From a virus: DNA of 48,520 nt. Position 1 is the first letter of the stretch; each line of letters starts with the position of its first letter. The translations under genes were made by a program, and so were the position numbers. The stretch is from IMG/VR virus record IMGVR_UViG_3300027770_000085, positions 1 to 48,520 of that record; one strand, written 5' to 3'. This document shows positions 1 to 48,520 of the stretch, one piece after another. The notes beneath the pieces are model-generated. The model was not told the origin of the DNA. It ran no database searches and was given only the letters and a program-made list of their open reading frames with translations.

Positions 1-1092
1 ATTGCTGCGTCTGATGTTCCTCTGACGATTGTTGTTGTTGCTCCTCGCATTCTGCTTGCTAATCAACTCTCTGATGAGTTTGAGCAGTATCTAAAGAGCG
101 AAGAGATTTGTATTGCTCACGTACATAGTGGAGAAACTCATCACTTTAGTAGCACACAATCACACAAGATTGCGGCACATAATGCAGTAGCAAAAGCACT
201 TCATCAACATCATTTGATTTTCACTACTTATCACTCATTAGAAAGAGTAAATGAGTCAGGTATTGTGATTGATGTTGCATATTTTGACGAAGCACACAAT
301 TCTACCAAACCAATGAATAGTGTAGGTGTTGCTCGTACATCTGAATCATCCAATGCTGCTTATTTCTTTACTGCAACTCCTAAGATTGCGATGAGCAACA
401 GTACTGTATATGGCAGTAATATTATTTCTATTAGTGCAAAGGAACTTGTAAGTGTCGGAACTATTCTTTCACCACAAGTGGAGACCTATGAGTTTGATGA
501 AGTTCGCACGAAAGAGAATGCTGCGTTTGTGGATGCAGAGAATATTCTTGGTATTCTGAATAATATGAATGAAACAGCACCAAAGGTATTGGTTGCTGCT
601 CCTTCTACAAAAGTAATCTGGGATGCACTGTCACATACTTCACTTCTACAATCATTGATTGATATGGACTATGTGGTAATGCACATTACGTCCAAGCACG
701 GTGCATATATCAATCGTAAGAAAGTTACAAGGGAAAAGTTCTTTGAGCAACTTACACTTCTGGGTAAGGACAGCACACAAAAGATGATTGTGTTTCATTA
801 TTCTATTTTGTCTGAGGGTATCAATGTGCCTGGACTGACGCATTGTATTATGTTGCGTAATCTTCCTACGATTGAGATGCTTCAAACGATTGGTAGAGTG
901 ATACGAGTATCTCAAGAAGATCGGAGTGCAATACAAAACAAACAACTACAACCTGGACAGTTTGAGTTTTACAAGAAGCCATATGGTAAGATTATCATTC
1001 CAGTTTCCAATGGTTATGGTGATCAGATTGCAAAAAAGATTCAAGGACTTGTAGATGTTGTGTTTGTTCAAGGTGAGATAGTTACTACATAA
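1..1092 (+). CDS. SF2 DNA/RNA helicase, 3' part (5' end outside window)
   Basis: The frame is open from the first base, so the gene begins upstream; 363 residues are visible. Helicase motifs in order are Ia-like APRILLANQL near the start, motif II DEAH at nt 286-297, motif III TAT within FFTATP at about nt 370, motif V-like SEGINVPG at about nt 813, and motif VI QTIGRVIR at about nt 883. The Walker A motif I must lie upstream. This order defines an ATP-dependent superfamily 2 translocase of the DEAD/DEAH or restriction-helicase type. T4-like phages carry such enzymes (UvsW is the T4 example) for recombination and replication-fork processing, but I cannot show that this is UvsW. Small early-type genes and the candidate origin lie downstream. 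The family is firm; the exact role is inference. Confidence 0.88.
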   Translation: MAASDVPLTIVVVAPRILLANQLSDEFEQYLKSEEICIAHVHSGETHHFSSTQSHKIAAHNAVAKALHQHHLIFTTYHSLERVNESGIVIDVAYFDEAHNSTKPMNSVGVARTSESSNAAYFFTATPKIAMSNSTVYGSNIISISAKELVSVGTILSPQVETYEFDEVRTKENAAFVDAENILGILNNMNETAPKVLVAAPSTKVIWDALSHTSLLQSLIDMDYVVMHITSKHGAYINRKKVTREKFFEQLTLLGKDSTQKMIVFHYSILSEGINVPGLTHCIMLRNLPTIEMLQTIGRVIRVSQEDRSAIQNKQLQPGQFEFYKKPYGKIIIPVSNGYGDQIAKKIQGLVDVVFVQGEIVTT

Positions 1093-1114
1093 TATATGTG
1101 TTACAAATAGAACT

Positions 1115-1282
1115 ATGGTATTTCAGCCAAAGTACAAAAATTCAGGTAATGATACAAAACTCATTCGAGTACCAAATGTTTATGCTGATCTTGTAGAAGA
1201 ACTTATGTTAGTTTATGATGCAAGATTTGATACTAAAAAAGGATTGCATTTATTGCGAAAGTATATTTCAAATCTGTCCTAG
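1115..1282 (+). CDS. small hypothetical protein, 55 aa
   Basis: This short ORF starts at ATG 22 nt after the helicase stop and ends with TAG at 1280-1282, exactly where the first promoter cassette begins. The product is mildly basic with a central KLIRVPNVYADLVEEL stretch, which looks like a short helix-forming segment. There is no signal peptide, membrane segment or cysteine. I do not recognise a family. Tight packing between the helicase and the cassette, and the clean match of its stop to the start of the repeat, support it as a real gene co-transcribed with the helicase. Confidence 0.6.
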   Translation: MVFQPKYKNSGNDTKLIRVPNVYADLVEELMLVYDARFDTKKGLHLLRKYISNLS

Positions 1283-1365
1283 TACAGACACCCTTGTGCC
1301 ACTAATCGCACTGGCACATAACACTCCCAAAGGCACCCTGGAGGTGCTATAATTACGGAGTAATT
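1281..1365 (+). promoter_or_regulatory. early promoter cassette, copy 1
   Basis: This is the first of three near-identical intergenic cassettes. It holds an imperfect dyad (TGTGCCA ... TGGCACA, 1295-1317), then an extended -10 box TGC-TATAAT (TG at 1345-1346, TATAAT at 1348-1353). The -10 box overlaps a second dyad, AATTAC-GGA-GTAATT (1351-1365). No TTGACA-like -35 lies 17 nt upstream, so the promoter probably relies on the extended -10 or on an activator. Compared with copies 2 and 3, both arms of the second dyad change together (GATTAC/GTAATC becomes AATTAC/GTAATT). It should drive the four small genes that start at 1385. Confidence 0.72.
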
Positions 1366-1384
1366 CACCAAAGGAGAGAGGGAG

Positions 1385-1573
1385 ATGTTTGTTTGTTGTC
1401 CTGTTTCTTTTGATTTGTGCGATGCTGAATGGTTCACTAATCTTGATGATGCAAAGGATGATGCACTTAATTGGAGTGTTGAACTCAATGGTGAGAATGT
1501 AGTTGTATATGAGGCACTTGATGCTGGTGAAGATGGTTATACCTTCAAACCATTAGTTTCCATCTTTTCCTAA
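1385..1573 (+). CDS. small acidic hypothetical protein, 62 aa
   Basis: This is the first gene after cassette 1. It has a strong purine-rich Shine-Dalgarno tract (AAGGAGAGAGGGAG) just upstream, unlike most of its small neighbours. The product is acidic, with two cysteines near the N-terminus (FVCCPVSFDLCD) and an Asp-rich middle (NLDDAKDDAL). No catalytic motif, signal peptide or membrane span is visible, and I do not recognise a family. Its place directly behind a strong promoter and its good ribosome-binding site predict high early expression. Such small acidic early proteins of T4-like phages often interfere with host functions, but that is inference from position only. Confidence 0.7.
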   Translation: MFVCCPVSFDLCDAEWFTNLDDAKDDALNWSVELNGENVVVYEALDAGEDGYTFKPLVSIFS

Positions 1574-1578
1574 ACAAA

Positions 1579-1785
1579 ATGACTACTATCTCATTCACAT
1601 CTGGCGAATTGTTAGATATTATCTCTGCTCTTGATGCTGTTGGAGATAATTGTATGGAGGCAGAGAATGTTCTTCTTGCTTCATACTATGCCAAATTATC
1701 TCAACAATTTGAAATGATTCATGATAAACTTCAGGATTTTGTTCCTGAAGATCGTGTTGCCAACCTTGCCCTAATTGCTAATTGA
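1579..1785 (+). CDS. small acidic, helical hypothetical protein, 68 aa
   Basis: It starts six bases after the stop of the preceding gene in the local start context AAAATGAC, with no Shine-Dalgarno sequence. The product is acidic and probably all-helical (SGELLDIISALDAVGDNC, then a second helix with YYAKLSQQFEMIHDKL). The pattern resembles a helix-turn-helix hairpin of small phage proteins, but no DNA-binding signature is visible and I do not recognise the family. The short gap suggests translation coupled to the upstream gene from the cassette 1 promoter. Confidence 0.7.
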   Translation: MTTISFTSGELLDIISALDAVGDNCMEAENVLLASYYAKLSQQFEMIHDKLQDFVPEDRVANLALIAN

Positions 1786-1787
1786 TT

Positions 1788-1916
1788 ATGACAATTGACA
1801 CACTCAACTTCACTGGTAATACTACAACCTATCTGGGTTTTATTGGTGTTATCAGTACTGGCATCATTCTGGTGCTATGCTTCACTCGTTATTTCAATTC
1901 TCCCCTGAACAAATGA
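1788..1916 (+). CDS. small single-pass membrane protein, 42 aa
   Basis: This ORF starts two bases after the previous stop and ends in an ATGA overlap with the next gene. The 42-residue product has a polar Thr/Asn-rich N-terminus (MTIDTLNFTGNTTT), one hydrophobic span at about residues 15-33 (YLGFIGVISTGIILVLCF) and a short tail with Arg. By the positive-inside rule its N-terminus would face the periplasm. It may be a small inner-membrane or thylakoid effector or an exclusion-type protein; the sequence does not decide. The close junctions on both sides are the best evidence that it is translated. Confidence 0.6.
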   Translation: MTIDTLNFTGNTTTYLGFIGVISTGIILVLCFTRYFNSPLNK

Positions 1917-2104
1917 CTACTCAACAGATGTATGATGAGCTAATGGAAGGTTATTTGCTCCAAACAAGAGAACAAATACAGCAGGATTTAATTACACTCC
2001 TTGACTCACAATTTGGTGAGGTAGAGTATCTTGACGAAGTTAGGACTCTTGCCTGTCAAATTGTAGTTGACAACTTTGACAAATTCTTTTCAAAAGTCAA
2101 ATGA
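1913..2104 (+). CDS. small hypothetical protein, 63 aa
   Basis: I place the start at the ATG overlapping the upstream stop (ATGA, 1913-1916) rather than at an in-frame ATG at 1877. The choice rests on the local CAAATGAC start context and on the 1877 start lying deep inside the membrane-protein gene. The product is acidic and helical (MTTQQMYDELMEGYL, then QQDLITLLDSQFGEVEYLDE), ending in a basic FFSKVK. No known family is recognised. It is the last gene before cassette 2, and its TGA is the exact left edge of that repeat. Confidence 0.65.
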   Translation: MTTQQMYDELMEGYLLQTREQIQQDLITLLDSQFGEVEYLDEVRTLACQIVVDNFDKFFSKVK

Positions 2105-2206
2105 TACTAATACTTCAGGTAGTACAGACACCCTTGTGCCAGTTGTGCAACTGTCCATAACATCACCCAAACCCCCTCAGTCCGTGCTATGATTACGGAG
2201 TAATCA
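2103..2206 (+). promoter_or_regulatory. early promoter cassette, copy 2
   Basis: This 104-bp repeat starts at the stop codon of the preceding gene and closely matches copy 3 over its whole length. It holds the extended -10 TGC-TATGAT (TG at 2185-2186, hexamer 2188-2193), overlapped by the perfect dyad TGATTAC-GGA-GTAATCA (2190-2206). The upstream dyad is degraded here, leaving CAGTT-GTGC-AACTG. The start point predicted from the -10 (about 2200) falls inside the downstream dyad, so the dyad is more likely a DNA operator than a leader hairpin. It serves the genes from 2217 onward. Confidence 0.72.
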
Positions 2207-2216
2207 ACCAAAACAG

Positions 2217-2474
2217 ATGACCACCGCAACCTACCAACTCAATGCTCTTGACATCTCTTATAATGGTTGGAACAACTATGAGACCTGGAATGTTGCTTTG
2301 TGGATAAACAATGTTGAGGGTTTGTATCACTTAGCACAGAACTGTGGTGATTACGAAACTCTGGTAAAATGTCTTTATGAGGATTATGGAGTGACTGAAA
2401 CAAAGGACGGTGTTAAGTTCAATTCTCCGAAGGTGAATGTGGTTCAAATTAACTCTGAGGTGTTTGACTTCTAA
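2217..2474 (+). CDS. small conserved phage protein with NNYETWNVALWI motif, 85 aa
   Basis: The protein carries NGWNNYETWNVALWINN at residues 16-32. I recall this Trp-rich signature from small proteins of many phages and some bacterial genomes (DUF7249-like, to be checked). It suggests a compact aromatic core, but no enzymatic residues can be assigned. The start is an ATG 10 nt after cassette 2 with no Shine-Dalgarno sequence (context AACAGATGACC). Because the operator dyad overlaps the presumed transcription start, the leader is very short. A role in early takeover is inference from its promoter alone. Confidence 0.78.
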   Translation: MTTATYQLNALDISYNGWNNYETWNVALWINNVEGLYHLAQNCGDYETLVKCLYEDYGVTETKDGVKFNSPKVNVVQINSEVFDF

Positions 2475-2513
2475 TTATCATTGTCTCAACATACCAACTT
2501 CACCCAAATTCAA

Positions 2514-2678
2514 ATGACCGAACAATCCTACTCTTTCCGGGGCATCTTCACTGACAAAAACTACTCTACTCGCCTTAATTATATGGCAGAAACTGCTCAA
2601 GATGCCTGGAATTTGTGTGCAAAACTAAATCCCACTTTTCTTGTACAATCCTGGGGATTCGAGGGTCAAGTTGACTGA
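2514..2678 (+). CDS. small hypothetical protein, 54 aa
   Basis: I use the ATG at 2514 (context CAAATGACC). A TTG start at 2481 in the same frame would add 11 residues with no better ribosome-binding site. The protein contains YSFRGIFTDKNYSTRLNYMAETAQDAW, a beta-strand pair followed by a helix, then an aromatic end (SWGFEGQVD). It resembles small alpha/beta domains common in cyanophage early regions, but I cannot name a family. There is no membrane segment or cysteine pair. It shares the cassette 2 transcript with its neighbours. Confidence 0.62.
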   Translation: MTEQSYSFRGIFTDKNYSTRLNYMAETAQDAWNLCAKLNPTFLVQSWGFEGQVD

Positions 2679-2719
2679 AACTACCTTGTCCCTATCCACA
2701 AACCAACTCAAACCACACA

Positions 2720-2881
2720 ATGCCTTACACCGTCTACATCACCGAAACCAGTTACACTTCTGCTGTCTTTGCTACTAAGGAAGAAGCAGAGGCATTTATG
2801 GAAGAACCTGACTATGATTTGTGCGGTAGTTGGGAACTCTCCAATTCCAACATCGAACTGGTTGAGGAGGTGACACCCTAA
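2720..2881 (+). CDS. small acidic hypothetical protein, 53 aa
   Basis: This short gene lies between the 54-aa gene and ardA. The sequence reads MPYTVYITETSYTS then a helix AVFATKEEAEAFMEE and a strand, a beta-alpha-beta pattern typical of very small phage domains. It is strongly acidic and has no recognised motif. No Shine-Dalgarno sequence precedes it; the leader is CA-rich (CAAACCACACA), as in neighbouring genes. Codon use and fit between flanking genes support it, but the short length keeps confidence moderate. Confidence 0.6.
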   Translation: MPYTVYITETSYTSAVFATKEEAEAFMEEPDYDLCGSWELSNSNIELVEEVTP

Positions 2882-2882
2882 C

Positions 2883-2940
2883 AACTGGCACAAGAGGGCA
2901 CCAGGATCGCCTCCAGTGCCCTTATACTTTAAGAGCAAAC
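2883..2940 (+). promoter_or_regulatory. possible diverged promoter cassette upstream of ardA
   Basis: This gap shares ACTGGCACA with the three cassettes and has a GGGCAC ... GTGCCC inverted repeat, followed by a -10-like TATACT at 2923-2928. It lacks the TG of the extended -10 and the GATTAC dyad. It could be a decayed fourth cassette or an unrelated hairpin. The similarity is visible but short. Confidence 0.35.
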
Positions 2941-2958
2941 CACACACACCAAACCCAA

Positions 2959-3387
2959 ATGACTCTCACTGCTGTTCCAATTGAAATTGCTTCTGAACTA
3001 TCACAGAAAGCATTAGATTATATTACTGAGTTAGTAGAGGGCACATATGCTCTGGAAGATATCCTACAATTTATCACAGAATACAACAGTGATGATTTCA
3101 TTAATTATTATGTTGATTATGTAGAGCAAGGTGAGAAAGTTGGGTTTGATGTTGTTGATGCTTTCTTAGAAGAAAATAATATTTCTGATGTGCATCAAGT
3201 AGAGAATGTTTATATGGGTGAGTATGAGTCAGAGGCAGACTTTGCCGAGAATTACTATAATGATATCATGGATGTCCCTGATGCATTAGTAATAGACTGG
3301 AAGGAAACATTCCATCAATCACTATCATATGATTATGATTATGTGAAAGGACATATGAAAGGTTATGTATTCCAACACGACTTTTAG
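2959..3387 (+). CDS. ardA: ArdA-like antirestriction protein, 142 aa
   Basis: The protein is very acidic and ends in a pattern I associate with ArdA: an acidic stretch (GEYESEADFAENYYND), a hydrophobic VIDWKETF segment, and a closing DYVKGHMKGYVFQHDF resembling the ArdA 'dgyyvf' end. ArdA proteins mimic bent B-form DNA and block type I restriction enzymes. The length (142 aa) is a little below typical ArdA (about 165). It has its own CAAATGAC-type start and sits in an early cluster where protection against restriction is expected. The family call rests on pattern memory without an alignment; the acidic DNA-mimic character is visible in the sequence. Confidence 0.66.
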   Translation: MTLTAVPIEIASELSQKALDYITELVEGTYALEDILQFITEYNSDDFINYYVDYVEQGEKVGFDVVDAFLEENNISDVHQVENVYMGEYESEADFAENYYNDIMDVPDALVIDWKETFHQSLSYDYDYVKGHMKGYVFQHDF

Positions 3388-3490
3388 ATACTAATACTTC
3401 AGGTAGTACAGACACCCTTGTGCCAGTTGTAGCACTGGCACATAACACTCCCAAACCCCCTCAGTCCGTGCTATGATTACGGAGTAATCA
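3387..3490 (+). promoter_or_regulatory. early promoter cassette, copy 3
   Basis: This is the best preserved copy, again starting at the upstream stop codon. It contains a perfect 9-bp dyad TGTGCCAGT (3419-3427) and ACTGGCACA (3434-3442), an extended -10 TGC-TATGAT (hexamer 3472-3477), and the perfect dyad TGATTAC-GGA-GTAATCA (3474-3490) overlapping it. No T run follows the upstream hairpin, so it is not a standard intrinsic terminator. It should drive the genes at 3504, 3858 and 4069. Confidence 0.74.
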
Positions 3491-3503
3491 GAAAAAAGCA
3501 GGC

Positions 3504-3836
3504 ATGTCCTTCACCAAAACTCAAGAACAGAAACAAGAGCGTTGGGCACGTATTGCTGAACTTGAAGTATCGAAGAGAGTTATGACTTCTGCTCAATCTA
3601 TTAGTGCCCGTAACAAACAAAAGAAAGCAACTATATTAGCAGACAAAGCAGAGAATTTACTTAACTCTCTCACACAGTCTGCAAGAGTATCTAAAGCACC
3701 GATGGGAACTAATCCTCTGACAGTAGAAGATAAGGCACCTGTACCTGATGCTAATACCTTCTTACCTAATAGAAAGAAGATAGATCAATTAGCAGTTAAG
3801 GCAAATCAAATCATTGATGATATTCTTAAAGGTTAA
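3504..3836 (+). CDS. basic hypothetical protein, 110 aa
   Basis: This is the first gene behind cassette 3. The N-terminal 65 residues are highly charged and helical (KTQEQKQERWARIAELEVSK ... NKQKKATILADKAENLL), possibly a coiled coil. A Pro/Ala linker (APMGTNPLTVEDKAPVPDA) follows, then a short C-terminal helix (IDQLAVKANQIIDDILKG). Net charge is positive, unlike its acidic neighbours, so nucleic acid or RNA polymerase contact is conceivable but not shown. I do not recognise a family. A weak AGCAGG sits just before ATG 3504. Confidence 0.72.
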   Translation: MSFTKTQEQKQERWARIAELEVSKRVMTSAQSISARNKQKKATILADKAENLLNSLTQSARVSKAPMGTNPLTVEDKAPVPDANTFLPNRKKIDQLAVKANQIIDDILKG

Positions 3837-3857
3837 TCTCTTTATTTCTCAAATCAA

Positions 3858-4040
3858 ATGAACAAACAAACCTGCATTGATGAACTGATTGAAACATTTA
3901 TGAATCGTCTTGAGTATTTGATTGACATAGATGATTATGCTAGTGCCGATGCAATTCACTCTGAATTTGTTGTGAATGGAATTGAACCTGAACACGGTGA
4001 ATACATCTGGTTATTTGTTCCAAACCTTTCTCTTTATTAG
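3858..4040 (+). CDS. small acidic hypothetical protein, 60 aa
   Basis: The gene begins 21 nt after the previous stop in the local context CAAATGAA with no Shine-Dalgarno sequence. The product is acidic, with two predicted helices (CIDELIETFMNRLEYLIDI and DYASADAIHSEFV) and a hydrophobic end (EYIWLFVPNLSLY). Paired helices with an Ala/Asp turn look like a TPR-like hairpin, but one unit is too little to call. Family unknown. It belongs to the cassette 3 transcript. Confidence 0.66.
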   Translation: MNKQTCIDELIETFMNRLEYLIDIDDYASADAIHSEFVVNGIEPEHGEYIWLFVPNLSLY

Positions 4041-4068
4041 TAACTCTCTCACTTCATTCATTAATCAA

Positions 4069-4197
4069 ATGACTATTCGTTTCACTCAAGACATTCACAC
4101 AAAGCAAACTGTTTATGTAGTATGTGATCTCTCTGGTCAGTGTATATTGTTGACTACACTTATCTGTGATGCGATTGCTAAAGTACAAGAAATGTGA
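4069..4197 (+). CDS. small hypothetical protein, 42 aa
   Basis: I start this gene at ATG 4069 (context CAAATGACT, as in five other genes here) rather than at an in-frame ATG at 3976, which would overlap the previous gene by 65 bp. The product begins MTIRFTQDIHTKQTVYVVCD and continues with a hydrophobic strand and helix (CILLTTLICDAIAKVQEM). It may be a tiny beta-beta-alpha domain. It is the last gene before the noncoding block with divergent promoters. Confidence 0.55.
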   Translation: MTIRFTQDIHTKQTVYVVCDLSGQCILLTTLICDAIAKVQEM

Positions 4198-4334
4198 TAT
4201 GTGTGTCTGCTATTGATGTAATTAGAAATGATTAATTAATGTTATTAAAAACATATGTGTTATATTTTGCTATTATAGTATAATGTCTGTTATTATGAAG
4301 TATTATAAGTTCTTATTGTCTTCTAAGGCTGTTA

Positions 4335-4363
4335 ATTATAACACACCACAGTTTATTTGTCAA
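4335..4363 (-). promoter_or_regulatory. leftward sigma70 promoter, perfect consensus
   Basis: On the minus strand, TTGACA (4363-4358) is separated by 17 nt from TATAAT (4340-4335); both hexamers are perfect. The predicted start is near 4328, reading left. No minus-strand ORF of useful size follows, so the transcript would be noncoding or antisense to the small early genes. It forms a divergent pair with the rightward promoter at 4408. Confidence 0.72.
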
Positions 4364-4414
4364 GTGTTTCCAAGGGATTATAAGATTTCCGACACATTCT
4401 GAGACACTTGACAA
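4357..4414. repeat. inverted repeat embracing both divergent -35 boxes
   Basis: Eleven-bp arms TTGTCAAGTGT (4357-4367) and ACACTTGACAA (4404-4414) are perfect inverse complements, and each arm contains the -35 box of one divergent promoter. A GTGTTATAAT core is also shared by both -10 regions. The layout looks like a duplicated and inverted promoter, or a symmetric regulator-binding arrangement. Confidence 0.75.
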
Positions 4415-4437
4415 CCCCCGACTTCGTGTGTTATAAT
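4408..4437 (+). promoter_or_regulatory. rightward sigma70 promoter, perfect consensus
   Basis: TTGACA (4408-4413) is followed after 18 nt by TATAAT (4432-4437). The predicted start is about 4444. The transcript would run through the TTTTCCACA array; the next plausible gene starts only at 5201. This suits an origin-activating or noncoding RNA, or a long leader for the 5201 gene pair. Confidence 0.75.
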
Positions 4438-4495
4438 GACTTCGTGGACTGAGATAATAACTTCGTGTATCTGTGAGTATGATACTACTTCGTCC

Positions 4496-4807
4496 TGTGG
4501 AAAACTACTTTTCCACAGGTTGTTCGTGGTAGTATAGAGTATAAGAACTGTTCGTTGTAATAGTTTTCCACAGGTTTAGAAGTAGTTGTAGTATTTGCAA
4601 GGGTTTATAAGATTTACCCTGTGGAAAACTCTCATAAACCTGTGGAAAACTCTTCGTTTACCTGTGGAAAACTACACAAACCTGTGGAAAACCTCATAAG
4701 ATTGTGGAATACCTGTGGAAAACTCTTCGTTTACCTGTGGAAAACCTTTATCGTCCTGTGGAAAACCTTTATCGTCCTGTGGAAAACCTTTATCGTCCTG
4801 TGGAAAA
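4496..4807. repeat. array of 12 DnaA-box-like 9-mers (TTTTCCACA), candidate replication origin
   Basis: Exact TTTTCCACA occurs on the + strand at 4509 and 4564. Its complement TGTGGAAAA starts at 4496, 4620, 4641, 4663, 4683, 4714, 4736, 4757, 4778 and 4799, with a one-mismatch copy at 4703. Spacings in the main block are 21, 22, 20, 20, 11, 22, 21, 21 and 21 bp, all close to whole helical turns, so sites would face one side of the helix. The first two form an inverted pair with 11-bp arms CCTGTGGAAAA and a 4-bp gap. The 9-mer fits the bacterial DnaA-box consensus TTWTNCACA, and I recall TTTTCCACA as the box reported for a Synechococcus origin. An origin, an iteron block for a phage protein, or a DnaA-titration site are the readings I favour. 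Confidence 0.78.
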
Positions 4808-5200
4808 CTCTCAGTTCTTCTAATTATGATACCCCCGGTACAGTTATTTTACATACCCTGGGTATAGTTTATATTAATATCAATCAATTTAGTATAATAA
4901 CCAATATTTTGTAGTTCGTGTATATTATTATACAGCACTATTTGACAGTTATATTCAACGTTGTTTGTTTGTTATTATAAACCGATGCCTAAAGTAAAAA
5001 CGCATAACTACCCTAACCTACAACGGACCAAAAACGAGAGAGTGATTACGAGTCCGTTTCAAATCGCATAAGTGTTTCCCCTCTTTTATAAAAAATTTCG
5101 GAGGAAAAAAATACACAAAAAAGGTTTCTCACATAATATCGCACAAATCAAAGTATCATAATGCCTATATAATTTTTGAAGACCCAAAACAAAAAAAAAG
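4808..5200. other. AT-rich noncoding region next to the array
   Basis: No credible gene lies here. Visible elements are two GTA-type dyads (TACC-CCC-GGTA at about 4830 and ATACCC-T-GGGTAT at 4853-4865), a TTGACA without a matching -10 (4942-4947), and an inverted repeat AACGGAC/GTCCGTT (5022-5028 and 5052-5058). There is also an isolated GGAGG at 5100-5104 with no nearby start codon, and a TATAAT at 5168-5173 that may serve the gene at 5201. The high AT content suits a DNA-unwinding element. Confidence 0.55.
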
Positions 5201-5353
5201 ATGAAATTAGAATTTGACGAATTTGAAAAAGATTTACTAATTGATACAATTCAACATAGGTTGGATACAGATAAGGTATTGGTAATTAACAATTCACTAA
5301 AAGAAGAACTCACAGAATTACTTCGAAAAGTCGAAGAAGATGAATACTTATAA
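5201..5353 (+). CDS. small acidic hypothetical protein, 50 aa
   Basis: The gene follows an A-rich leader with TATAAT at 5168-5173, 27 nt upstream. The product is acidic and probably helical (MKLEFDEFEKDLLIDTIQHR then SLKEELTELLRKVEEDEYL), like a short helical hairpin. No motif is recognised. It overlaps the next gene by 14 nt in another frame, an arrangement usual for translationally coupled phage genes and a point in favour of both being real. Confidence 0.62.
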   Translation: MKLEFDEFEKDLLIDTIQHRLDTDKVLVINNSLKEELTELLRKVEEDEYL

Positions 5354-5510
5354 TATTGAGGTAAAAGGAATTTCTATATTAAGCCAAATCCCTCAGAATG
5401 ATTTACAGAAGAATCTGAAACTTATCAGAGGACTTGTATGGACTTCTGGGGGGAATGACAAGGACATTGAAGTTACACTAAATAAAACAAATCCACCTTG
5501 CAAAATTTGA
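5340..5510 (+). CDS. small hypothetical protein, 56 aa
   Basis: It starts inside the end of the preceding gene (14-nt overlap) and ends 40 nt before the glycosyltransferase gene. The product has a beta-rich start (NTYNIEVKGISILSQIP), a helix (QNDLQKNLKLIRGLV) and a polar C-terminal part (SGGNDKDIEVTLNKTNPP). No known family is recognised. No strong Shine-Dalgarno sequence is visible, so translation may be coupled to the upstream gene. Confidence 0.6.
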   Translation: MNTYNIEVKGISILSQIPQNDLQKNLKLIRGLVWTSGGNDKDIEVTLNKTNPPCKI

Positions 5511-5550
5511 TTTGCGGTGGTAGAATGTAAACGTTACTATTTCAATTTTT

Positions 5551-6303
5551 ATGGCAAAAGGATTTACAGTTAAAGCAAAGGCACCATTAAGTACATCATC
5601 AACAGATGATTTTAATTTACAGGCAACTAAAGAATTAATTAAAGGAAAGTCGGTTGTATTTTGTCTTCCAGGTCGTGGAGTATCATATACATATTTAAAG
5701 AATTTTGTTCAGTTATGTTTTGATCTTGTGCAGAATGGTGCAAGCATTCAAATATCACAGGATTATTCTTCCATGGTAAACTTTGCACGTTGCAAATGTT
5801 TAGGTGCAAATGTTCTCAGGGGACCAAAACAAATACCTTGGGATGGAAAACTTCAATATGATTATCAACTTTGGATTGATAGTGATATCGTATTTGATAC
5901 AGAAAAGTTTTATCGTCTTGTAGCAATGGATAAAGACATCGCAGCAGGGTGGTATATGACTGAAGATGGTCATACTACCTCAGTTGCTCATTGGTTAGAA
6001 GAAGACGATTTTAGGGGCAATGGAGGAGTCATGAATCATGAAACTGGAGATACAATGAGTAAAAGGCGCAAACCATTTACAGTCGATTATACAGGATTTG
6101 GTTGGGTACTGATTAAAAAAGGAGTATTTGAAAAACTTGAATATCCTTGGTTTGCTCCTAAAATGCAAGTCTTTGAATCTGGAGAAGTGCAAGATATGTG
6201 CGGAGAAGATGTTTCTTTCTGTCTCGATGCAAAAGAAGCAGGTTATGAGATTTGGTGTGATCCACAGATTCGTGTCGGACATGAAAAGATGAGAGTTATC
6301 TGA
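5551..6303 (+). CDS. glycosyltransferase, GT-A fold type, 250 aa
   Basis: The protein has the marks of a GT-A glycosyltransferase: a nucleotide-sugar core starting at SVVFCLPGRGVSYTYL (about 34-49), the metal-binding D-S-D motif in LWIDSDIVF (D110-D112), and a C-terminal acceptor/catalytic segment GEDVSFC (E219, D220) followed by His in VGHEK (H244). Such single-domain enzymes are common in cyanomyophages, where they may modify DNA bases, capsid proteins or host surface glycans; the substrate is not readable here. No signal peptide is present, so it is cytoplasmic. A strong terminator follows the stop. The start ATG lacks a clear Shine-Dalgarno sequence. Confidence 0.82.
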   Translation: MAKGFTVKAKAPLSTSSTDDFNLQATKELIKGKSVVFCLPGRGVSYTYLKNFVQLCFDLVQNGASIQISQDYSSMVNFARCKCLGANVLRGPKQIPWDGKLQYDYQLWIDSDIVFDTEKFYRLVAMDKDIAAGWYMTEDGHTTSVAHWLEEDDFRGNGGVMNHETGDTMSKRRKPFTVDYTGFGWVLIKKGVFEKLEYPWFAPKMQVFESGEVQDMCGEDVSFCLDAKEAGYEIWCDPQIRVGHEKMRVI

Positions 6304-6324
6304 GCATTATCTCTCAGACATTTC

Positions 6325-6353
6325 TTGACGTTTTCAGTGGTTTAACTTAGAAT
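6325..6353 (+). promoter_or_regulatory. sigma70-like promoter overlapping the terminator
   Basis: TTGACG (6325-6330), a 17-nt spacer and TAGAAT (6348-6353) give five of six matches in each box. The predicted start near 6360 lies inside the first arm of the terminator hairpin, so transcripts would start within it and could escape termination. This may reset transcription for the 6502-7271 genes. Confidence 0.45.
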
Positions 6354-6395
6354 ACCTCTATGAGATTTAAACAAGTCTTATAGAGGTATTTTTCT
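6351..6395 (+). terminator. rho-independent terminator after the glycosyltransferase gene
   Basis: Arms AATACCTCTATGAGA (6351-6365) and TCTTATAGAGGTATT (6376-6390) pair over 15 positions with one G-T wobble and a 10-nt loop. A T-rich tail (TTTTTCTAT) follows. The 5' arm begins with an A-rich complement to the T tract. It ends the transcript of the glycosyltransferase gene. Confidence 0.82.
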
Positions 6396-6408
6396 ATATC
6401 TCAGAGAT

Positions 6409-6432
6409 GTTATAGGAACTGCTTCTTATAAC
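6409..6432 (+). other. RNA hairpin in the leader of the 6502 gene
   Basis: GTTATAGGAA (6409-6418) pairs with TTCTTATAAC (6423-6432) over ten positions with one G-T wobble and a CTGC loop. No T run follows, so it is not a terminator. It may stabilise or regulate the leader of the downstream messenger. A second AT-only hairpin (TCAAAAA / TTTTTGA) lies at 6462-6479. Confidence 0.5.
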
Positions 6433-6501
6433 ATTCTTATAAAACTTACGCAAAAATCCCGTCAAAAACCGTTTTTTGAACAAAAAAGGAGAAGAATTAA
6501 A

Positions 6502-6639
6502 ATGGCACTAAATAAAAAAGATCAAAAGATTGATAGTACACCTAAGAATACACTTCAAGGACAAGGAAAGAATACAAAGTATTCGAAGACAAGTCGAAAT
6601 TCCGCTCGAAAAAAATATAGAGGTCAAGGTAAAGGATAA
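6502..6639 (+). CDS. small basic conserved cyanophage-type protein, 45 aa
   Basis: A good Shine-Dalgarno sequence (AAAAGGAGAAG) precedes the ATG. The product is rich in Lys, Arg, Gly and Asn, with a C-terminal end SARKKYRGQGKG and no hydrophobic core, so it is probably unstructured and nucleic-acid or virion associated. I recall very similar Arg/Lys/Gly-rich mini-proteins near this position in other cyanomyophages, but no function is known to me. It lies two bases upstream of the next gene, so the two are surely co-transcribed. Confidence 0.75.
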   Translation: MALNKKDQKIDSTPKNTLQGQGKNTKYSKTSRNSARKKYRGQGKG

Positions 6640-6641
6640 AA

Positions 6642-7271
6642 ATGGCTTATCTAAATCACAGCCTTCCAGATTGGAGTTGTTATATTCGTAATGAGTTTCT
6701 TTTTAATCATATAAAGGGGCATGGCGAAGTAACCAAATGTGATGTGCATTGTGTTGCTAGTATTGAAAAAAGAGTTCCTTTGTTTGAGGCATTTCTTGAA
6801 AATGGTGTAAATTGGACTCGTAGACCTCTTCATGCCTTTTGTTGGAAATCAGATGCACCAATTGAACCATTGGAAGATATTATGTACTGGGATTGTTTTT
6901 CGCCATATATTGACGTTCAGAAACGAGCACGTCTTTCTGGATTGCAGGCAGAATTAATTCGTCCTGACGGAAAAAAGGTGATTGGAAGTTATATGTTTAC
7001 TCTTGATTGGTCATGGGAAAATAAAGGAGTCACTGATCTTAATTTTTCAGAGACTCCTGAACATAAATGTGCTCATTTGTTCAAGATGGAAACTGGAAAT
7101 TACTATGCATACCCAAATAATAGAATTATATGGTATGATAGTGCCTGGACATTCAATCGCATTGAATCAAATCCTGGATATGAGATTGATATGAATTTAT
7201 ATTCCGTAGAAAATAAAAGAAAAATAGAAACATCTAATCATTACATGTATGAAATTACAAATTTAAATTAA
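6642..7271 (+). CDS. hypothetical protein, cyanophage-type, 209 aa
   Basis: A soluble 209-residue protein rich in aromatic residues. Notable stretches are RRPLHAFCWKSDAPIEPLED (about 61-80) and YWDCFSPYIDVQKRARLSGL (about 82-101), which I associate with a conserved hypothetical protein of cyanomyophages. The beta-rich second half includes a YMFTLDWSWENKGVTDLNFSE segment. Cysteines at C34, C37 and C67 do not form an obvious metal site. No signal peptide or transmembrane segment is visible. Its place between a terminator and speD, just ahead of the baseplate genes, fits either a virion component or an assembly factor; I cannot decide. Confidence 0.75.
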   Translation: MAYLNHSLPDWSCYIRNEFLFNHIKGHGEVTKCDVHCVASIEKRVPLFEAFLENGVNWTRRPLHAFCWKSDAPIEPLEDIMYWDCFSPYIDVQKRARLSGLQAELIRPDGKKVIGSYMFTLDWSWENKGVTDLNFSETPEHKCAHLFKMETGNYYAYPNNRIIWYDSAWTFNRIESNPGYEIDMNLYSVENKRKIETSNHYMYEITNLN

Positions 7272-7279
7272 AATAAATA
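7272..7279 (+). promoter_or_regulatory. possible T4-type late promoter before speD
   Basis: AATAAATA lies 36 nt upstream of the speD ATG, in the stop-proximal AT-rich gap. It differs from the T4 late -10 TATAAATA at one position. In DNA this AT-rich the chance of a random match is high. Confidence 0.3.
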
Positions 7280-7315
7280 ATTTTTTTAGTATCATAATTA
7301 TTGGAACAATTTTCT

Positions 7316-7642
7316 ATGGGCAATCACCTCTTATTAGAGGTATATGATATTGAATATAATTTGTTAAATGATACAATCCCTCTATTGGAAGTAATCCAAA
7401 GGGGGATTTCTCGTGCAAAGATGACTATTTTAAATATCTTTACTCATAAATTTGAACCACAAGGTCTTACGATTGTGATTGCATTATCAGAAAGTCATTT
7501 TTCGGCGCATACATGGCCGGAAAAAGGATGCATTGCAATTGACATTTATACTTGTGGAGAAGGAAATCCAAAAATTGTTGCAATTGAACTTTTAAAATAT
7601 TTTAATTCATACAATTATAAAATCAGAAATCTAAATCGTTAA
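7316..7642 (+). CDS. speD: S-adenosylmethionine decarboxylase proenzyme (SpeD), 108 aa
   Basis: SpeD makes decarboxylated AdoMet for spermidine synthesis and is a known auxiliary gene of marine cyanophages. The processing motif LSESHFSAHTWPE is intact: cleavage is expected between E59 and S60, giving the pyruvoyl group, with H65 and C80 (YTCGEG) as the other catalytic residues. Length (108 aa) is close to the short prokaryotic form (about 120-130). I start at ATG 7316, which gives the usual GNHLLLEVYD beginning; an upstream TTG at 7301 is less likely. It sits between a hypothetical gene and virion genes, so it is probably expressed with them. Polyamines could aid DNA packing or host metabolism; the phage role is inference. 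Confidence 0.93.
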   Translation: MGNHLLLEVYDIEYNLLNDTIPLLEVIQRGISRAKMTILNIFTHKFEPQGLTIVIALSESHFSAHTWPEKGCIAIDIYTCGEGNPKIVAIELLKYFNSYNYKIRNLNR

Positions 7643-7678
7643 ATATATTTGGAGATAGAAACCTCCATCATAAAAGTT

Positions 7679-7698
7679 CTGTTTTATTTTTAAAACAG
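7679..7698 (+). promoter_or_regulatory. hairpin overlapping the ribosome-binding site of the 7706 gene
   Basis: CTGTTTTA (7679-7686) and TAAAACAG (7691-7698) pair perfectly with a TTTT loop. The second arm runs into the AGGAG ribosome-binding site (7697-7701). The structure could limit ribosome access until it is melted or bypassed by a closer promoter, as in some T4 late genes with early read-through transcripts. Confidence 0.5.
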
Positions 7699-7705
7699 GA
7701 GAAAA

Positions 7706-7945
7706 ATGTCCAATTTATCAGTCGATAGAGACAAAGAATATATGCGTCAAATGTGGGGAACTACGCATTTGATTACGGATTATAAAACAGAACCGCCAAA
7801 AAGAATCATTCAAGAAATTATGCATGATTTGGCACCCAATCATAATTTAAAAAAACAAACCGATCTTCATGAAAAAATTCGTAATGATGAAGATTATGAT
7901 GATTGGGAATATGGAACGGAACCAAATTATGGAAAAACTTGGTAA
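7706..7945 (+). CDS. acidic hypothetical protein, 79 aa
   Basis: A good Shine-Dalgarno AGGAG precedes the ATG by 4 nt. The product is hydrophilic, with a middle IIQEIMHDLAPNHNLKKQ and a very acidic end (RNDEDYDDWEYGTEPNYGK). No domain, signal or membrane segment is visible, and I cannot name a family. It is the last gene before gp25, 34 nt away, and probably belongs to the late baseplate transcript. A role in baseplate or tail assembly is possible from position alone. Confidence 0.72.
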   Translation: MSNLSVDRDKEYMRQMWGTTHLITDYKTEPPKRIIQEIMHDLAPNHNLKKQTDLHEKIRNDEDYDDWEYGTEPNYGKTW

Positions 7946-7979
7946 AAAGTATTATAGATATATAAAAGAGAAAAAATGA

Positions 7980-8381
7980 ATGGCAGTAAAAATTTCTCGT
8001 AGTTTTAAAGATATTAGTTTATCTTTTACTAGACATCCAATTACGAATGATTTAACTGTTTTAAAAAATGAAGATTCGATCAAAAGATCGGTAATGAATC
8101 TTGTAAGAACTCGTATTGGGGAAAGATTTTTTAATAATTTATTAGGAACATCTATTGAAAACTCCCTTTTTGAAATACAAAGTTCTGAAATATCTGTATT
8201 TTTAGAACAAGAAATAACAAATTTAATTAATAATTATGAATACAGAATTAAATTAAATAATGTGATCATTGAATCTGAATTAGATAATAATGATTTAAAT
8301 ATTAGTATTTCTTATGACATTGTTGGTATGCCTTTTGCGACTCAGAATATAGAATTTATTTTACAATCAACAAAAGTCTAA
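7980..8381 (+). CDS. gp25: baseplate wedge subunit gp25
   Basis: The 133-residue product matches the gp25/GPW family in length (T4 gp25 is 132 aa) and pattern. It has an N-terminal SRSFKDISLSF segment with HPITNDL, the conserved LVRTRIGERFFNNLLGT helix region (about 41-57), and a C-terminal beta pair (DLNISISYDIVGMPFATQNIEF). gp25 is the lysozyme-fold wedge protein at the heart of contractile-tail baseplates, contacting gp6 and gp53 and the sheath initiator interface. Its stop overlaps the start of gp6 (TAATG), as is usual. The start at ATG 7980 gives MAVKISRS. Confidence 0.93.
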   Translation: MAVKISRSFKDISLSFTRHPITNDLTVLKNEDSIKRSVMNLVRTRIGERFFNNLLGTSIENSLFEIQSSEISVFLEQEITNLINNYEYRIKLNNVIIESELDNNDLNISISYDIVGMPFATQNIEFILQSTKV

Positions 8382-10249
8382 TGTCATTTAATCAATTTAC
8401 AAATTTAGATTTTAATGATTTGCGAACTCAGATTAAGGACTATCTGAGAGCAAATACAGATTTTAGTGATTTTGATTTTGAAGGATCTAATTTTTCAATT
8501 CTAATAGATGTTTTAGCATATAATAGTTATATTACTGCATATAATACTAATATGCAAGCAAATGAGTCATTTATTGATTCTGCGACATTAAGAGAAAATG
8601 TTGTATCTCTTGCAAGAAATATTGGTTACGTTCCTCGTTCTAAAAGATCAGCTGAATCTAAAATATCTTTTACGGTAAATACCGGATCTTTAAATTCAAG
8701 AACAGTTACATTAAAGGCAGGAATTGTTGCTTTGGGTGCTGTTGAATCTGGCAATTATATATTTTCAATTCCTTCTGCTATAACAACCACAGTTGATAAT
8801 TTTGGTATTGCATATTTTAATGATATATCAATTTATGAAGGAACATATTTAACTAAAACTTTTACGATTGATTATAGTCAACCAAACCAAAAATACATTT
8901 TAGATAACACCGATATCGATACATCTACAATCAGAGTAAGTGTATCTTTAACATCAACCGAAAAATATTCGCTTTATGATAATATTTTAAATATTGATAA
9001 AAATTCTAAAGTATTTTTAATTCAAGAAGTCAATGATGAAAAATACCAAATTCTTTTTGGTGATAATTTATTGGGAAAGAAACCAGAAAACGGAAGCACT
9101 GTACTTGTTTCATACATCGTAACTAATGGAAAAACTGCAAATGGTGCATCCAATTTTACATTTTCTGGTTCAATTGTGGACAATAACGCAATTACAATTA
9201 CATCAGGGATTTCACTTTTAACCACAACAACATCTGCTCAAAATGGAGATGATATTGAAGAATTGGATTCTATCAAATATCTTGCACCAAGAGTATATGC
9301 ATCACAATACAGAGCAGTCACAGCAAACGACTATAAAGCACTAATACCATACATTTATACAAATGTGGATTCGGTATCTGCTTATGGTGGAGACGAATTA
9401 GATCCACCACAGTACGGAAAGGTATTCATATCAATCAAACCAAGAAATGGAAATTTTTTATCAGAAATTAAAAAAAATGAAATTAGAAAAAAACTAAAAC
9501 AATATAGTATTGCTGGAATTAAACCTGAAATTATTGATTTAAAATATCTTTATGTAGAATTGGACACAACAATATATTACAACCAATCATTTACTGCAAA
9601 TGCAAGTCTACTTCGCAATCAAGTTATTAATACCTTAAACATATATTCAAGATCAACGGACGTAAATAGTTTTGGTGGAAGATTTAAGTATAGTAAGGTT
9701 AATAGTTTAATTGATAATACAAATCGAGCAATTACATCTAATATTACAAAAGTCAAAATGAGAAGAGACTTGCAACCAGCATTTAATACATTTGCAACTT
9801 ATGAGATATGTTTTGGTAATAAATTTCACCAAAAAACAAATAATTATAGCATCAAATCTTCTGGATTTAAAACTAATGAATTTGCCGAAACTTTATATAT
9901 TACAGATTTTCCAATTTCATTATCATCTGGTAGAATTATTTTATTTAAACTTATAGACAATAATCCCGTAATTGTAAAAAATAATGCAGGAACAGTTGAT
10001 TATACAAAAGGTGAAATTATACTAGATATAATTAATATTACTTCTACATCTCTTGAAACTGGTGTTATTCAAATTGAAGCAGTTCCAGAGTCAAATGATA
10101 TAATTGCGTTGAAAGATATATATCTTCAAATAGATATTTCAAATACTGTTGTAAATACTATAGAAGATGTTATTGAATCTGGAGAAAATACTTCAGCTAC
10201 ACAATACACTTCTACCTCAAGTTACCTTAACGGATTGTATACAAGATAA
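8381..10249 (+). CDS. gp6: baseplate wedge subunit gp6
   Basis: The 622-residue product corresponds to T4 gp6 (660 aa), the wedge protein whose dimers form the continuous inner ring of the baseplate. The N-terminal part is typical: FNDLRTQIKDYLRANTDFSDF then FEGSNFSILIDVLAYNSYI and a helix with NMQANESFIDSATLRENVVS. A conserved block ITANDYKALIP-like (VTANDYKALIPYIYTN, about 310-325) follows, the phage 'J-like' core. The C-terminal 150 residues are beta-rich. It is translated directly after gp25 and before the giant gp7-position gene, with which gp6 would build wedges. Confidence 0.92.
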   Translation: MSFNQFTNLDFNDLRTQIKDYLRANTDFSDFDFEGSNFSILIDVLAYNSYITAYNTNMQANESFIDSATLRENVVSLARNIGYVPRSKRSAESKISFTVNTGSLNSRTVTLKAGIVALGAVESGNYIFSIPSAITTTVDNFGIAYFNDISIYEGTYLTKTFTIDYSQPNQKYILDNTDIDTSTIRVSVSLTSTEKYSLYDNILNIDKNSKVFLIQEVNDEKYQILFGDNLLGKKPENGSTVLVSYIVTNGKTANGASNFTFSGSIVDNNAITITSGISLLTTTTSAQNGDDIEELDSIKYLAPRVYASQYRAVTANDYKALIPYIYTNVDSVSAYGGDELDPPQYGKVFISIKPRNGNFLSEIKKNEIRKKLKQYSIAGIKPEIIDLKYLYVELDTTIYYNQSFTANASLLRNQVINTLNIYSRSTDVNSFGGRFKYSKVNSLIDNTNRAITSNITKVKMRRDLQPAFNTFATYEICFGNKFHQKTNNYSIKSSGFKTNEFAETLYITDFPISLSSGRIILFKLIDNNPVIVKNNAGTVDYTKGEIILDIINITSTSLETGVIQIEAVPESNDIIALKDIYLQIDISNTVVNTIEDVIESGENTSATQYTSTSSYLNGLYTR

Positions 10250-13200
10250 ATGTCTGAGATCAAAAGAGTTAAAATCAATCACATTTTAGATTCTCAAATA
10301 CCAGAGTTTCTAAATGAAGAATCGCCTACATTTAAACAATTTTTAAATCAATATTATATTTCACAAGAACACCAAACTGGTATAGTTGATTTATCAAATA
10401 ATCTGGTAAAATATAAAAGTATTGAAAATTTTAATAATGAAACTTTAATAGACTCTCAGTTACAATCAAAATTAACTTCTTCTATTTTATCATTTGATGA
10501 TATAATTTATGCATCTCATACAATCGGATATCCAGACAAATATGGTATATTAAAAATTAACGATGAGATCATTACATATACATCAAAAACACAAAATTCT
10601 TTTCTTGGATGTATACGTGGTTTTAGTGGTATTGAAAATCTTGAAAATAACAATAATCCAGAATTTTTAACTTTTACAAAAACTTTAGCAGAAGACCATT
10701 CTGCCGGAACAATAATCAATAACTTAAATTATATTTTCTTTTTTGAATTTTTTAAAAAATTTAAAAACCAATTTCTGCCAGGATTTGAAGAAAGAAGTTT
10801 TACTTCCAATATATCTATCGAAAATATTTTATCAAGAGCAAAGGATTTTTATACAACAAAAGGGACCGATACGTCTTTTAAAATATTATTTAAAGTTCTC
10901 TTTGGTGAAGATGTAGAAGTAATTAAACCTCAAGAATATATGTTGAGGCCATCTGATAATAATTATTTTATAACAAAAAATATTTTAGTAGAAAAAGTTT
11001 CTGGTGATGATCCTCTTTTTCTTGCTGGATCTACTTTGTATCAGCAAGTATCTTCTGGAACTGCTTCAGCTTCAATTTACAATGTCGAATATAGACCAGT
11101 TCAAGGTAAGAATTTATATGAAATTTCTTTAGATTCGACTTCTTTTATTAATAGTTTTGAATTTACCGGAACCACAAAAGTAATTGATTCTATATCAAAA
11201 AATTCAACAGTTATTAATGTAGATTCTACAGTTGGATTTGCATATTCTGGCACCGTAATTGCAAAAACAAATAGCGGAAATATTGAAATAAATTACACAG
11301 ATAAAACAAATACTCAATTATTAAATATTACTGGTCTCATTTATGATTTACAATTTGGTGATTTGATTTATGAAAATAAATTAGCTTATTCTTATGCAGA
11401 TTCTGATATTGATAACATATCTCCAATAAAATTTAGAATTATTAACGTAATAGGAAATGTCAATTTTGACAAATCTTCAAACTTAAGAAAAGGAGATAAA
11501 ATATCCTTAAGTTCTTTTGGTAAAAATATTTCAAAAGATTATAAATTTACAAGTTGGGTTTACAATATTCCAACCAATCATGATATTCAAAATATTGAAA
11601 TTCTTACAAATAATACTTATAGAATATATTTAAAAGATAATTTAATTGTACATAAAAATCAAAAAATTTATATATTTGACGGCGAAGAACAGATTGAAGC
11701 AACAGTTACAAATGTAGAAGATGGTGATAAAAGAGAAATCAAAAATAGATTTATTATAGAAACATCAAAAACATTAAATTTAAATAATGTAAGTAAAATT
11801 AAAAGAAAACTTATAAAATCAAGTTCTAATATCTTTTCAAATGTTTCAAATATAATTTCATCAGTTCAAAATACATATATTGACAAAAATGAAGAATACT
11901 TATATGTTGCTTGTTCTGGTCTTCCTGATTATCAAATTACATGCACATCAACAGAAAAAAATATTAGTTCTGTTGGATCTGGTACGACCGTTTTAACTAC
12001 AAACAATCACAATTTCTTAACTGGAGACAAAATTTATTATAATTCGAATTCTGTTGGAATTTCTACAGGGGTATATTTTGTAACAAAAATAAATGACAAC
12101 CAAATTAAATTGTCATATAGCAATAGTGATATTTTTAATGAAAAATTTATTCAAATTGATTATCCAATAACATCAGATCAAATCTACAAACTTGGTTTTG
12201 AAAATAAAATAATTAAAGATCAAAAGTTATTAAAAAAAATCAAATTAAATGATTCTATTGATTATTTTGATGATCCAGAAAATAGAACTACTTTTAATCG
12301 ACAAGTAGGTATTTTTGCAAATGGTGTAGAAATATACTCACCCACATTATTTGATGAAAATATTTATTATGGAATGGTCAATTCTATTACAGTCACAAAT
12401 CCAGGAAAAGATTATGACGTTATAAATCCACCAAATTTAATTATTTCAGATTCTATTGGATCTGGTTGTAATGCACATTTGATCCTTTCTGGTTCAATTG
12501 AAGAAGTGAAAATCAATTCTCCTGGAATTGGATATGATAGAAAACCAAAAGTAACTATTTCTGGCGGAAATGGCGAAGGAGCAATATTAGAAACAAATTT
12601 AGTCAAATCCAAAATTATTTCTAAATTAAAAGCCGATGGAACATCAGTAAATATTAATACAGATACTATTACTTTTTTAAATAATCACAATTTTGATAAT
12701 CACGAAGAAGTAATCTATTCAACAAATGGAAATACGAATATTTCGGGATTAATTGATAAATCTAATTATTTTATAAAAATTGTAAATTCAAAATCAGTAA
12801 AATTACATAAAAATAAAAATGATTCTATAGTTGGCATTAATACAGTTAATATTACTGGAATTAGTTCTGGTTTTCATCAATTTAATACTTTAAATTCAAA
12901 AAACACAATTACTAAAATATATGTAAAAAATAAAGGAAAAAATTATTCAAATAGACTTGTTAAAGTTGCTTCTAGTTTTTATCCTAGTTTTGGAATGGAA
13001 ATATCTGGAATTAATACTGCAGATAATTATATTTTTGCAAAAAATCACGGATTTAAAAATCAAGATTTTATAAAATATTCCTATACTAATACATCAATTT
13101 CTGGATTATTATCGACAACAGATTACGTAGTAACAGTAGTTGATAAAAATAAATTCAAACTTTCAGAAACTGGAACAGAAATTAATTCAATTAAACAAAA

Positions 13201-16200
13201 TTATTTAAATAAAAAATATGTAAAATTTGATTCTTTGGGTGTTGGAACTCATACTTTTTATTATCCACCAATTCAAATTAATATAGAAACAGTTTCTGGA
13301 ATTGGATCTACTGCTATTGTTGCACCGATATTGACTCCTGTTGTTTTGGGATCTGCCGAAAGTGTATATATTGAAAATGGAGGAAATTCTTATGGAAGTC
13401 CAAACATTATCAATTTCCATAGAAGACCCAATGTAGAATTATCTTCAATTAGTAAAGCACTACTTAAACCGGTAATTGTAAATGGATCTATCAATGATGT
13501 TCAAATTATTTTTGGAGGTAATGGATATGATAATGGAACACAAGTAATAATTTATGGTGAAGGAAAATATGCCGACTTAAAACCAATAATTGAAAATGGA
13601 TCAATTGTAAATTTTTCTATTGTTGACGGTGGAGTTGGTTATGCTTCATCAAATACAACATTAAGCGCAGTAAGAAGAGGATCTGATTTAAAATTTGTAG
13701 TAGACGTTTTTGAATGGAAAATTGATCAAGTTGAAAAAAATAAAAATACAATTCTAGTAAATGGTGGCGATGACGAAACACTTTCATATCCAGCATTAGA
13801 TTTGAATTTGGGGTTACAACCAATAAATTTTTATTTGTCAAGACAATTTAGAAAAAATCTTTCAGATAATATTTTAGACAATAATCAAGAACAAACTTCT
13901 TCATTTCGACATTCCCCAATTGTGGGATGGGCATATGATGGAAATCCAATTTATGGTCCATATGGATATGAAAATTTAAATGATACTACCATTAAATTAA
14001 TTTCATCTAGTTATAGTAAAAAATCATTACCAACTAATGATCTTAGACCAAATAATTTTGTAAATGGATTTTTTATTAATGATTATGAATATAATTCTTC
14101 CGGAGATTTGGATGAATATAATGGAAGATATTGCATTACTCCAGAATATCCATATGGGACATATGCTTATTTTACAACATTTGAACTAATATCAAATATA
14201 TTAAACCCATTATATCCATATGTAATTAGTCAAAAATTTAAAGATACGCCAATTTTAGAAAACTTTAATCCAAGTTTTTCACAAAAAACAAACATTTCAA
14301 CTTATAATATAATTAGAAATTTTAGTAATTATTATGTAGATTCCATAAATTCTGGTTATGAAATTATTGAAAAAATTTCTCCAAATTTAAAACAAGAATT
14401 TATTGTAAAAGATATTAAAAAATCTGGAATTTCTTCTATTTTTATTGACAATTTTGGTTCAAATTATTCTGTGAATGATGTAATTAAATTTTCTAACACA
14501 CCAGACGGCACAGGTGTGAGTGCCCAAATTTCAAGAATATCTGGTAAAAATATATCAAATCTTATAGTTGGAGTGACTACTTTTAATGATGTAATTTTTT
14601 ATTCAAAGGAAAATACTTTGAATCAAATTGTAGGAATAACTTCATTTATTCATAATTTAACCACAGGTGATGAAGTAGTTATTTCTGGATTGTCTACAAT
14701 TTCTCTTTCACAATTAGAAGGTGTTAAAAATATTTTTGTAAACCAAAAAACGACAGAATTGGTAGAAACATTACAAAATACATCTACGACAGGAATATCA
14801 ACATATCTTACAGTTAAAGATGTTGTTGGATTTGAGGTAAGTGATAATATTGGTGTTGGAACGGAATATATGACCATCACCGGTATTGATCCAAAAAAAT
14901 CTCAAATTTTAGTCAATAGGCAATCTGGTGGAGGAATTCATACAGTAGGAATTGAAAGCGTAAGACTTCTTACAAATAAATTTGAATTTTTTGAACCAAA
15001 AGCAATTGGGTATACAATTCCAGAAAATAAAACTGTTTACTTTGATCCGACAAATACTATTGGATATGGACAATCTGGATCTACTTATTCTGTTGTAGGT
15101 ATTGGAACAAGTACAATAAATATCAGATTTGTTCCAGAAAAATCCATATATCTAGAAAATCATAGATTTTATACTGGACAACCATTGGCATATAATTATT
15201 CTGCAGGAGCTGGAATTAGTGCATATTCGGAGTCTAATGGAGCACCAATAACATTAAATAATAATCAAATTGTATATGCTGTAAATTTTGGAAATAATTT
15301 TCTTGGTATTTCAACTCTAGGATTTACTACTTCTGTTGGTATTGGAACAACATTAAATTCGGTAACGTTTTTATATAATTCTTCCGTTGGTTATTCGCAT
15401 TCATTGACAACATATTATCCAAAAATTACTGGAAGAGTTCAAAACTATGCGGGAATTGTAACAACTTCTGATCCTCATGGTTTGTTTAACGGAGATAAAA
15501 TTAAATTTACAGTTCTTCCGTCAAGAGAAGAAAGTATTAAATTTAGATTTGATAGAAAAAATAAAAAAATAACAACCGATTTGATAGGTATTTCTACTAA
15601 TTTTGTTTCCATAGGGGGAACTTCAAATATTAATATTCCAAATAATAATTTAAAAACAGGAGATAAAGTAATATACTATGCAGGAAATGTAGGTATTGGA
15701 GGGTTGATTGATAATGCGATTTATTATGTAATTAAACAAAATCCAGACAAAATACAATTATCAAATTATGCATATGATGCATCCATTGGAATTGGAATCA
15801 CATTTACCTCTGTTGGTGTAGGTACTCATAATATCGCACTCATAAATCCTCCATTATCTTTTACCAAAGGGGATGTAATTACTTTTGATGTATCAGATTT
15901 ATCTTTAAATGATTTAAAATTAGAATTTTACAAAGATCAAAATTTTCAAAAAAGATTCGAAATAGATAAAAAGAAAACAAATTCATTAGCCATTGATAGA
16001 TCTGGCGTTGCTGTTACAATAACAACAAATCAAAGAAATATTCCAAATTTGCTTTATTATAAGTTTTCCTCAACTTCTCTTTTTGATATCGATGCTTTTC
16101 GATTGTCTTCTGATTTTGAAGTATTTGGAAATAATAAAATTGACATTAGGCAAAGTTTATTGAATAGTGACTATTCAATAATAGGAATTAATTCTACTTC

Positions 16201-19200
16201 ATTTAAATTCAATTTAAAACAAAAACCAGAAGATACTTCATACACACAAACATCGGGTATTTCATCGGTTTTTTATGATACAGATTCAATCAATTCTACT
16301 GGTTCAATATCAAAAGTAAGAATCAATTCTAAAGGAAAATCTTATTCAAAAATTCCTTCAATTGTTTCAATTGCAAGTACAACTGGAAGTGGCGCAATTT
16401 TATATCCAACTTCAGAAGAAATTGGAAAAATAATATCAATTGACAGAATCAAAGATGGGTTTGATTATCCGACAGATCCTACAACTTTACCGCAATTAAG
16501 TATTCCAGCGGTTTGTATTATCAAAGACATTGCTAGAATAGATTATGTTGGAATTTTAACATCTGGAAAAAATTACAATACACCACCCAAATTGAAAATA
16601 ATAGGAAATAATGATATTGAAATATATGCAGGAATTCAAGGTGGATCAGTTGTTTCTGTAAATATTTTAAAAAACTCTTATAATTTAAAAGAACCACTTA
16701 GAATTGTTCCATATAATAATTCAAATGGATATGAAATAGATTCAATTTATGCTAGTGCTACTAGTGGTATAGGAACAATTGAATTAGTTAATGACCCTGT
16801 TTTATATCCATACATTTCTACAGGGTATGGAACTACTGAAATTGATTTTCCATTTTCTGTAGGAGATAAGATCTTTATCGAAAAATGCAGATTGACACCT
16901 TCATCTTCTGGATTAGCAAATTTCAATTCAAAAGATTATGGATATAATTTTTTTACAGTAACAGGTGTAAACACTACAAATTTTGTTGTAAACTATTCAA
17001 TGTCTGGTTTACAGACAGGAACATTTGGAAATTATAATAACTTATTAACACTTGGATATGTTGTTAATAAAAAAGATATGGCAGAATTTCAGATGGTTCT
17101 AATTGATGATGCAAATTATAATTCTGGCGAAAGAGTTATTTCTGGATCTACATTTTCTGCAAAAGTTATGGAAAATGGGTGGGACAATGATACTAATCAA
17201 TTAAGATTGATAGATGTTCAGGGAACATTAAATATTGAAGATAAACTTTATGGAGAGGAATCAAAATTAAATGGAACAGTCAAATATGTAAGTAAATTTT
17301 CTTTGGACTCTGACTTAAATGTTTTTAGAGAAAAAATTAATGATTTTGGTGATAAAGTTGGATTTTTAAATGATTATCAACAAAGAATTTCTGATAATGA
17401 TTACTATCAAAAATTCTCATATTCGATTAAAGGACAAATACCATATTCAACTTGGAAAGAATCTGTAAAATCAATTGTACATCCATCTGGATTTAAAGAA
17501 TTTTCTGATTTAGTTATTACGGGAATAGTAACTTCTGGTCCATTAAATCTTGGTGTTGGAAAATCAACAAATATGAAAGTAAACGCTGTAAATCCAGATC
17601 CATTTTTACTTGTAAATATAGACAATACCGCAGATTTATCTGTTAAAAATAATTTTGCTATGGTATATGAAGATGATCAATTAGATGATGGATCAGTTGA
17701 AAGAATATTTTTCTTAGAAGGAATTGCTCTTAGATCTTATACATTAAATAAAACAAACAAAGTTTATATGATTGATGATATCAGTAATCAATTTACTGGT
17801 TTTACTACCACTATTGGTGGTTCGATTGTTGGTTTGTCAAGTTTTAAATTAAAAAGTAAAGGTGATCCGATTTTTTATAAAGAGTTTGTTGGATCTGCTA
17901 GCACGATTATTGATTTATCAAATGATAAATTTATCATCCCAAATCATGGATTTCAATCTGGGCAAGAAATAATTTATAATCCTGGCGTTGGAACAAGAAT
18001 TGGTATTGCTACCACATCATATGCAACGGGAACTCTTGATATATTAATGAAAGTTGGTGCAGGAATAGGAAGTGCAATATATGAAAATGGATATAATAAT
18101 TATGTTCCATATATTGGAATTGTTACTGGTATTAGTAGTACAGTTTCTCCTGGAATTTTTTCACAATATTTTGGATTTGGTAATTCAATTCCTGGAGTGG
18201 TAAATATTGGAATTGGAACAGGAGCACTATTTCAAGTTCTTATTACTTATAATAGTAGCACTGGTAATCCTATTGGAACATCAGTTCAGTTAATTGATGG
18301 AGGAAGTGGATATTCCGTTGGGCAACAAATTTCAATTGCTGGAACTTATATGGGTGGTGCAACCCCCACAAATAATTTATATTTTACAATATCAAGAGTT
18401 TCTACAACCAGAGCTGGAACTGTAAATACGACATATGTAAGTGTTGCATCTACTTCTAGTGGGATTGGAACTGGTGCAATATTCAATGTAACAAGAGACG
18501 CAAATAAAGATATTTCTGAAGTAAGGATTGTAAATGGAGGAACAGGATATGCATCAACAGATCAAATTATAATTTCTGGTTCTAATGTTGGTGGGTCTAC
18601 TCCAGCAGATAACGTATACTTATCTCCAACCTTATTGGGGACCAATAAACTTCCATCAAATATATTTGTCAAAAAAATTGATACAAATAATTTTCAAGTT
18701 TCTGGTTTTTCAACAACTTTGAATATTCCGTTCAATTTGACATCACTTACGACTGGAACTCAATCATTTAGTTTTAAAAATCCAAATGAAAATGTGATAA
18801 TTTCGATTGATAATATTATTCAAAGTCCAATTCATAGAAAAAAAATATTACTGGGTCTTTCTACATCTATTGGTATTGGTTCTACAAGTGTATACATATC
18901 TTCCGGAATCAGCTCTGTTTTTAATAATGATATTCTCCAAATTGATAATGAATATCTAAAAGTCAATTCTGTTGGAGTTGGTTCTACTAATGTTTTAAAC
19001 GTAACTAGAGCATTTATGGGATCCGTTGCTGTTGGGCATACTGTTGGGGCAGCTACAACAATAGTGAAAGGAGATTTTAATATTATTGATGATGTAATAT
19101 ATTTTTCAACTCCTCCTTATGGTCCATCAATTGCATCAACCGATCCACAATTAATTCAAAATTCATCTTTTTCTGGAAGAGTATTTTCGAGACAATTGGA

Positions 19201-22200
19201 TGCATATAATCCAGTTGATAATAATTTAATTTTGGATGATATATCGGATCAATTTACTGGTATTGCAGCTACAACATTTGTATTATCGTCAAACAATCAG
19301 CCAGTTGCTGGAATTTTTACAAGTACAAATAGTAGCACAAACATAAACAACAAACCATTTATTCTAATTAATAATATTTTCCAAACTCCAGAAGTTGATT
19401 ATACAATTGATACACCAAATACAAATACGATTAAGTTTTTAACTGGTGCTCCAAGTGCAGGTAAAATTGTAAATGTTGCAATTACAACTGGGTTTGGTTA
19501 TCAACCCCTGATTGGTGCCGCAGCAACTGTTTCTGTATCAGCGGGTGGAACAATCAATTCAATCACCCTGAAAGGCGCTGGGAGTGGGTATAGAACGTCT
19601 CCGATTGTAAGTATTGCATCAACTGTTGGGTCTGGTGCTTCAATTTCTGCGATTGTTGGGGCTGGAGGAACAATAACGTCACTATCTATTATAAACGGAG
19701 GTATTGGATATACTGTCACATCATTGCCAGTTGCAGTAATAAGTTTACCATTACCTTACAGCAATTTAGGCGTTGCTTACACGGGTGGATCTAGTGGAAA
19801 TGGAATAGGGGCAAAGGTTTCAGTTCAAGTTGGAAATGGGTCAAGTATTATTCAGTTCAATATAGACAACCCAGGAATTGGATATAAAGTTGGCGATGTA
19901 TTATCTGTTGTGGGTTTGACCACAAATCCAAACATAGGAACATCATTCAGTGAATTTAGAATTACCGTAAATGAAACACTAACAGATAAATTTAGTGGAT
20001 TTTTTGTTGGACAGTTTATATCATTTGATGATATTTCTGTATATTTTAATGGATCAAGAACCAAATTCACATTAACACAAACTGTAAGTGGTGTTACTGA
20101 TGTTGTAGATCTAAAGAAAAAACCAGGTTCTGATATAGAATTGGAAAATAATTTATTCATATATTTAAATGATATACTACAAATTCCAAATGAATCATAT
20201 ACTATTTTAGGAAGTAGAATATTCTTTAAAGAACCACCAAAACCTGGATCAAAATGTAGTGTTCTATTTTTTAAAGGATCTGTTCGAGATGTTGAAACTA
20301 TTACTCCAGTAAAAACAATTAAAGATGGTGATGGTGTTCAAATTGGAGAAAACATTTATGACAATTTAGATATTGAACAGTTTGAACGAATTGTTAAAAA
20401 AATCGTTTCGAGTGATCAACTTGACACTTATAATTATGATAGTATAGGTATTAATACGAATACAAATAAACAAAGACCTCTTAAATGGACTAAACAAAAA
20501 CAAGATAGAATTATTAATGGATCTTTAGTATCAAAAGCAAGACCAAGTTTAATACCAACAATTAGACCAACAACAAGAATAATTAAAAATGTAAATATTG
20601 AAGATACTTCAATATATGTAAGCAGTGCATTTCCGTTATTTAATACATTAGACTCATTACCAGAAGAAGATGCTAATATTTTAATTGTCGAAACTAGAGA
20701 TACAGATTCTGCAATAGCAACAGCAATAGTTTCTGTTGCTAGTACAATTTCTTCAATTGCAATTTCAACAGGTGGAATTGGATATGCATATACAACATCA
20801 CCAAATGTTGCAATTTCGTCAATTTCTGTACAATTAAAAGATCCAATTTTAAACTGGACATTATCTTCTGGTCTTTCTACTAATACTTCCCTGTTTTCAA
20901 TTACCAATGGAAATCCAATAGTTTCTGTGGGTCAAAGTGGTGTTGTTGCAATTACAACAGATGCAAAAAATTACAGTTCAATTTTGAATGTGGGATTTGC
21001 TAAGACTGTATCATTTAATTCAGTTTCTTTTGCCTCGACTAATACTTATATTGCAGTTGGTAATAATGGAAAAATAATTAAAGCAATTGGTTATGGAACA
21101 ACAATATCTTCTTGGACAGAAATGAAAAAATATGAAGAATTTTCACAGTTTGGCATTATCACAAGATCTGAAAGTTCTTATATTTCATCTTTAACTAATG
21201 TTAACTATTTTTCAGATATTGGTAAGTGGGTTTCTGTCGGATATGGAGGAGCAATTTTTTCTGCAGTTGGTGTTGGATCAACTTCATTTACTAAAGTCGC
21301 ATCAAATACTTCTAGTAATTTTAAATCCATAGCATATGGAGCATCAAAACTAATTGCAGTAGGTGATGATGGTACAGTTTCGACATCATCAAATGGACAA
21401 TTCTGGGACACAGATATAATTACATCAAATAATTTAAATAAAATTATTTGGGATGGGGCAAAATTTATTGTAGTGGGTAATTCAAATTCTATATTTATAT
21501 CATTTTTTGGTGTTACTTGGGAACAAATAACACCAAATATTAATGGTAATTTTGTTAACATTAATTATAATACATCATATGAATTGTATACATTATTAAA
21601 CTCAAATGGTATATTGTATTATTCTTTTGATTTGATAAATTGGACATTTAGATCGACAAATCAATCAAATATTATAAATGATATTTTATATGTTCCAAAT
21701 AATGATGGTTATGTTTTAATTGGTGTTGGAGCAACTTCAATATATTCTACTGCTGTTTATAATTTTGCTACAGCAACATCAAATTCCACATCGGGCATCG
21801 TAACTTCAATTTCAATTACAAATCCTGGGTTTGGTTATAATCAAAATAATCCACCAAAAATATTAATACAACCAGACAAAGCATTAATTGAGCAAATAGT
21901 TTCCATAAAATCAAAAGGAGATCATGGATTAATTGTTGGGGTGGATACAAGTTTGGGATATGGATCGACTCTACCACAACTAATTTTTAGATTAAAATCA
22001 GAATCTTATGATAATACAACTTTAGGAATTGGTTATTCTGCTCTTGACAGTTTTGGAATATCAAATAGTGGAATATCGACAGGTGACTACTTTATCATTT
22101 ACGATAGTAATGTACAATGTGGACATGCTTTGACTGGAATTACAACTACAAACAATATAATAACAAATGTCGGAACGGCAAATACGTTTATTGATGGAGT

Positions 22201-22483
22201 TTATTATGCAGAGAACGTACAATCTTCTGGGGTTGGTATTGTTACTGTATTTTGTAAATTTTTACCTAGTCCCAATCATGTAAATCAAATTATAGTTAAC
22301 GCAGATCCATTAAATAGACCAAATGGTTTTTATGGGAAATATAGTTGGGGTAAGATTTATGATTATCAAAATAGGGGAATTGGTATTCCAAAAAACTTTA
22401 CAATAAATACAAATAATGGATTAGTTGGTTTATCTTCTGCACCAGAAGTGACCAGAACCAGAGGTTTGTTTAAAGGTAAATAA
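10250..22483 (+). CDS. giant virion protein in the gp7 (wedge) position, 4077 aa, with YHYH and beta-propeller domains
   Basis: It starts right after the gp6 stop and ends 22 nt before gp8, the T4 place of gene 7, but is about four times longer than T4 gp7 (1032 aa). The N-terminal 240 residues (start SEIKRVKINHILDSQIPEFL; FYTTKGTDTSFKILFKVLFG at about 203-222) look like the conserved docking part. A YHYH-type domain lies at about 1221-1306 (H1221, GWAYDGNPIYGPYGY, later TPEYPYGTYAYF). The rest is mostly beta repeats: at least a dozen GxGY units and several HGF/TGD units. Residues about 3530-3830 hold BNR/Kelch-like propeller blades (IAVGDDGTVSTSSNG). It is probably a baseplate-attached arm that contacts the host surface. 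The gp7 identity is by synteny only. Confidence 0.82.
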   Translation: MSEIKRVKINHILDSQIPEFLNEESPTFKQFLNQYYISQEHQTGIVDLSNNLVKYKSIENFNNETLIDSQLQSKLTSSILSFDDIIYASHTIGYPDKYGILKINDEIITYTSKTQNSFLGCIRGFSGIENLENNNNPEFLTFTKTLAEDHSAGTIINNLNYIFFFEFFKKFKNQFLPGFEERSFTSNISIENILSRAKDFYTTKGTDTSFKILFKVLFGEDVEVIKPQEYMLRPSDNNYFITKNILVEKVSGDDPLFLAGSTLYQQVSSGTASASIYNVEYRPVQGKNLYEISLDSTSFINSFEFTGTTKVIDSISKNSTVINVDSTVGFAYSGTVIAKTNSGNIEINYTDKTNTQLLNITGLIYDLQFGDLIYENKLAYSYADSDIDNISPIKFRIINVIGNVNFDKSSNLRKGDKISLSSFGKNISKDYKFTSWVYNIPTNHDIQNIEILTNNTYRIYLKDNLIVHKNQKIYIFDGEEQIEATVTNVEDGDKREIKNRFIIETSKTLNLNNVSKIKRKLIKSSSNIFSNVSNIISSVQNTYIDKNEEYLYVACSGLPDYQITCTSTEKNISSVGSGTTVLTTNNHNFLTGDKIYYNSNSVGISTGVYFVTKINDNQIKLSYSNSDIFNEKFIQIDYPITSDQIYKLGFENKIIKDQKLLKKIKLNDSIDYFDDPENRTTFNRQVGIFANGVEIYSPTLFDENIYYGMVNSITVTNPGKDYDVINPPNLIISDSIGSGCNAHLILSGSIEEVKINSPGIGYDRKPKVTISGGNGEGAILETNLVKSKIISKLKADGTSVNINTDTITFLNNHNFDNHEEVIYSTNGNTNISGLIDKSNYFIKIVNSKSVKLHKNKNDSIVGINTVNITGISSGFHQFNTLNSKNTITKIYVKNKGKNYSNRLVKVASSFYPSFGMEISGINTADNYIFAKNHGFKNQDFIKYSYTNTSISGLLSTTDYVVTVVDKNKFKLSETGTEINSIKQNYLNKKYVKFDSLGVGTHTFYYPPIQINIETVSGIGSTAIVAPILTPVVLGSAESVYIENGGNSYGSPNIINFHRRPNVELSSISKALLKPVIVNGSINDVQIIFGGNGYDNGTQVIIYGEGKYADLKPIIENGSIVNFSIVDGGVGYASSNTTLSAVRRGSDLKFVVDVFEWKIDQVEKNKNTILVNGGDDETLSYPALDLNLGLQPINFYLSRQFRKNLSDNILDNNQEQTSSFRHSPIVGWAYDGNPIYGPYGYENLNDTTIKLISSSYSKKSLPTNDLRPNNFVNGFFINDYEYNSSGDLDEYNGRYCITPEYPYGTYAYFTTFELISNILNPLYPYVISQKFKDTPILENFNPSFSQKTNISTYNIIRNFSNYYVDSINSGYEIIEKISPNLKQEFIVKDIKKSGISSIFIDNFGSNYSVNDVIKFSNTPDGTGVSAQISRISGKNISNLIVGVTTFNDVIFYSKENTLNQIVGITSFIHNLTTGDEVVISGLSTISLSQLEGVKNIFVNQKTTELVETLQNTSTTGISTYLTVKDVVGFEVSDNIGVGTEYMTITGIDPKKSQILVNRQSGGGIHTVGIESVRLLTNKFEFFEPKAIGYTIPENKTVYFDPTNTIGYGQSGSTYSVVGIGTSTINIRFVPEKSIYLENHRFYTGQPLAYNYSAGAGISAYSESNGAPITLNNNQIVYAVNFGNNFLGISTLGFTTSVGIGTTLNSVTFLYNSSVGYSHSLTTYYPKITGRVQNYAGIVTTSDPHGLFNGDKIKFTVLPSREESIKFRFDRKNKKITTDLIGISTNFVSIGGTSNINIPNNNLKTGDKVIYYAGNVGIGGLIDNAIYYVIKQNPDKIQLSNYAYDASIGIGITFTSVGVGTHNIALINPPLSFTKGDVITFDVSDLSLNDLKLEFYKDQNFQKRFEIDKKKTNSLAIDRSGVAVTITTNQRNIPNLLYYKFSSTSLFDIDAFRLSSDFEVFGNNKIDIRQSLLNSDYSIIGINSTSFKFNLKQKPEDTSYTQTSGISSVFYDTDSINSTGSISKVRINSKGKSYSKIPSIVSIASTTGSGAILYPTSEEIGKIISIDRIKDGFDYPTDPTTLPQLSIPAVCIIKDIARIDYVGILTSGKNYNTPPKLKIIGNNDIEIYAGIQGGSVVSVNILKNSYNLKEPLRIVPYNNSNGYEIDSIYASATSGIGTIELVNDPVLYPYISTGYGTTEIDFPFSVGDKIFIEKCRLTPSSSGLANFNSKDYGYNFFTVTGVNTTNFVVNYSMSGLQTGTFGNYNNLLTLGYVVNKKDMAEFQMVLIDDANYNSGERVISGSTFSAKVMENGWDNDTNQLRLIDVQGTLNIEDKLYGEESKLNGTVKYVSKFSLDSDLNVFREKINDFGDKVGFLNDYQQRISDNDYYQKFSYSIKGQIPYSTWKESVKSIVHPSGFKEFSDLVITGIVTSGPLNLGVGKSTNMKVNAVNPDPFLLVNIDNTADLSVKNNFAMVYEDDQLDDGSVERIFFLEGIALRSYTLNKTNKVYMIDDISNQFTGFTTTIGGSIVGLSSFKLKSKGDPIFYKEFVGSASTIIDLSNDKFIIPNHGFQSGQEIIYNPGVGTRIGIATTSYATGTLDILMKVGAGIGSAIYENGYNNYVPYIGIVTGISSTVSPGIFSQYFGFGNSIPGVVNIGIGTGALFQVLITYNSSTGNPIGTSVQLIDGGSGYSVGQQISIAGTYMGGATPTNNLYFTISRVSTTRAGTVNTTYVSVASTSSGIGTGAIFNVTRDANKDISEVRIVNGGTGYASTDQIIISGSNVGGSTPADNVYLSPTLLGTNKLPSNIFVKKIDTNNFQVSGFSTTLNIPFNLTSLTTGTQSFSFKNPNENVIISIDNIIQSPIHRKKILLGLSTSIGIGSTSVYISSGISSVFNNDILQIDNEYLKVNSVGVGSTNVLNVTRAFMGSVAVGHTVGAATTIVKGDFNIIDDVIYFSTPPYGPSIASTDPQLIQNSSFSGRVFSRQLDAYNPVDNNLILDDISDQFTGIAATTFVLSSNNQPVAGIFTSTNSSTNINNKPFILINNIFQTPEVDYTIDTPNTNTIKFLTGAPSAGKIVNVAITTGFGYQPLIGAAATVSVSAGGTINSITLKGAGSGYRTSPIVSIASTVGSGASISAIVGAGGTITSLSIINGGIGYTVTSLPVAVISLPLPYSNLGVAYTGGSSGNGIGAKVSVQVGNGSSIIQFNIDNPGIGYKVGDVLSVVGLTTNPNIGTSFSEFRITVNETLTDKFSGFFVGQFISFDDISVYFNGSRTKFTLTQTVSGVTDVVDLKKKPGSDIELENNLFIYLNDILQIPNESYTILGSRIFFKEPPKPGSKCSVLFFKGSVRDVETITPVKTIKDGDGVQIGENIYDNLDIEQFERIVKKIVSSDQLDTYNYDSIGINTNTNKQRPLKWTKQKQDRIINGSLVSKARPSLIPTIRPTTRIIKNVNIEDTSIYVSSAFPLFNTLDSLPEEDANILIVETRDTDSAIATAIVSVASTISSIAISTGGIGYAYTTSPNVAISSISVQLKDPILNWTLSSGLSTNTSLFSITNGNPIVSVGQSGVVAITTDAKNYSSILNVGFAKTVSFNSVSFASTNTYIAVGNNGKIIKAIGYGTTISSWTEMKKYEEFSQFGIITRSESSYISSLTNVNYFSDIGKWVSVGYGGAIFSAVGVGSTSFTKVASNTSSNFKSIAYGASKLIAVGDDGTVSTSSNGQFWDTDIITSNNLNKIIWDGAKFIVVGNSNSIFISFFGVTWEQITPNINGNFVNINYNTSYELYTLLNSNGILYYSFDLINWTFRSTNQSNIINDILYVPNNDGYVLIGVGATSIYSTAVYNFATATSNSTSGIVTSISITNPGFGYNQNNPPKILIQPDKALIEQIVSIKSKGDHGLIVGVDTSLGYGSTLPQLIFRLKSESYDNTTLGIGYSALDSFGISNSGISTGDYFIIYDSNVQCGHALTGITTTNNIITNVGTANTFIDGVYYAENVQSSGVGIVTVFCKFLPSPNHVNQIIVNADPLNRPNGFYGKYSWGKIYDYQNRGIGIPKNFTINTNNGLVGLSSAPEVTRTRGLFKGK

Positions 22484-22490
22484 ATAAATA
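22483..22490 (+). promoter_or_regulatory. possible T4-type late promoter before gp8
   Basis: AATAAATA ends 15 nt before the gp8 ATG, within a run of ATAAATA repeats. It resembles the T4 late -10 TATAAATA with one change. The distance to the ATG is short for a leader with a ribosome-binding site, so confidence is low. Confidence 0.3.
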
Positions 22491-22505
22491 TAAACTATCA
22501 CAAAA

Positions 22506-24089
22506 ATGCCTGCTATTATATCTGATCAATTTAGAATATTAAATGCTGAAAATTTTACCAAAAGTATTGTTGGTATCGGTCAAACACTAAATCGTTATTA
22601 TACATTTATCGGACAACCAAATTCGACCGATCAAAGAGCTGGAGGATCTTTAAGTTGGGGAACTGGCCCATCTCCAGTGGATGGATTTAAAGAAGAGAAT
22701 GATATTAAAGATACAATTATTGCTATGAAGCAAGTTTCTAGCAGTGATATTCGTAGAGTGGTTAGAAAAATAATTTGGACTGCAGGAACAACTTATGAGA
22801 TGTACAGACACGATTATAATATTTACAACAAAACACCCATAACATCACAATCAAGTCTTTATGAATCTAATTATTATGTGATCAACGATGACCTTAGGGT
22901 TTATATTTGTCTTCAAAATGGATCTGATGCAGAAAATTTAAATGGGAGACCTTCATATGATAAACCTGAATTTATTGATTTGGAACCAAGATCTGCGGGA
23001 ACTTCGGGTGATGGATATATTTGGAAATATCTATACACAATAAAACCTTCAGAAATTATCAAATTTGATTCAATCGAATATATTCCTGTTCCAGAAGATT
23101 GGGGAATTTCGGGTGAAAGTATTTCAACAAAAGCAAATGCAGTGGATGGAAGAATAAATTCTATTATAATTAAACAAAGAGGAATATCATACAATCCGAC
23201 ATCTTCAACATTCACCAACATTCCTATTCTTGGAGACGGTAATGATGGAAAAGTGACAATTACGACCGATTCTTTTGGAAAAGTATCAGAAGTCTATATT
23301 ACTGATGGTGGAAATGGTTATACTTATGGCACTGTAAAATTTGAACCAGGTGCTCCAGGAATACCAACTTCATTGTCAAATGTTGGCGCAGGATTATCTT
23401 CTCTTGCATCTTTTGATGTAATTATTCCACCAAAAGGTGGCCATGGATATGATATCTATAGAGAACTTGGTGCATATAGAGTTCTTATATATTCTAGATA
23501 TGAAACTTTAGAATCAAACCCAGATATAATTTCTGGAAATGATTTTGCAAGAGTTGGTATTATAAAAAACCCAACAATTACCGGAAGTCAAGTAGAGCTT
23601 TTAAATACATCTATAGTAAGTGGACTAAAAGCACTTAAATTTACCGGATCAGCAACAACTGCTACAACTTATGCAGTAGATTCAACAATTACGCAGACAG
23701 TTGGTGTTGGATCCACTGCAATTGGATTTGTTGCGTCTTGGGATAATATTACCGGAGTATTAAAATATTATCAACCGGTTGGTTTAGCAACAACGTCTGT
23801 TGGATACAAACTTATAAACTTTACTTCAAGTCCAGCAACTGGAGGAAATTTGACAATATATGGTTCATCTATGAATGGGACAACACCATTATCAATCAAT
23901 TCTGGATTTAGTGGCGTATCTACTACAATTAATGGTAGAACATACCAACTTGGATTAACTTTCAATTCTGGTATTGCATCTGCAGAATATAATAAAAAGT
24001 CCGGAGAGATTATATACATAGATAATAGATCTCCAATACCTAGGTCATCCAGTCAAAAGGAAGACATTAAAATTATACTAGAGTTTTAA
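22506..24089 (+). CDS. gp8: baseplate wedge subunit gp8, enlarged
   Basis: Both ends resemble T4 gp8: an N-terminal SDQFRILNAENFTKSIV, a central GDGYIWKYLYTIKPSE (about 162-177; T4 has GDGYVWEYLFEIPPD) and a C-terminal KSGEIIYIDNRSPIP with a DIKIILEF end that mirrors the T4 C-terminus. Length is 527 aa against 334 in T4; the extra residues lie between about 210 and 480 and include two GxGY repeat units (ISYNP, GGNGYTYG). gp8 is a wedge dimer that links gp6, gp7 and gp10. The insertion suggests an added surface domain. The gene is placed exactly between the giant protein and the DUF4815 gene, as in the T4 order 7-8-9/10. Confidence 0.9.
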   Translation: MPAIISDQFRILNAENFTKSIVGIGQTLNRYYTFIGQPNSTDQRAGGSLSWGTGPSPVDGFKEENDIKDTIIAMKQVSSSDIRRVVRKIIWTAGTTYEMYRHDYNIYNKTPITSQSSLYESNYYVINDDLRVYICLQNGSDAENLNGRPSYDKPEFIDLEPRSAGTSGDGYIWKYLYTIKPSEIIKFDSIEYIPVPEDWGISGESISTKANAVDGRINSIIIKQRGISYNPTSSTFTNIPILGDGNDGKVTITTDSFGKVSEVYITDGGNGYTYGTVKFEPGAPGIPTSLSNVGAGLSSLASFDVIIPPKGGHGYDIYRELGAYRVLIYSRYETLESNPDIISGNDFARVGIIKNPTITGSQVELLNTSIVSGLKALKFTGSATTATTYAVDSTITQTVGVGSTAIGFVASWDNITGVLKYYQPVGLATTSVGYKLINFTSSPATGGNLTIYGSSMNGTTPLSINSGFSGVSTTINGRTYQLGLTFNSGIASAEYNKKSGEIIYIDNRSPIPRSSSQKEDIKIILEF

Positions 24090-24094
24090 ATCAA

Positions 24095-27000
24095 ATGCCC
24101 CAAAAAACTAATTTAAACGTATCTCCGTATTTTGATGATTTTGAAGAATCAAAAAATTATCAAAAAGTTTTATTTAAACCGGGTTCCCCAGTTCAGGCAA
24201 GAGAATTAACAACATTACAAACAATACTTCAAAATCAAATAGAAAAATTCGGAAATCATTTCTTCAAAGAAGGAGCAATGGTAATTCCTGGCCAAATTGC
24301 TTATGATTCAGAATATGCCTGTGTTCAAATTGATGAAACGCATTTGGGACTTCCTATTTCTTTATATCTAGAAAATCTTGTAGGAAAATTAATTCAAGGA
24401 GAAATTAGTGGGGTAAAGGCAAAAATTGAAAATTATGTATCAAATAATGATACAAATATAACATACAATACTTTATACATAAAATACCAAAGTTCAAGTG
24501 ATACTAATTTTTCAACTGCAACTTTTGTTGATGGAGAAAATTTAATAGCATTAGAGGATATTACATATTCTTTATCGACAATTAGGAATGGTACATCTTT
24601 TGCTACAACGATTATATCAAATTCTACCGCAGTAGGTTCTGCCGCAAAAATTGCAGAAGGAATATATTTTATTAGAGGTTTTTTCCTAAAAATAAATTCA
24701 GAAACAGTTATACTAGATTATTATACAAATAAACCATCTTATAGAGTTGGTTTATTGATTGATGAAGATATCGTCGTCGCATCAGACGAATATAAAGATC
24801 TATTTGATAATGCTCAAGGGTTTTCGAATTATGCAGCTCCTGGTGCAGATAGATTAAAAATATCTACTTCATTGATTAAAAAATCAATTGATGAATTTAA
24901 TGATGAAAATTTCATTGAACTTCTTAGACTAGAAAATGGAATTTTACAAAAATTTGTAAAAACGACAAATTATAATTTAATTAGAGATGAACTTGCAAGA
25001 AGAACATATGACGAATCTGGAGACTATTATGTAAAACCATTTGATATTGTGGAAAAGGAATGCTTAAATGATCAAATTGGAAATAATGGAATATATTTAA
25101 AAAATCAAAAAACAAGTCAAGGAAATACAGTCTCTGACAATTTGCTGTGTCTATCAGTTGGTCCCGGAAAGGCATATGTAAGGGGATATGAAGTAGAAAC
25201 AATTAATAATACAATAATTGATGTAGAAAAACCAAGATCTACTTCTAATGATTACAATCAAGCAATACCTTTTAATTTAGGAAGGCAAATTATTGTTAAT
25301 AACGTTTCGGGATCAGTTCCCGTTGGTTTTGGAGTGTCGTCACTAGTAAATTTACACCAAGGAAGAACAGTATCTGTAGGTATTGCATCTGATTTAAAAA
25401 TAGGTGTTGCAAGAATATATGATTTAAAATTAAAAAATGCCGAATATACAAATGCAGCAACACAATATGAAATATCTTTATATGATGTTCAAACTTATAC
25501 AATTTTAAATTTAAATGCAACCATATCTCAAACAGTTCCTGCACATATTCGAGGAAAAAATAGTGGAGCGACAGGATATCTTGTTGGCACTGTATCTTCT
25601 TCAAAAGAACTAACATTATATCAAGTTTCTGGTTCTTTTGCAAAAGATGAGCAAATTGAAATTAACGGAATAGATAATGGCCGAACAATTACTTCGTCTC
25701 GTGATTTTAATTTTTCAGATGTTCATCAAATAGTCGGTAATGGAGTAACATTTACAGCAGATCCACTACTTTCTAATTCGATTCTTTTGTCTCCTTCAGG
25801 ATCACAATTTACAATTTCTGTTGCATCTGGAGGAATAAGTTCAGTAACAAATTCAAATTCAAATTTTTATGTTGGAATCAATACTGGAGATGTAGTTTCA
25901 TACACCAAACAAGGTGAAATTGTACCAACATATAATAAAGTACACAGAATAAGCACCACTGCAAAGGTAATTGAATTAAAATCATTTCCTTCTGTTTCTG
26001 GTATTTGTAGTGGAAGTTTGCCATCTTCAACAATAACTACAAATGATTTTAAAAAAGTTACTCTAGAAATTTTAAATAATATAAAAAATATTGGTCTTTA
26101 TACAAAATTAAATAAATCAAATATATCAAATTTAGATTTAATTGGATCTGATGTAGTGATTAGAAAAAGTTATAATGTAACAATTAGTGGTAATGGATTA
26201 TCACAATTACTAGAAAGTGACCCAAATTTAACTCTTGAACCATTTGACGAAGAAGATTACAATTTAGCATTTAGTAATGGAGTAATAGAATCACTAACTG
26301 ACCAAAAACTTGTTCCTAGTGGAAGAACTGTAACATTACAGAATATTAGCCAAAACGGAAATGCAGTTTTGACTACTACATTTAAAAAAATAAACGTAAA
26401 AACAAAGAAAAAAACACATAATAGATGTTCTTCTATAATTGTCAATAAATCATCACTTCAAGGATCTGGAATTGGATCAACCGCATTGAATGATGGATTA
26501 ATATATGGTCAAATATACGGAACAAGAGTGCAGGATAAAGAAATTTCATTAAATATTTCAGATGTATCCGAAATTGTTGGAATTATTGAATCTTCGACTA
26601 CTGGCGACCCATCACTACCATTTATTCAGTTAACAAATTTATCTTCAAATATTTTAAATTCCGTAAAGGGAGAATTAATTATTGGACAAATAAGTGGTGC
26701 AGTTGCTGTTTTAATTTCTTCAAATGGAACAAATCAAGTAGATATTGTTTATCAAAATGAAAATATATTTGCCACAAACGAATCTATAAGTTTCCAAGAA
26801 TCTAATATACAAGCAAATGTATTGTTTGCATTTCCCGGAGATAAAAATATTAAAAATAATTATATTTTTGATTCTGGACAAAGGTCAGATTATCTGGATT
26901 TTTCTAAAATCATTAGAAAACCACAATTTTCAGGTCCGATAAAAAAAATTAAAATCATTTATAATCATTTTACAATAAATTCTTCTGATACCGGAGATTT

Positions 27001-30000
27001 TGTTGGAGTAAATTCTTACGACAAAGACATATACGGAAAACTAAAGTCGGTCGATGGTATCAGACTTTCTGATATAATTGATTGTAGGCCAAGAGTGACA
27101 CCATTTAGTGGTTCTTCAACATCACCATTTGAGTTTTCTTCACGAATATTTGTTTCAACCACAAGTTCCTCCACTAATATTTTTGCAAAATCCAAAAATA
27201 TCAATCTTTCTTATGATTATTATTTGCCAAGAATTGATAAAATCTTTTTGGATAAAGATGGTTCCTTTATAGTCAATAAAGGTGTTCCTTCTTTGACTCC
27301 ACAAATTCCAAATAATTTAGATTCTTCTTTAGAAATTGGTACAATTTATTTGCCTGCATATTTGCACAATGTGTCTAGTGTTAAGACCAATTTAGTATCT
27401 CACAAAAGATACAGAATGAAAGATATTTCAAGTTTGGATCAAAGATTGTCAAATGTGGAATACTACACTTCGCTATCTCTTCTTGAAAGTGATACACAAA
27501 ATCTTACAATCAGAGATAAAACAACACAACTTGATAGATTTAAATGTGGTTTTTTTGTAGATAATTTTAAATCATATAATGGTGGTGATATTTCTAATCC
27601 AGCATATAGAGCAAGTGTAGATGTTGCTGTTGGTGAATTGAATCCACAACCGTACACGACAAGTATTGATCTTTTGATTGGATCAGATTCTGTAATTGGT
27701 ATTGGCACTCAATCCAATGCAGATGCGGATTTAAGATTTGTGAGTGATTTAGGATCCCCAAATATTAAAAGAGTTGGAGATATTGTATGTCTAAATTATT
27801 CAGATGTAGAATATGTAAAAAATAAATTTGCCACAAGAATTGAAAATATAAATCCATTTAATGTTATTAATTGGATTGGTGCAATTGAACTAAATCCATC
27901 ATCAGATACGTGGATAGAAACGAGAAATTCACAAAGAACAGCAGATATAGAAGGTAGTTATAACTCTTTTATTCAACAATTGGGCGTTGATACAAACACT
28001 GGTTTGTCTCCAACTGATTGGGGATCTTGGGAAACAAATTGGACCGGTACACAAACGAGCGGAAGGCAACAAATTGCTAGTATTCAAAATGGAAGTTCTT
28101 TTCTTTCCGAATCCTCATTTCAAAGTGGTGGATTTACAAATGATGGCCAAAACTTTGGAATCCCAATTACCACAGCACAAACATTCCAAGATAGTTTTAC
28201 CAATTTCTCAAATGAAACAACTACAACTACTACCAATCAAAGTAGGCAAGGAATACAATTTGGCGTTTCGCAAAGATTTGATACAACAAATCTAGGAGAT
28301 AGAGTTGTATCTAGGGAAGTTTTGTCATTTATGAGATCAAGAAATATTGAAATTATTGCAAGAAGATTAAAACCAAATACTAGAATTTATGCATTTTTTG
28401 ATAATATTAATATGACATCGTATGTAACTCCTAAACTTTTGGAAGTTACTATGACGAATGGGTCATTTTCGGTTGGTGAAGTTGTTGTTGGTTCTCTTGG
28501 ATCAAAAACAATAAGATTTAGGGTAGCAACTCAAAATCACAAATATGGTCCATATAATTTGCCAACACAAACATATACAGTAGATCCATATAATCCATCA
28601 AATTCACTTTCTTCGCAATATTCCTCAACAACTTCAATTTTAAATATTGATACTGCAAGTTTGGAAATTCAATCTTCTTCTGGTTTTTATGGGCAAATTG
28701 TGTCCGGAATGCGTCTTGTTGGACAAACTAGTGGTGCAATATGTAATGTAAAAGATTTAAGATTAATTAGTGATAATAGTGGTACACTTATAGCATCATT
28801 GTTTATTCCCGATCCAACAATTCCATCAACACCAACATTTAGAACTGGAACAAAAACACTCAAGTTAACAACAAGTGAGGTAAACAGCACAATATCTGGA
28901 TTTACTGATAGTTCTGCTGAAGCTAATTTTGCATCTAGTGGTACTTTAGATAATGTTGAAGCAACAACATTAAGAATTAGAAATGCAGACATTTCAAGAA
29001 ATGTGAGAACAGACAATCGAGAAACTACAGAAACAGATACAAGAATTGTTGCAGATACCTCATTTACAAATAGGACAGTAACAAATACTAGATGGGTAGA
29101 CCCATTAGCACAATCATTTGAAGTTGCTGATTCGAATGGTGTATATATTACAAAATGTGATATATTCTTTAAATCAAAATCAACAAATAATATTCCAGTA
29201 ACTCTTCAAGTAAGAACGATGACAACTGGTTTACCAACACAAACAATTCTTCCATTTGGAGAAGTTGTATTGGAACCAAATGAAATATTAATTTCAGAAG
29301 ATGGATCAATACCAACAACCTTTACTTTTCCGTCACCAGTATATCTTGAAACTGCAAATGCATATTCGCTCGTTTTGCTTTCTGCATCTGACCAATATAC
29401 TGTTTGGATTTCAAGAATGGGGGAACCAGATATATCTACTCTTCTTAAACCAGAATCAGAAAGAGTTATTGTTTCGCAGCAACCACTTTTAGGATCATTA
29501 TTTAAATCACAAAATGGAGCTACTTGGGACCCAAGTCAATATGAAGATTTGAAATTTACATTATATCGTGCAAATTTTACAACAAGTTCTTCAAATATAA
29601 GATTTTATAATCCAATTTTGGATATAGGAAATAATCAAATTGTTTCTTTAAGACAAAATCCAATTCAAATGTTTGCAAATAGTACATTGGTCGGTATTGG
29701 AACAAGCATTAGTAGTGCAGATCAAAATTTATTAGTAAAAGGAACCAAAATTACACAAAAAAATAATTCTAATTTTTCTTCAAACTTAATAAGTGTATTG
29801 GGTGGAATTTCTACCGGATCAACAGGAACGTTGACGATTACAAATCCCGGAATTGGATACACAAATGGTCCAATAACATATTCAAATGTCGATTTGACTA
29901 CTATAACCGGAAATGGTATAGGCGCAAAAGCAAATTTATCAGTTAGTGGAGGTGTTGCAATTGCAGCAACAGTTACTGTTTCTGGTATTGGTTACGGAAT

Positions 30001-31594
30001 TGGAGATGTGCTTAGCATTGTTTCAACAAATACTGGAGGGTTGGGAAAAAATCTTCTATTATCAGTTCCAAATAATGCTGGAATTATCACTTCAGTAAAT
30101 GCTCTAATAATTGGAAATATTCAAGGAACACTTGACACTAGTGATGCTACAAAATATATTCAATATACTACAACAGTAGGAATTACAACAATAGTTAATG
30201 GAAATGCAACATCATCAAATTCAATTTCGACTGGATTAAAATTCAAAGTAAATCACAATAATCACGGAATGTACTCATTCCAAAATAAAGTCACATTAAG
30301 TGGTATTGAATCTGACGTTTCTCCTGTAAGATTGGCATCTGATTATAATTCATCTTCAACTGATGCGATGGTATTGTCTGATGTTAGTGTCTTTAATAAT
30401 TTTGAAAATTATCCTGTTGGTGCTGCAAATACGGGGTATATTTCAATCAAAGAAGAAATTATTGGATATACTGGTGTAAATGAATCCACAAAAACATTAA
30501 CGGGTATAATAAGAGGTCCAGTATCTGGTTCGTATGTTGCGAATGAAATTGTATCAAAATATGAATTAAATGGTGTTTCTTTAAAAAGAATTAATAAAAC
30601 ACATAGTATTTCTGGTTCAGATCCTATAGATCTAGATGAGTATACAATTGTACTAGACCCAAGTGCAGATGGATTAAATAGAAGCAACGGAAACCCTGGT
30701 GGATATCCATCTTTATATTTTAATGAATCAAAATCTGGAGGATCATATCAATCCATTATTCCTACCACTTCAAACTTTAAAGGACCAAAAGCAACACAAA
30801 ATATTTCTTTTAACATAATAAAACCAAATATTCAAACATTAATGCCTTCTACAACATCAATAAGTTGTAAAATTAGGACATTTTCTGGAAATAGTGTTGG
30901 TGGAAATGCAATACCATATGTCGATCAAGGTTTTGAAGATGTTTCTTTGACATCTGATTATGTATTATCGTCCCCAAGAATTATTGCATCAAGAGTAAAT
31001 GAATTAGAATATCTTTCTAGTTATCCTGGAAGTAAATCATTTACACTTGAACTTCAATTTTCTACTGGTGACCCAAAAGTATCACCAATGATCGATCTTG
31101 ATAGAGTTAATGTGATTACTGTGATGACTAGATTGAATAAACCAGTCACAAATTATGCTACAGATTCAAGAGTAAATAGTTTATTTGATGACCCTCACGC
31201 TGCAATCTATGTTTCTAAAACAATCAATCTAAAACAATCATCTGATAGCCTAAAAGTTTTATTTGATGCTTATAGAGATAATACAAGCGACATAAGAGTT
31301 ATGTATAGATTGTTAAGATCAGATTCTGCATCCCAACAACAACTTTTTGATTTATTTCCCGGATATGATAATTTAGACAATAATGATTTTGTAATTGATC
31401 CAAAAAATAACAGCGGAAGATCTGACAAATTTGTAATTCCTTCCACGAATATTTCAGATTTTGGAAGTTATGAATTTAGTGCAGATAATCTTCCATTATT
31501 TAATGGTTTTCAAATTAAAATTTTAATGTCTGGAACAAATCAAGCATTATATCCAAGAATTAAAGATTTGAGAGTTATTGCATCAAAATCATGA
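24095..31594 (+). CDS. DUF4815-type baseplate/fibre protein, 2499 aa
   Basis: The N-terminus (NLNVSPYFDDFEESKNYQKV, LFKPGSPVQARELTTLQTIL, NQIEKFGNHFFKEGAMVIPG) is the DUF4815 signature I know from cyanophage and other marine phage baseplate proteins. The middle repeats short beta motifs. From about residue 1667 a conserved block begins with WVDPLAQSFEV and continues with TLQVRTMTTGLPT and SLVLLSASDQYTVW, a jelly-roll-like domain. Two GxGY units follow at about 1920-1965 (ITNPGIGYTNGP, VSGIGYGIGDV). Synteny puts it at the T4 gp9/gp10 position, so it may be the wedge pin or fibre-attachment protein. It is a structural protein; the exact T4 counterpart is not shown. Confidence 0.85.
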   Translation: MPQKTNLNVSPYFDDFEESKNYQKVLFKPGSPVQARELTTLQTILQNQIEKFGNHFFKEGAMVIPGQIAYDSEYACVQIDETHLGLPISLYLENLVGKLIQGEISGVKAKIENYVSNNDTNITYNTLYIKYQSSSDTNFSTATFVDGENLIALEDITYSLSTIRNGTSFATTIISNSTAVGSAAKIAEGIYFIRGFFLKINSETVILDYYTNKPSYRVGLLIDEDIVVASDEYKDLFDNAQGFSNYAAPGADRLKISTSLIKKSIDEFNDENFIELLRLENGILQKFVKTTNYNLIRDELARRTYDESGDYYVKPFDIVEKECLNDQIGNNGIYLKNQKTSQGNTVSDNLLCLSVGPGKAYVRGYEVETINNTIIDVEKPRSTSNDYNQAIPFNLGRQIIVNNVSGSVPVGFGVSSLVNLHQGRTVSVGIASDLKIGVARIYDLKLKNAEYTNAATQYEISLYDVQTYTILNLNATISQTVPAHIRGKNSGATGYLVGTVSSSKELTLYQVSGSFAKDEQIEINGIDNGRTITSSRDFNFSDVHQIVGNGVTFTADPLLSNSILLSPSGSQFTISVASGGISSVTNSNSNFYVGINTGDVVSYTKQGEIVPTYNKVHRISTTAKVIELKSFPSVSGICSGSLPSSTITTNDFKKVTLEILNNIKNIGLYTKLNKSNISNLDLIGSDVVIRKSYNVTISGNGLSQLLESDPNLTLEPFDEEDYNLAFSNGVIESLTDQKLVPSGRTVTLQNISQNGNAVLTTTFKKINVKTKKKTHNRCSSIIVNKSSLQGSGIGSTALNDGLIYGQIYGTRVQDKEISLNISDVSEIVGIIESSTTGDPSLPFIQLTNLSSNILNSVKGELIIGQISGAVAVLISSNGTNQVDIVYQNENIFATNESISFQESNIQANVLFAFPGDKNIKNNYIFDSGQRSDYLDFSKIIRKPQFSGPIKKIKIIYNHFTINSSDTGDFVGVNSYDKDIYGKLKSVDGIRLSDIIDCRPRVTPFSGSSTSPFEFSSRIFVSTTSSSTNIFAKSKNINLSYDYYLPRIDKIFLDKDGSFIVNKGVPSLTPQIPNNLDSSLEIGTIYLPAYLHNVSSVKTNLVSHKRYRMKDISSLDQRLSNVEYYTSLSLLESDTQNLTIRDKTTQLDRFKCGFFVDNFKSYNGGDISNPAYRASVDVAVGELNPQPYTTSIDLLIGSDSVIGIGTQSNADADLRFVSDLGSPNIKRVGDIVCLNYSDVEYVKNKFATRIENINPFNVINWIGAIELNPSSDTWIETRNSQRTADIEGSYNSFIQQLGVDTNTGLSPTDWGSWETNWTGTQTSGRQQIASIQNGSSFLSESSFQSGGFTNDGQNFGIPITTAQTFQDSFTNFSNETTTTTTNQSRQGIQFGVSQRFDTTNLGDRVVSREVLSFMRSRNIEIIARRLKPNTRIYAFFDNINMTSYVTPKLLEVTMTNGSFSVGEVVVGSLGSKTIRFRVATQNHKYGPYNLPTQTYTVDPYNPSNSLSSQYSSTTSILNIDTASLEIQSSSGFYGQIVSGMRLVGQTSGAICNVKDLRLISDNSGTLIASLFIPDPTIPSTPTFRTGTKTLKLTTSEVNSTISGFTDSSAEANFASSGTLDNVEATTLRIRNADISRNVRTDNRETTETDTRIVADTSFTNRTVTNTRWVDPLAQSFEVADSNGVYITKCDIFFKSKSTNNIPVTLQVRTMTTGLPTQTILPFGEVVLEPNEILISEDGSIPTTFTFPSPVYLETANAYSLVLLSASDQYTVWISRMGEPDISTLLKPESERVIVSQQPLLGSLFKSQNGATWDPSQYEDLKFTLYRANFTTSSSNIRFYNPILDIGNNQIVSLRQNPIQMFANSTLVGIGTSISSADQNLLVKGTKITQKNNSNFSSNLISVLGGISTGSTGTLTITNPGIGYTNGPITYSNVDLTTITGNGIGAKANLSVSGGVAIAATVTVSGIGYGIGDVLSIVSTNTGGLGKNLLLSVPNNAGIITSVNALIIGNIQGTLDTSDATKYIQYTTTVGITTIVNGNATSSNSISTGLKFKVNHNNHGMYSFQNKVTLSGIESDVSPVRLASDYNSSSTDAMVLSDVSVFNNFENYPVGAANTGYISIKEEIIGYTGVNESTKTLTGIIRGPVSGSYVANEIVSKYELNGVSLKRINKTHSISGSDPIDLDEYTIVLDPSADGLNRSNGNPGGYPSLYFNESKSGGSYQSIIPTTSNFKGPKATQNISFNIIKPNIQTLMPSTTSISCKIRTFSGNSVGGNAIPYVDQGFEDVSLTSDYVLSSPRIIASRVNELEYLSSYPGSKSFTLELQFSTGDPKVSPMIDLDRVNVITVMTRLNKPVTNYATDSRVNSLFDDPHAAIYVSKTINLKQSSDSLKVLFDAYRDNTSDIRVMYRLLRSDSASQQQLFDLFPGYDNLDNNDFVIDPKNNSGRSDKFVIPSTNISDFGSYEFSADNLPLFNGFQIKILMSGTNQALYPRIKDLRVIASKS

Positions 31595-31809
31595 TACCAG
31601 TAAAAGATCATAATTTTTTGTTTAGGGACGAAAAAACTAATGCAATTATTAATTGCTCAAGTCTTGACTATCAAAAATATCTAAAAGCAAAAGAAGATAA
31701 AATGAAAGAAATTGGAAAATCAAAACAAATAGAAGAAGATGTAATAAAGATTAAAAATGATATTGACGAAATAAAAGATTTATTAAAGAAATTAATATTA
31801 TCTAAATGA
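31591..31809 (+). CDS. small coiled-coil protein, 72 aa
   Basis: It overlaps the end of the DUF4815 gene by four bases (ATGA). The N-terminal half (KDHNFLFRDEKTNAIINCSS) is a small beta segment. The second half is a charged heptad-like helix (EEDVIKIKNDIDEIKDLLKKLI), predicted to form a coiled coil. Such small coiled-coil proteins in baseplate clusters often act as assembly chaperones or trimerising adaptors. I do not recognise a family. Coupled translation with the giant fibre gene suggests a helper for it. Confidence 0.8.
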   Translation: MIPVKDHNFLFRDEKTNAIINCSSLDYQKYLKAKEDKMKEIGKSKQIEEDVIKIKNDIDEIKDLLKKLILSK

Positions 31810-31815
31810 TAAATA
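31808..31815 (+). promoter_or_regulatory. T4-type late promoter
   Basis: GATAAATA overlaps the stop of the coiled-coil gene and lies 27 nt upstream of the next ATG (31843). It matches the T4 late -10 TATAAATA except at the first base. It could start a transcript for the fibre-region genes. Confidence 0.45.
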
Positions 31816-31842
31816 TATTAGAAAGTAGTATATTTACATTCA

Positions 31843-32181
31843 ATGGCAGCATATGTTAGTAACATAGTAATTGATGTTGGATCTGATTTTAATCAGACAT
31901 TTTATCTTGAGACTACTTCGAATACACCATTAAATTTGACTGGATATACTGCTACTTCAAAAATGAAGAAGCATCCCTCATCTAGTTCTACTGCTGCCAC
32001 ATTTATTATTTCCTTTCCTGGTCCAAGTAATGGATCATTGACAATATCTTTGGGTTCAACAATAACCTCAGGGTTAAAACCAGGAAGATATTGTTATGAT
32101 ATATTATTAAATAACGGATCAGTAAAAACTAGAGTCGTTGAAGGTAGCGCACTTGTTACTGCTGGAATTACCACAGGATAA
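31843..32181 (+). CDS. small virion protein, immunoglobulin/BppU-like beta fold, 112 aa
   Basis: The pattern is a beta sandwich of the baseplate upper protein (BppU) N-terminal or adaptor type: VIDVGSDFNQTFYLETTSNTP, then LNLTGYTATSKMKKHPSS, SLTISLGSTITSGLKPGRYCYDILL and VVEGSALVTAGITTG. The phrase 'LTGYTATSKMKK ... PGRYCYDILL' is typical of such adaptor domains in phage tails. It lies between the DUF4815 protein and the fibre, so it may attach fibres to the baseplate. The family call is by pattern only. Confidence 0.75.
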   Translation: MAAYVSNIVIDVGSDFNQTFYLETTSNTPLNLTGYTATSKMKKHPSSSSTAATFIISFPGPSNGSLTISLGSTITSGLKPGRYCYDILLNNGSVKTRVVEGSALVTAGITTG

Positions 32182-32186
32182 TAAAA

Positions 32187-32414
32187 ATGGCAGACATAAA
32201 AGTCAGAGTTGGTTCTCAAAATGCTATTAAAGTTATATCTTCTCTTTCCGGTACAACTGGAACTTTAGCTGGATTGGATGATGTTGATATATCGGGCGGA
32301 TTATTGAATGGGATGGTCATAGTATATAATTCTACAATATCTAAGTGGGAAGCAACTTTAAATTTAACACCAGGCAATACCCAAAATTTGGACATCAACG
32401 GAGGTAACTTTTAA
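32187..32414 (+). CDS. small fibre-adaptor-like virion protein, 75 aa
   Basis: The middle reads LAGLDDVDISGGLLNGMVIV followed by YNSTISKWEATLNL. This 'L.DVD..g..nG.vlvyns...kWea' module is frequent in phage tail fibres and fibre-head adaptors. It begins 5 nt after the previous gene and its stop overlaps the start of the fibre-like gene (TAATG), so the three are co-translated. It is probably an adaptor or a detached fragment of a fibre; length is too short for a full fibre. Confidence 0.75.
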   Translation: MADIKVRVGSQNAIKVISSLSGTTGTLAGLDDVDISGGLLNGMVIVYNSTISKWEATLNLTPGNTQNLDINGGNF

Positions 32415-34567
32415 TGGCAAGTATAATTAGAGTTAAAAGGTCCACAGGAACAATTGCTCCGGCAACTCTTAATTATGGGGAACTTGGTCTTACAATTGGG
32501 GTTGGAACGCATGGCAATAGTGGTGGTAGATTATTTGTAGGAGACAACTCATCCAACCCACTAGTAGTTGGTGGTAGATACTATACAGACCTTTTAAGCA
32601 TTGCTCCTGGATTAGTTGCGGGTCAATCAAATCCAACAACTGCGGCAAATGGATTTGTTGCTATCCTTGACAGTAATCGTAAAGTCAATCAGTGGAACGT
32701 AGATAATATTACGATTGATTTAAATACAATTTCATCTACAAACGTAGATGGGGATATAAATTTAGATCCAAATGGAACTGGTGAAATTGTAATCCCAGAC
32801 GACACATATTTAACATTTGGAACTAGTAAAGATGTAAAATTAAGATATGATGAATTAACCGACGATAGATTTGAAATTGAAGGTGCTGATTGGAATTTTG
32901 CAAATAATGTTGCAATTAGCATTAGCGATACTACTGCTTCAACAACTCCTACGACCGGAGCTCTTACAGTTGCTGGTGGTGTTGGTTTTGCTACTCATCT
33001 AAATGTTGGTGGAAATGTAGATATTGATTTAGATTTAAATGTTGATGGTGGAGATATAACCACAAATCTAACAGCATTTAATTTACTAAATGCAAATGCA
33101 ACAACAGTTAATGCCTTTGGTGCTGGTACTAGTATTGTAATTGGTGCTACGACAGGTATTGCAACCATTCGTAATGCGACTTTAAGTGTTCCAAATGCGA
33201 CCACACTAAATCTTGGTGCAACATCTTCTGCAACAAGTGTTAATTTTCAAAGCACTCCAAACACTTCTTTTGTTTCGATTGCCGCAACTACAAATGCAAC
33301 AACTACAACATCTGGTGCATTAAGAGTTGCCGGTGGTGTTGGAATTGTAAGTAATGTTTATATTGGCGGAATTTTAAATGTAACAGGAAATCAATCTGGT
33401 TCAAATTTAACACTCACAGGAAACCTTCAAGTTGATGGTAATACAACTCTAGGAAACGCCTCAGGCGATGTTGTAACCATCACAGGTTCGATTAATCATA
33501 CCGGACCTCTTACCAATACTGGTGGGGTTACGATTGATAATATTGGAATTAGTTCAAATGTAATTTCAACTAGATCTGGTGGCGGAAATATATTATACAT
33601 TGATCCATATCCTGATGGATTAAGTAATGAAGGAATGGTCGTTATTAAAGGCGATCTTCAAGTTGATGGAACCACAACTACAGTAAATTCAAGTAATGTT
33701 ACTGTAAATGATGCAATTCTATCACTTGGCGAAGTTACAAGTGTAAGAACCGTAGTTGCAACAGTTGCATCTGGCGTATCTACAATTTCTTTGGATTCTG
33801 TTGTTGGTATTAATACTGGTGATATTATTACTGGTAATGCTGCTTTACCAAATAGTGGACTGACTACGATTACAGCATATAATACATCCACAAAGATTAT
33901 TACAATTACTGGAACTACAAGTTCCGGAATTAGTACAACATCACAATTAACAGTAATACACGCTTATGATACAAATACCGATAGAGGTATTTCTTTTGAT
34001 TATAATACCGGTGTAGGAACTGCAAATAATAAAACAGGATTTTTTGGTTATCACGATACAACTAATAGTGGAAGTGCTGCACCAGTAAGATCTTGGACCT
34101 ATGTACCAGATGCAACAAATTCAAATAATGTTATAACCGGAACCAGAGGTTATTTAGATATTAAAGGAATTTATTATCAAACTGGTGATTTTAATACTCA
34201 CGGTGTTGTATTCTTTGATAATGATGGACTTCAAACTTCTACTAATAATCCATCCACAGCATCAAGCACCAGAACTTCTACTCAAATTTTAACTGCTGTT
34301 ACTGAAATTAATTTATCTCTTCCATCATCTACATCAGTAACAGCTGGTGATCAAGTAACACAAGTCAATAATAGTGGGGCATATGGTGTGGTTAAAACTA
34401 CTGTTTCTGGAACAACAATTACATTAATTGGTGTCCAGGGAACATTTGACACTACAAATGATTTGAAGGTAAATGGTGCAAATATTTCAATAATACCAGG
34501 AACAGTAACAACAATATATACAAATAAACCAATGTGGACTGATACTTTGGACGGAGGGACATTCTAA
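32414..34567 (+). CDS. fibre- or whisker-like virion protein, 717 aa
   Basis: The N-terminus IIRVKRSTGTIAPATLNYGELGLT is the common attachment segment of cyanophage fibres. The shaft has repeated units: TTGALTVAGGVGFATHLNVG and TSGALRVAGGVGIVSNVYIG, then GDLQVDGTTTTVNSSNVTVN with 'NDAILSLGE', typical of trimeric fibre shafts. The C-terminal 100 residues differ and may be the tip. Synteny, directly before gp13, is the place of wac (fibritin) in T4, but the sequence is not a coiled coil, so a short tail fibre or collar fibre is more likely. Host range may depend on it. Confidence 0.8.
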   Translation: MASIIRVKRSTGTIAPATLNYGELGLTIGVGTHGNSGGRLFVGDNSSNPLVVGGRYYTDLLSIAPGLVAGQSNPTTAANGFVAILDSNRKVNQWNVDNITIDLNTISSTNVDGDINLDPNGTGEIVIPDDTYLTFGTSKDVKLRYDELTDDRFEIEGADWNFANNVAISISDTTASTTPTTGALTVAGGVGFATHLNVGGNVDIDLDLNVDGGDITTNLTAFNLLNANATTVNAFGAGTSIVIGATTGIATIRNATLSVPNATTLNLGATSSATSVNFQSTPNTSFVSIAATTNATTTTSGALRVAGGVGIVSNVYIGGILNVTGNQSGSNLTLTGNLQVDGNTTLGNASGDVVTITGSINHTGPLTNTGGVTIDNIGISSNVISTRSGGGNILYIDPYPDGLSNEGMVVIKGDLQVDGTTTTVNSSNVTVNDAILSLGEVTSVRTVVATVASGVSTISLDSVVGINTGDIITGNAALPNSGLTTITAYNTSTKIITITGTTSSGISTTSQLTVIHAYDTNTDRGISFDYNTGVGTANNKTGFFGYHDTTNSGSAAPVRSWTYVPDATNSNNVITGTRGYLDIKGIYYQTGDFNTHGVVFFDNDGLQTSTNNPSTASSTRTSTQILTAVTEINLSLPSSTSVTAGDQVTQVNNSGAYGVVKTTVSGTTITLIGVQGTFDTTNDLKVNGANISIIPGTVTTIYTNKPMWTDTLDGGTF

Positions 34568-34569
34568 TT

Positions 34570-34812
34570 ATGAATAGTGAAGTTGATGTGAATATTTTAG
34601 TTAATCTGTATCATCAAAAAATTTCAGCATTAACGAATCAAAATATTTTATTAGAGGCAAAATTACAATCATTAACAAAAGATTTTGAAGATCAAAAAAA
34701 TATTTTATTAACAACAAATCTTGAATTGCAACAACATAATGATGAAATATTAAAATCAAAAAGAAAAATAAAACCAGAAGATAAATACGAAGAGGCAGGA
34801 ATTCAACAATGA
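34570..34812 (+). CDS. coiled-coil protein, 80 aa, upstream of gp13
   Basis: The protein is a long heptad-rich helix (VNILVNLYHQKISALTNQN, ILLEAKLQSLTKDFEDQKN, ILLTTNLELQQHNDEILKSK) with a charged tail. It lies 2 nt after the fibre gene and overlaps gp13 by four bases. A trimeric or dimeric coiled coil here could be a whisker fragment, a fibre chaperone or a neck assembly factor. I do not recognise a named family. Coding is well supported by the tight junctions. Confidence 0.82.
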   Translation: MNSEVDVNILVNLYHQKISALTNQNILLEAKLQSLTKDFEDQKNILLTTNLELQQHNDEILKSKRKIKPEDKYEEAGIQQ

Positions 34813-35624
34813 CTCAACCATCATCCCGTCAAGGATTAATTGATTATTCTTTAAGAAAACTTGGATATCCAGTCGTAGAAATTAATGTAGATGATGACCA
34901 AATTGATGATTTGGTGGATGATGCAATTCAGTATTTTAATGAAAGACATTATGATGGAATTGAAAAAGTATTTTTAAAACATAAACTATCAGAAAATGAA
35001 TTAAATTCAATAAGGACAGGTGTCACCACTACAACTGCCACATCTACTGTTGGAATTGCTACTCTTTCTTATACAGAAACCAATAATTTCATAAAACTTC
35101 CAGATCACGTAATCGGTGTAAATAACGTATTTAAAATAGATTCAAGTACAATATCAAGTGGTTTATTTAATATTAAATATCAATTATTTCTAAACGATTT
35201 GTATTATTACGGAGCATTAGATCTTTTAAATTATGCAATGGTTAAGACATATTTGGAAGATTTAAGTAGATTAATCACACCCGATATTCAAATTCGTTTT
35301 AATAAAAAAAATCATAGATTATATTTGGATATTGATTGGAGTCAAATGAGTCCAAATAATTATCTTATATTGGATTGTTATAGAATGGTAAATCCCGCAG
35401 ATGCATCAAGTGTTTATAATGATTGGTGGTTAAAAAAATATTTAACTGCACTAATCAAAAGGCAGTGGGGACAGAATATGATTAAATTCCAAGGCGTATT
35501 GCTTCCTGGTGGTGTGCAACTTAATGGAAGACAGCTTTTTGATGATGCAGTTAAAGAAATAGAAGAAGCAGAAAATCAACTTAAAACGGAATACGAATTG
35601 CCTCCAATGGATATGATAGGATAA
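34809..35624 (+). CDS. gp13: neck protein gp13
   Basis: T4 gp13 forms, with gp14, the neck ring that closes the portal after packaging and joins the tail. The N-terminal block SRQGLIDYSLRKLGYPVVEI, then NVDDDQIDDLVDDAIQYFNE, is the family signature. The C-terminal NDWWLKKYLTALIKRQWGQN and GGVQLNGRQLFDDAVKEIEE are also typical. Length 271 aa compares with 309 in T4. It overlaps the coiled-coil gene (ATGA) and is followed after four bases by gp14. Confidence 0.93.
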   Translation: MTQPSSRQGLIDYSLRKLGYPVVEINVDDDQIDDLVDDAIQYFNERHYDGIEKVFLKHKLSENELNSIRTGVTTTTATSTVGIATLSYTETNNFIKLPDHVIGVNNVFKIDSSTISSGLFNIKYQLFLNDLYYYGALDLLNYAMVKTYLEDLSRLITPDIQIRFNKKNHRLYLDIDWSQMSPNNYLILDCYRMVNPADASSVYNDWWLKKYLTALIKRQWGQNMIKFQGVLLPGGVQLNGRQLFDDAVKEIEEAENQLKTEYELPPMDMIG

Positions 35625-35628
35625 TATT

Positions 35629-37035
35629 ATGTCTCCACTTAATCCATATTTTTTGCAGGGTTCTTCTAGTGAACAAAGATTAGTACAAGATTTGATTAAT
35701 GAACAATTGAGAATGTATGGGCAAGATGTAGTATACATTCCAAGAAATATTATCAATAAAAATACAATATTAAAGGAAATAACATCATCAAAATTTGATG
35801 ATTCATTCAGAATTGAAGCATATTTAGTCAATTATGAGGGATTTGGAGGTCAAGGAGACATTCTATCAAAATTTGGAGTAAAAACTACTGATGAAGTTAC
35901 ATTTATAATTTCAAAAGAAAGGTATGAAGATTTTATTGGTCCATTTATTTCTTTAAATACACAAATTGAATTATCATCCAGACCTCAAGAGGGAGATTTG
36001 ATTTATCTTCCATTAGATAATACAATTTTTGAAATCAAATATGTAGAAGGAAAAAAACCATTTTATCAATTAAATAATTTATACGTTTACGAATTAAGAT
36101 GCGAAGTGATGGATTATGAAGCAGATGATGTAATTAATACAAGTATTAATGAAGTTGACGAGTCAGTAAAAGATTTTGGATATATCGTAAAACTTATTAT
36201 GGTCGGTTTGGGCGCAACATCAACATCTGCAACTGCAGAACTTGCAGTTAATCTCGGTGGTAGTTCTGTATCAAGAATAGATTTAATTAATGATGGGACT
36301 GGTTATCTTTCTGTTCCGATTGTTGCAATAAGTACTGCTTCTTCTGGAGGTATAAATGCGACAGCAGTTGCAATAATGACGAGTCGTTCCAGTCAAACTG
36401 GAAGTTCAATTGATAAAATTTTAGTTATAAATCCAGGTATTGGATATACAATTGCACCCACTGTTAGTATTATAAGTAGTAGTGGTTCTGGAGGAATAGC
36501 AACAGCAATTATATCTTCTGGTTCTTTGGGTCCAATAAATTTAATTGATGGTGGTGTTGGTTATTCTACTGCACCTATTGTCGCAATAAGTACTGCACCT
36601 GTTGGTGGAACAAATGCAACTGCACAAGCATTTATTAATTCTTCTGGTATTGTAACTTCAATTCGTTATACTAATGCTGGGGCAGGTTATACACAGCCAC
36701 CAGTAGTTACAATATCTTCACCTGTTGGTGTATCTACGGGCAATTATATATTCAACGAAATAGTAAGAGGAGTTTCAACAGGAACTACTGCTTATGTAAA
36801 TAATTGGGATTATGATACAAGAATACTTCAAGTCAAAACTTTAAATGGAAGTTTTATTCGGGGAGAATCTGTAGTTGGTATGGGAACAACAAGTGGAGGG
36901 TCAAATGCAAATTATAGAATTCTTTCAATCAATACTCAAGATGAATATGATGATTATGCAGACAATATACCAATAGAAAATGAAGCAGATGAAATTTTAG
37001 ATTTTAGTGAAAGAAACCCTTTTGGGGATTATTAA
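35629..37035 (+). CDS. gp14: neck protein gp14 with C-terminal GxGY repeats
   Basis: Residues 1-175 match T4 gp14 in pattern: LNPYFLQGSSSEQRLVQDLI, GQDVVYIPRN, VNYEGFGGQGDILSKFG, EGDLIYLPLDNTIFEIKYVE and KPFYQLNN. T4 gp14 is 256 aa; this protein is 468 aa. The extra part holds four GxGY units (DGTGYLSVP, NPGIGYTIAP, DGGVGYSTAP, NAGAGYTQPP) at about 219-365, followed by a short beta segment and an acidic tail (DEYDDYADNIPIENEADEIL). The repeats may decorate the neck. The gene sits in the canonical 13-14-15 order. Confidence 0.92.
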   Translation: MSPLNPYFLQGSSSEQRLVQDLINEQLRMYGQDVVYIPRNIINKNTILKEITSSKFDDSFRIEAYLVNYEGFGGQGDILSKFGVKTTDEVTFIISKERYEDFIGPFISLNTQIELSSRPQEGDLIYLPLDNTIFEIKYVEGKKPFYQLNNLYVYELRCEVMDYEADDVINTSINEVDESVKDFGYIVKLIMVGLGATSTSATAELAVNLGGSSVSRIDLINDGTGYLSVPIVAISTASSGGINATAVAIMTSRSSQTGSSIDKILVINPGIGYTIAPTVSIISSSGSGGIATAIISSGSLGPINLIDGGVGYSTAPIVAISTAPVGGTNATAQAFINSSGIVTSIRYTNAGAGYTQPPVVTISSPVGVSTGNYIFNEIVRGVSTGTTAYVNNWDYDTRILQVKTLNGSFIRGESVVGMGTTSGGSNANYRILSINTQDEYDDYADNIPIENEADEILDFSERNPFGDY

Positions 37036-37036
37036 A

Positions 37037-37044
37037 TCTAAATA
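37037..37044 (+). promoter_or_regulatory. possible late promoter before gp15
   Basis: TCTAAATA follows the gp14 stop and lies 20 nt upstream of the gp15 ATG. It matches the T4 late -10 at six of eight positions. A purine-rich AAAAGG lies between it and the ATG. Tentative. Confidence 0.3.
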
Positions 37045-37063
37045 ATTAATAAAAGGTATTATT

Positions 37064-38116
37064 ATGTTAGGCCAATACTACTATCACGAAATAATTCGTA
37101 AGACAATTATTGCCTTTGGTACTTTATTTAATGATATTAATATCAAACACAAAAAACAAGATGATAGCGATTTTAGCACTATAAAAGTTCCAATTGCATA
37201 TGGTCCTACTGAAAAGTTTTTAGCAAGATTAGAGCAAAAACCAGATTTGAGAAAAAGAGTTGCTATAATTCTCCCAAGACTTGCATTTGAAATGAATAGT
37301 ATTCAATATGATAATAGTAGAAAAATTTCTACTATGCAAACATTTAAATCAAAAAGTCTCACAGATGATAAAGTAGTAAATAGATTGTTTATGCCTGTTC
37401 CTTATAATTTGGGCATACAACTTTCAATTATGACTCAATATAATGATGATGCTCTTCAAATTGTAGAACAAATTCTCCCATACTTTCAGCCATCTTTTAA
37501 TTTAACAATTGATTTGGTATCTTCTATAGGTGAAAAACGTGATATTCCAATAGTTCTTGGAAATATAAATTTCAAAGATAATTACGAAAGTGGATATGAC
37601 GAAAAAAGAATTATAATTTATGATTTAAATTTTACAGCAAAAACGTATCTATTTGGACCATTACCTGATTCTACTGAAGGTCTTATCAAAAAAGTACAAG
37701 TCGATTATTATACAGACACAAACAGAAAAAATGCTTCTAGACAACTTCGTTATGTTGCTGAACCAAGAGCAATACAAGATTACACCGATGATAATACAAC
37801 TTCACTAGCAGAACATATAGATGATAAAATTACTAAATTTGATGTGAGTAATGCAGCATCACTTACTGTAAATGAATATATTGAAATTGATAATGAAGAA
37901 ATGTATATTAAAGAAATATCTGGAAACACAATCACAGTTAATAGGGGACAAGATGAAACCGAAATCGTATCACATACTTCTGGTACTGTTGTAAATATTA
38001 TTAATAATGCAGATGATGCTTTAATCGAACAGGATGATGATTTTGGATTTAGTGAATATCGTTATGACTATGGTGACGGAAAAATTTATAGTCCAACTAA
38101 AGGTATTGATGTATGA
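37064..38116 (+). CDS. gp15: tail completion / sheath stabiliser gp15
   Basis: gp15 caps the tail tube and sheath and joins the tail to the neck. The N-terminal MLGQYYYHEIIRKTIIAFGT and LFNDINIKHKK parallel T4 gp15, followed by IKVPIAYGPTEKFLARLEQK and VAIILPRLAFEMNSIQYD, the conserved core. The length (350 aa) exceeds T4 gp15 (272); the additional C-terminal part contains a beta segment (NEYIEIDNEEMYIKEISGNT) ending with acidic residues. Its stop overlaps gp16 by four bases. Confidence 0.92.
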   Translation: MLGQYYYHEIIRKTIIAFGTLFNDINIKHKKQDDSDFSTIKVPIAYGPTEKFLARLEQKPDLRKRVAIILPRLAFEMNSIQYDNSRKISTMQTFKSKSLTDDKVVNRLFMPVPYNLGIQLSIMTQYNDDALQIVEQILPYFQPSFNLTIDLVSSIGEKRDIPIVLGNINFKDNYESGYDEKRIIIYDLNFTAKTYLFGPLPDSTEGLIKKVQVDYYTDTNRKNASRQLRYVAEPRAIQDYTDDNTTSLAEHIDDKITKFDVSNAASLTVNEYIEIDNEEMYIKEISGNTITVNRGQDETEIVSHTSGTVVNIINNADDALIEQDDDFGFSEYRYDYGDGKIYSPTKGIDV

Positions 38117-38544
38117 AAAATAATTTTGATAAGATAGATGAGTCTTTAGAAATTAAAGCAACAATTACGGCAAAAGAAATTATTAAAGAATCAAAAAAAG
38201 AAATAAGAAGCATTCAAAGTAAAGATCACTCCGAATTAGATTATGATTATATTCGTGGGACTCTTTATAATTTAATCGAAAAAGGACAAGAAGCAGCAAC
38301 AAGTCTTTTGGAACTTGCTCAAGATGGACAACAACCAAGGGCATATGAAGTTTTTGGGCAGTTGATTAAAAGTGTTGCTGATTCTACTGATAAACTAATG
38401 GATATACATCAAAAAGTAAAAGAACTTAAAAAAGAAGAAAAATCTGGACCAAAGAATGTTACAAATGCACTCTTTATTGGTTCTACTGCAGAACTTCAAA
38501 AACTTCTTAAAAATGGTTTAAATGCAGAAGATATTTCTAAATAA
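38113..38544 (+). CDS. gp16: terminase small subunit gp16
   Basis: gp16 recognises DNA and regulates packaging by the gp17 motor. The 143-residue product (T4: 164) is helical: an N-terminal acidic helix, then HSELDYDYIRGTLYNLIEKG, QEAATSLLELAQDGQQPRAY and EVFGQLIKSVADSTDKLMDI, the coiled hairpin that builds the ring, and a C-terminal GSTAELQKLLKNG that probably contacts gp17. The pattern matches T4-like small terminases. ATGA overlap with gp15 supports the start. Confidence 0.92.
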   Translation: MKNNFDKIDESLEIKATITAKEIIKESKKEIRSIQSKDHSELDYDYIRGTLYNLIEKGQEAATSLLELAQDGQQPRAYEVFGQLIKSVADSTDKLMDIHQKVKELKKEEKSGPKNVTNALFIGSTAELQKLLKNGLNAEDISK

Positions 38545-38562
38545 TAGAAAGCAAAAAATAAA

Positions 38563-40446
38563 ATGAAAAATAGTACTTTTAAAAATTGGAGATTTACGAC
38601 AGATATGATGATGTGTGATTATATTTTGTCCGAAGATCACGAACATTCAATGGCTAGAAGTGAAATTAAAGTAATTCAAAGTGCAATTAATAGATTGATG
38701 CAAAAATTAAAAGGTGAAGGAAATATTGAAGCCTGGGTGCAGTCAAAGATTACGAAGGCAGCAGATTATATTGATACTGCAGCAGATTATTTAGATAGTC
38801 AAGATAATAAAATAGAAGAACAAAATCAAGGACCTAGTAGTCCTGTTAAATCGTATTATCCACCTGAAGATAATCCAGGGGCACCAATTATTATTGGACC
38901 TAATCGAGGAGCTGCAGGAATTAAATATCCAGTACGATACAAAACACCGTTAGCAACAAATACTCCAAACAAATCAAAGGTTCAAATGGCATCTTATGAA
39001 CCAGAAGGTGATCAGATTGATGAGGTTTCTCTTCCAGGAACTGGTACTGTAATGGCACCGTCTGGTGGTGTACCATATGTGCAAAAAAAAGTATTAGGAG
39101 TGACTGTACCATTTAGTCAAAATATTGTATCTCCTTCTACTGGAGGTGTAAAAAAACCCAATCAATATAATCCTAATAATACCGAGTATTCTTCTACACA
39201 AGTTCAAAGATATAATGCTACTAAAAGTGCTCCTAGTGTATTGAAACCAAAAGAAGGAAATCCTGAGTTTGGATATACAAGTGTTTCTAAAACTCCAGAA
39301 AAACCACGTCCAAATTTTTTTAAAAAACCTGACATAACTTCAACTACAAAACCTGCAGAAAAACCAACACCTCCACCAACCACTGCTTCTGGTGCAATGG
39401 CTCAAGGACTTAAAGATGTACCAGTTTTAGGTGCAGTTGCTAATATTGCTAAAAAATATGATGATAAAGTTAATTATAGAAACCAACCTCCCGAAATAAG
39501 AAAACAAATGGGTCTCCAAAATTCTTATGATTTCGAAAGTGAGGTATTTGTTGAGGAAAAAAAAAATAATTGCAACGAAGAAGGTCTTCGTGATTGGTTT
39601 GGTAAGTCCAAATCAAAGGACGGAAAGTCTGGTTGGGTAAATGTAGTAACTGGCGGAACTTGTGCAAGTGATGAACCAGGAGAAGGAACTCCCAAGTGCG
39701 TTTCATCCTCAAAAAGAGCAAGTATGACTGATACAGAAAGAAAATCCGCAGCAAGAAGAAAGAAATTGGCAGATCCAGGACAACAATCAAAATCTGGTGC
39801 AGCAAAACCAACTTATGTTGCTACTGATGTAAAGGAAGAATCGGATACAAAAACTAAAGGTAGTGGAACCAAAGATGCTTGTTATACTAAAGTAAAATCA
39901 AGATATTCTGTCTGGCCTTCTGCCTATGCCTCGGGGGCTCTCGTAAAATGCCGTAAAGTTGGTGCTGCTAATTGGGGAACAAAATCCGAAAGTACCAATT
40001 CGCTTGATGGTGATTGGCATACTCCAATTCGAGAAAGAGCAGATAGATATTGCCCAAAATGTGAAAAACTCGAAAGAAGAAGTGAATGCAAATACGGTTC
40101 AAGATATTGGGATATGTTTTCTTTACCAGCAGAGATAATTAGTTCAAAAAAAGATTATAATATAACAATGCCATATCCCGCAAATGAGGAAACAAATATA
40201 GACGAAAACTATTTAAGAATACAAACTCGTGGATCTACATATACTATACTAATAAATTGGAGAGGAAAATATATAACAACTCAAATGTTTTTCCAACAAT
40301 TTACCAGACCAACAAAAACGGAAGTAACAAGAGAAATTAGAAAAGTTTATCCAAATGCAATTGTATTAGCATTTAATCCTTCAGCAAATGATCCAAACAA
40401 ACCATTATTATTTACAGGAGAACCAAATGGACCCAAATCTTATTGA
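38563..40446 (+). CDS. cysteine-containing, Pro/Lys-rich protein between the terminase genes, 627 aa
   Basis: No T4 counterpart exists at this site. Residues 1-90 are helical and charged (MARSEIKVIQSAINRLMQKL). Residues about 90-320 are low-complexity, rich in Pro, Thr, Ser and Lys (PEKPRPNFFKKPDITSTTKP). Residues about 337-422 form a compact Cys module (LRDWFGKSKSKDGKSGWVNV, GGTCASDEPGEGTPKCVSS, a basic helix, then DPGQQSKSGAAKPTYVATD). A second module (SRYSVWPSAYASGALVKCRK) follows at about 443-462, then CPKC near 497. I recall both as DUF5872-like modules in cyanophage and algal-virus proteins, to be checked. A run of ten A (39557-39566) lies just before the Cys module. Virion or packaging role is inference. 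Confidence 0.78.
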   Translation: MKNSTFKNWRFTTDMMMCDYILSEDHEHSMARSEIKVIQSAINRLMQKLKGEGNIEAWVQSKITKAADYIDTAADYLDSQDNKIEEQNQGPSSPVKSYYPPEDNPGAPIIIGPNRGAAGIKYPVRYKTPLATNTPNKSKVQMASYEPEGDQIDEVSLPGTGTVMAPSGGVPYVQKKVLGVTVPFSQNIVSPSTGGVKKPNQYNPNNTEYSSTQVQRYNATKSAPSVLKPKEGNPEFGYTSVSKTPEKPRPNFFKKPDITSTTKPAEKPTPPPTTASGAMAQGLKDVPVLGAVANIAKKYDDKVNYRNQPPEIRKQMGLQNSYDFESEVFVEEKKNNCNEEGLRDWFGKSKSKDGKSGWVNVVTGGTCASDEPGEGTPKCVSSSKRASMTDTERKSAARRKKLADPGQQSKSGAAKPTYVATDVKEESDTKTKGSGTKDACYTKVKSRYSVWPSAYASGALVKCRKVGAANWGTKSESTNSLDGDWHTPIRERADRYCPKCEKLERRSECKYGSRYWDMFSLPAEIISSKKDYNITMPYPANEETNIDENYLRIQTRGSTYTILINWRGKYITTQMFFQQFTRPTKTEVTREIRKVYPNAIVLAFNPSANDPNKPLLFTGEPNGPKSY

Positions 40447-40615
40447 ACTGACAAATCTAACTAAAATATTTGAATACGAAAAAATTTCAAGGGATTTGAA
40501 TGAATGTAAAGATATTGAGTCACTTAAAAACATTTGTAAGTGTTATGTGAAGTTATATTTTAAACAACAAGAGACATTAAGTTGTATTGGTTTAGGGCAG
40601 TTTAAGGGTGAATAA
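40427..40615 (+). CDS. small protein upstream of gp17, 62 aa
   Basis: I start at ATG 40427, preceded by AGGAG at 40416-40420, overlapping the previous gene by 20 bp; an upstream in-frame ATG at 40388 lacks a ribosome-binding site. The product is helical, MDPNLIELTNLTKIFEYEKI then ECKDIESLKNICKCYVKLYF, with C and K pairs, and ends in LGQFKGE. It may be a packaging cofactor by position, being three bases ahead of gp17. Family not recognised. Confidence 0.75.
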   Translation: MDPNLIELTNLTKIFEYEKISRDLNECKDIESLKNICKCYVKLYFKQQETLSCIGLGQFKGE

Positions 40616-40618
40616 ATA

Positions 40619-42268
40619 ATGAGTAACGACCAATATCTGGGTAATCCTCTATTAAAAAAGGCGAATACGCCAATAGAGTTTACCAAGGATCAAATTGAGC
40701 AATTTATAAAATGTAAAAAAGATCCTGTGTATTTTGCGAAAAACTACATAAAAATTGTTTCACTTGATCACGGTCTTGTGCCTTTTAATATGTACAAGTT
40801 TCAAGAAAAACTTATTAAGAATTTCCATGATCACAGATTTAACGTATGCAAAATGCCAAGACAGTCTGGTAAATCTACCACTGTCGTTTCTTATTTGCTT
40901 CATTACGCACTATTTAATGATAATGTCAATATTGCGATTCTTGCTAATAAAGCGTCTACTGCTAGAGACCTTCTTGGAAGACTTCAATTAGCATACGAAA
41001 ACCTACCTAAATGGATGCAGCAGGGGGTTTTAATATGGAATAGGGGTTCATTAGAACTAGAGAATGGTTCAAAGATTCTTGCTGCCTCTACGTCTGCCTC
41101 TGCGGTGCGTGGTGGTTCTTATAATATCATCTTTTTGGACGAATTTGCATTCGTTCCTAACCATATTGCTGAAGATTTTTTCAGTTCTGTTTATCCTACC
41201 ATATCTTCTGGACAATCTACCAAATTAATTATTGTTTCTACTCCTCACGGAATGAATCATTTTTATAAAATTTGGCATGATGCTGAAAGATCAAAAAATC
41301 AATACATTCCTACCGAAGTTCATTGGAGTGAAGTTCCTGGTAGAGATCAGGTATGGAAAAAACAAACAATAGAAAACACAAGCGAACAACAGTTTCAAGT
41401 TGAGTTTGAATGCGAGTTCTTGGGTTCTATTGGAACATTAATCAATCCATCAAAAATAAAAACTTTGGTTTATGATGAACCAATCAAAAGAAGTGGGGGG
41501 TTAGATGTATACGAAAAACCGAAAGACGAGCATACTTATATAATGACAGTGGACGTTTCGAGAGGATTGAATAACGATTATTCGGCATTTGTTGTTTTTG
41601 ATATATCAACCTTTCCTTATAAAATAGTAGCAAAATATAGGAATAATGAAATTAAACCAATGTTATTTCCAAATATAATTTTAGATGTAGCAAAAGCATA
41701 TAATAAATCATTTGTGTTAGCAGAAGTAAATGATATTGGAGAACAAGTTACGAGTATTCTTCATTTTGATTTAGAGTATGATAATATTTTAATGTGTGCA
41801 ATGAGAGGAAGAGCAGGGCAACTTGTTGGGCAAGGATTTTCTGGAAAGAAAACACAACTTGGCGTAAAGATGTCAAAAACAGTTAAAAGAGTTGGTTGTT
41901 CAAATCTAAAAACAATTATTGAAGACGATAAACTTATTTTTAATGACTATGAAATTATTAGTGAACTTACTACTTTTATTCAAAAAAATCAATCATTTGA
42001 AGCAGAAGAAGGATGCAATGATGATTTGGTAATGTGTTTAGTAATTTTTTCTTGGTTAGTTGTTCAAGATTATTTTAAAGAAATGACAGAGAATGATGTT
42101 CGAAAAAGAATATACGAAGATCAAAAAGAACAAATAGAACAAGATATGTCTCCATTTGGATTTATTACTGATGGCCTAAATGAAGAAACTTCTTTTGTAG
42201 ATAATGATGGGGACAGATGGCACACCGATGAATATGGTGATGTCTCATATATGTGGGAGTACAGATAA
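40619..42268 (+). CDS. gp17: terminase large subunit gp17
   Basis: gp17 is the ATPase motor and nuclease that packages phage DNA. The ATPase has an adenine-binding Q62 region (YKFQEKLI), Walker A RQSGKST at 81-87, Walker B IIFLDEFAF at 170-178 (D174, catalytic E175) and a coupling motif STPHG at about 207-211. The nuclease part carries acidic residues D312 (VDVSRG), E369 (LAEVND) and D468/D469 (GCNDDL), in the RNase H-like order. Length 549 aa compares with 610 in T4. It is the cleanest marker for headful packaging. Confidence 0.96.
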   Translation: MSNDQYLGNPLLKKANTPIEFTKDQIEQFIKCKKDPVYFAKNYIKIVSLDHGLVPFNMYKFQEKLIKNFHDHRFNVCKMPRQSGKSTTVVSYLLHYALFNDNVNIAILANKASTARDLLGRLQLAYENLPKWMQQGVLIWNRGSLELENGSKILAASTSASAVRGGSYNIIFLDEFAFVPNHIAEDFFSSVYPTISSGQSTKLIIVSTPHGMNHFYKIWHDAERSKNQYIPTEVHWSEVPGRDQVWKKQTIENTSEQQFQVEFECEFLGSIGTLINPSKIKTLVYDEPIKRSGGLDVYEKPKDEHTYIMTVDVSRGLNNDYSAFVVFDISTFPYKIVAKYRNNEIKPMLFPNIILDVAKAYNKSFVLAEVNDIGEQVTSILHFDLEYDNILMCAMRGRAGQLVGQGFSGKKTQLGVKMSKTVKRVGCSNLKTIIEDDKLIFNDYEIISELTTFIQKNQSFEAEEGCNDDLVMCLVIFSWLVVQDYFKEMTENDVRKRIYEDQKEQIEQDMSPFGFITDGLNEETSFVDNDGDRWHTDEYGDVSYMWEYR

Positions 42269-42279
42269 AATTGGTAATT

Positions 42280-42287
42280 TATAAATA
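42280..42287 (+). promoter_or_regulatory. T4-type late promoter before gp18
   Basis: A perfect TATAAATA, the T4 late -10 element, lies 37 nt upstream of the gp18 ATG and 11 nt after the gp17 stop. A GAGGG ribosome-binding site follows near 42316. In T4 this element is used with gp55 and sliding-clamp activation, and gp18 is a typical late gene. Confidence 0.7.
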
Positions 42288-42324
42288 CTTTTAGACAAAA
42301 TGAAATTTCTTCAGAGGGAAAGAC

Positions 42325-44727
42325 ATGGCGGTAAATTTAGTATCTCCGGGCGTAAGGGTAAGGGAAGTCGATTTAACTATTGGAAGAATTGATGGCGTAA
42401 ATGATCAAACTGGTGCAATTGTTGGTCCTTTTTCTCAAGGTCCAGTAGATTATCCAATTTTAATTGAAACAGAACAGGATTTGTTGAAATATTTCGGAAA
42501 ACCATTATCTACCGATTCGCAATACGAATATTGGATGAGTGCTTCATCTTATCTTTCATATGGTGGTATTCTAAGAGTAGTTAGAACTGATGGATCAAAT
42601 TTGAACAATTCAAATGCTGGCGTTTCAGCTGATTCCGTTACTCTTAAAATTAAATCTTATGAAGATTATACAAATAATTATTCTACCGGGTCAACTTGGT
42701 ATTATGGAGCAAAAAATCCAGGTTCTTGGGCAAATAATTTAAAAGTATGTGTAATTGACTCTGCCGCAGATCAAAGAGTTGCAATTGGTACTTTTGGGTT
42801 ATCGGTTGGTTTTGGTGTAACCGTTGGGGTTAATACTTCTCTTGCTGGAGTTGGATCTGCTTCAAATTTTACTGGATATTTAAGAGGAATTGTTACAAAA
42901 ATTGGCAACCAAAACGTTGATGTAAAGGTTACTGATAGATACGATAATTCATCTGGTTTATCAACTAACGTATCATATTCACAAAATAGTATTAATTCTT
43001 TTCCTTCTCAATCTGGTTCTTATTTTTTCAAAACTACTTCGGGAGTTACTACATCGGTTGAAGCAAATAGATTTTTTGGTTCAGTAGGATCTGGTTCTAC
43101 TGTTATTAATCCCGTATCTCTTACTCAAAATCTTCCAACTTCTGGGGTAACTGTTGGAAATCAAATTAGAACAATTACTGCAGGAATAGTAAACACTTCT
43201 ACAATTGTTGGTCTTGGGACTACAACTGTTAATGGTGGCACACAAAATACAATTTTGATAAATTCTGCTTCGGCAGGAGTGGGAACAAACGTTCAATTTG
43301 TTTCATTAGTTCCAGCAGGGACTGCATTTAACTTTGCATCAAGTGGTTCTGCTGCGATTACTGTTTCTGATTGGTATAATTTGCAAACATTAGGATTAAC
43401 TAATTCTACAATATACTGGAAATCAATTGCCGAAAAACCATCTACTTCCCAATATGCATCAGAAAGAAATTCAAAAAATGATGAAATTCACGTATTAGTT
43501 GTCGATGATACTGGTAGCGTGACCGGGATTTCAGGAAATATTCTTGAAAAATATACACACCTTTCTAAGGCATTAGATGGCAAAATATCTCCATCAGAAG
43601 TTGTATATTATAAAGATTTAATTGCAGATGTATCAAATTACATTTATGCCGGATTTGCTCCTACTGGTTCTGCTACTGATTTTACAACATATACTGGTTA
43701 TACCAATACAAGTACGGGAAACTGGGGCACTAATGCCCAAAGCACTTCATTTGCAGGAATTGGAAATGTAACTTACAATTTAACTGGTGGTGTTGATTAT
43801 AGTTCAACTGGGGGAATGGCACCGACATTTGGAGATATTATTTCATCTTATGAAATTTTCAGAAATCCTGCTGAGTATTCAATCAATTTTCTGATTAATG
43901 GTCCATCTAGTGGTGCTTCAATTTTTGAAGCACAGTCAAAAGCAAATACTTTAATTTCAATTGCCGAAGAAAGAAAAGATTGTATAGCTGTTATTTCTCC
44001 ATACAAATCTGGAGTATTGAACATCACAAGCACCGATACACAAACTACAAATATTATTAATTTCTTTGATCCCATAATATCAAGTTCCTATGCAGTTTTT
44101 GATACTGGATATAAGTATACATTTGATCGCTTCAATAATACATTTAGATACATACCTTGCAATGCAGATGTTGCTGGATTGATGGCTAGAACATCAATCA
44201 ACCAATTCCCGTGGTTCTCTCCTGCTGGTTCTTCAAGAGGAGCAATTAGTAATGCTGTGAAACTTGCATACAATCCATCACAAGGTCAAAGAGACCTTCT
44301 ATATCCAAAAAGAATTAATCCAATTATCTATTCACCTGGTTCTGGAATTATTCTTTTTGGTGACAAAACTGCTTTATCTTATGCTTCTGCATTTGATAGA
44401 ATTAATGTTCGTCGTTTATTCCTTACGCTCGAAGAAACAATCGAAAGAGCAGCAAGAGCACAACTATTTGAGTTTAATGATGTAATTACTAGATCCAATT
44501 TTATCAATATTGTCGAACCTTATCTTCGTGATGTAAAAGCAAAAAGAGGAATGAGTGACTTCTTAGTTATCTGTGATGAGACAAATAATACTCCAGACAT
44601 AATTGATGCAAATCAATTTAGAGCTGATATTTTCGTAAAACCAGCAAGATCTATCAACTTCATCGGTCTTACATTTGTTGCTACTCGCACAGGTGTAAGT
44701 TTTGAAGAAGTCGTAGGCACAGTTTAA
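42325..44727 (+). CDS. gp18: tail sheath protein gp18
   Basis: gp18 polymerises around the tail tube and contracts during injection. The N-terminus VNLVSPGVRVREVDLTIG with GPFSQGPVDYPILIETEQDL and LKYFGKPLSTDSQYEYWMSA is diagnostic, and so is the C-terminal core (GDKTALSYASAFDRINVRR, RLFLTLEETIERAARAQLFE, FEFNDVITRSNFINIVEPYL). At 800 aa it is longer than T4 gp18 (659); the extra residues are a Ser/Thr/Gly-rich beta insert at about 140-370 (with TTSGVTTSVEANRFFG), likely exposed on the tail surface. Late promoter and ribosome-binding site (GAGGG) lie upstream. Confidence 0.95.
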   Translation: MAVNLVSPGVRVREVDLTIGRIDGVNDQTGAIVGPFSQGPVDYPILIETEQDLLKYFGKPLSTDSQYEYWMSASSYLSYGGILRVVRTDGSNLNNSNAGVSADSVTLKIKSYEDYTNNYSTGSTWYYGAKNPGSWANNLKVCVIDSAADQRVAIGTFGLSVGFGVTVGVNTSLAGVGSASNFTGYLRGIVTKIGNQNVDVKVTDRYDNSSGLSTNVSYSQNSINSFPSQSGSYFFKTTSGVTTSVEANRFFGSVGSGSTVINPVSLTQNLPTSGVTVGNQIRTITAGIVNTSTIVGLGTTTVNGGTQNTILINSASAGVGTNVQFVSLVPAGTAFNFASSGSAAITVSDWYNLQTLGLTNSTIYWKSIAEKPSTSQYASERNSKNDEIHVLVVDDTGSVTGISGNILEKYTHLSKALDGKISPSEVVYYKDLIADVSNYIYAGFAPTGSATDFTTYTGYTNTSTGNWGTNAQSTSFAGIGNVTYNLTGGVDYSSTGGMAPTFGDIISSYEIFRNPAEYSINFLINGPSSGASIFEAQSKANTLISIAEERKDCIAVISPYKSGVLNITSTDTQTTNIINFFDPIISSSYAVFDTGYKYTFDRFNNTFRYIPCNADVAGLMARTSINQFPWFSPAGSSRGAISNAVKLAYNPSQGQRDLLYPKRINPIIYSPGSGIILFGDKTALSYASAFDRINVRRLFLTLEETIERAARAQLFEFNDVITRSNFINIVEPYLRDVKAKRGMSDFLVICDETNNTPDIIDANQFRADIFVKPARSINFIGLTFVATRTGVSFEEVVGTV

Positions 44728-44746
44728 CACAAAGAGGTAACAAAAA

Positions 44747-45418
44747 ATGGCTACTAACTCCAATTCTTTTACTGGCGGATCCCAAACCCCAAATAGTAGA
44801 ACTTTAAATGAGTTCAAAAGTAGAATGTCTGGGGGAGGAGTAAGATCTAATTTATTTGAATGCGAAATTACTTTTCCTTCTGAGGTTTATAGTGCGACTC
44901 ATACTGGAAATCAAAGCGATCTTTCAGATAAAACTAGATTTTTAATTAAAGCAGCAAATCTTCCTGCATCTACTTTGGGTATTATTGATATTCCATTTAG
45001 AGGAAGAAATCTTAAAATTGCTGGTGATCGCACATTTGATCCTTGGACGATTACTGTAATTAATGATAACGATTTCCACATTCGAAATGCTTTCGAAAGA
45101 TGGATCAATTATATGAATAAAAACGAAGATGCTGCTGGAAAAATTGATCCGAATACTTATCAACAAGATGCAATTATATATCAACTTGGAAGAGCAAACC
45201 TTACCGGTTCAACTCCAACAACTGATACTCAAATACCTATACTAAAACAGTATAAATTTTATGGGGTATTTCCAACTGCTATAAGTGCAATTGATGTTTC
45301 TTATGATTCTTCAGATACAATTGAAGAATTTACAGTAGATTTGCAAGTCCAATGGTGGGATGCTCTTGATAATACTGGTACTTCTCAACTTGGCACATCG
45401 AAACAAACAACACCATAA
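44747..45418 (+). CDS. gp19: tail tube protein gp19
   Basis: gp19 forms the inner tube through which DNA passes. The motif SRTLNEFKSRMSGGGVRSNL and FLIKAANLPASTLGIIDIPF are characteristic, followed by RGRNLKIAGDRTFDPWTITV and the helix FHIRNAFERWINYMNKNEDA. Length 223 aa compares with 163 in T4, with a longer N-terminal tail and C-terminal end. A ribosome-binding sequence (GAGGT) precedes ATG 44747. gp18 and gp19 are adjacent as in all T4-like genomes. Confidence 0.95.
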   Translation: MATNSNSFTGGSQTPNSRTLNEFKSRMSGGGVRSNLFECEITFPSEVYSATHTGNQSDLSDKTRFLIKAANLPASTLGIIDIPFRGRNLKIAGDRTFDPWTITVINDNDFHIRNAFERWINYMNKNEDAAGKIDPNTYQQDAIIYQLGRANLTGSTPTTDTQIPILKQYKFYGVFPTAISAIDVSYDSSDTIEEFTVDLQVQWWDALDNTGTSQLGTSKQTTP

Positions 45419-45421
45419 ATA
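45414..45421 (+). promoter_or_regulatory. T4-type late promoter before gp20, with a small hairpin
   Basis: CATAAATA, seven of eight matches to the T4 late -10, overlaps the gp19 stop and lies 23 nt upstream of the gp20 ATG. A 7-bp AT hairpin AAATAGT-AGAA-ACTATTT (45417-45434) with a T-rich tail overlaps it and may be a weak terminator. Confidence 0.5.
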
Positions 45422-45444
45422 GTAGAAACTATTTTATTTTATTG

Positions 45445-47127
45445 ATGTCTAAGTTGTTTGGGTTCAAAATACAAGATACTGGAGTAGATAAGTCAAAAAA
45501 ACTTGTTTCTCCAGTTCCTCCTAATGAAGAAGATAAATCTGATTATTACATTCAAAGTGGTTTTTATGGGCAATATGTAGATATTGAAGGTGTTTATAAG
45601 AATGAACAAGATCTTGTAAAAAGATATCGTGAAATGGCTTTACACCCAGAATGTGATAGTGCGATTGAAGATGTCGTAAATGAAGCTATTGTATCAGATT
45701 TGAATGATTCACCAGTAGAAATCGAACTTTCAAATCTTCCAGCATCAGACAAATTAAAACAAATTATTCGTGATGAATTTAAATCCATTAAAGAAATTAT
45801 GGATTTTGATAGAAAAGCACACGAAATTTTTAGAAATTGGTACGTAGATGGAAAGATTTTTTACCATAAAGTAATTGACTTAAAAAATCCTTCTGCTGGA
45901 ATTCAAGAAATTAGATATATTGATCCAATTAAAATTCGTTTTATTCGTAAGGCAGAACAAACTGGACAAAATGCAAATTTTCCAGCATCATCAAGTAGAA
46001 GTAACGAACCAATAGATATTCATCAAGCACCAAAAATAGAAGAATATTATCTTTATGATCCAAATTCTTCTATTGGATCAAGTGGATCAATCTCTTTTCG
46101 CAATGATGCAAAAAGTGTAAAAATTGCAAAAGATGCTATTACCTATGTAACATCAGGTCTTGTAGATCGAAATAAGCAAACTATTTTATCTTATCTTCAT
46201 AAATCAATTAAAGCACTCAATCAATTGAGAATGATTGAAGATAGCCTTGTGATTTATAGACTTTCTAGAGCACCAGAAAGAAGAATATTTTATATTGATG
46301 TCGGCAATCTTCCAAAAATTAAAGCAGAACAATATCTTCGTGATGTGATGAATCGTTATCGAAATAAGTTAGTTTATAATGCAGATACAGGAGAGATTAA
46401 AGATGATCGCAAATATATGGCTATGTTGGAAGATTTCTGGTTACCACGAAGAGAGGGTGGAAGAGGAACTGAAATTACTACACTTCCAGGCGGACAAAAT
46501 CTTGGAGAACTTGCTGATATTGAATATTTTCAAAAGAAACTTTACAAATCGTTAAATGTACCTTCAAGTCGAATCGATGTTGGTGGTGGTGGTTTCAATC
46601 TTGGCCGTTCATCTGAAATTTTAAGAGATGAACTTAAATTTACTAGATTTGTAGGAAGACTTAGAAAAAGATTTTCAGAAGTCTTTAATGATATGCTAAA
46701 AACACAATTGATTTTGAAAAATATAGTTACACTACAAGATTGGGAAGTTTTGAGAGAGCATATTCAATATGATTATGTTTATGATAATCATTTTTCGGAT
46801 CTAAAAGAAAATGAACTTCGCAATGATCAACTTGGGGTTGTTGCTGCAATGGAACCTTATATTGGTAAATACTTTTCAGCACAATACATCAGATCAAAAG
46901 TATTAAAGCAATCTGATGGACAAATGAAAGAAATTGATGCTCAAATTCAAAAAGAAATTAAAGAAGGAATTATTCCAGATCCAAATCAACCAATTGACCC
47001 AACTACTGGAATGCCGATGCAATCTTCTCCCAACGAAATGAATTTAGGGCAACCAATAATGGAACCAGATTTAGAAAAACAAGGAAAAGCAGCAGAAATT
47101 GAAATGCCGAAAGGTGGAGAGATATAA
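45445..47127 (+). CDS. gp20: portal vertex protein gp20
   Basis: gp20 forms the dodecameric portal at one capsid vertex and the docking site for the terminase. Conserved stretches are YREMALHPECDSAIEDVVNE (about 63-82), IRYIDPIKIRFIRKAEQ, LRMIEDSLVIYRLSRAPERR, FYIDVGNLPKIKAEQYLRDV and FWLPRREGGRGTEITTLPGG, the last being the region widely used as the cyanophage g20 marker. I start at ATG 45445; a TTG one codon upstream is less likely. The product is 560 aa (T4: 524) with a Pro/Met-rich C-terminus (PNQPIDPTTGMPMQSSPNE). Confidence 0.95.
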   Translation: MSKLFGFKIQDTGVDKSKKLVSPVPPNEEDKSDYYIQSGFYGQYVDIEGVYKNEQDLVKRYREMALHPECDSAIEDVVNEAIVSDLNDSPVEIELSNLPASDKLKQIIRDEFKSIKEIMDFDRKAHEIFRNWYVDGKIFYHKVIDLKNPSAGIQEIRYIDPIKIRFIRKAEQTGQNANFPASSSRSNEPIDIHQAPKIEEYYLYDPNSSIGSSGSISFRNDAKSVKIAKDAITYVTSGLVDRNKQTILSYLHKSIKALNQLRMIEDSLVIYRLSRAPERRIFYIDVGNLPKIKAEQYLRDVMNRYRNKLVYNADTGEIKDDRKYMAMLEDFWLPRREGGRGTEITTLPGGQNLGELADIEYFQKKLYKSLNVPSSRIDVGGGGFNLGRSSEILRDELKFTRFVGRLRKRFSEVFNDMLKTQLILKNIVTLQDWEVLREHIQYDYVYDNHFSDLKENELRNDQLGVVAAMEPYIGKYFSAQYIRSKVLKQSDGQMKEIDAQIQKEIKEGIIPDPNQPIDPTTGMPMQSSPNEMNLGQPIMEPDLEKQGKAAEIEMPKGGEI

Positions 47128-47130
47128 ATA
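47123..47130 (+). promoter_or_regulatory. T4-type late promoter before the prohead core gene
   Basis: A perfect TATAAATA overlaps the gp20 stop and lies 28 nt upstream of the ATG at 47159. It should drive late expression of the prohead genes (gp67-like, 47362 gene, gp21). Confidence 0.68.
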
Positions 47131-47158
47131 GTTCTTAGTTATTATACATTATAAAAAT

Positions 47159-47362
47159 ATGGAAGATTTAGTAGATATGATTGTTACTGATGATTCCCCT
47201 TCACAAATTGCAGACAGAATTAAAGATATTCTGTTTGCAAAAAGTGCCGGAAGAGTAGAAGACGCAAAACCTTATGTTGCTTCTAGTCTTTTTGGTGAAG
47301 AGGATTCGGAGACATATGAAGAAGGTGATGACGAATACGAAGAAGATGAGGAAGAAGTCTAA
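47159..47362 (+). CDS. gp67: prohead core protein, gp67-like
   Basis: The 67-residue product has an N-terminal helix (MEDLVDMIVTDDSPSQIADR) and an extremely acidic Glu/Asp tail (EEDSETYEEGDDEYEEDEEE). Composition, size (T4 gp67 is 80 aa) and place just after gp20 match T4 gp67, a scaffold-core component later cleaved by gp21. Sequence identity to T4 is low in such tails, so synteny carries much of the call. It shares its last base with the start of the next gene. Confidence 0.8.
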   Translation: MEDLVDMIVTDDSPSQIADRIKDILFAKSAGRVEDAKPYVASSLFGEEDSETYEEGDDEYEEDEEEV

Positions 47363-47883
47363 TGGCTTTTAGAATTGTACAAACAGTTAATGCTGTTAGT
47401 GTTTCTGCTGCAGCAACAACAACATCTAATGCAATTTCTCTTCAATCTGGATATCTTCGTGTTTCTTGTGGGTCAACTGCTGCTTATATTCAGATTTCTG
47501 AAAATCCAGTAGCAACTGCAAATGATTTTATGATTGTTCCAAATAGTGCTGATGTTTTGAAACAAAGAGTTGCAAGACAAAGAATTTCAGGAATTACTAC
47601 AGGAGCAACAACAGTTGTCGAATTTGGTGAAAATAACGGAAATCCATTTATAGTGGGTGATTATGTAACAATCTCTGGTGGTTCTCCCGCTGGAGTAAAT
47701 ACATCACATACACAAGTTACTGCGTCAAATGCATCATCAATTACACTAGGTTGGAATAGTTCCACTGTAACTGGAATTGCAGTCACAAATGCAATTATAT
47801 CTAGAAGTGTAAAAGTTTCTGTTTTTTCTCCCGCAGCAACAACTGTAAGTATTGCAGAAGTCCAAACCGCATCAGTAACCTAA
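47362..47883 (+). CDS. small beta-rich virion-like protein, 173 aa
   Basis: The product is Ser/Thr/Ala-rich and beta-stranded: MAFRIVQTVNAVSVSAAATT, LRVSCGSTAAYIQISENPVA, NDFMIVPNSADVLKQ, then VGDYVTISGGSPAG and SVKVSVFSPAATTVSIAEVQ. It lies in the T4 gp68 position but is not helical or charged like gp68, so it is more likely a head decoration or capsid-associated protein. The pattern recalls small cyanophage capsid-associated proteins. Translation is coupled to the gp67-like gene (TAATG). Confidence 0.78.
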   Translation: MAFRIVQTVNAVSVSAAATTTSNAISLQSGYLRVSCGSTAAYIQISENPVATANDFMIVPNSADVLKQRVARQRISGITTGATTVVEFGENNGNPFIVGDYVTISGGSPAGVNTSHTQVTASNASSITLGWNSSTVTGIAVTNAIISRSVKVSVFSPAATTVSIAEVQTASVT

Positions 47884-47884
47884 A

Positions 47885-48520
47885 ATGAAACTCATCACAG
47901 AAGAAGTACAAAAAGTCAATTTCATCACTGAAGGAAGGGGTGCTTCCAAAAAAATGTTTATTGAAGGAACATTTCTTCAAGGTGGTGTTAAAAATCGTAA
48001 CAATAGAGAATACCCAATCCATATTTTAGAACGTGAAGTGAACAGATATAATGAAACATTTGTTCAAAAAGGTCGTGCTCTTGGTGAACTTGGGCATCCT
48101 GATGGACCAACTGTAAATTTGGATCGTGTTTCTCATATGATTACTTCACTTGTTCGTGAAGGAAATAATTTTAAGGGAAGAGCACAACTTTTATCTACAC
48201 CAATGGGCAAAATTGCACAATCACTGATTGGCGAAGGTGTAACTCTTGGAGTTTCTTCTCGTGGTGTTGGTTCATTGCTCCAAACAAATGAAGGACATAA
48301 AATTGTTGGTGAAGACTTTATGCTTGCAACTGCTGCTGATCTTGTTGCTGACCCATCTGCACCTGATGCATTTGTTCAGGGCATTATGGAAGGTAAGGAA
48401 TGGTGTTGGGATGGTGGAATTCTAAAAGAACAGGCAGCAAAAAAAACATACAAGAGAATCAATACTCTTGTAGATCAAAAAATTCTTGATGAACACAAAG
48501 TGAATTTATTTCAAGAATTT
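47885..48520 (+). CDS. gp21: prohead core protease gp21, 5' part (3' end outside window)
   Basis: gp21 cleaves scaffold, core and capsid proteins during head maturation. The frame starts at ATG 47885, one base after the previous stop, and stays open to the window end (212 codons). Family marks are KNRNNREYPIHILEREVNRY, the catalytic His in LGELGHPDGP (H71) and the Ser nucleophile in LGVSSRGVGS (S124 or S125), followed by ATAADLVADPSAPDAFV. The His-then-Ser order agrees with the T4 gp21 protease family. Major scaffold (gp22) and capsid (gp23) genes are expected just downstream. Confidence 0.95.
   Translation, partial: MKLITEEVQKVNFITEGRGASKKMFIEGTFLQGGVKNRNNREYPIHILEREVNRYNETFVQKGRALGELGHPDGPTVNLDRVSHMITSLVREGNNFKGRAQLLSTPMGKIAQSLIGEGVTLGVSSRGVGSLLQTNEGHKIVGEDFMLATAADLVADPSAPDAFVQGIMEGKEWCWDGGILKEQAAKKTYKRINTLVDQKILDEHKVNLFQEF

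Follow-up and report, generated by a model that had tools for sequence, protein, structure and literature searches.

A DnaA-box array adjoining a conserved promoter-like element at a candidate replication origin of T4-like cyanophages

What is a dense, ordered cluster of DnaA-box-like 9-mers doing in the genome of a T4-like phage? To our knowledge, DnaA has no known involvement in T4-type replication. In the stretch of viral DNA analysed here (48,520 bp, called the window), the 9-mer TTTTCCACA occurs 13 times on the two strands, 12 times within positions 4496-4807 and once at 25048, against a chance expectation of 1.27 for the whole window and a maximum of 5 in 100 shuffles. The densest 312-bp cluster in 200 first-order Markov resamplings contained 2 boxes, compared with the 12 observed. 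A preliminary description of this DNA had reported twelve exact 9-mers and one near copy in about 310 bp, with ten copies pointing one way; the count, shuffles and resampling confirmed the cluster, and 10 of the 12 exact copies are on the minus strand. The array is composed as follows:

4496-4807, both strands: DnaA-box array, 12 exact copies of TTTTCCACA
4496, 4620, 4641, 4663, 4683, 4714, 4736, 4757, 4778 and 4799, minus strand: ten boxes
4509 and 4564, plus strand: two boxes
4703: near copy TGTGGAATA, read from the sequence
4496-4517, unstranded: divergent box pair, 13-bp step
4564-4628, unstranded: convergent box pair, 56-bp step

From 4620 on, the minus-strand boxes follow one another at steps of 21, 22, 20, 31, 22, 21, 21 and 21 bp, the 31-bp step being made up of 20 and 11 bp via the near copy at 4703. 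The nine boxes of this main block gave a phase vector of R=0.969 at 10.5 bp, which was matched by none of 5,000 random placements and bears out the earlier statement that the main block, with steps of about 21 and 11 bp, lies on one face of the helix; the first box (4496) and both plus-strand boxes are off this phase. All 12 boxes share the longer form TTTTCCACAGG. An open reading frame of 97 aa (4621-4914) that runs across the array was considered as a coding repeat and taken as spurious, because 21 bp correspond to seven codons and arrays in relatives have 11-, 12-, 20- and 22-bp steps and boxes in both orientations. The triplets TAG-AAG-TAG-TTG-TAG after the box at 4564, which resemble a DnaA-trio, are not conserved in relatives.

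The identity of the 9-mer was assessed from published boxes and from its conservation. According to the accessible text of PMC4674748, TTTTCCACA serves as the DnaA box in S. elongatus, Anabaena and Cyanothece. Across 12 pairs of related arrays, substitutions affected 12 of 721 box positions and 715 of 4,064 linker positions, with Fisher P <0.05 in 10 of the 12 pairs; in the other two (L019-L124 and L124-L126) boxes were no better kept than linkers. The pooled P for this comparison (4e-39) is not to be taken literally, because the pairs are non-independent and most loci were recruited by a three-box pattern. Between the window and locus L050, none of 72 box positions and 29 of 237 linker positions had changed. 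None of 12 box-bearing phage records (the window record and some fragments among them) yielded a DnaA-C domain, which speaks against a phage-encoded DnaA in these records. The earlier recognition of the 9-mer as a cyanobacterial DnaA box thus stood, and the reading of the exact boxes as cyanobacterial DnaA boxes, that is, as predicted sites for host DnaA, is well supported. Among 283 boxes from 51 distinct arrays, the box was preceded by G in 73% and followed by GG (76% and 66%). The idea that box-less relatives hide an array of one-mismatch boxes was dropped, such boxes occurring at 0.17 per kb upstream versus 0.47 per kb elsewhere (42 loci). Locus L143 contains five copies of TTCTCCACA.

On the host side, a DnaA-C domain was detected in 20 of 26 genomes, many of them draft assemblies from single cells or metagenomes. 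The comparison with host origin boxes that the preliminary description had proposed gave a divided answer: one or two exact boxes were present near dnaN in 5 of 22 loci and none in the remaining 17, so that in those hosts the affinity of DnaA for the exact box is assumed. Ten of the 22 dnaN neighbourhoods had no TTWTNCACA, and one-mismatch boxes were frequent near dnaN. Five host genomes held 8-24 exact copies of TTTTCCACA each, in three of the five fewer than of a reversed control pattern, and since a host holds only this many, one phage genome with 12 boxes adds half as many or more. The array resembles a cyanobacterial oriC in its clustered exact boxes (12 in 312 bp; box as given in the available part of PMC4674748). 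It differs in being phage-borne, with phage genes as its identified neighbours and neither dnaN nor dnaA among them, in having 12 exact boxes rather than the 0-2 seen near dnaN in the 22 host loci, and in the presence of a sigma-70-type promoter pair.

Read from its sequence, the window is a fragment of a T4-like cyanomyophage. Its gene order is uvsW, an antirestriction-like gene, the array, phrog_1574, speD, gp25 and gp6, followed later by terminase, tail sheath and portal, and its nearest named relatives at the DNA level comprise single-cell marine virus records together with the Prochlorococcus phages P-SSM5 and P-SSM2. Two giant open frames (4077 and 2499 aa, at 10250-22483 and 24095-31594) lie between gp6 and the head-tail genes. 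The landmarks used for comparison were:

214-1092, plus strand: uvsW-like helicase, left synteny anchor
4938-5058, plus strand: second conserved noncoding element, edges approximate, often with the word CCCTAACCTACA, which here starts at 5011
5551-6303, plus strand: phrog_1574 protein, right neighbour
7980-8381, plus strand: gp25 baseplate wedge, right synteny anchor

This position has a counterpart in T4, where oriF, or ori(uvsY), is located at 115321, between uvsW (112677-114440) and gp25 (115404-115802). Boxes lie between the same two genes in the window, Syn9, S-SM2, P-TIM68 and contig G001; in S-PM2 uvsW is about 22 kb away, and a search for uvsW in DSL-LC03 gave no match. As described in the accessible part of a T4 review, oriF consists of a promoter plus a downstream A+T-rich unwinding element (PMC3016281), and the word DnaA is absent from that review (PMC3016281). 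The T4 genome (AF158101) contains two exact copies of TTTTCCACA in total and no box cluster. One of the two, at 115853-115861 inside gene 26, is 532 bp from the annotated oriF and may be there by chance.

A conserved feature next to the array was obtained by aligning the flanks of 12 arrays (those of the 78-bp class, described below, and their kin), which had a block in common, called the leftward element here. A profile of this block matched 112 loci with 86 distinct sequences, and a sequence-only model was built from 37 sequences, the window included. The element and its surroundings in the window are:

4293-4371: conserved leftward element, E 1.2e-7 in the window (which is part of the model)
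4335-4363, minus strand: leftward sigma-70-type promoter TTGACA-17-TATAAT, 12/12 matches, against the gene direction
4408-4437, plus strand: rightward sigma-70-type promoter TTGACA-18-TATAAT, 12/12 matches, reading into the array
4216-4315: candidate DNA unwinding element, downstream of the leftward promoter; 0.26% of the window's 100-bp stretches are less stable
4863-4912: further low-stability segment, flanking the array on its opposite side; 0.24% of the window's 50-bp stretches are less stable

Several ACTTCGT words occur at 4418-4493, between the rightward promoter and the array. At E<=1e-7 the model matched 18 of 27 whole records, comprising 14 of 21 named cyanophages and four other contigs, with one strong match per record in these 18 and in the window. 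Six of the 14 named phages (Sf-FS3, S-8S55, S-SKS1, SynMITS9220M01, S-SSM7 and S-SRM01) were outside the model, and for the other eight a match to it is built in. In DSL-LC03 and S-PM2 the element is at 80269 and 19285, respectively. P-SSM2, S-T4 and S-TIM5 had no match to the model, and T4, P-SSM4, P-HM1, ACG-2014f and AG-345-L05 had weak matches only (E 0.002-0.04). A single-sequence search found nothing in 17 records, which reflects an insensitive search, because the model later matched some of the same records.

Leftward promoters scoring at least 10/12 were present in 49 of 86 distinct elements, compared with 18 of 430 random 70-mers. Among the 15 copies from the 14 named phages and the window, only 8 reached this score, and 7, including those of Syn9, S-PM2, DSL-LC03 and S-8S55, scored 9/12 or less; in the window region as a whole, promoter-like sites with at least 9 matches numbered 10 versus 7.8 in shuffles, which is no excess. 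To the left of the element, 69 of 80 loci had a stretch belonging to the least stable 5% of the locus, the corresponding figure for the right side being 17.5%. In the 14 named phages and the window, less than 1% of the 3-kb locus was less stable than the least stable 80 bp on the left in 12 of 15 cases, and on the right in none of 15. The least stable 100 bp found no more than 700 bp from the boxes ranked in the top 0.07% to 6% in six whole genomes, so that low-stability DNA, as in an oriC-like origin, adjoins the boxes. Taken together, the leftward element resembles a sigma-70-type promoter firing into very unstable DNA. No RNA consensus structure was found in it, and none in the second conserved element; the sole Rfam match was far below the gathering score, and a structured RNA reading was rejected on these grounds.

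The boxes and the leftward element occur together more often than expected. In the 14 named records, 18 of 46 boxes were within 500 bp of the element (0.23 expected); these 18 were in 7 records, and at most 4 were reached in 20,000 random placements. A second, protein-led sample was collected by the neighbouring phrog_1574 protein (best 80 of at least 598 confirmed stretches), and in it 10 of the 25 loci that have the element contained two or more boxes, compared with none of the 28 that lack it (P=1.7e-4); the profile was partly derived from box-bearing loci, which may favour both links, yet the element occurs in box-less phages too. By position, then, the boxes belong to the leftward element.

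The preliminary description had proposed a search of related cyanophages for the same array, and its reading was borne out for the locus, which is shared, and not for the boxes, which only a minority of relatives carry. Three or more boxes were present in 6 of 46 protein-led loci with at least 1800 bases upstream, and two or more in 10 of 53 loci and reference regions of the same sample anchored on the second element. When viral contigs were scanned for three successive boxes, at least 120 stretches matched, and 77 of the 120 listed share window genes or the second element. Among named phages, clusters or pairs before gp25 were seen in DSL-LC03 (7 boxes), S-PM2 (3), S-SM2 (2), P-TIM68 (2) and Syn9 (2), and single boxes beside the leftward element in S-8S55 and S-SKS1; at this locus P-SSM2, S-SSM7, Bellamy, S-B05, S-SRM01 and S-T4 had none. 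Box presence tracked low G+C (10 of 17 loci below 0.36 and 1 of 42 above, window included), and on the phrog_1574 tree it needs 8 changes, at least 4 of which are forced by well-supported branches. Four box-less loci (L182, L183, L151 and L199) have other short repeat arrays, possibly other iterons, 2-3 kb upstream of phrog_1574; that of L182 comprises ten copies of CACTGTTTGA.

The second conserved element, located between the array and phrog_1574, was matched at 147 loci, some of them overlapping, in relatives with and without boxes. The word CCCTAACCTACA had one copy in 4 of 6 full genomes scanned and none in DSL-LC03 and S-PM2; its constancy in the alignment is uninformative, because the alignment was chosen by that word. 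A promoter with at least 11/12 matches precedes 28 of 63 copies of the element, versus 10 of 417 control stretches. A G-rich leader behind this rightward promoter was considered as an R-loop former and rejected, the median GC skew being only 0.22 with a wide spread.

Array geometry was also shared among diverged phages. In the 51 distinct arrays, same-strand steps were mostly 11-12, 20-22 and 31-33 bp, convergent steps fell at 13, 23-24, 56 and 78/79 bp (56 bp 13 times, 78/79 bp 14 times), and of 27 divergent steps of up to 100 bp, 13 were of 13 bp and 14 of 19 bp. The 56- and 78-bp steps are two helical turns apart. DnaA cooperation depends on box spacing, according to the part of PMC4451416 available, and the array has the regular spacing suited to cooperative binding that an oriC-like origin would have. 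The fixed gaps between facing sets of boxes suggest that these sets may form a defined nucleoprotein structure. In arrays of the 78-bp class (L046, L030, L014 and others), the spacer between the facing boxes contains repeated CAGTG words, partly at 11-bp steps.

We lean, by a modest degree, towards the array acting as the DnaA-binding module of a putative origin of replication in T4-like cyanophages, combined with an oriF-like promoter and unstable DNA. In broader terms, the locus is probably a replication origin to which arrays for host DnaA were added in some lineages, both DnaA binding and origin activity being predicted from sequence features. As at T4 oriF, the leftward transcript would form an R-loop in the unstable DNA and prime leading-strand synthesis. 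Host DnaA on the flanking arrays would help to open or shape the origin, or would tune the promoter early in infection, possibly with the side effect that DnaA is drawn away from host oriC; in box-less phages, promoter and unwinding element alone would suffice. The likeness to oriF includes the position between uvsW and gp25 and, in the window, a promoter (4335-4363) followed by unstable DNA (4216-4315), although the promoter consensus is weak in 7 of 15 phages. Unlike oriF, which in T4 has one exact box 532 bp away, the cyanophage locus has a DnaA-box array; its promoter is of the TTGACA type where T4 has the MotA middle-mode type; and its predicted leftward transcript is antisense to the flanking genes, whereas that of T4 is the uvsY message. 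The origin proposal of the preliminary description is strengthened by the oriF-equivalent position and the conserved promoter-like, low-stability element, and weakened by the patchy boxes and the lack of a GC-skew turn. The cumulative GC skew it had proposed to compute proved uninformative about the origin: the raw curve is monotonic, because nearly all genes are on one strand, the detrended extremes lie away from the array, and neither curve turns there. A stronger version, which we put forward tentatively and hold to be less than even in its chances, is that T4-like cyanophages have a single conserved oriF-derived origin onto which several lineages grafted perfect-box, oriC-like arrays, the hybrid both using and withdrawing the host initiator.

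Against the origin model, the conserved elements could form a promoter hub without origin activity. Another reading, which seems improbable to us, is that array-bound DnaA represses or activates the divergent early promoters and so times early transcripts, with no origin involved. Two divergent 12/12 promoters (4335-4363 and 4408-4437) do adjoin the array, and in relatives the conserved elements nearby also have promoters (the 28/63 versus 10/417 given above); DnaA reportedly also figures in work on how lambda replication is initiated, which we counted on this side. The leftward promoter, however, has no evident gene to serve, because the longest minus-strand ORF downstream of it (within 3800-4335) is 48 aa, and the low-stability DNA that 69 of 80 loci have on that side (least stable 5%) also speaks against control of transcription as the sole function. 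We give an equally low chance to a DnaA sink, in which the array would bind host DnaA and stop initiation on the host chromosome without any direct role in phage replication. Twelve boxes are many beside the 8-24 exact TTTTCCACA per host genome (n=5), and in E. coli the titration of DnaA by datA relies on two consensus boxes and four with one mismatch, according to the accessible text of PMC5835720. The array shares with datA its clustered boxes, of high affinity as judged from sequence, but differs in its twelve exact copies and in adjoining promoters and unstable DNA (datA as described in the available part of PMC5835720). A sink would not need fixed gaps of 56 or 78/79 bp and could sit anywhere, with no conserved promoter-like element and unstable DNA alongside; in four named phages as few as 2-3 boxes still adjoin the same element.

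The repeats might instead be iterons for a phage-encoded initiator or regulator, with an incidental match to the DnaA consensus, a reading that we regard as quite unlikely. Direct repeats of 21-22 bp are iteron-like, and other repeat arrays are found near the locus in some box-less relatives (L182, L183 and L151), but the conserved 9-mer is identical to the published cyanobacterial DnaA box, the locus shows no enrichment of its one-mismatch versions, and a search for the DnaA-C domain in the 12 box-bearing phage records found none. Functionless chance or low-complexity repeat expansion is very improbable: some copies did arise by duplication, judging from the tandem 21-bp units, but none of 100 shuffles reached the observed count, the boxes are kept relative to the linkers and diverged phages have the same geometry. 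Of the preliminary interpretation as a whole, then, the DnaA-box reading is well supported and the origin reading has gained ground, while the comparison with relatives bore it out in part.

In the literature covered, the replication start of T4-like cyanophages has been addressed only by a prediction for one phage, the single theta origin predicted for Syn9 according to the accessible text of PMC2984593. In Syn9, of the same phage family, the leftward element lies at 52636 and two boxes at 52565 and 52589, and the predicted origin of this phage, as far as the available part of PMC2984593 describes it, may or may not coincide with this locus. No paper combining cyanophage, DnaA box and origin of replication was found, in a search from which subscription journals were mostly outside scope, and the accessible parts of two papers dealing with cyanophages and DnaA (PMC6293099 and PMC2297514) do not treat such arrays. 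The present analysis adds a candidate origin that is defined and conserved in 14 of the 21 named cyanophage records examined. If host DnaA binds the boxes, T4-type replication in ocean and lake viruses would be coupled to the cell-cycle initiator of the host, and shut-off of host replication might result from DnaA capture.

Two further observations concern box arrays in other settings. One 284-kb contig (G002, IMGVR_UViG_3300027541_000009) has two box clusters, at about 29.4 and 239.1 kb, each with a leftward and a second element; it perhaps represents two genomes joined in assembly. Four loci without the tested genes or element (L081, L107, L070 and L057) contain direct repeats of TTTTCCACA at exact 12-bp steps, which by their sequence are another type of DnaA-box-like array.
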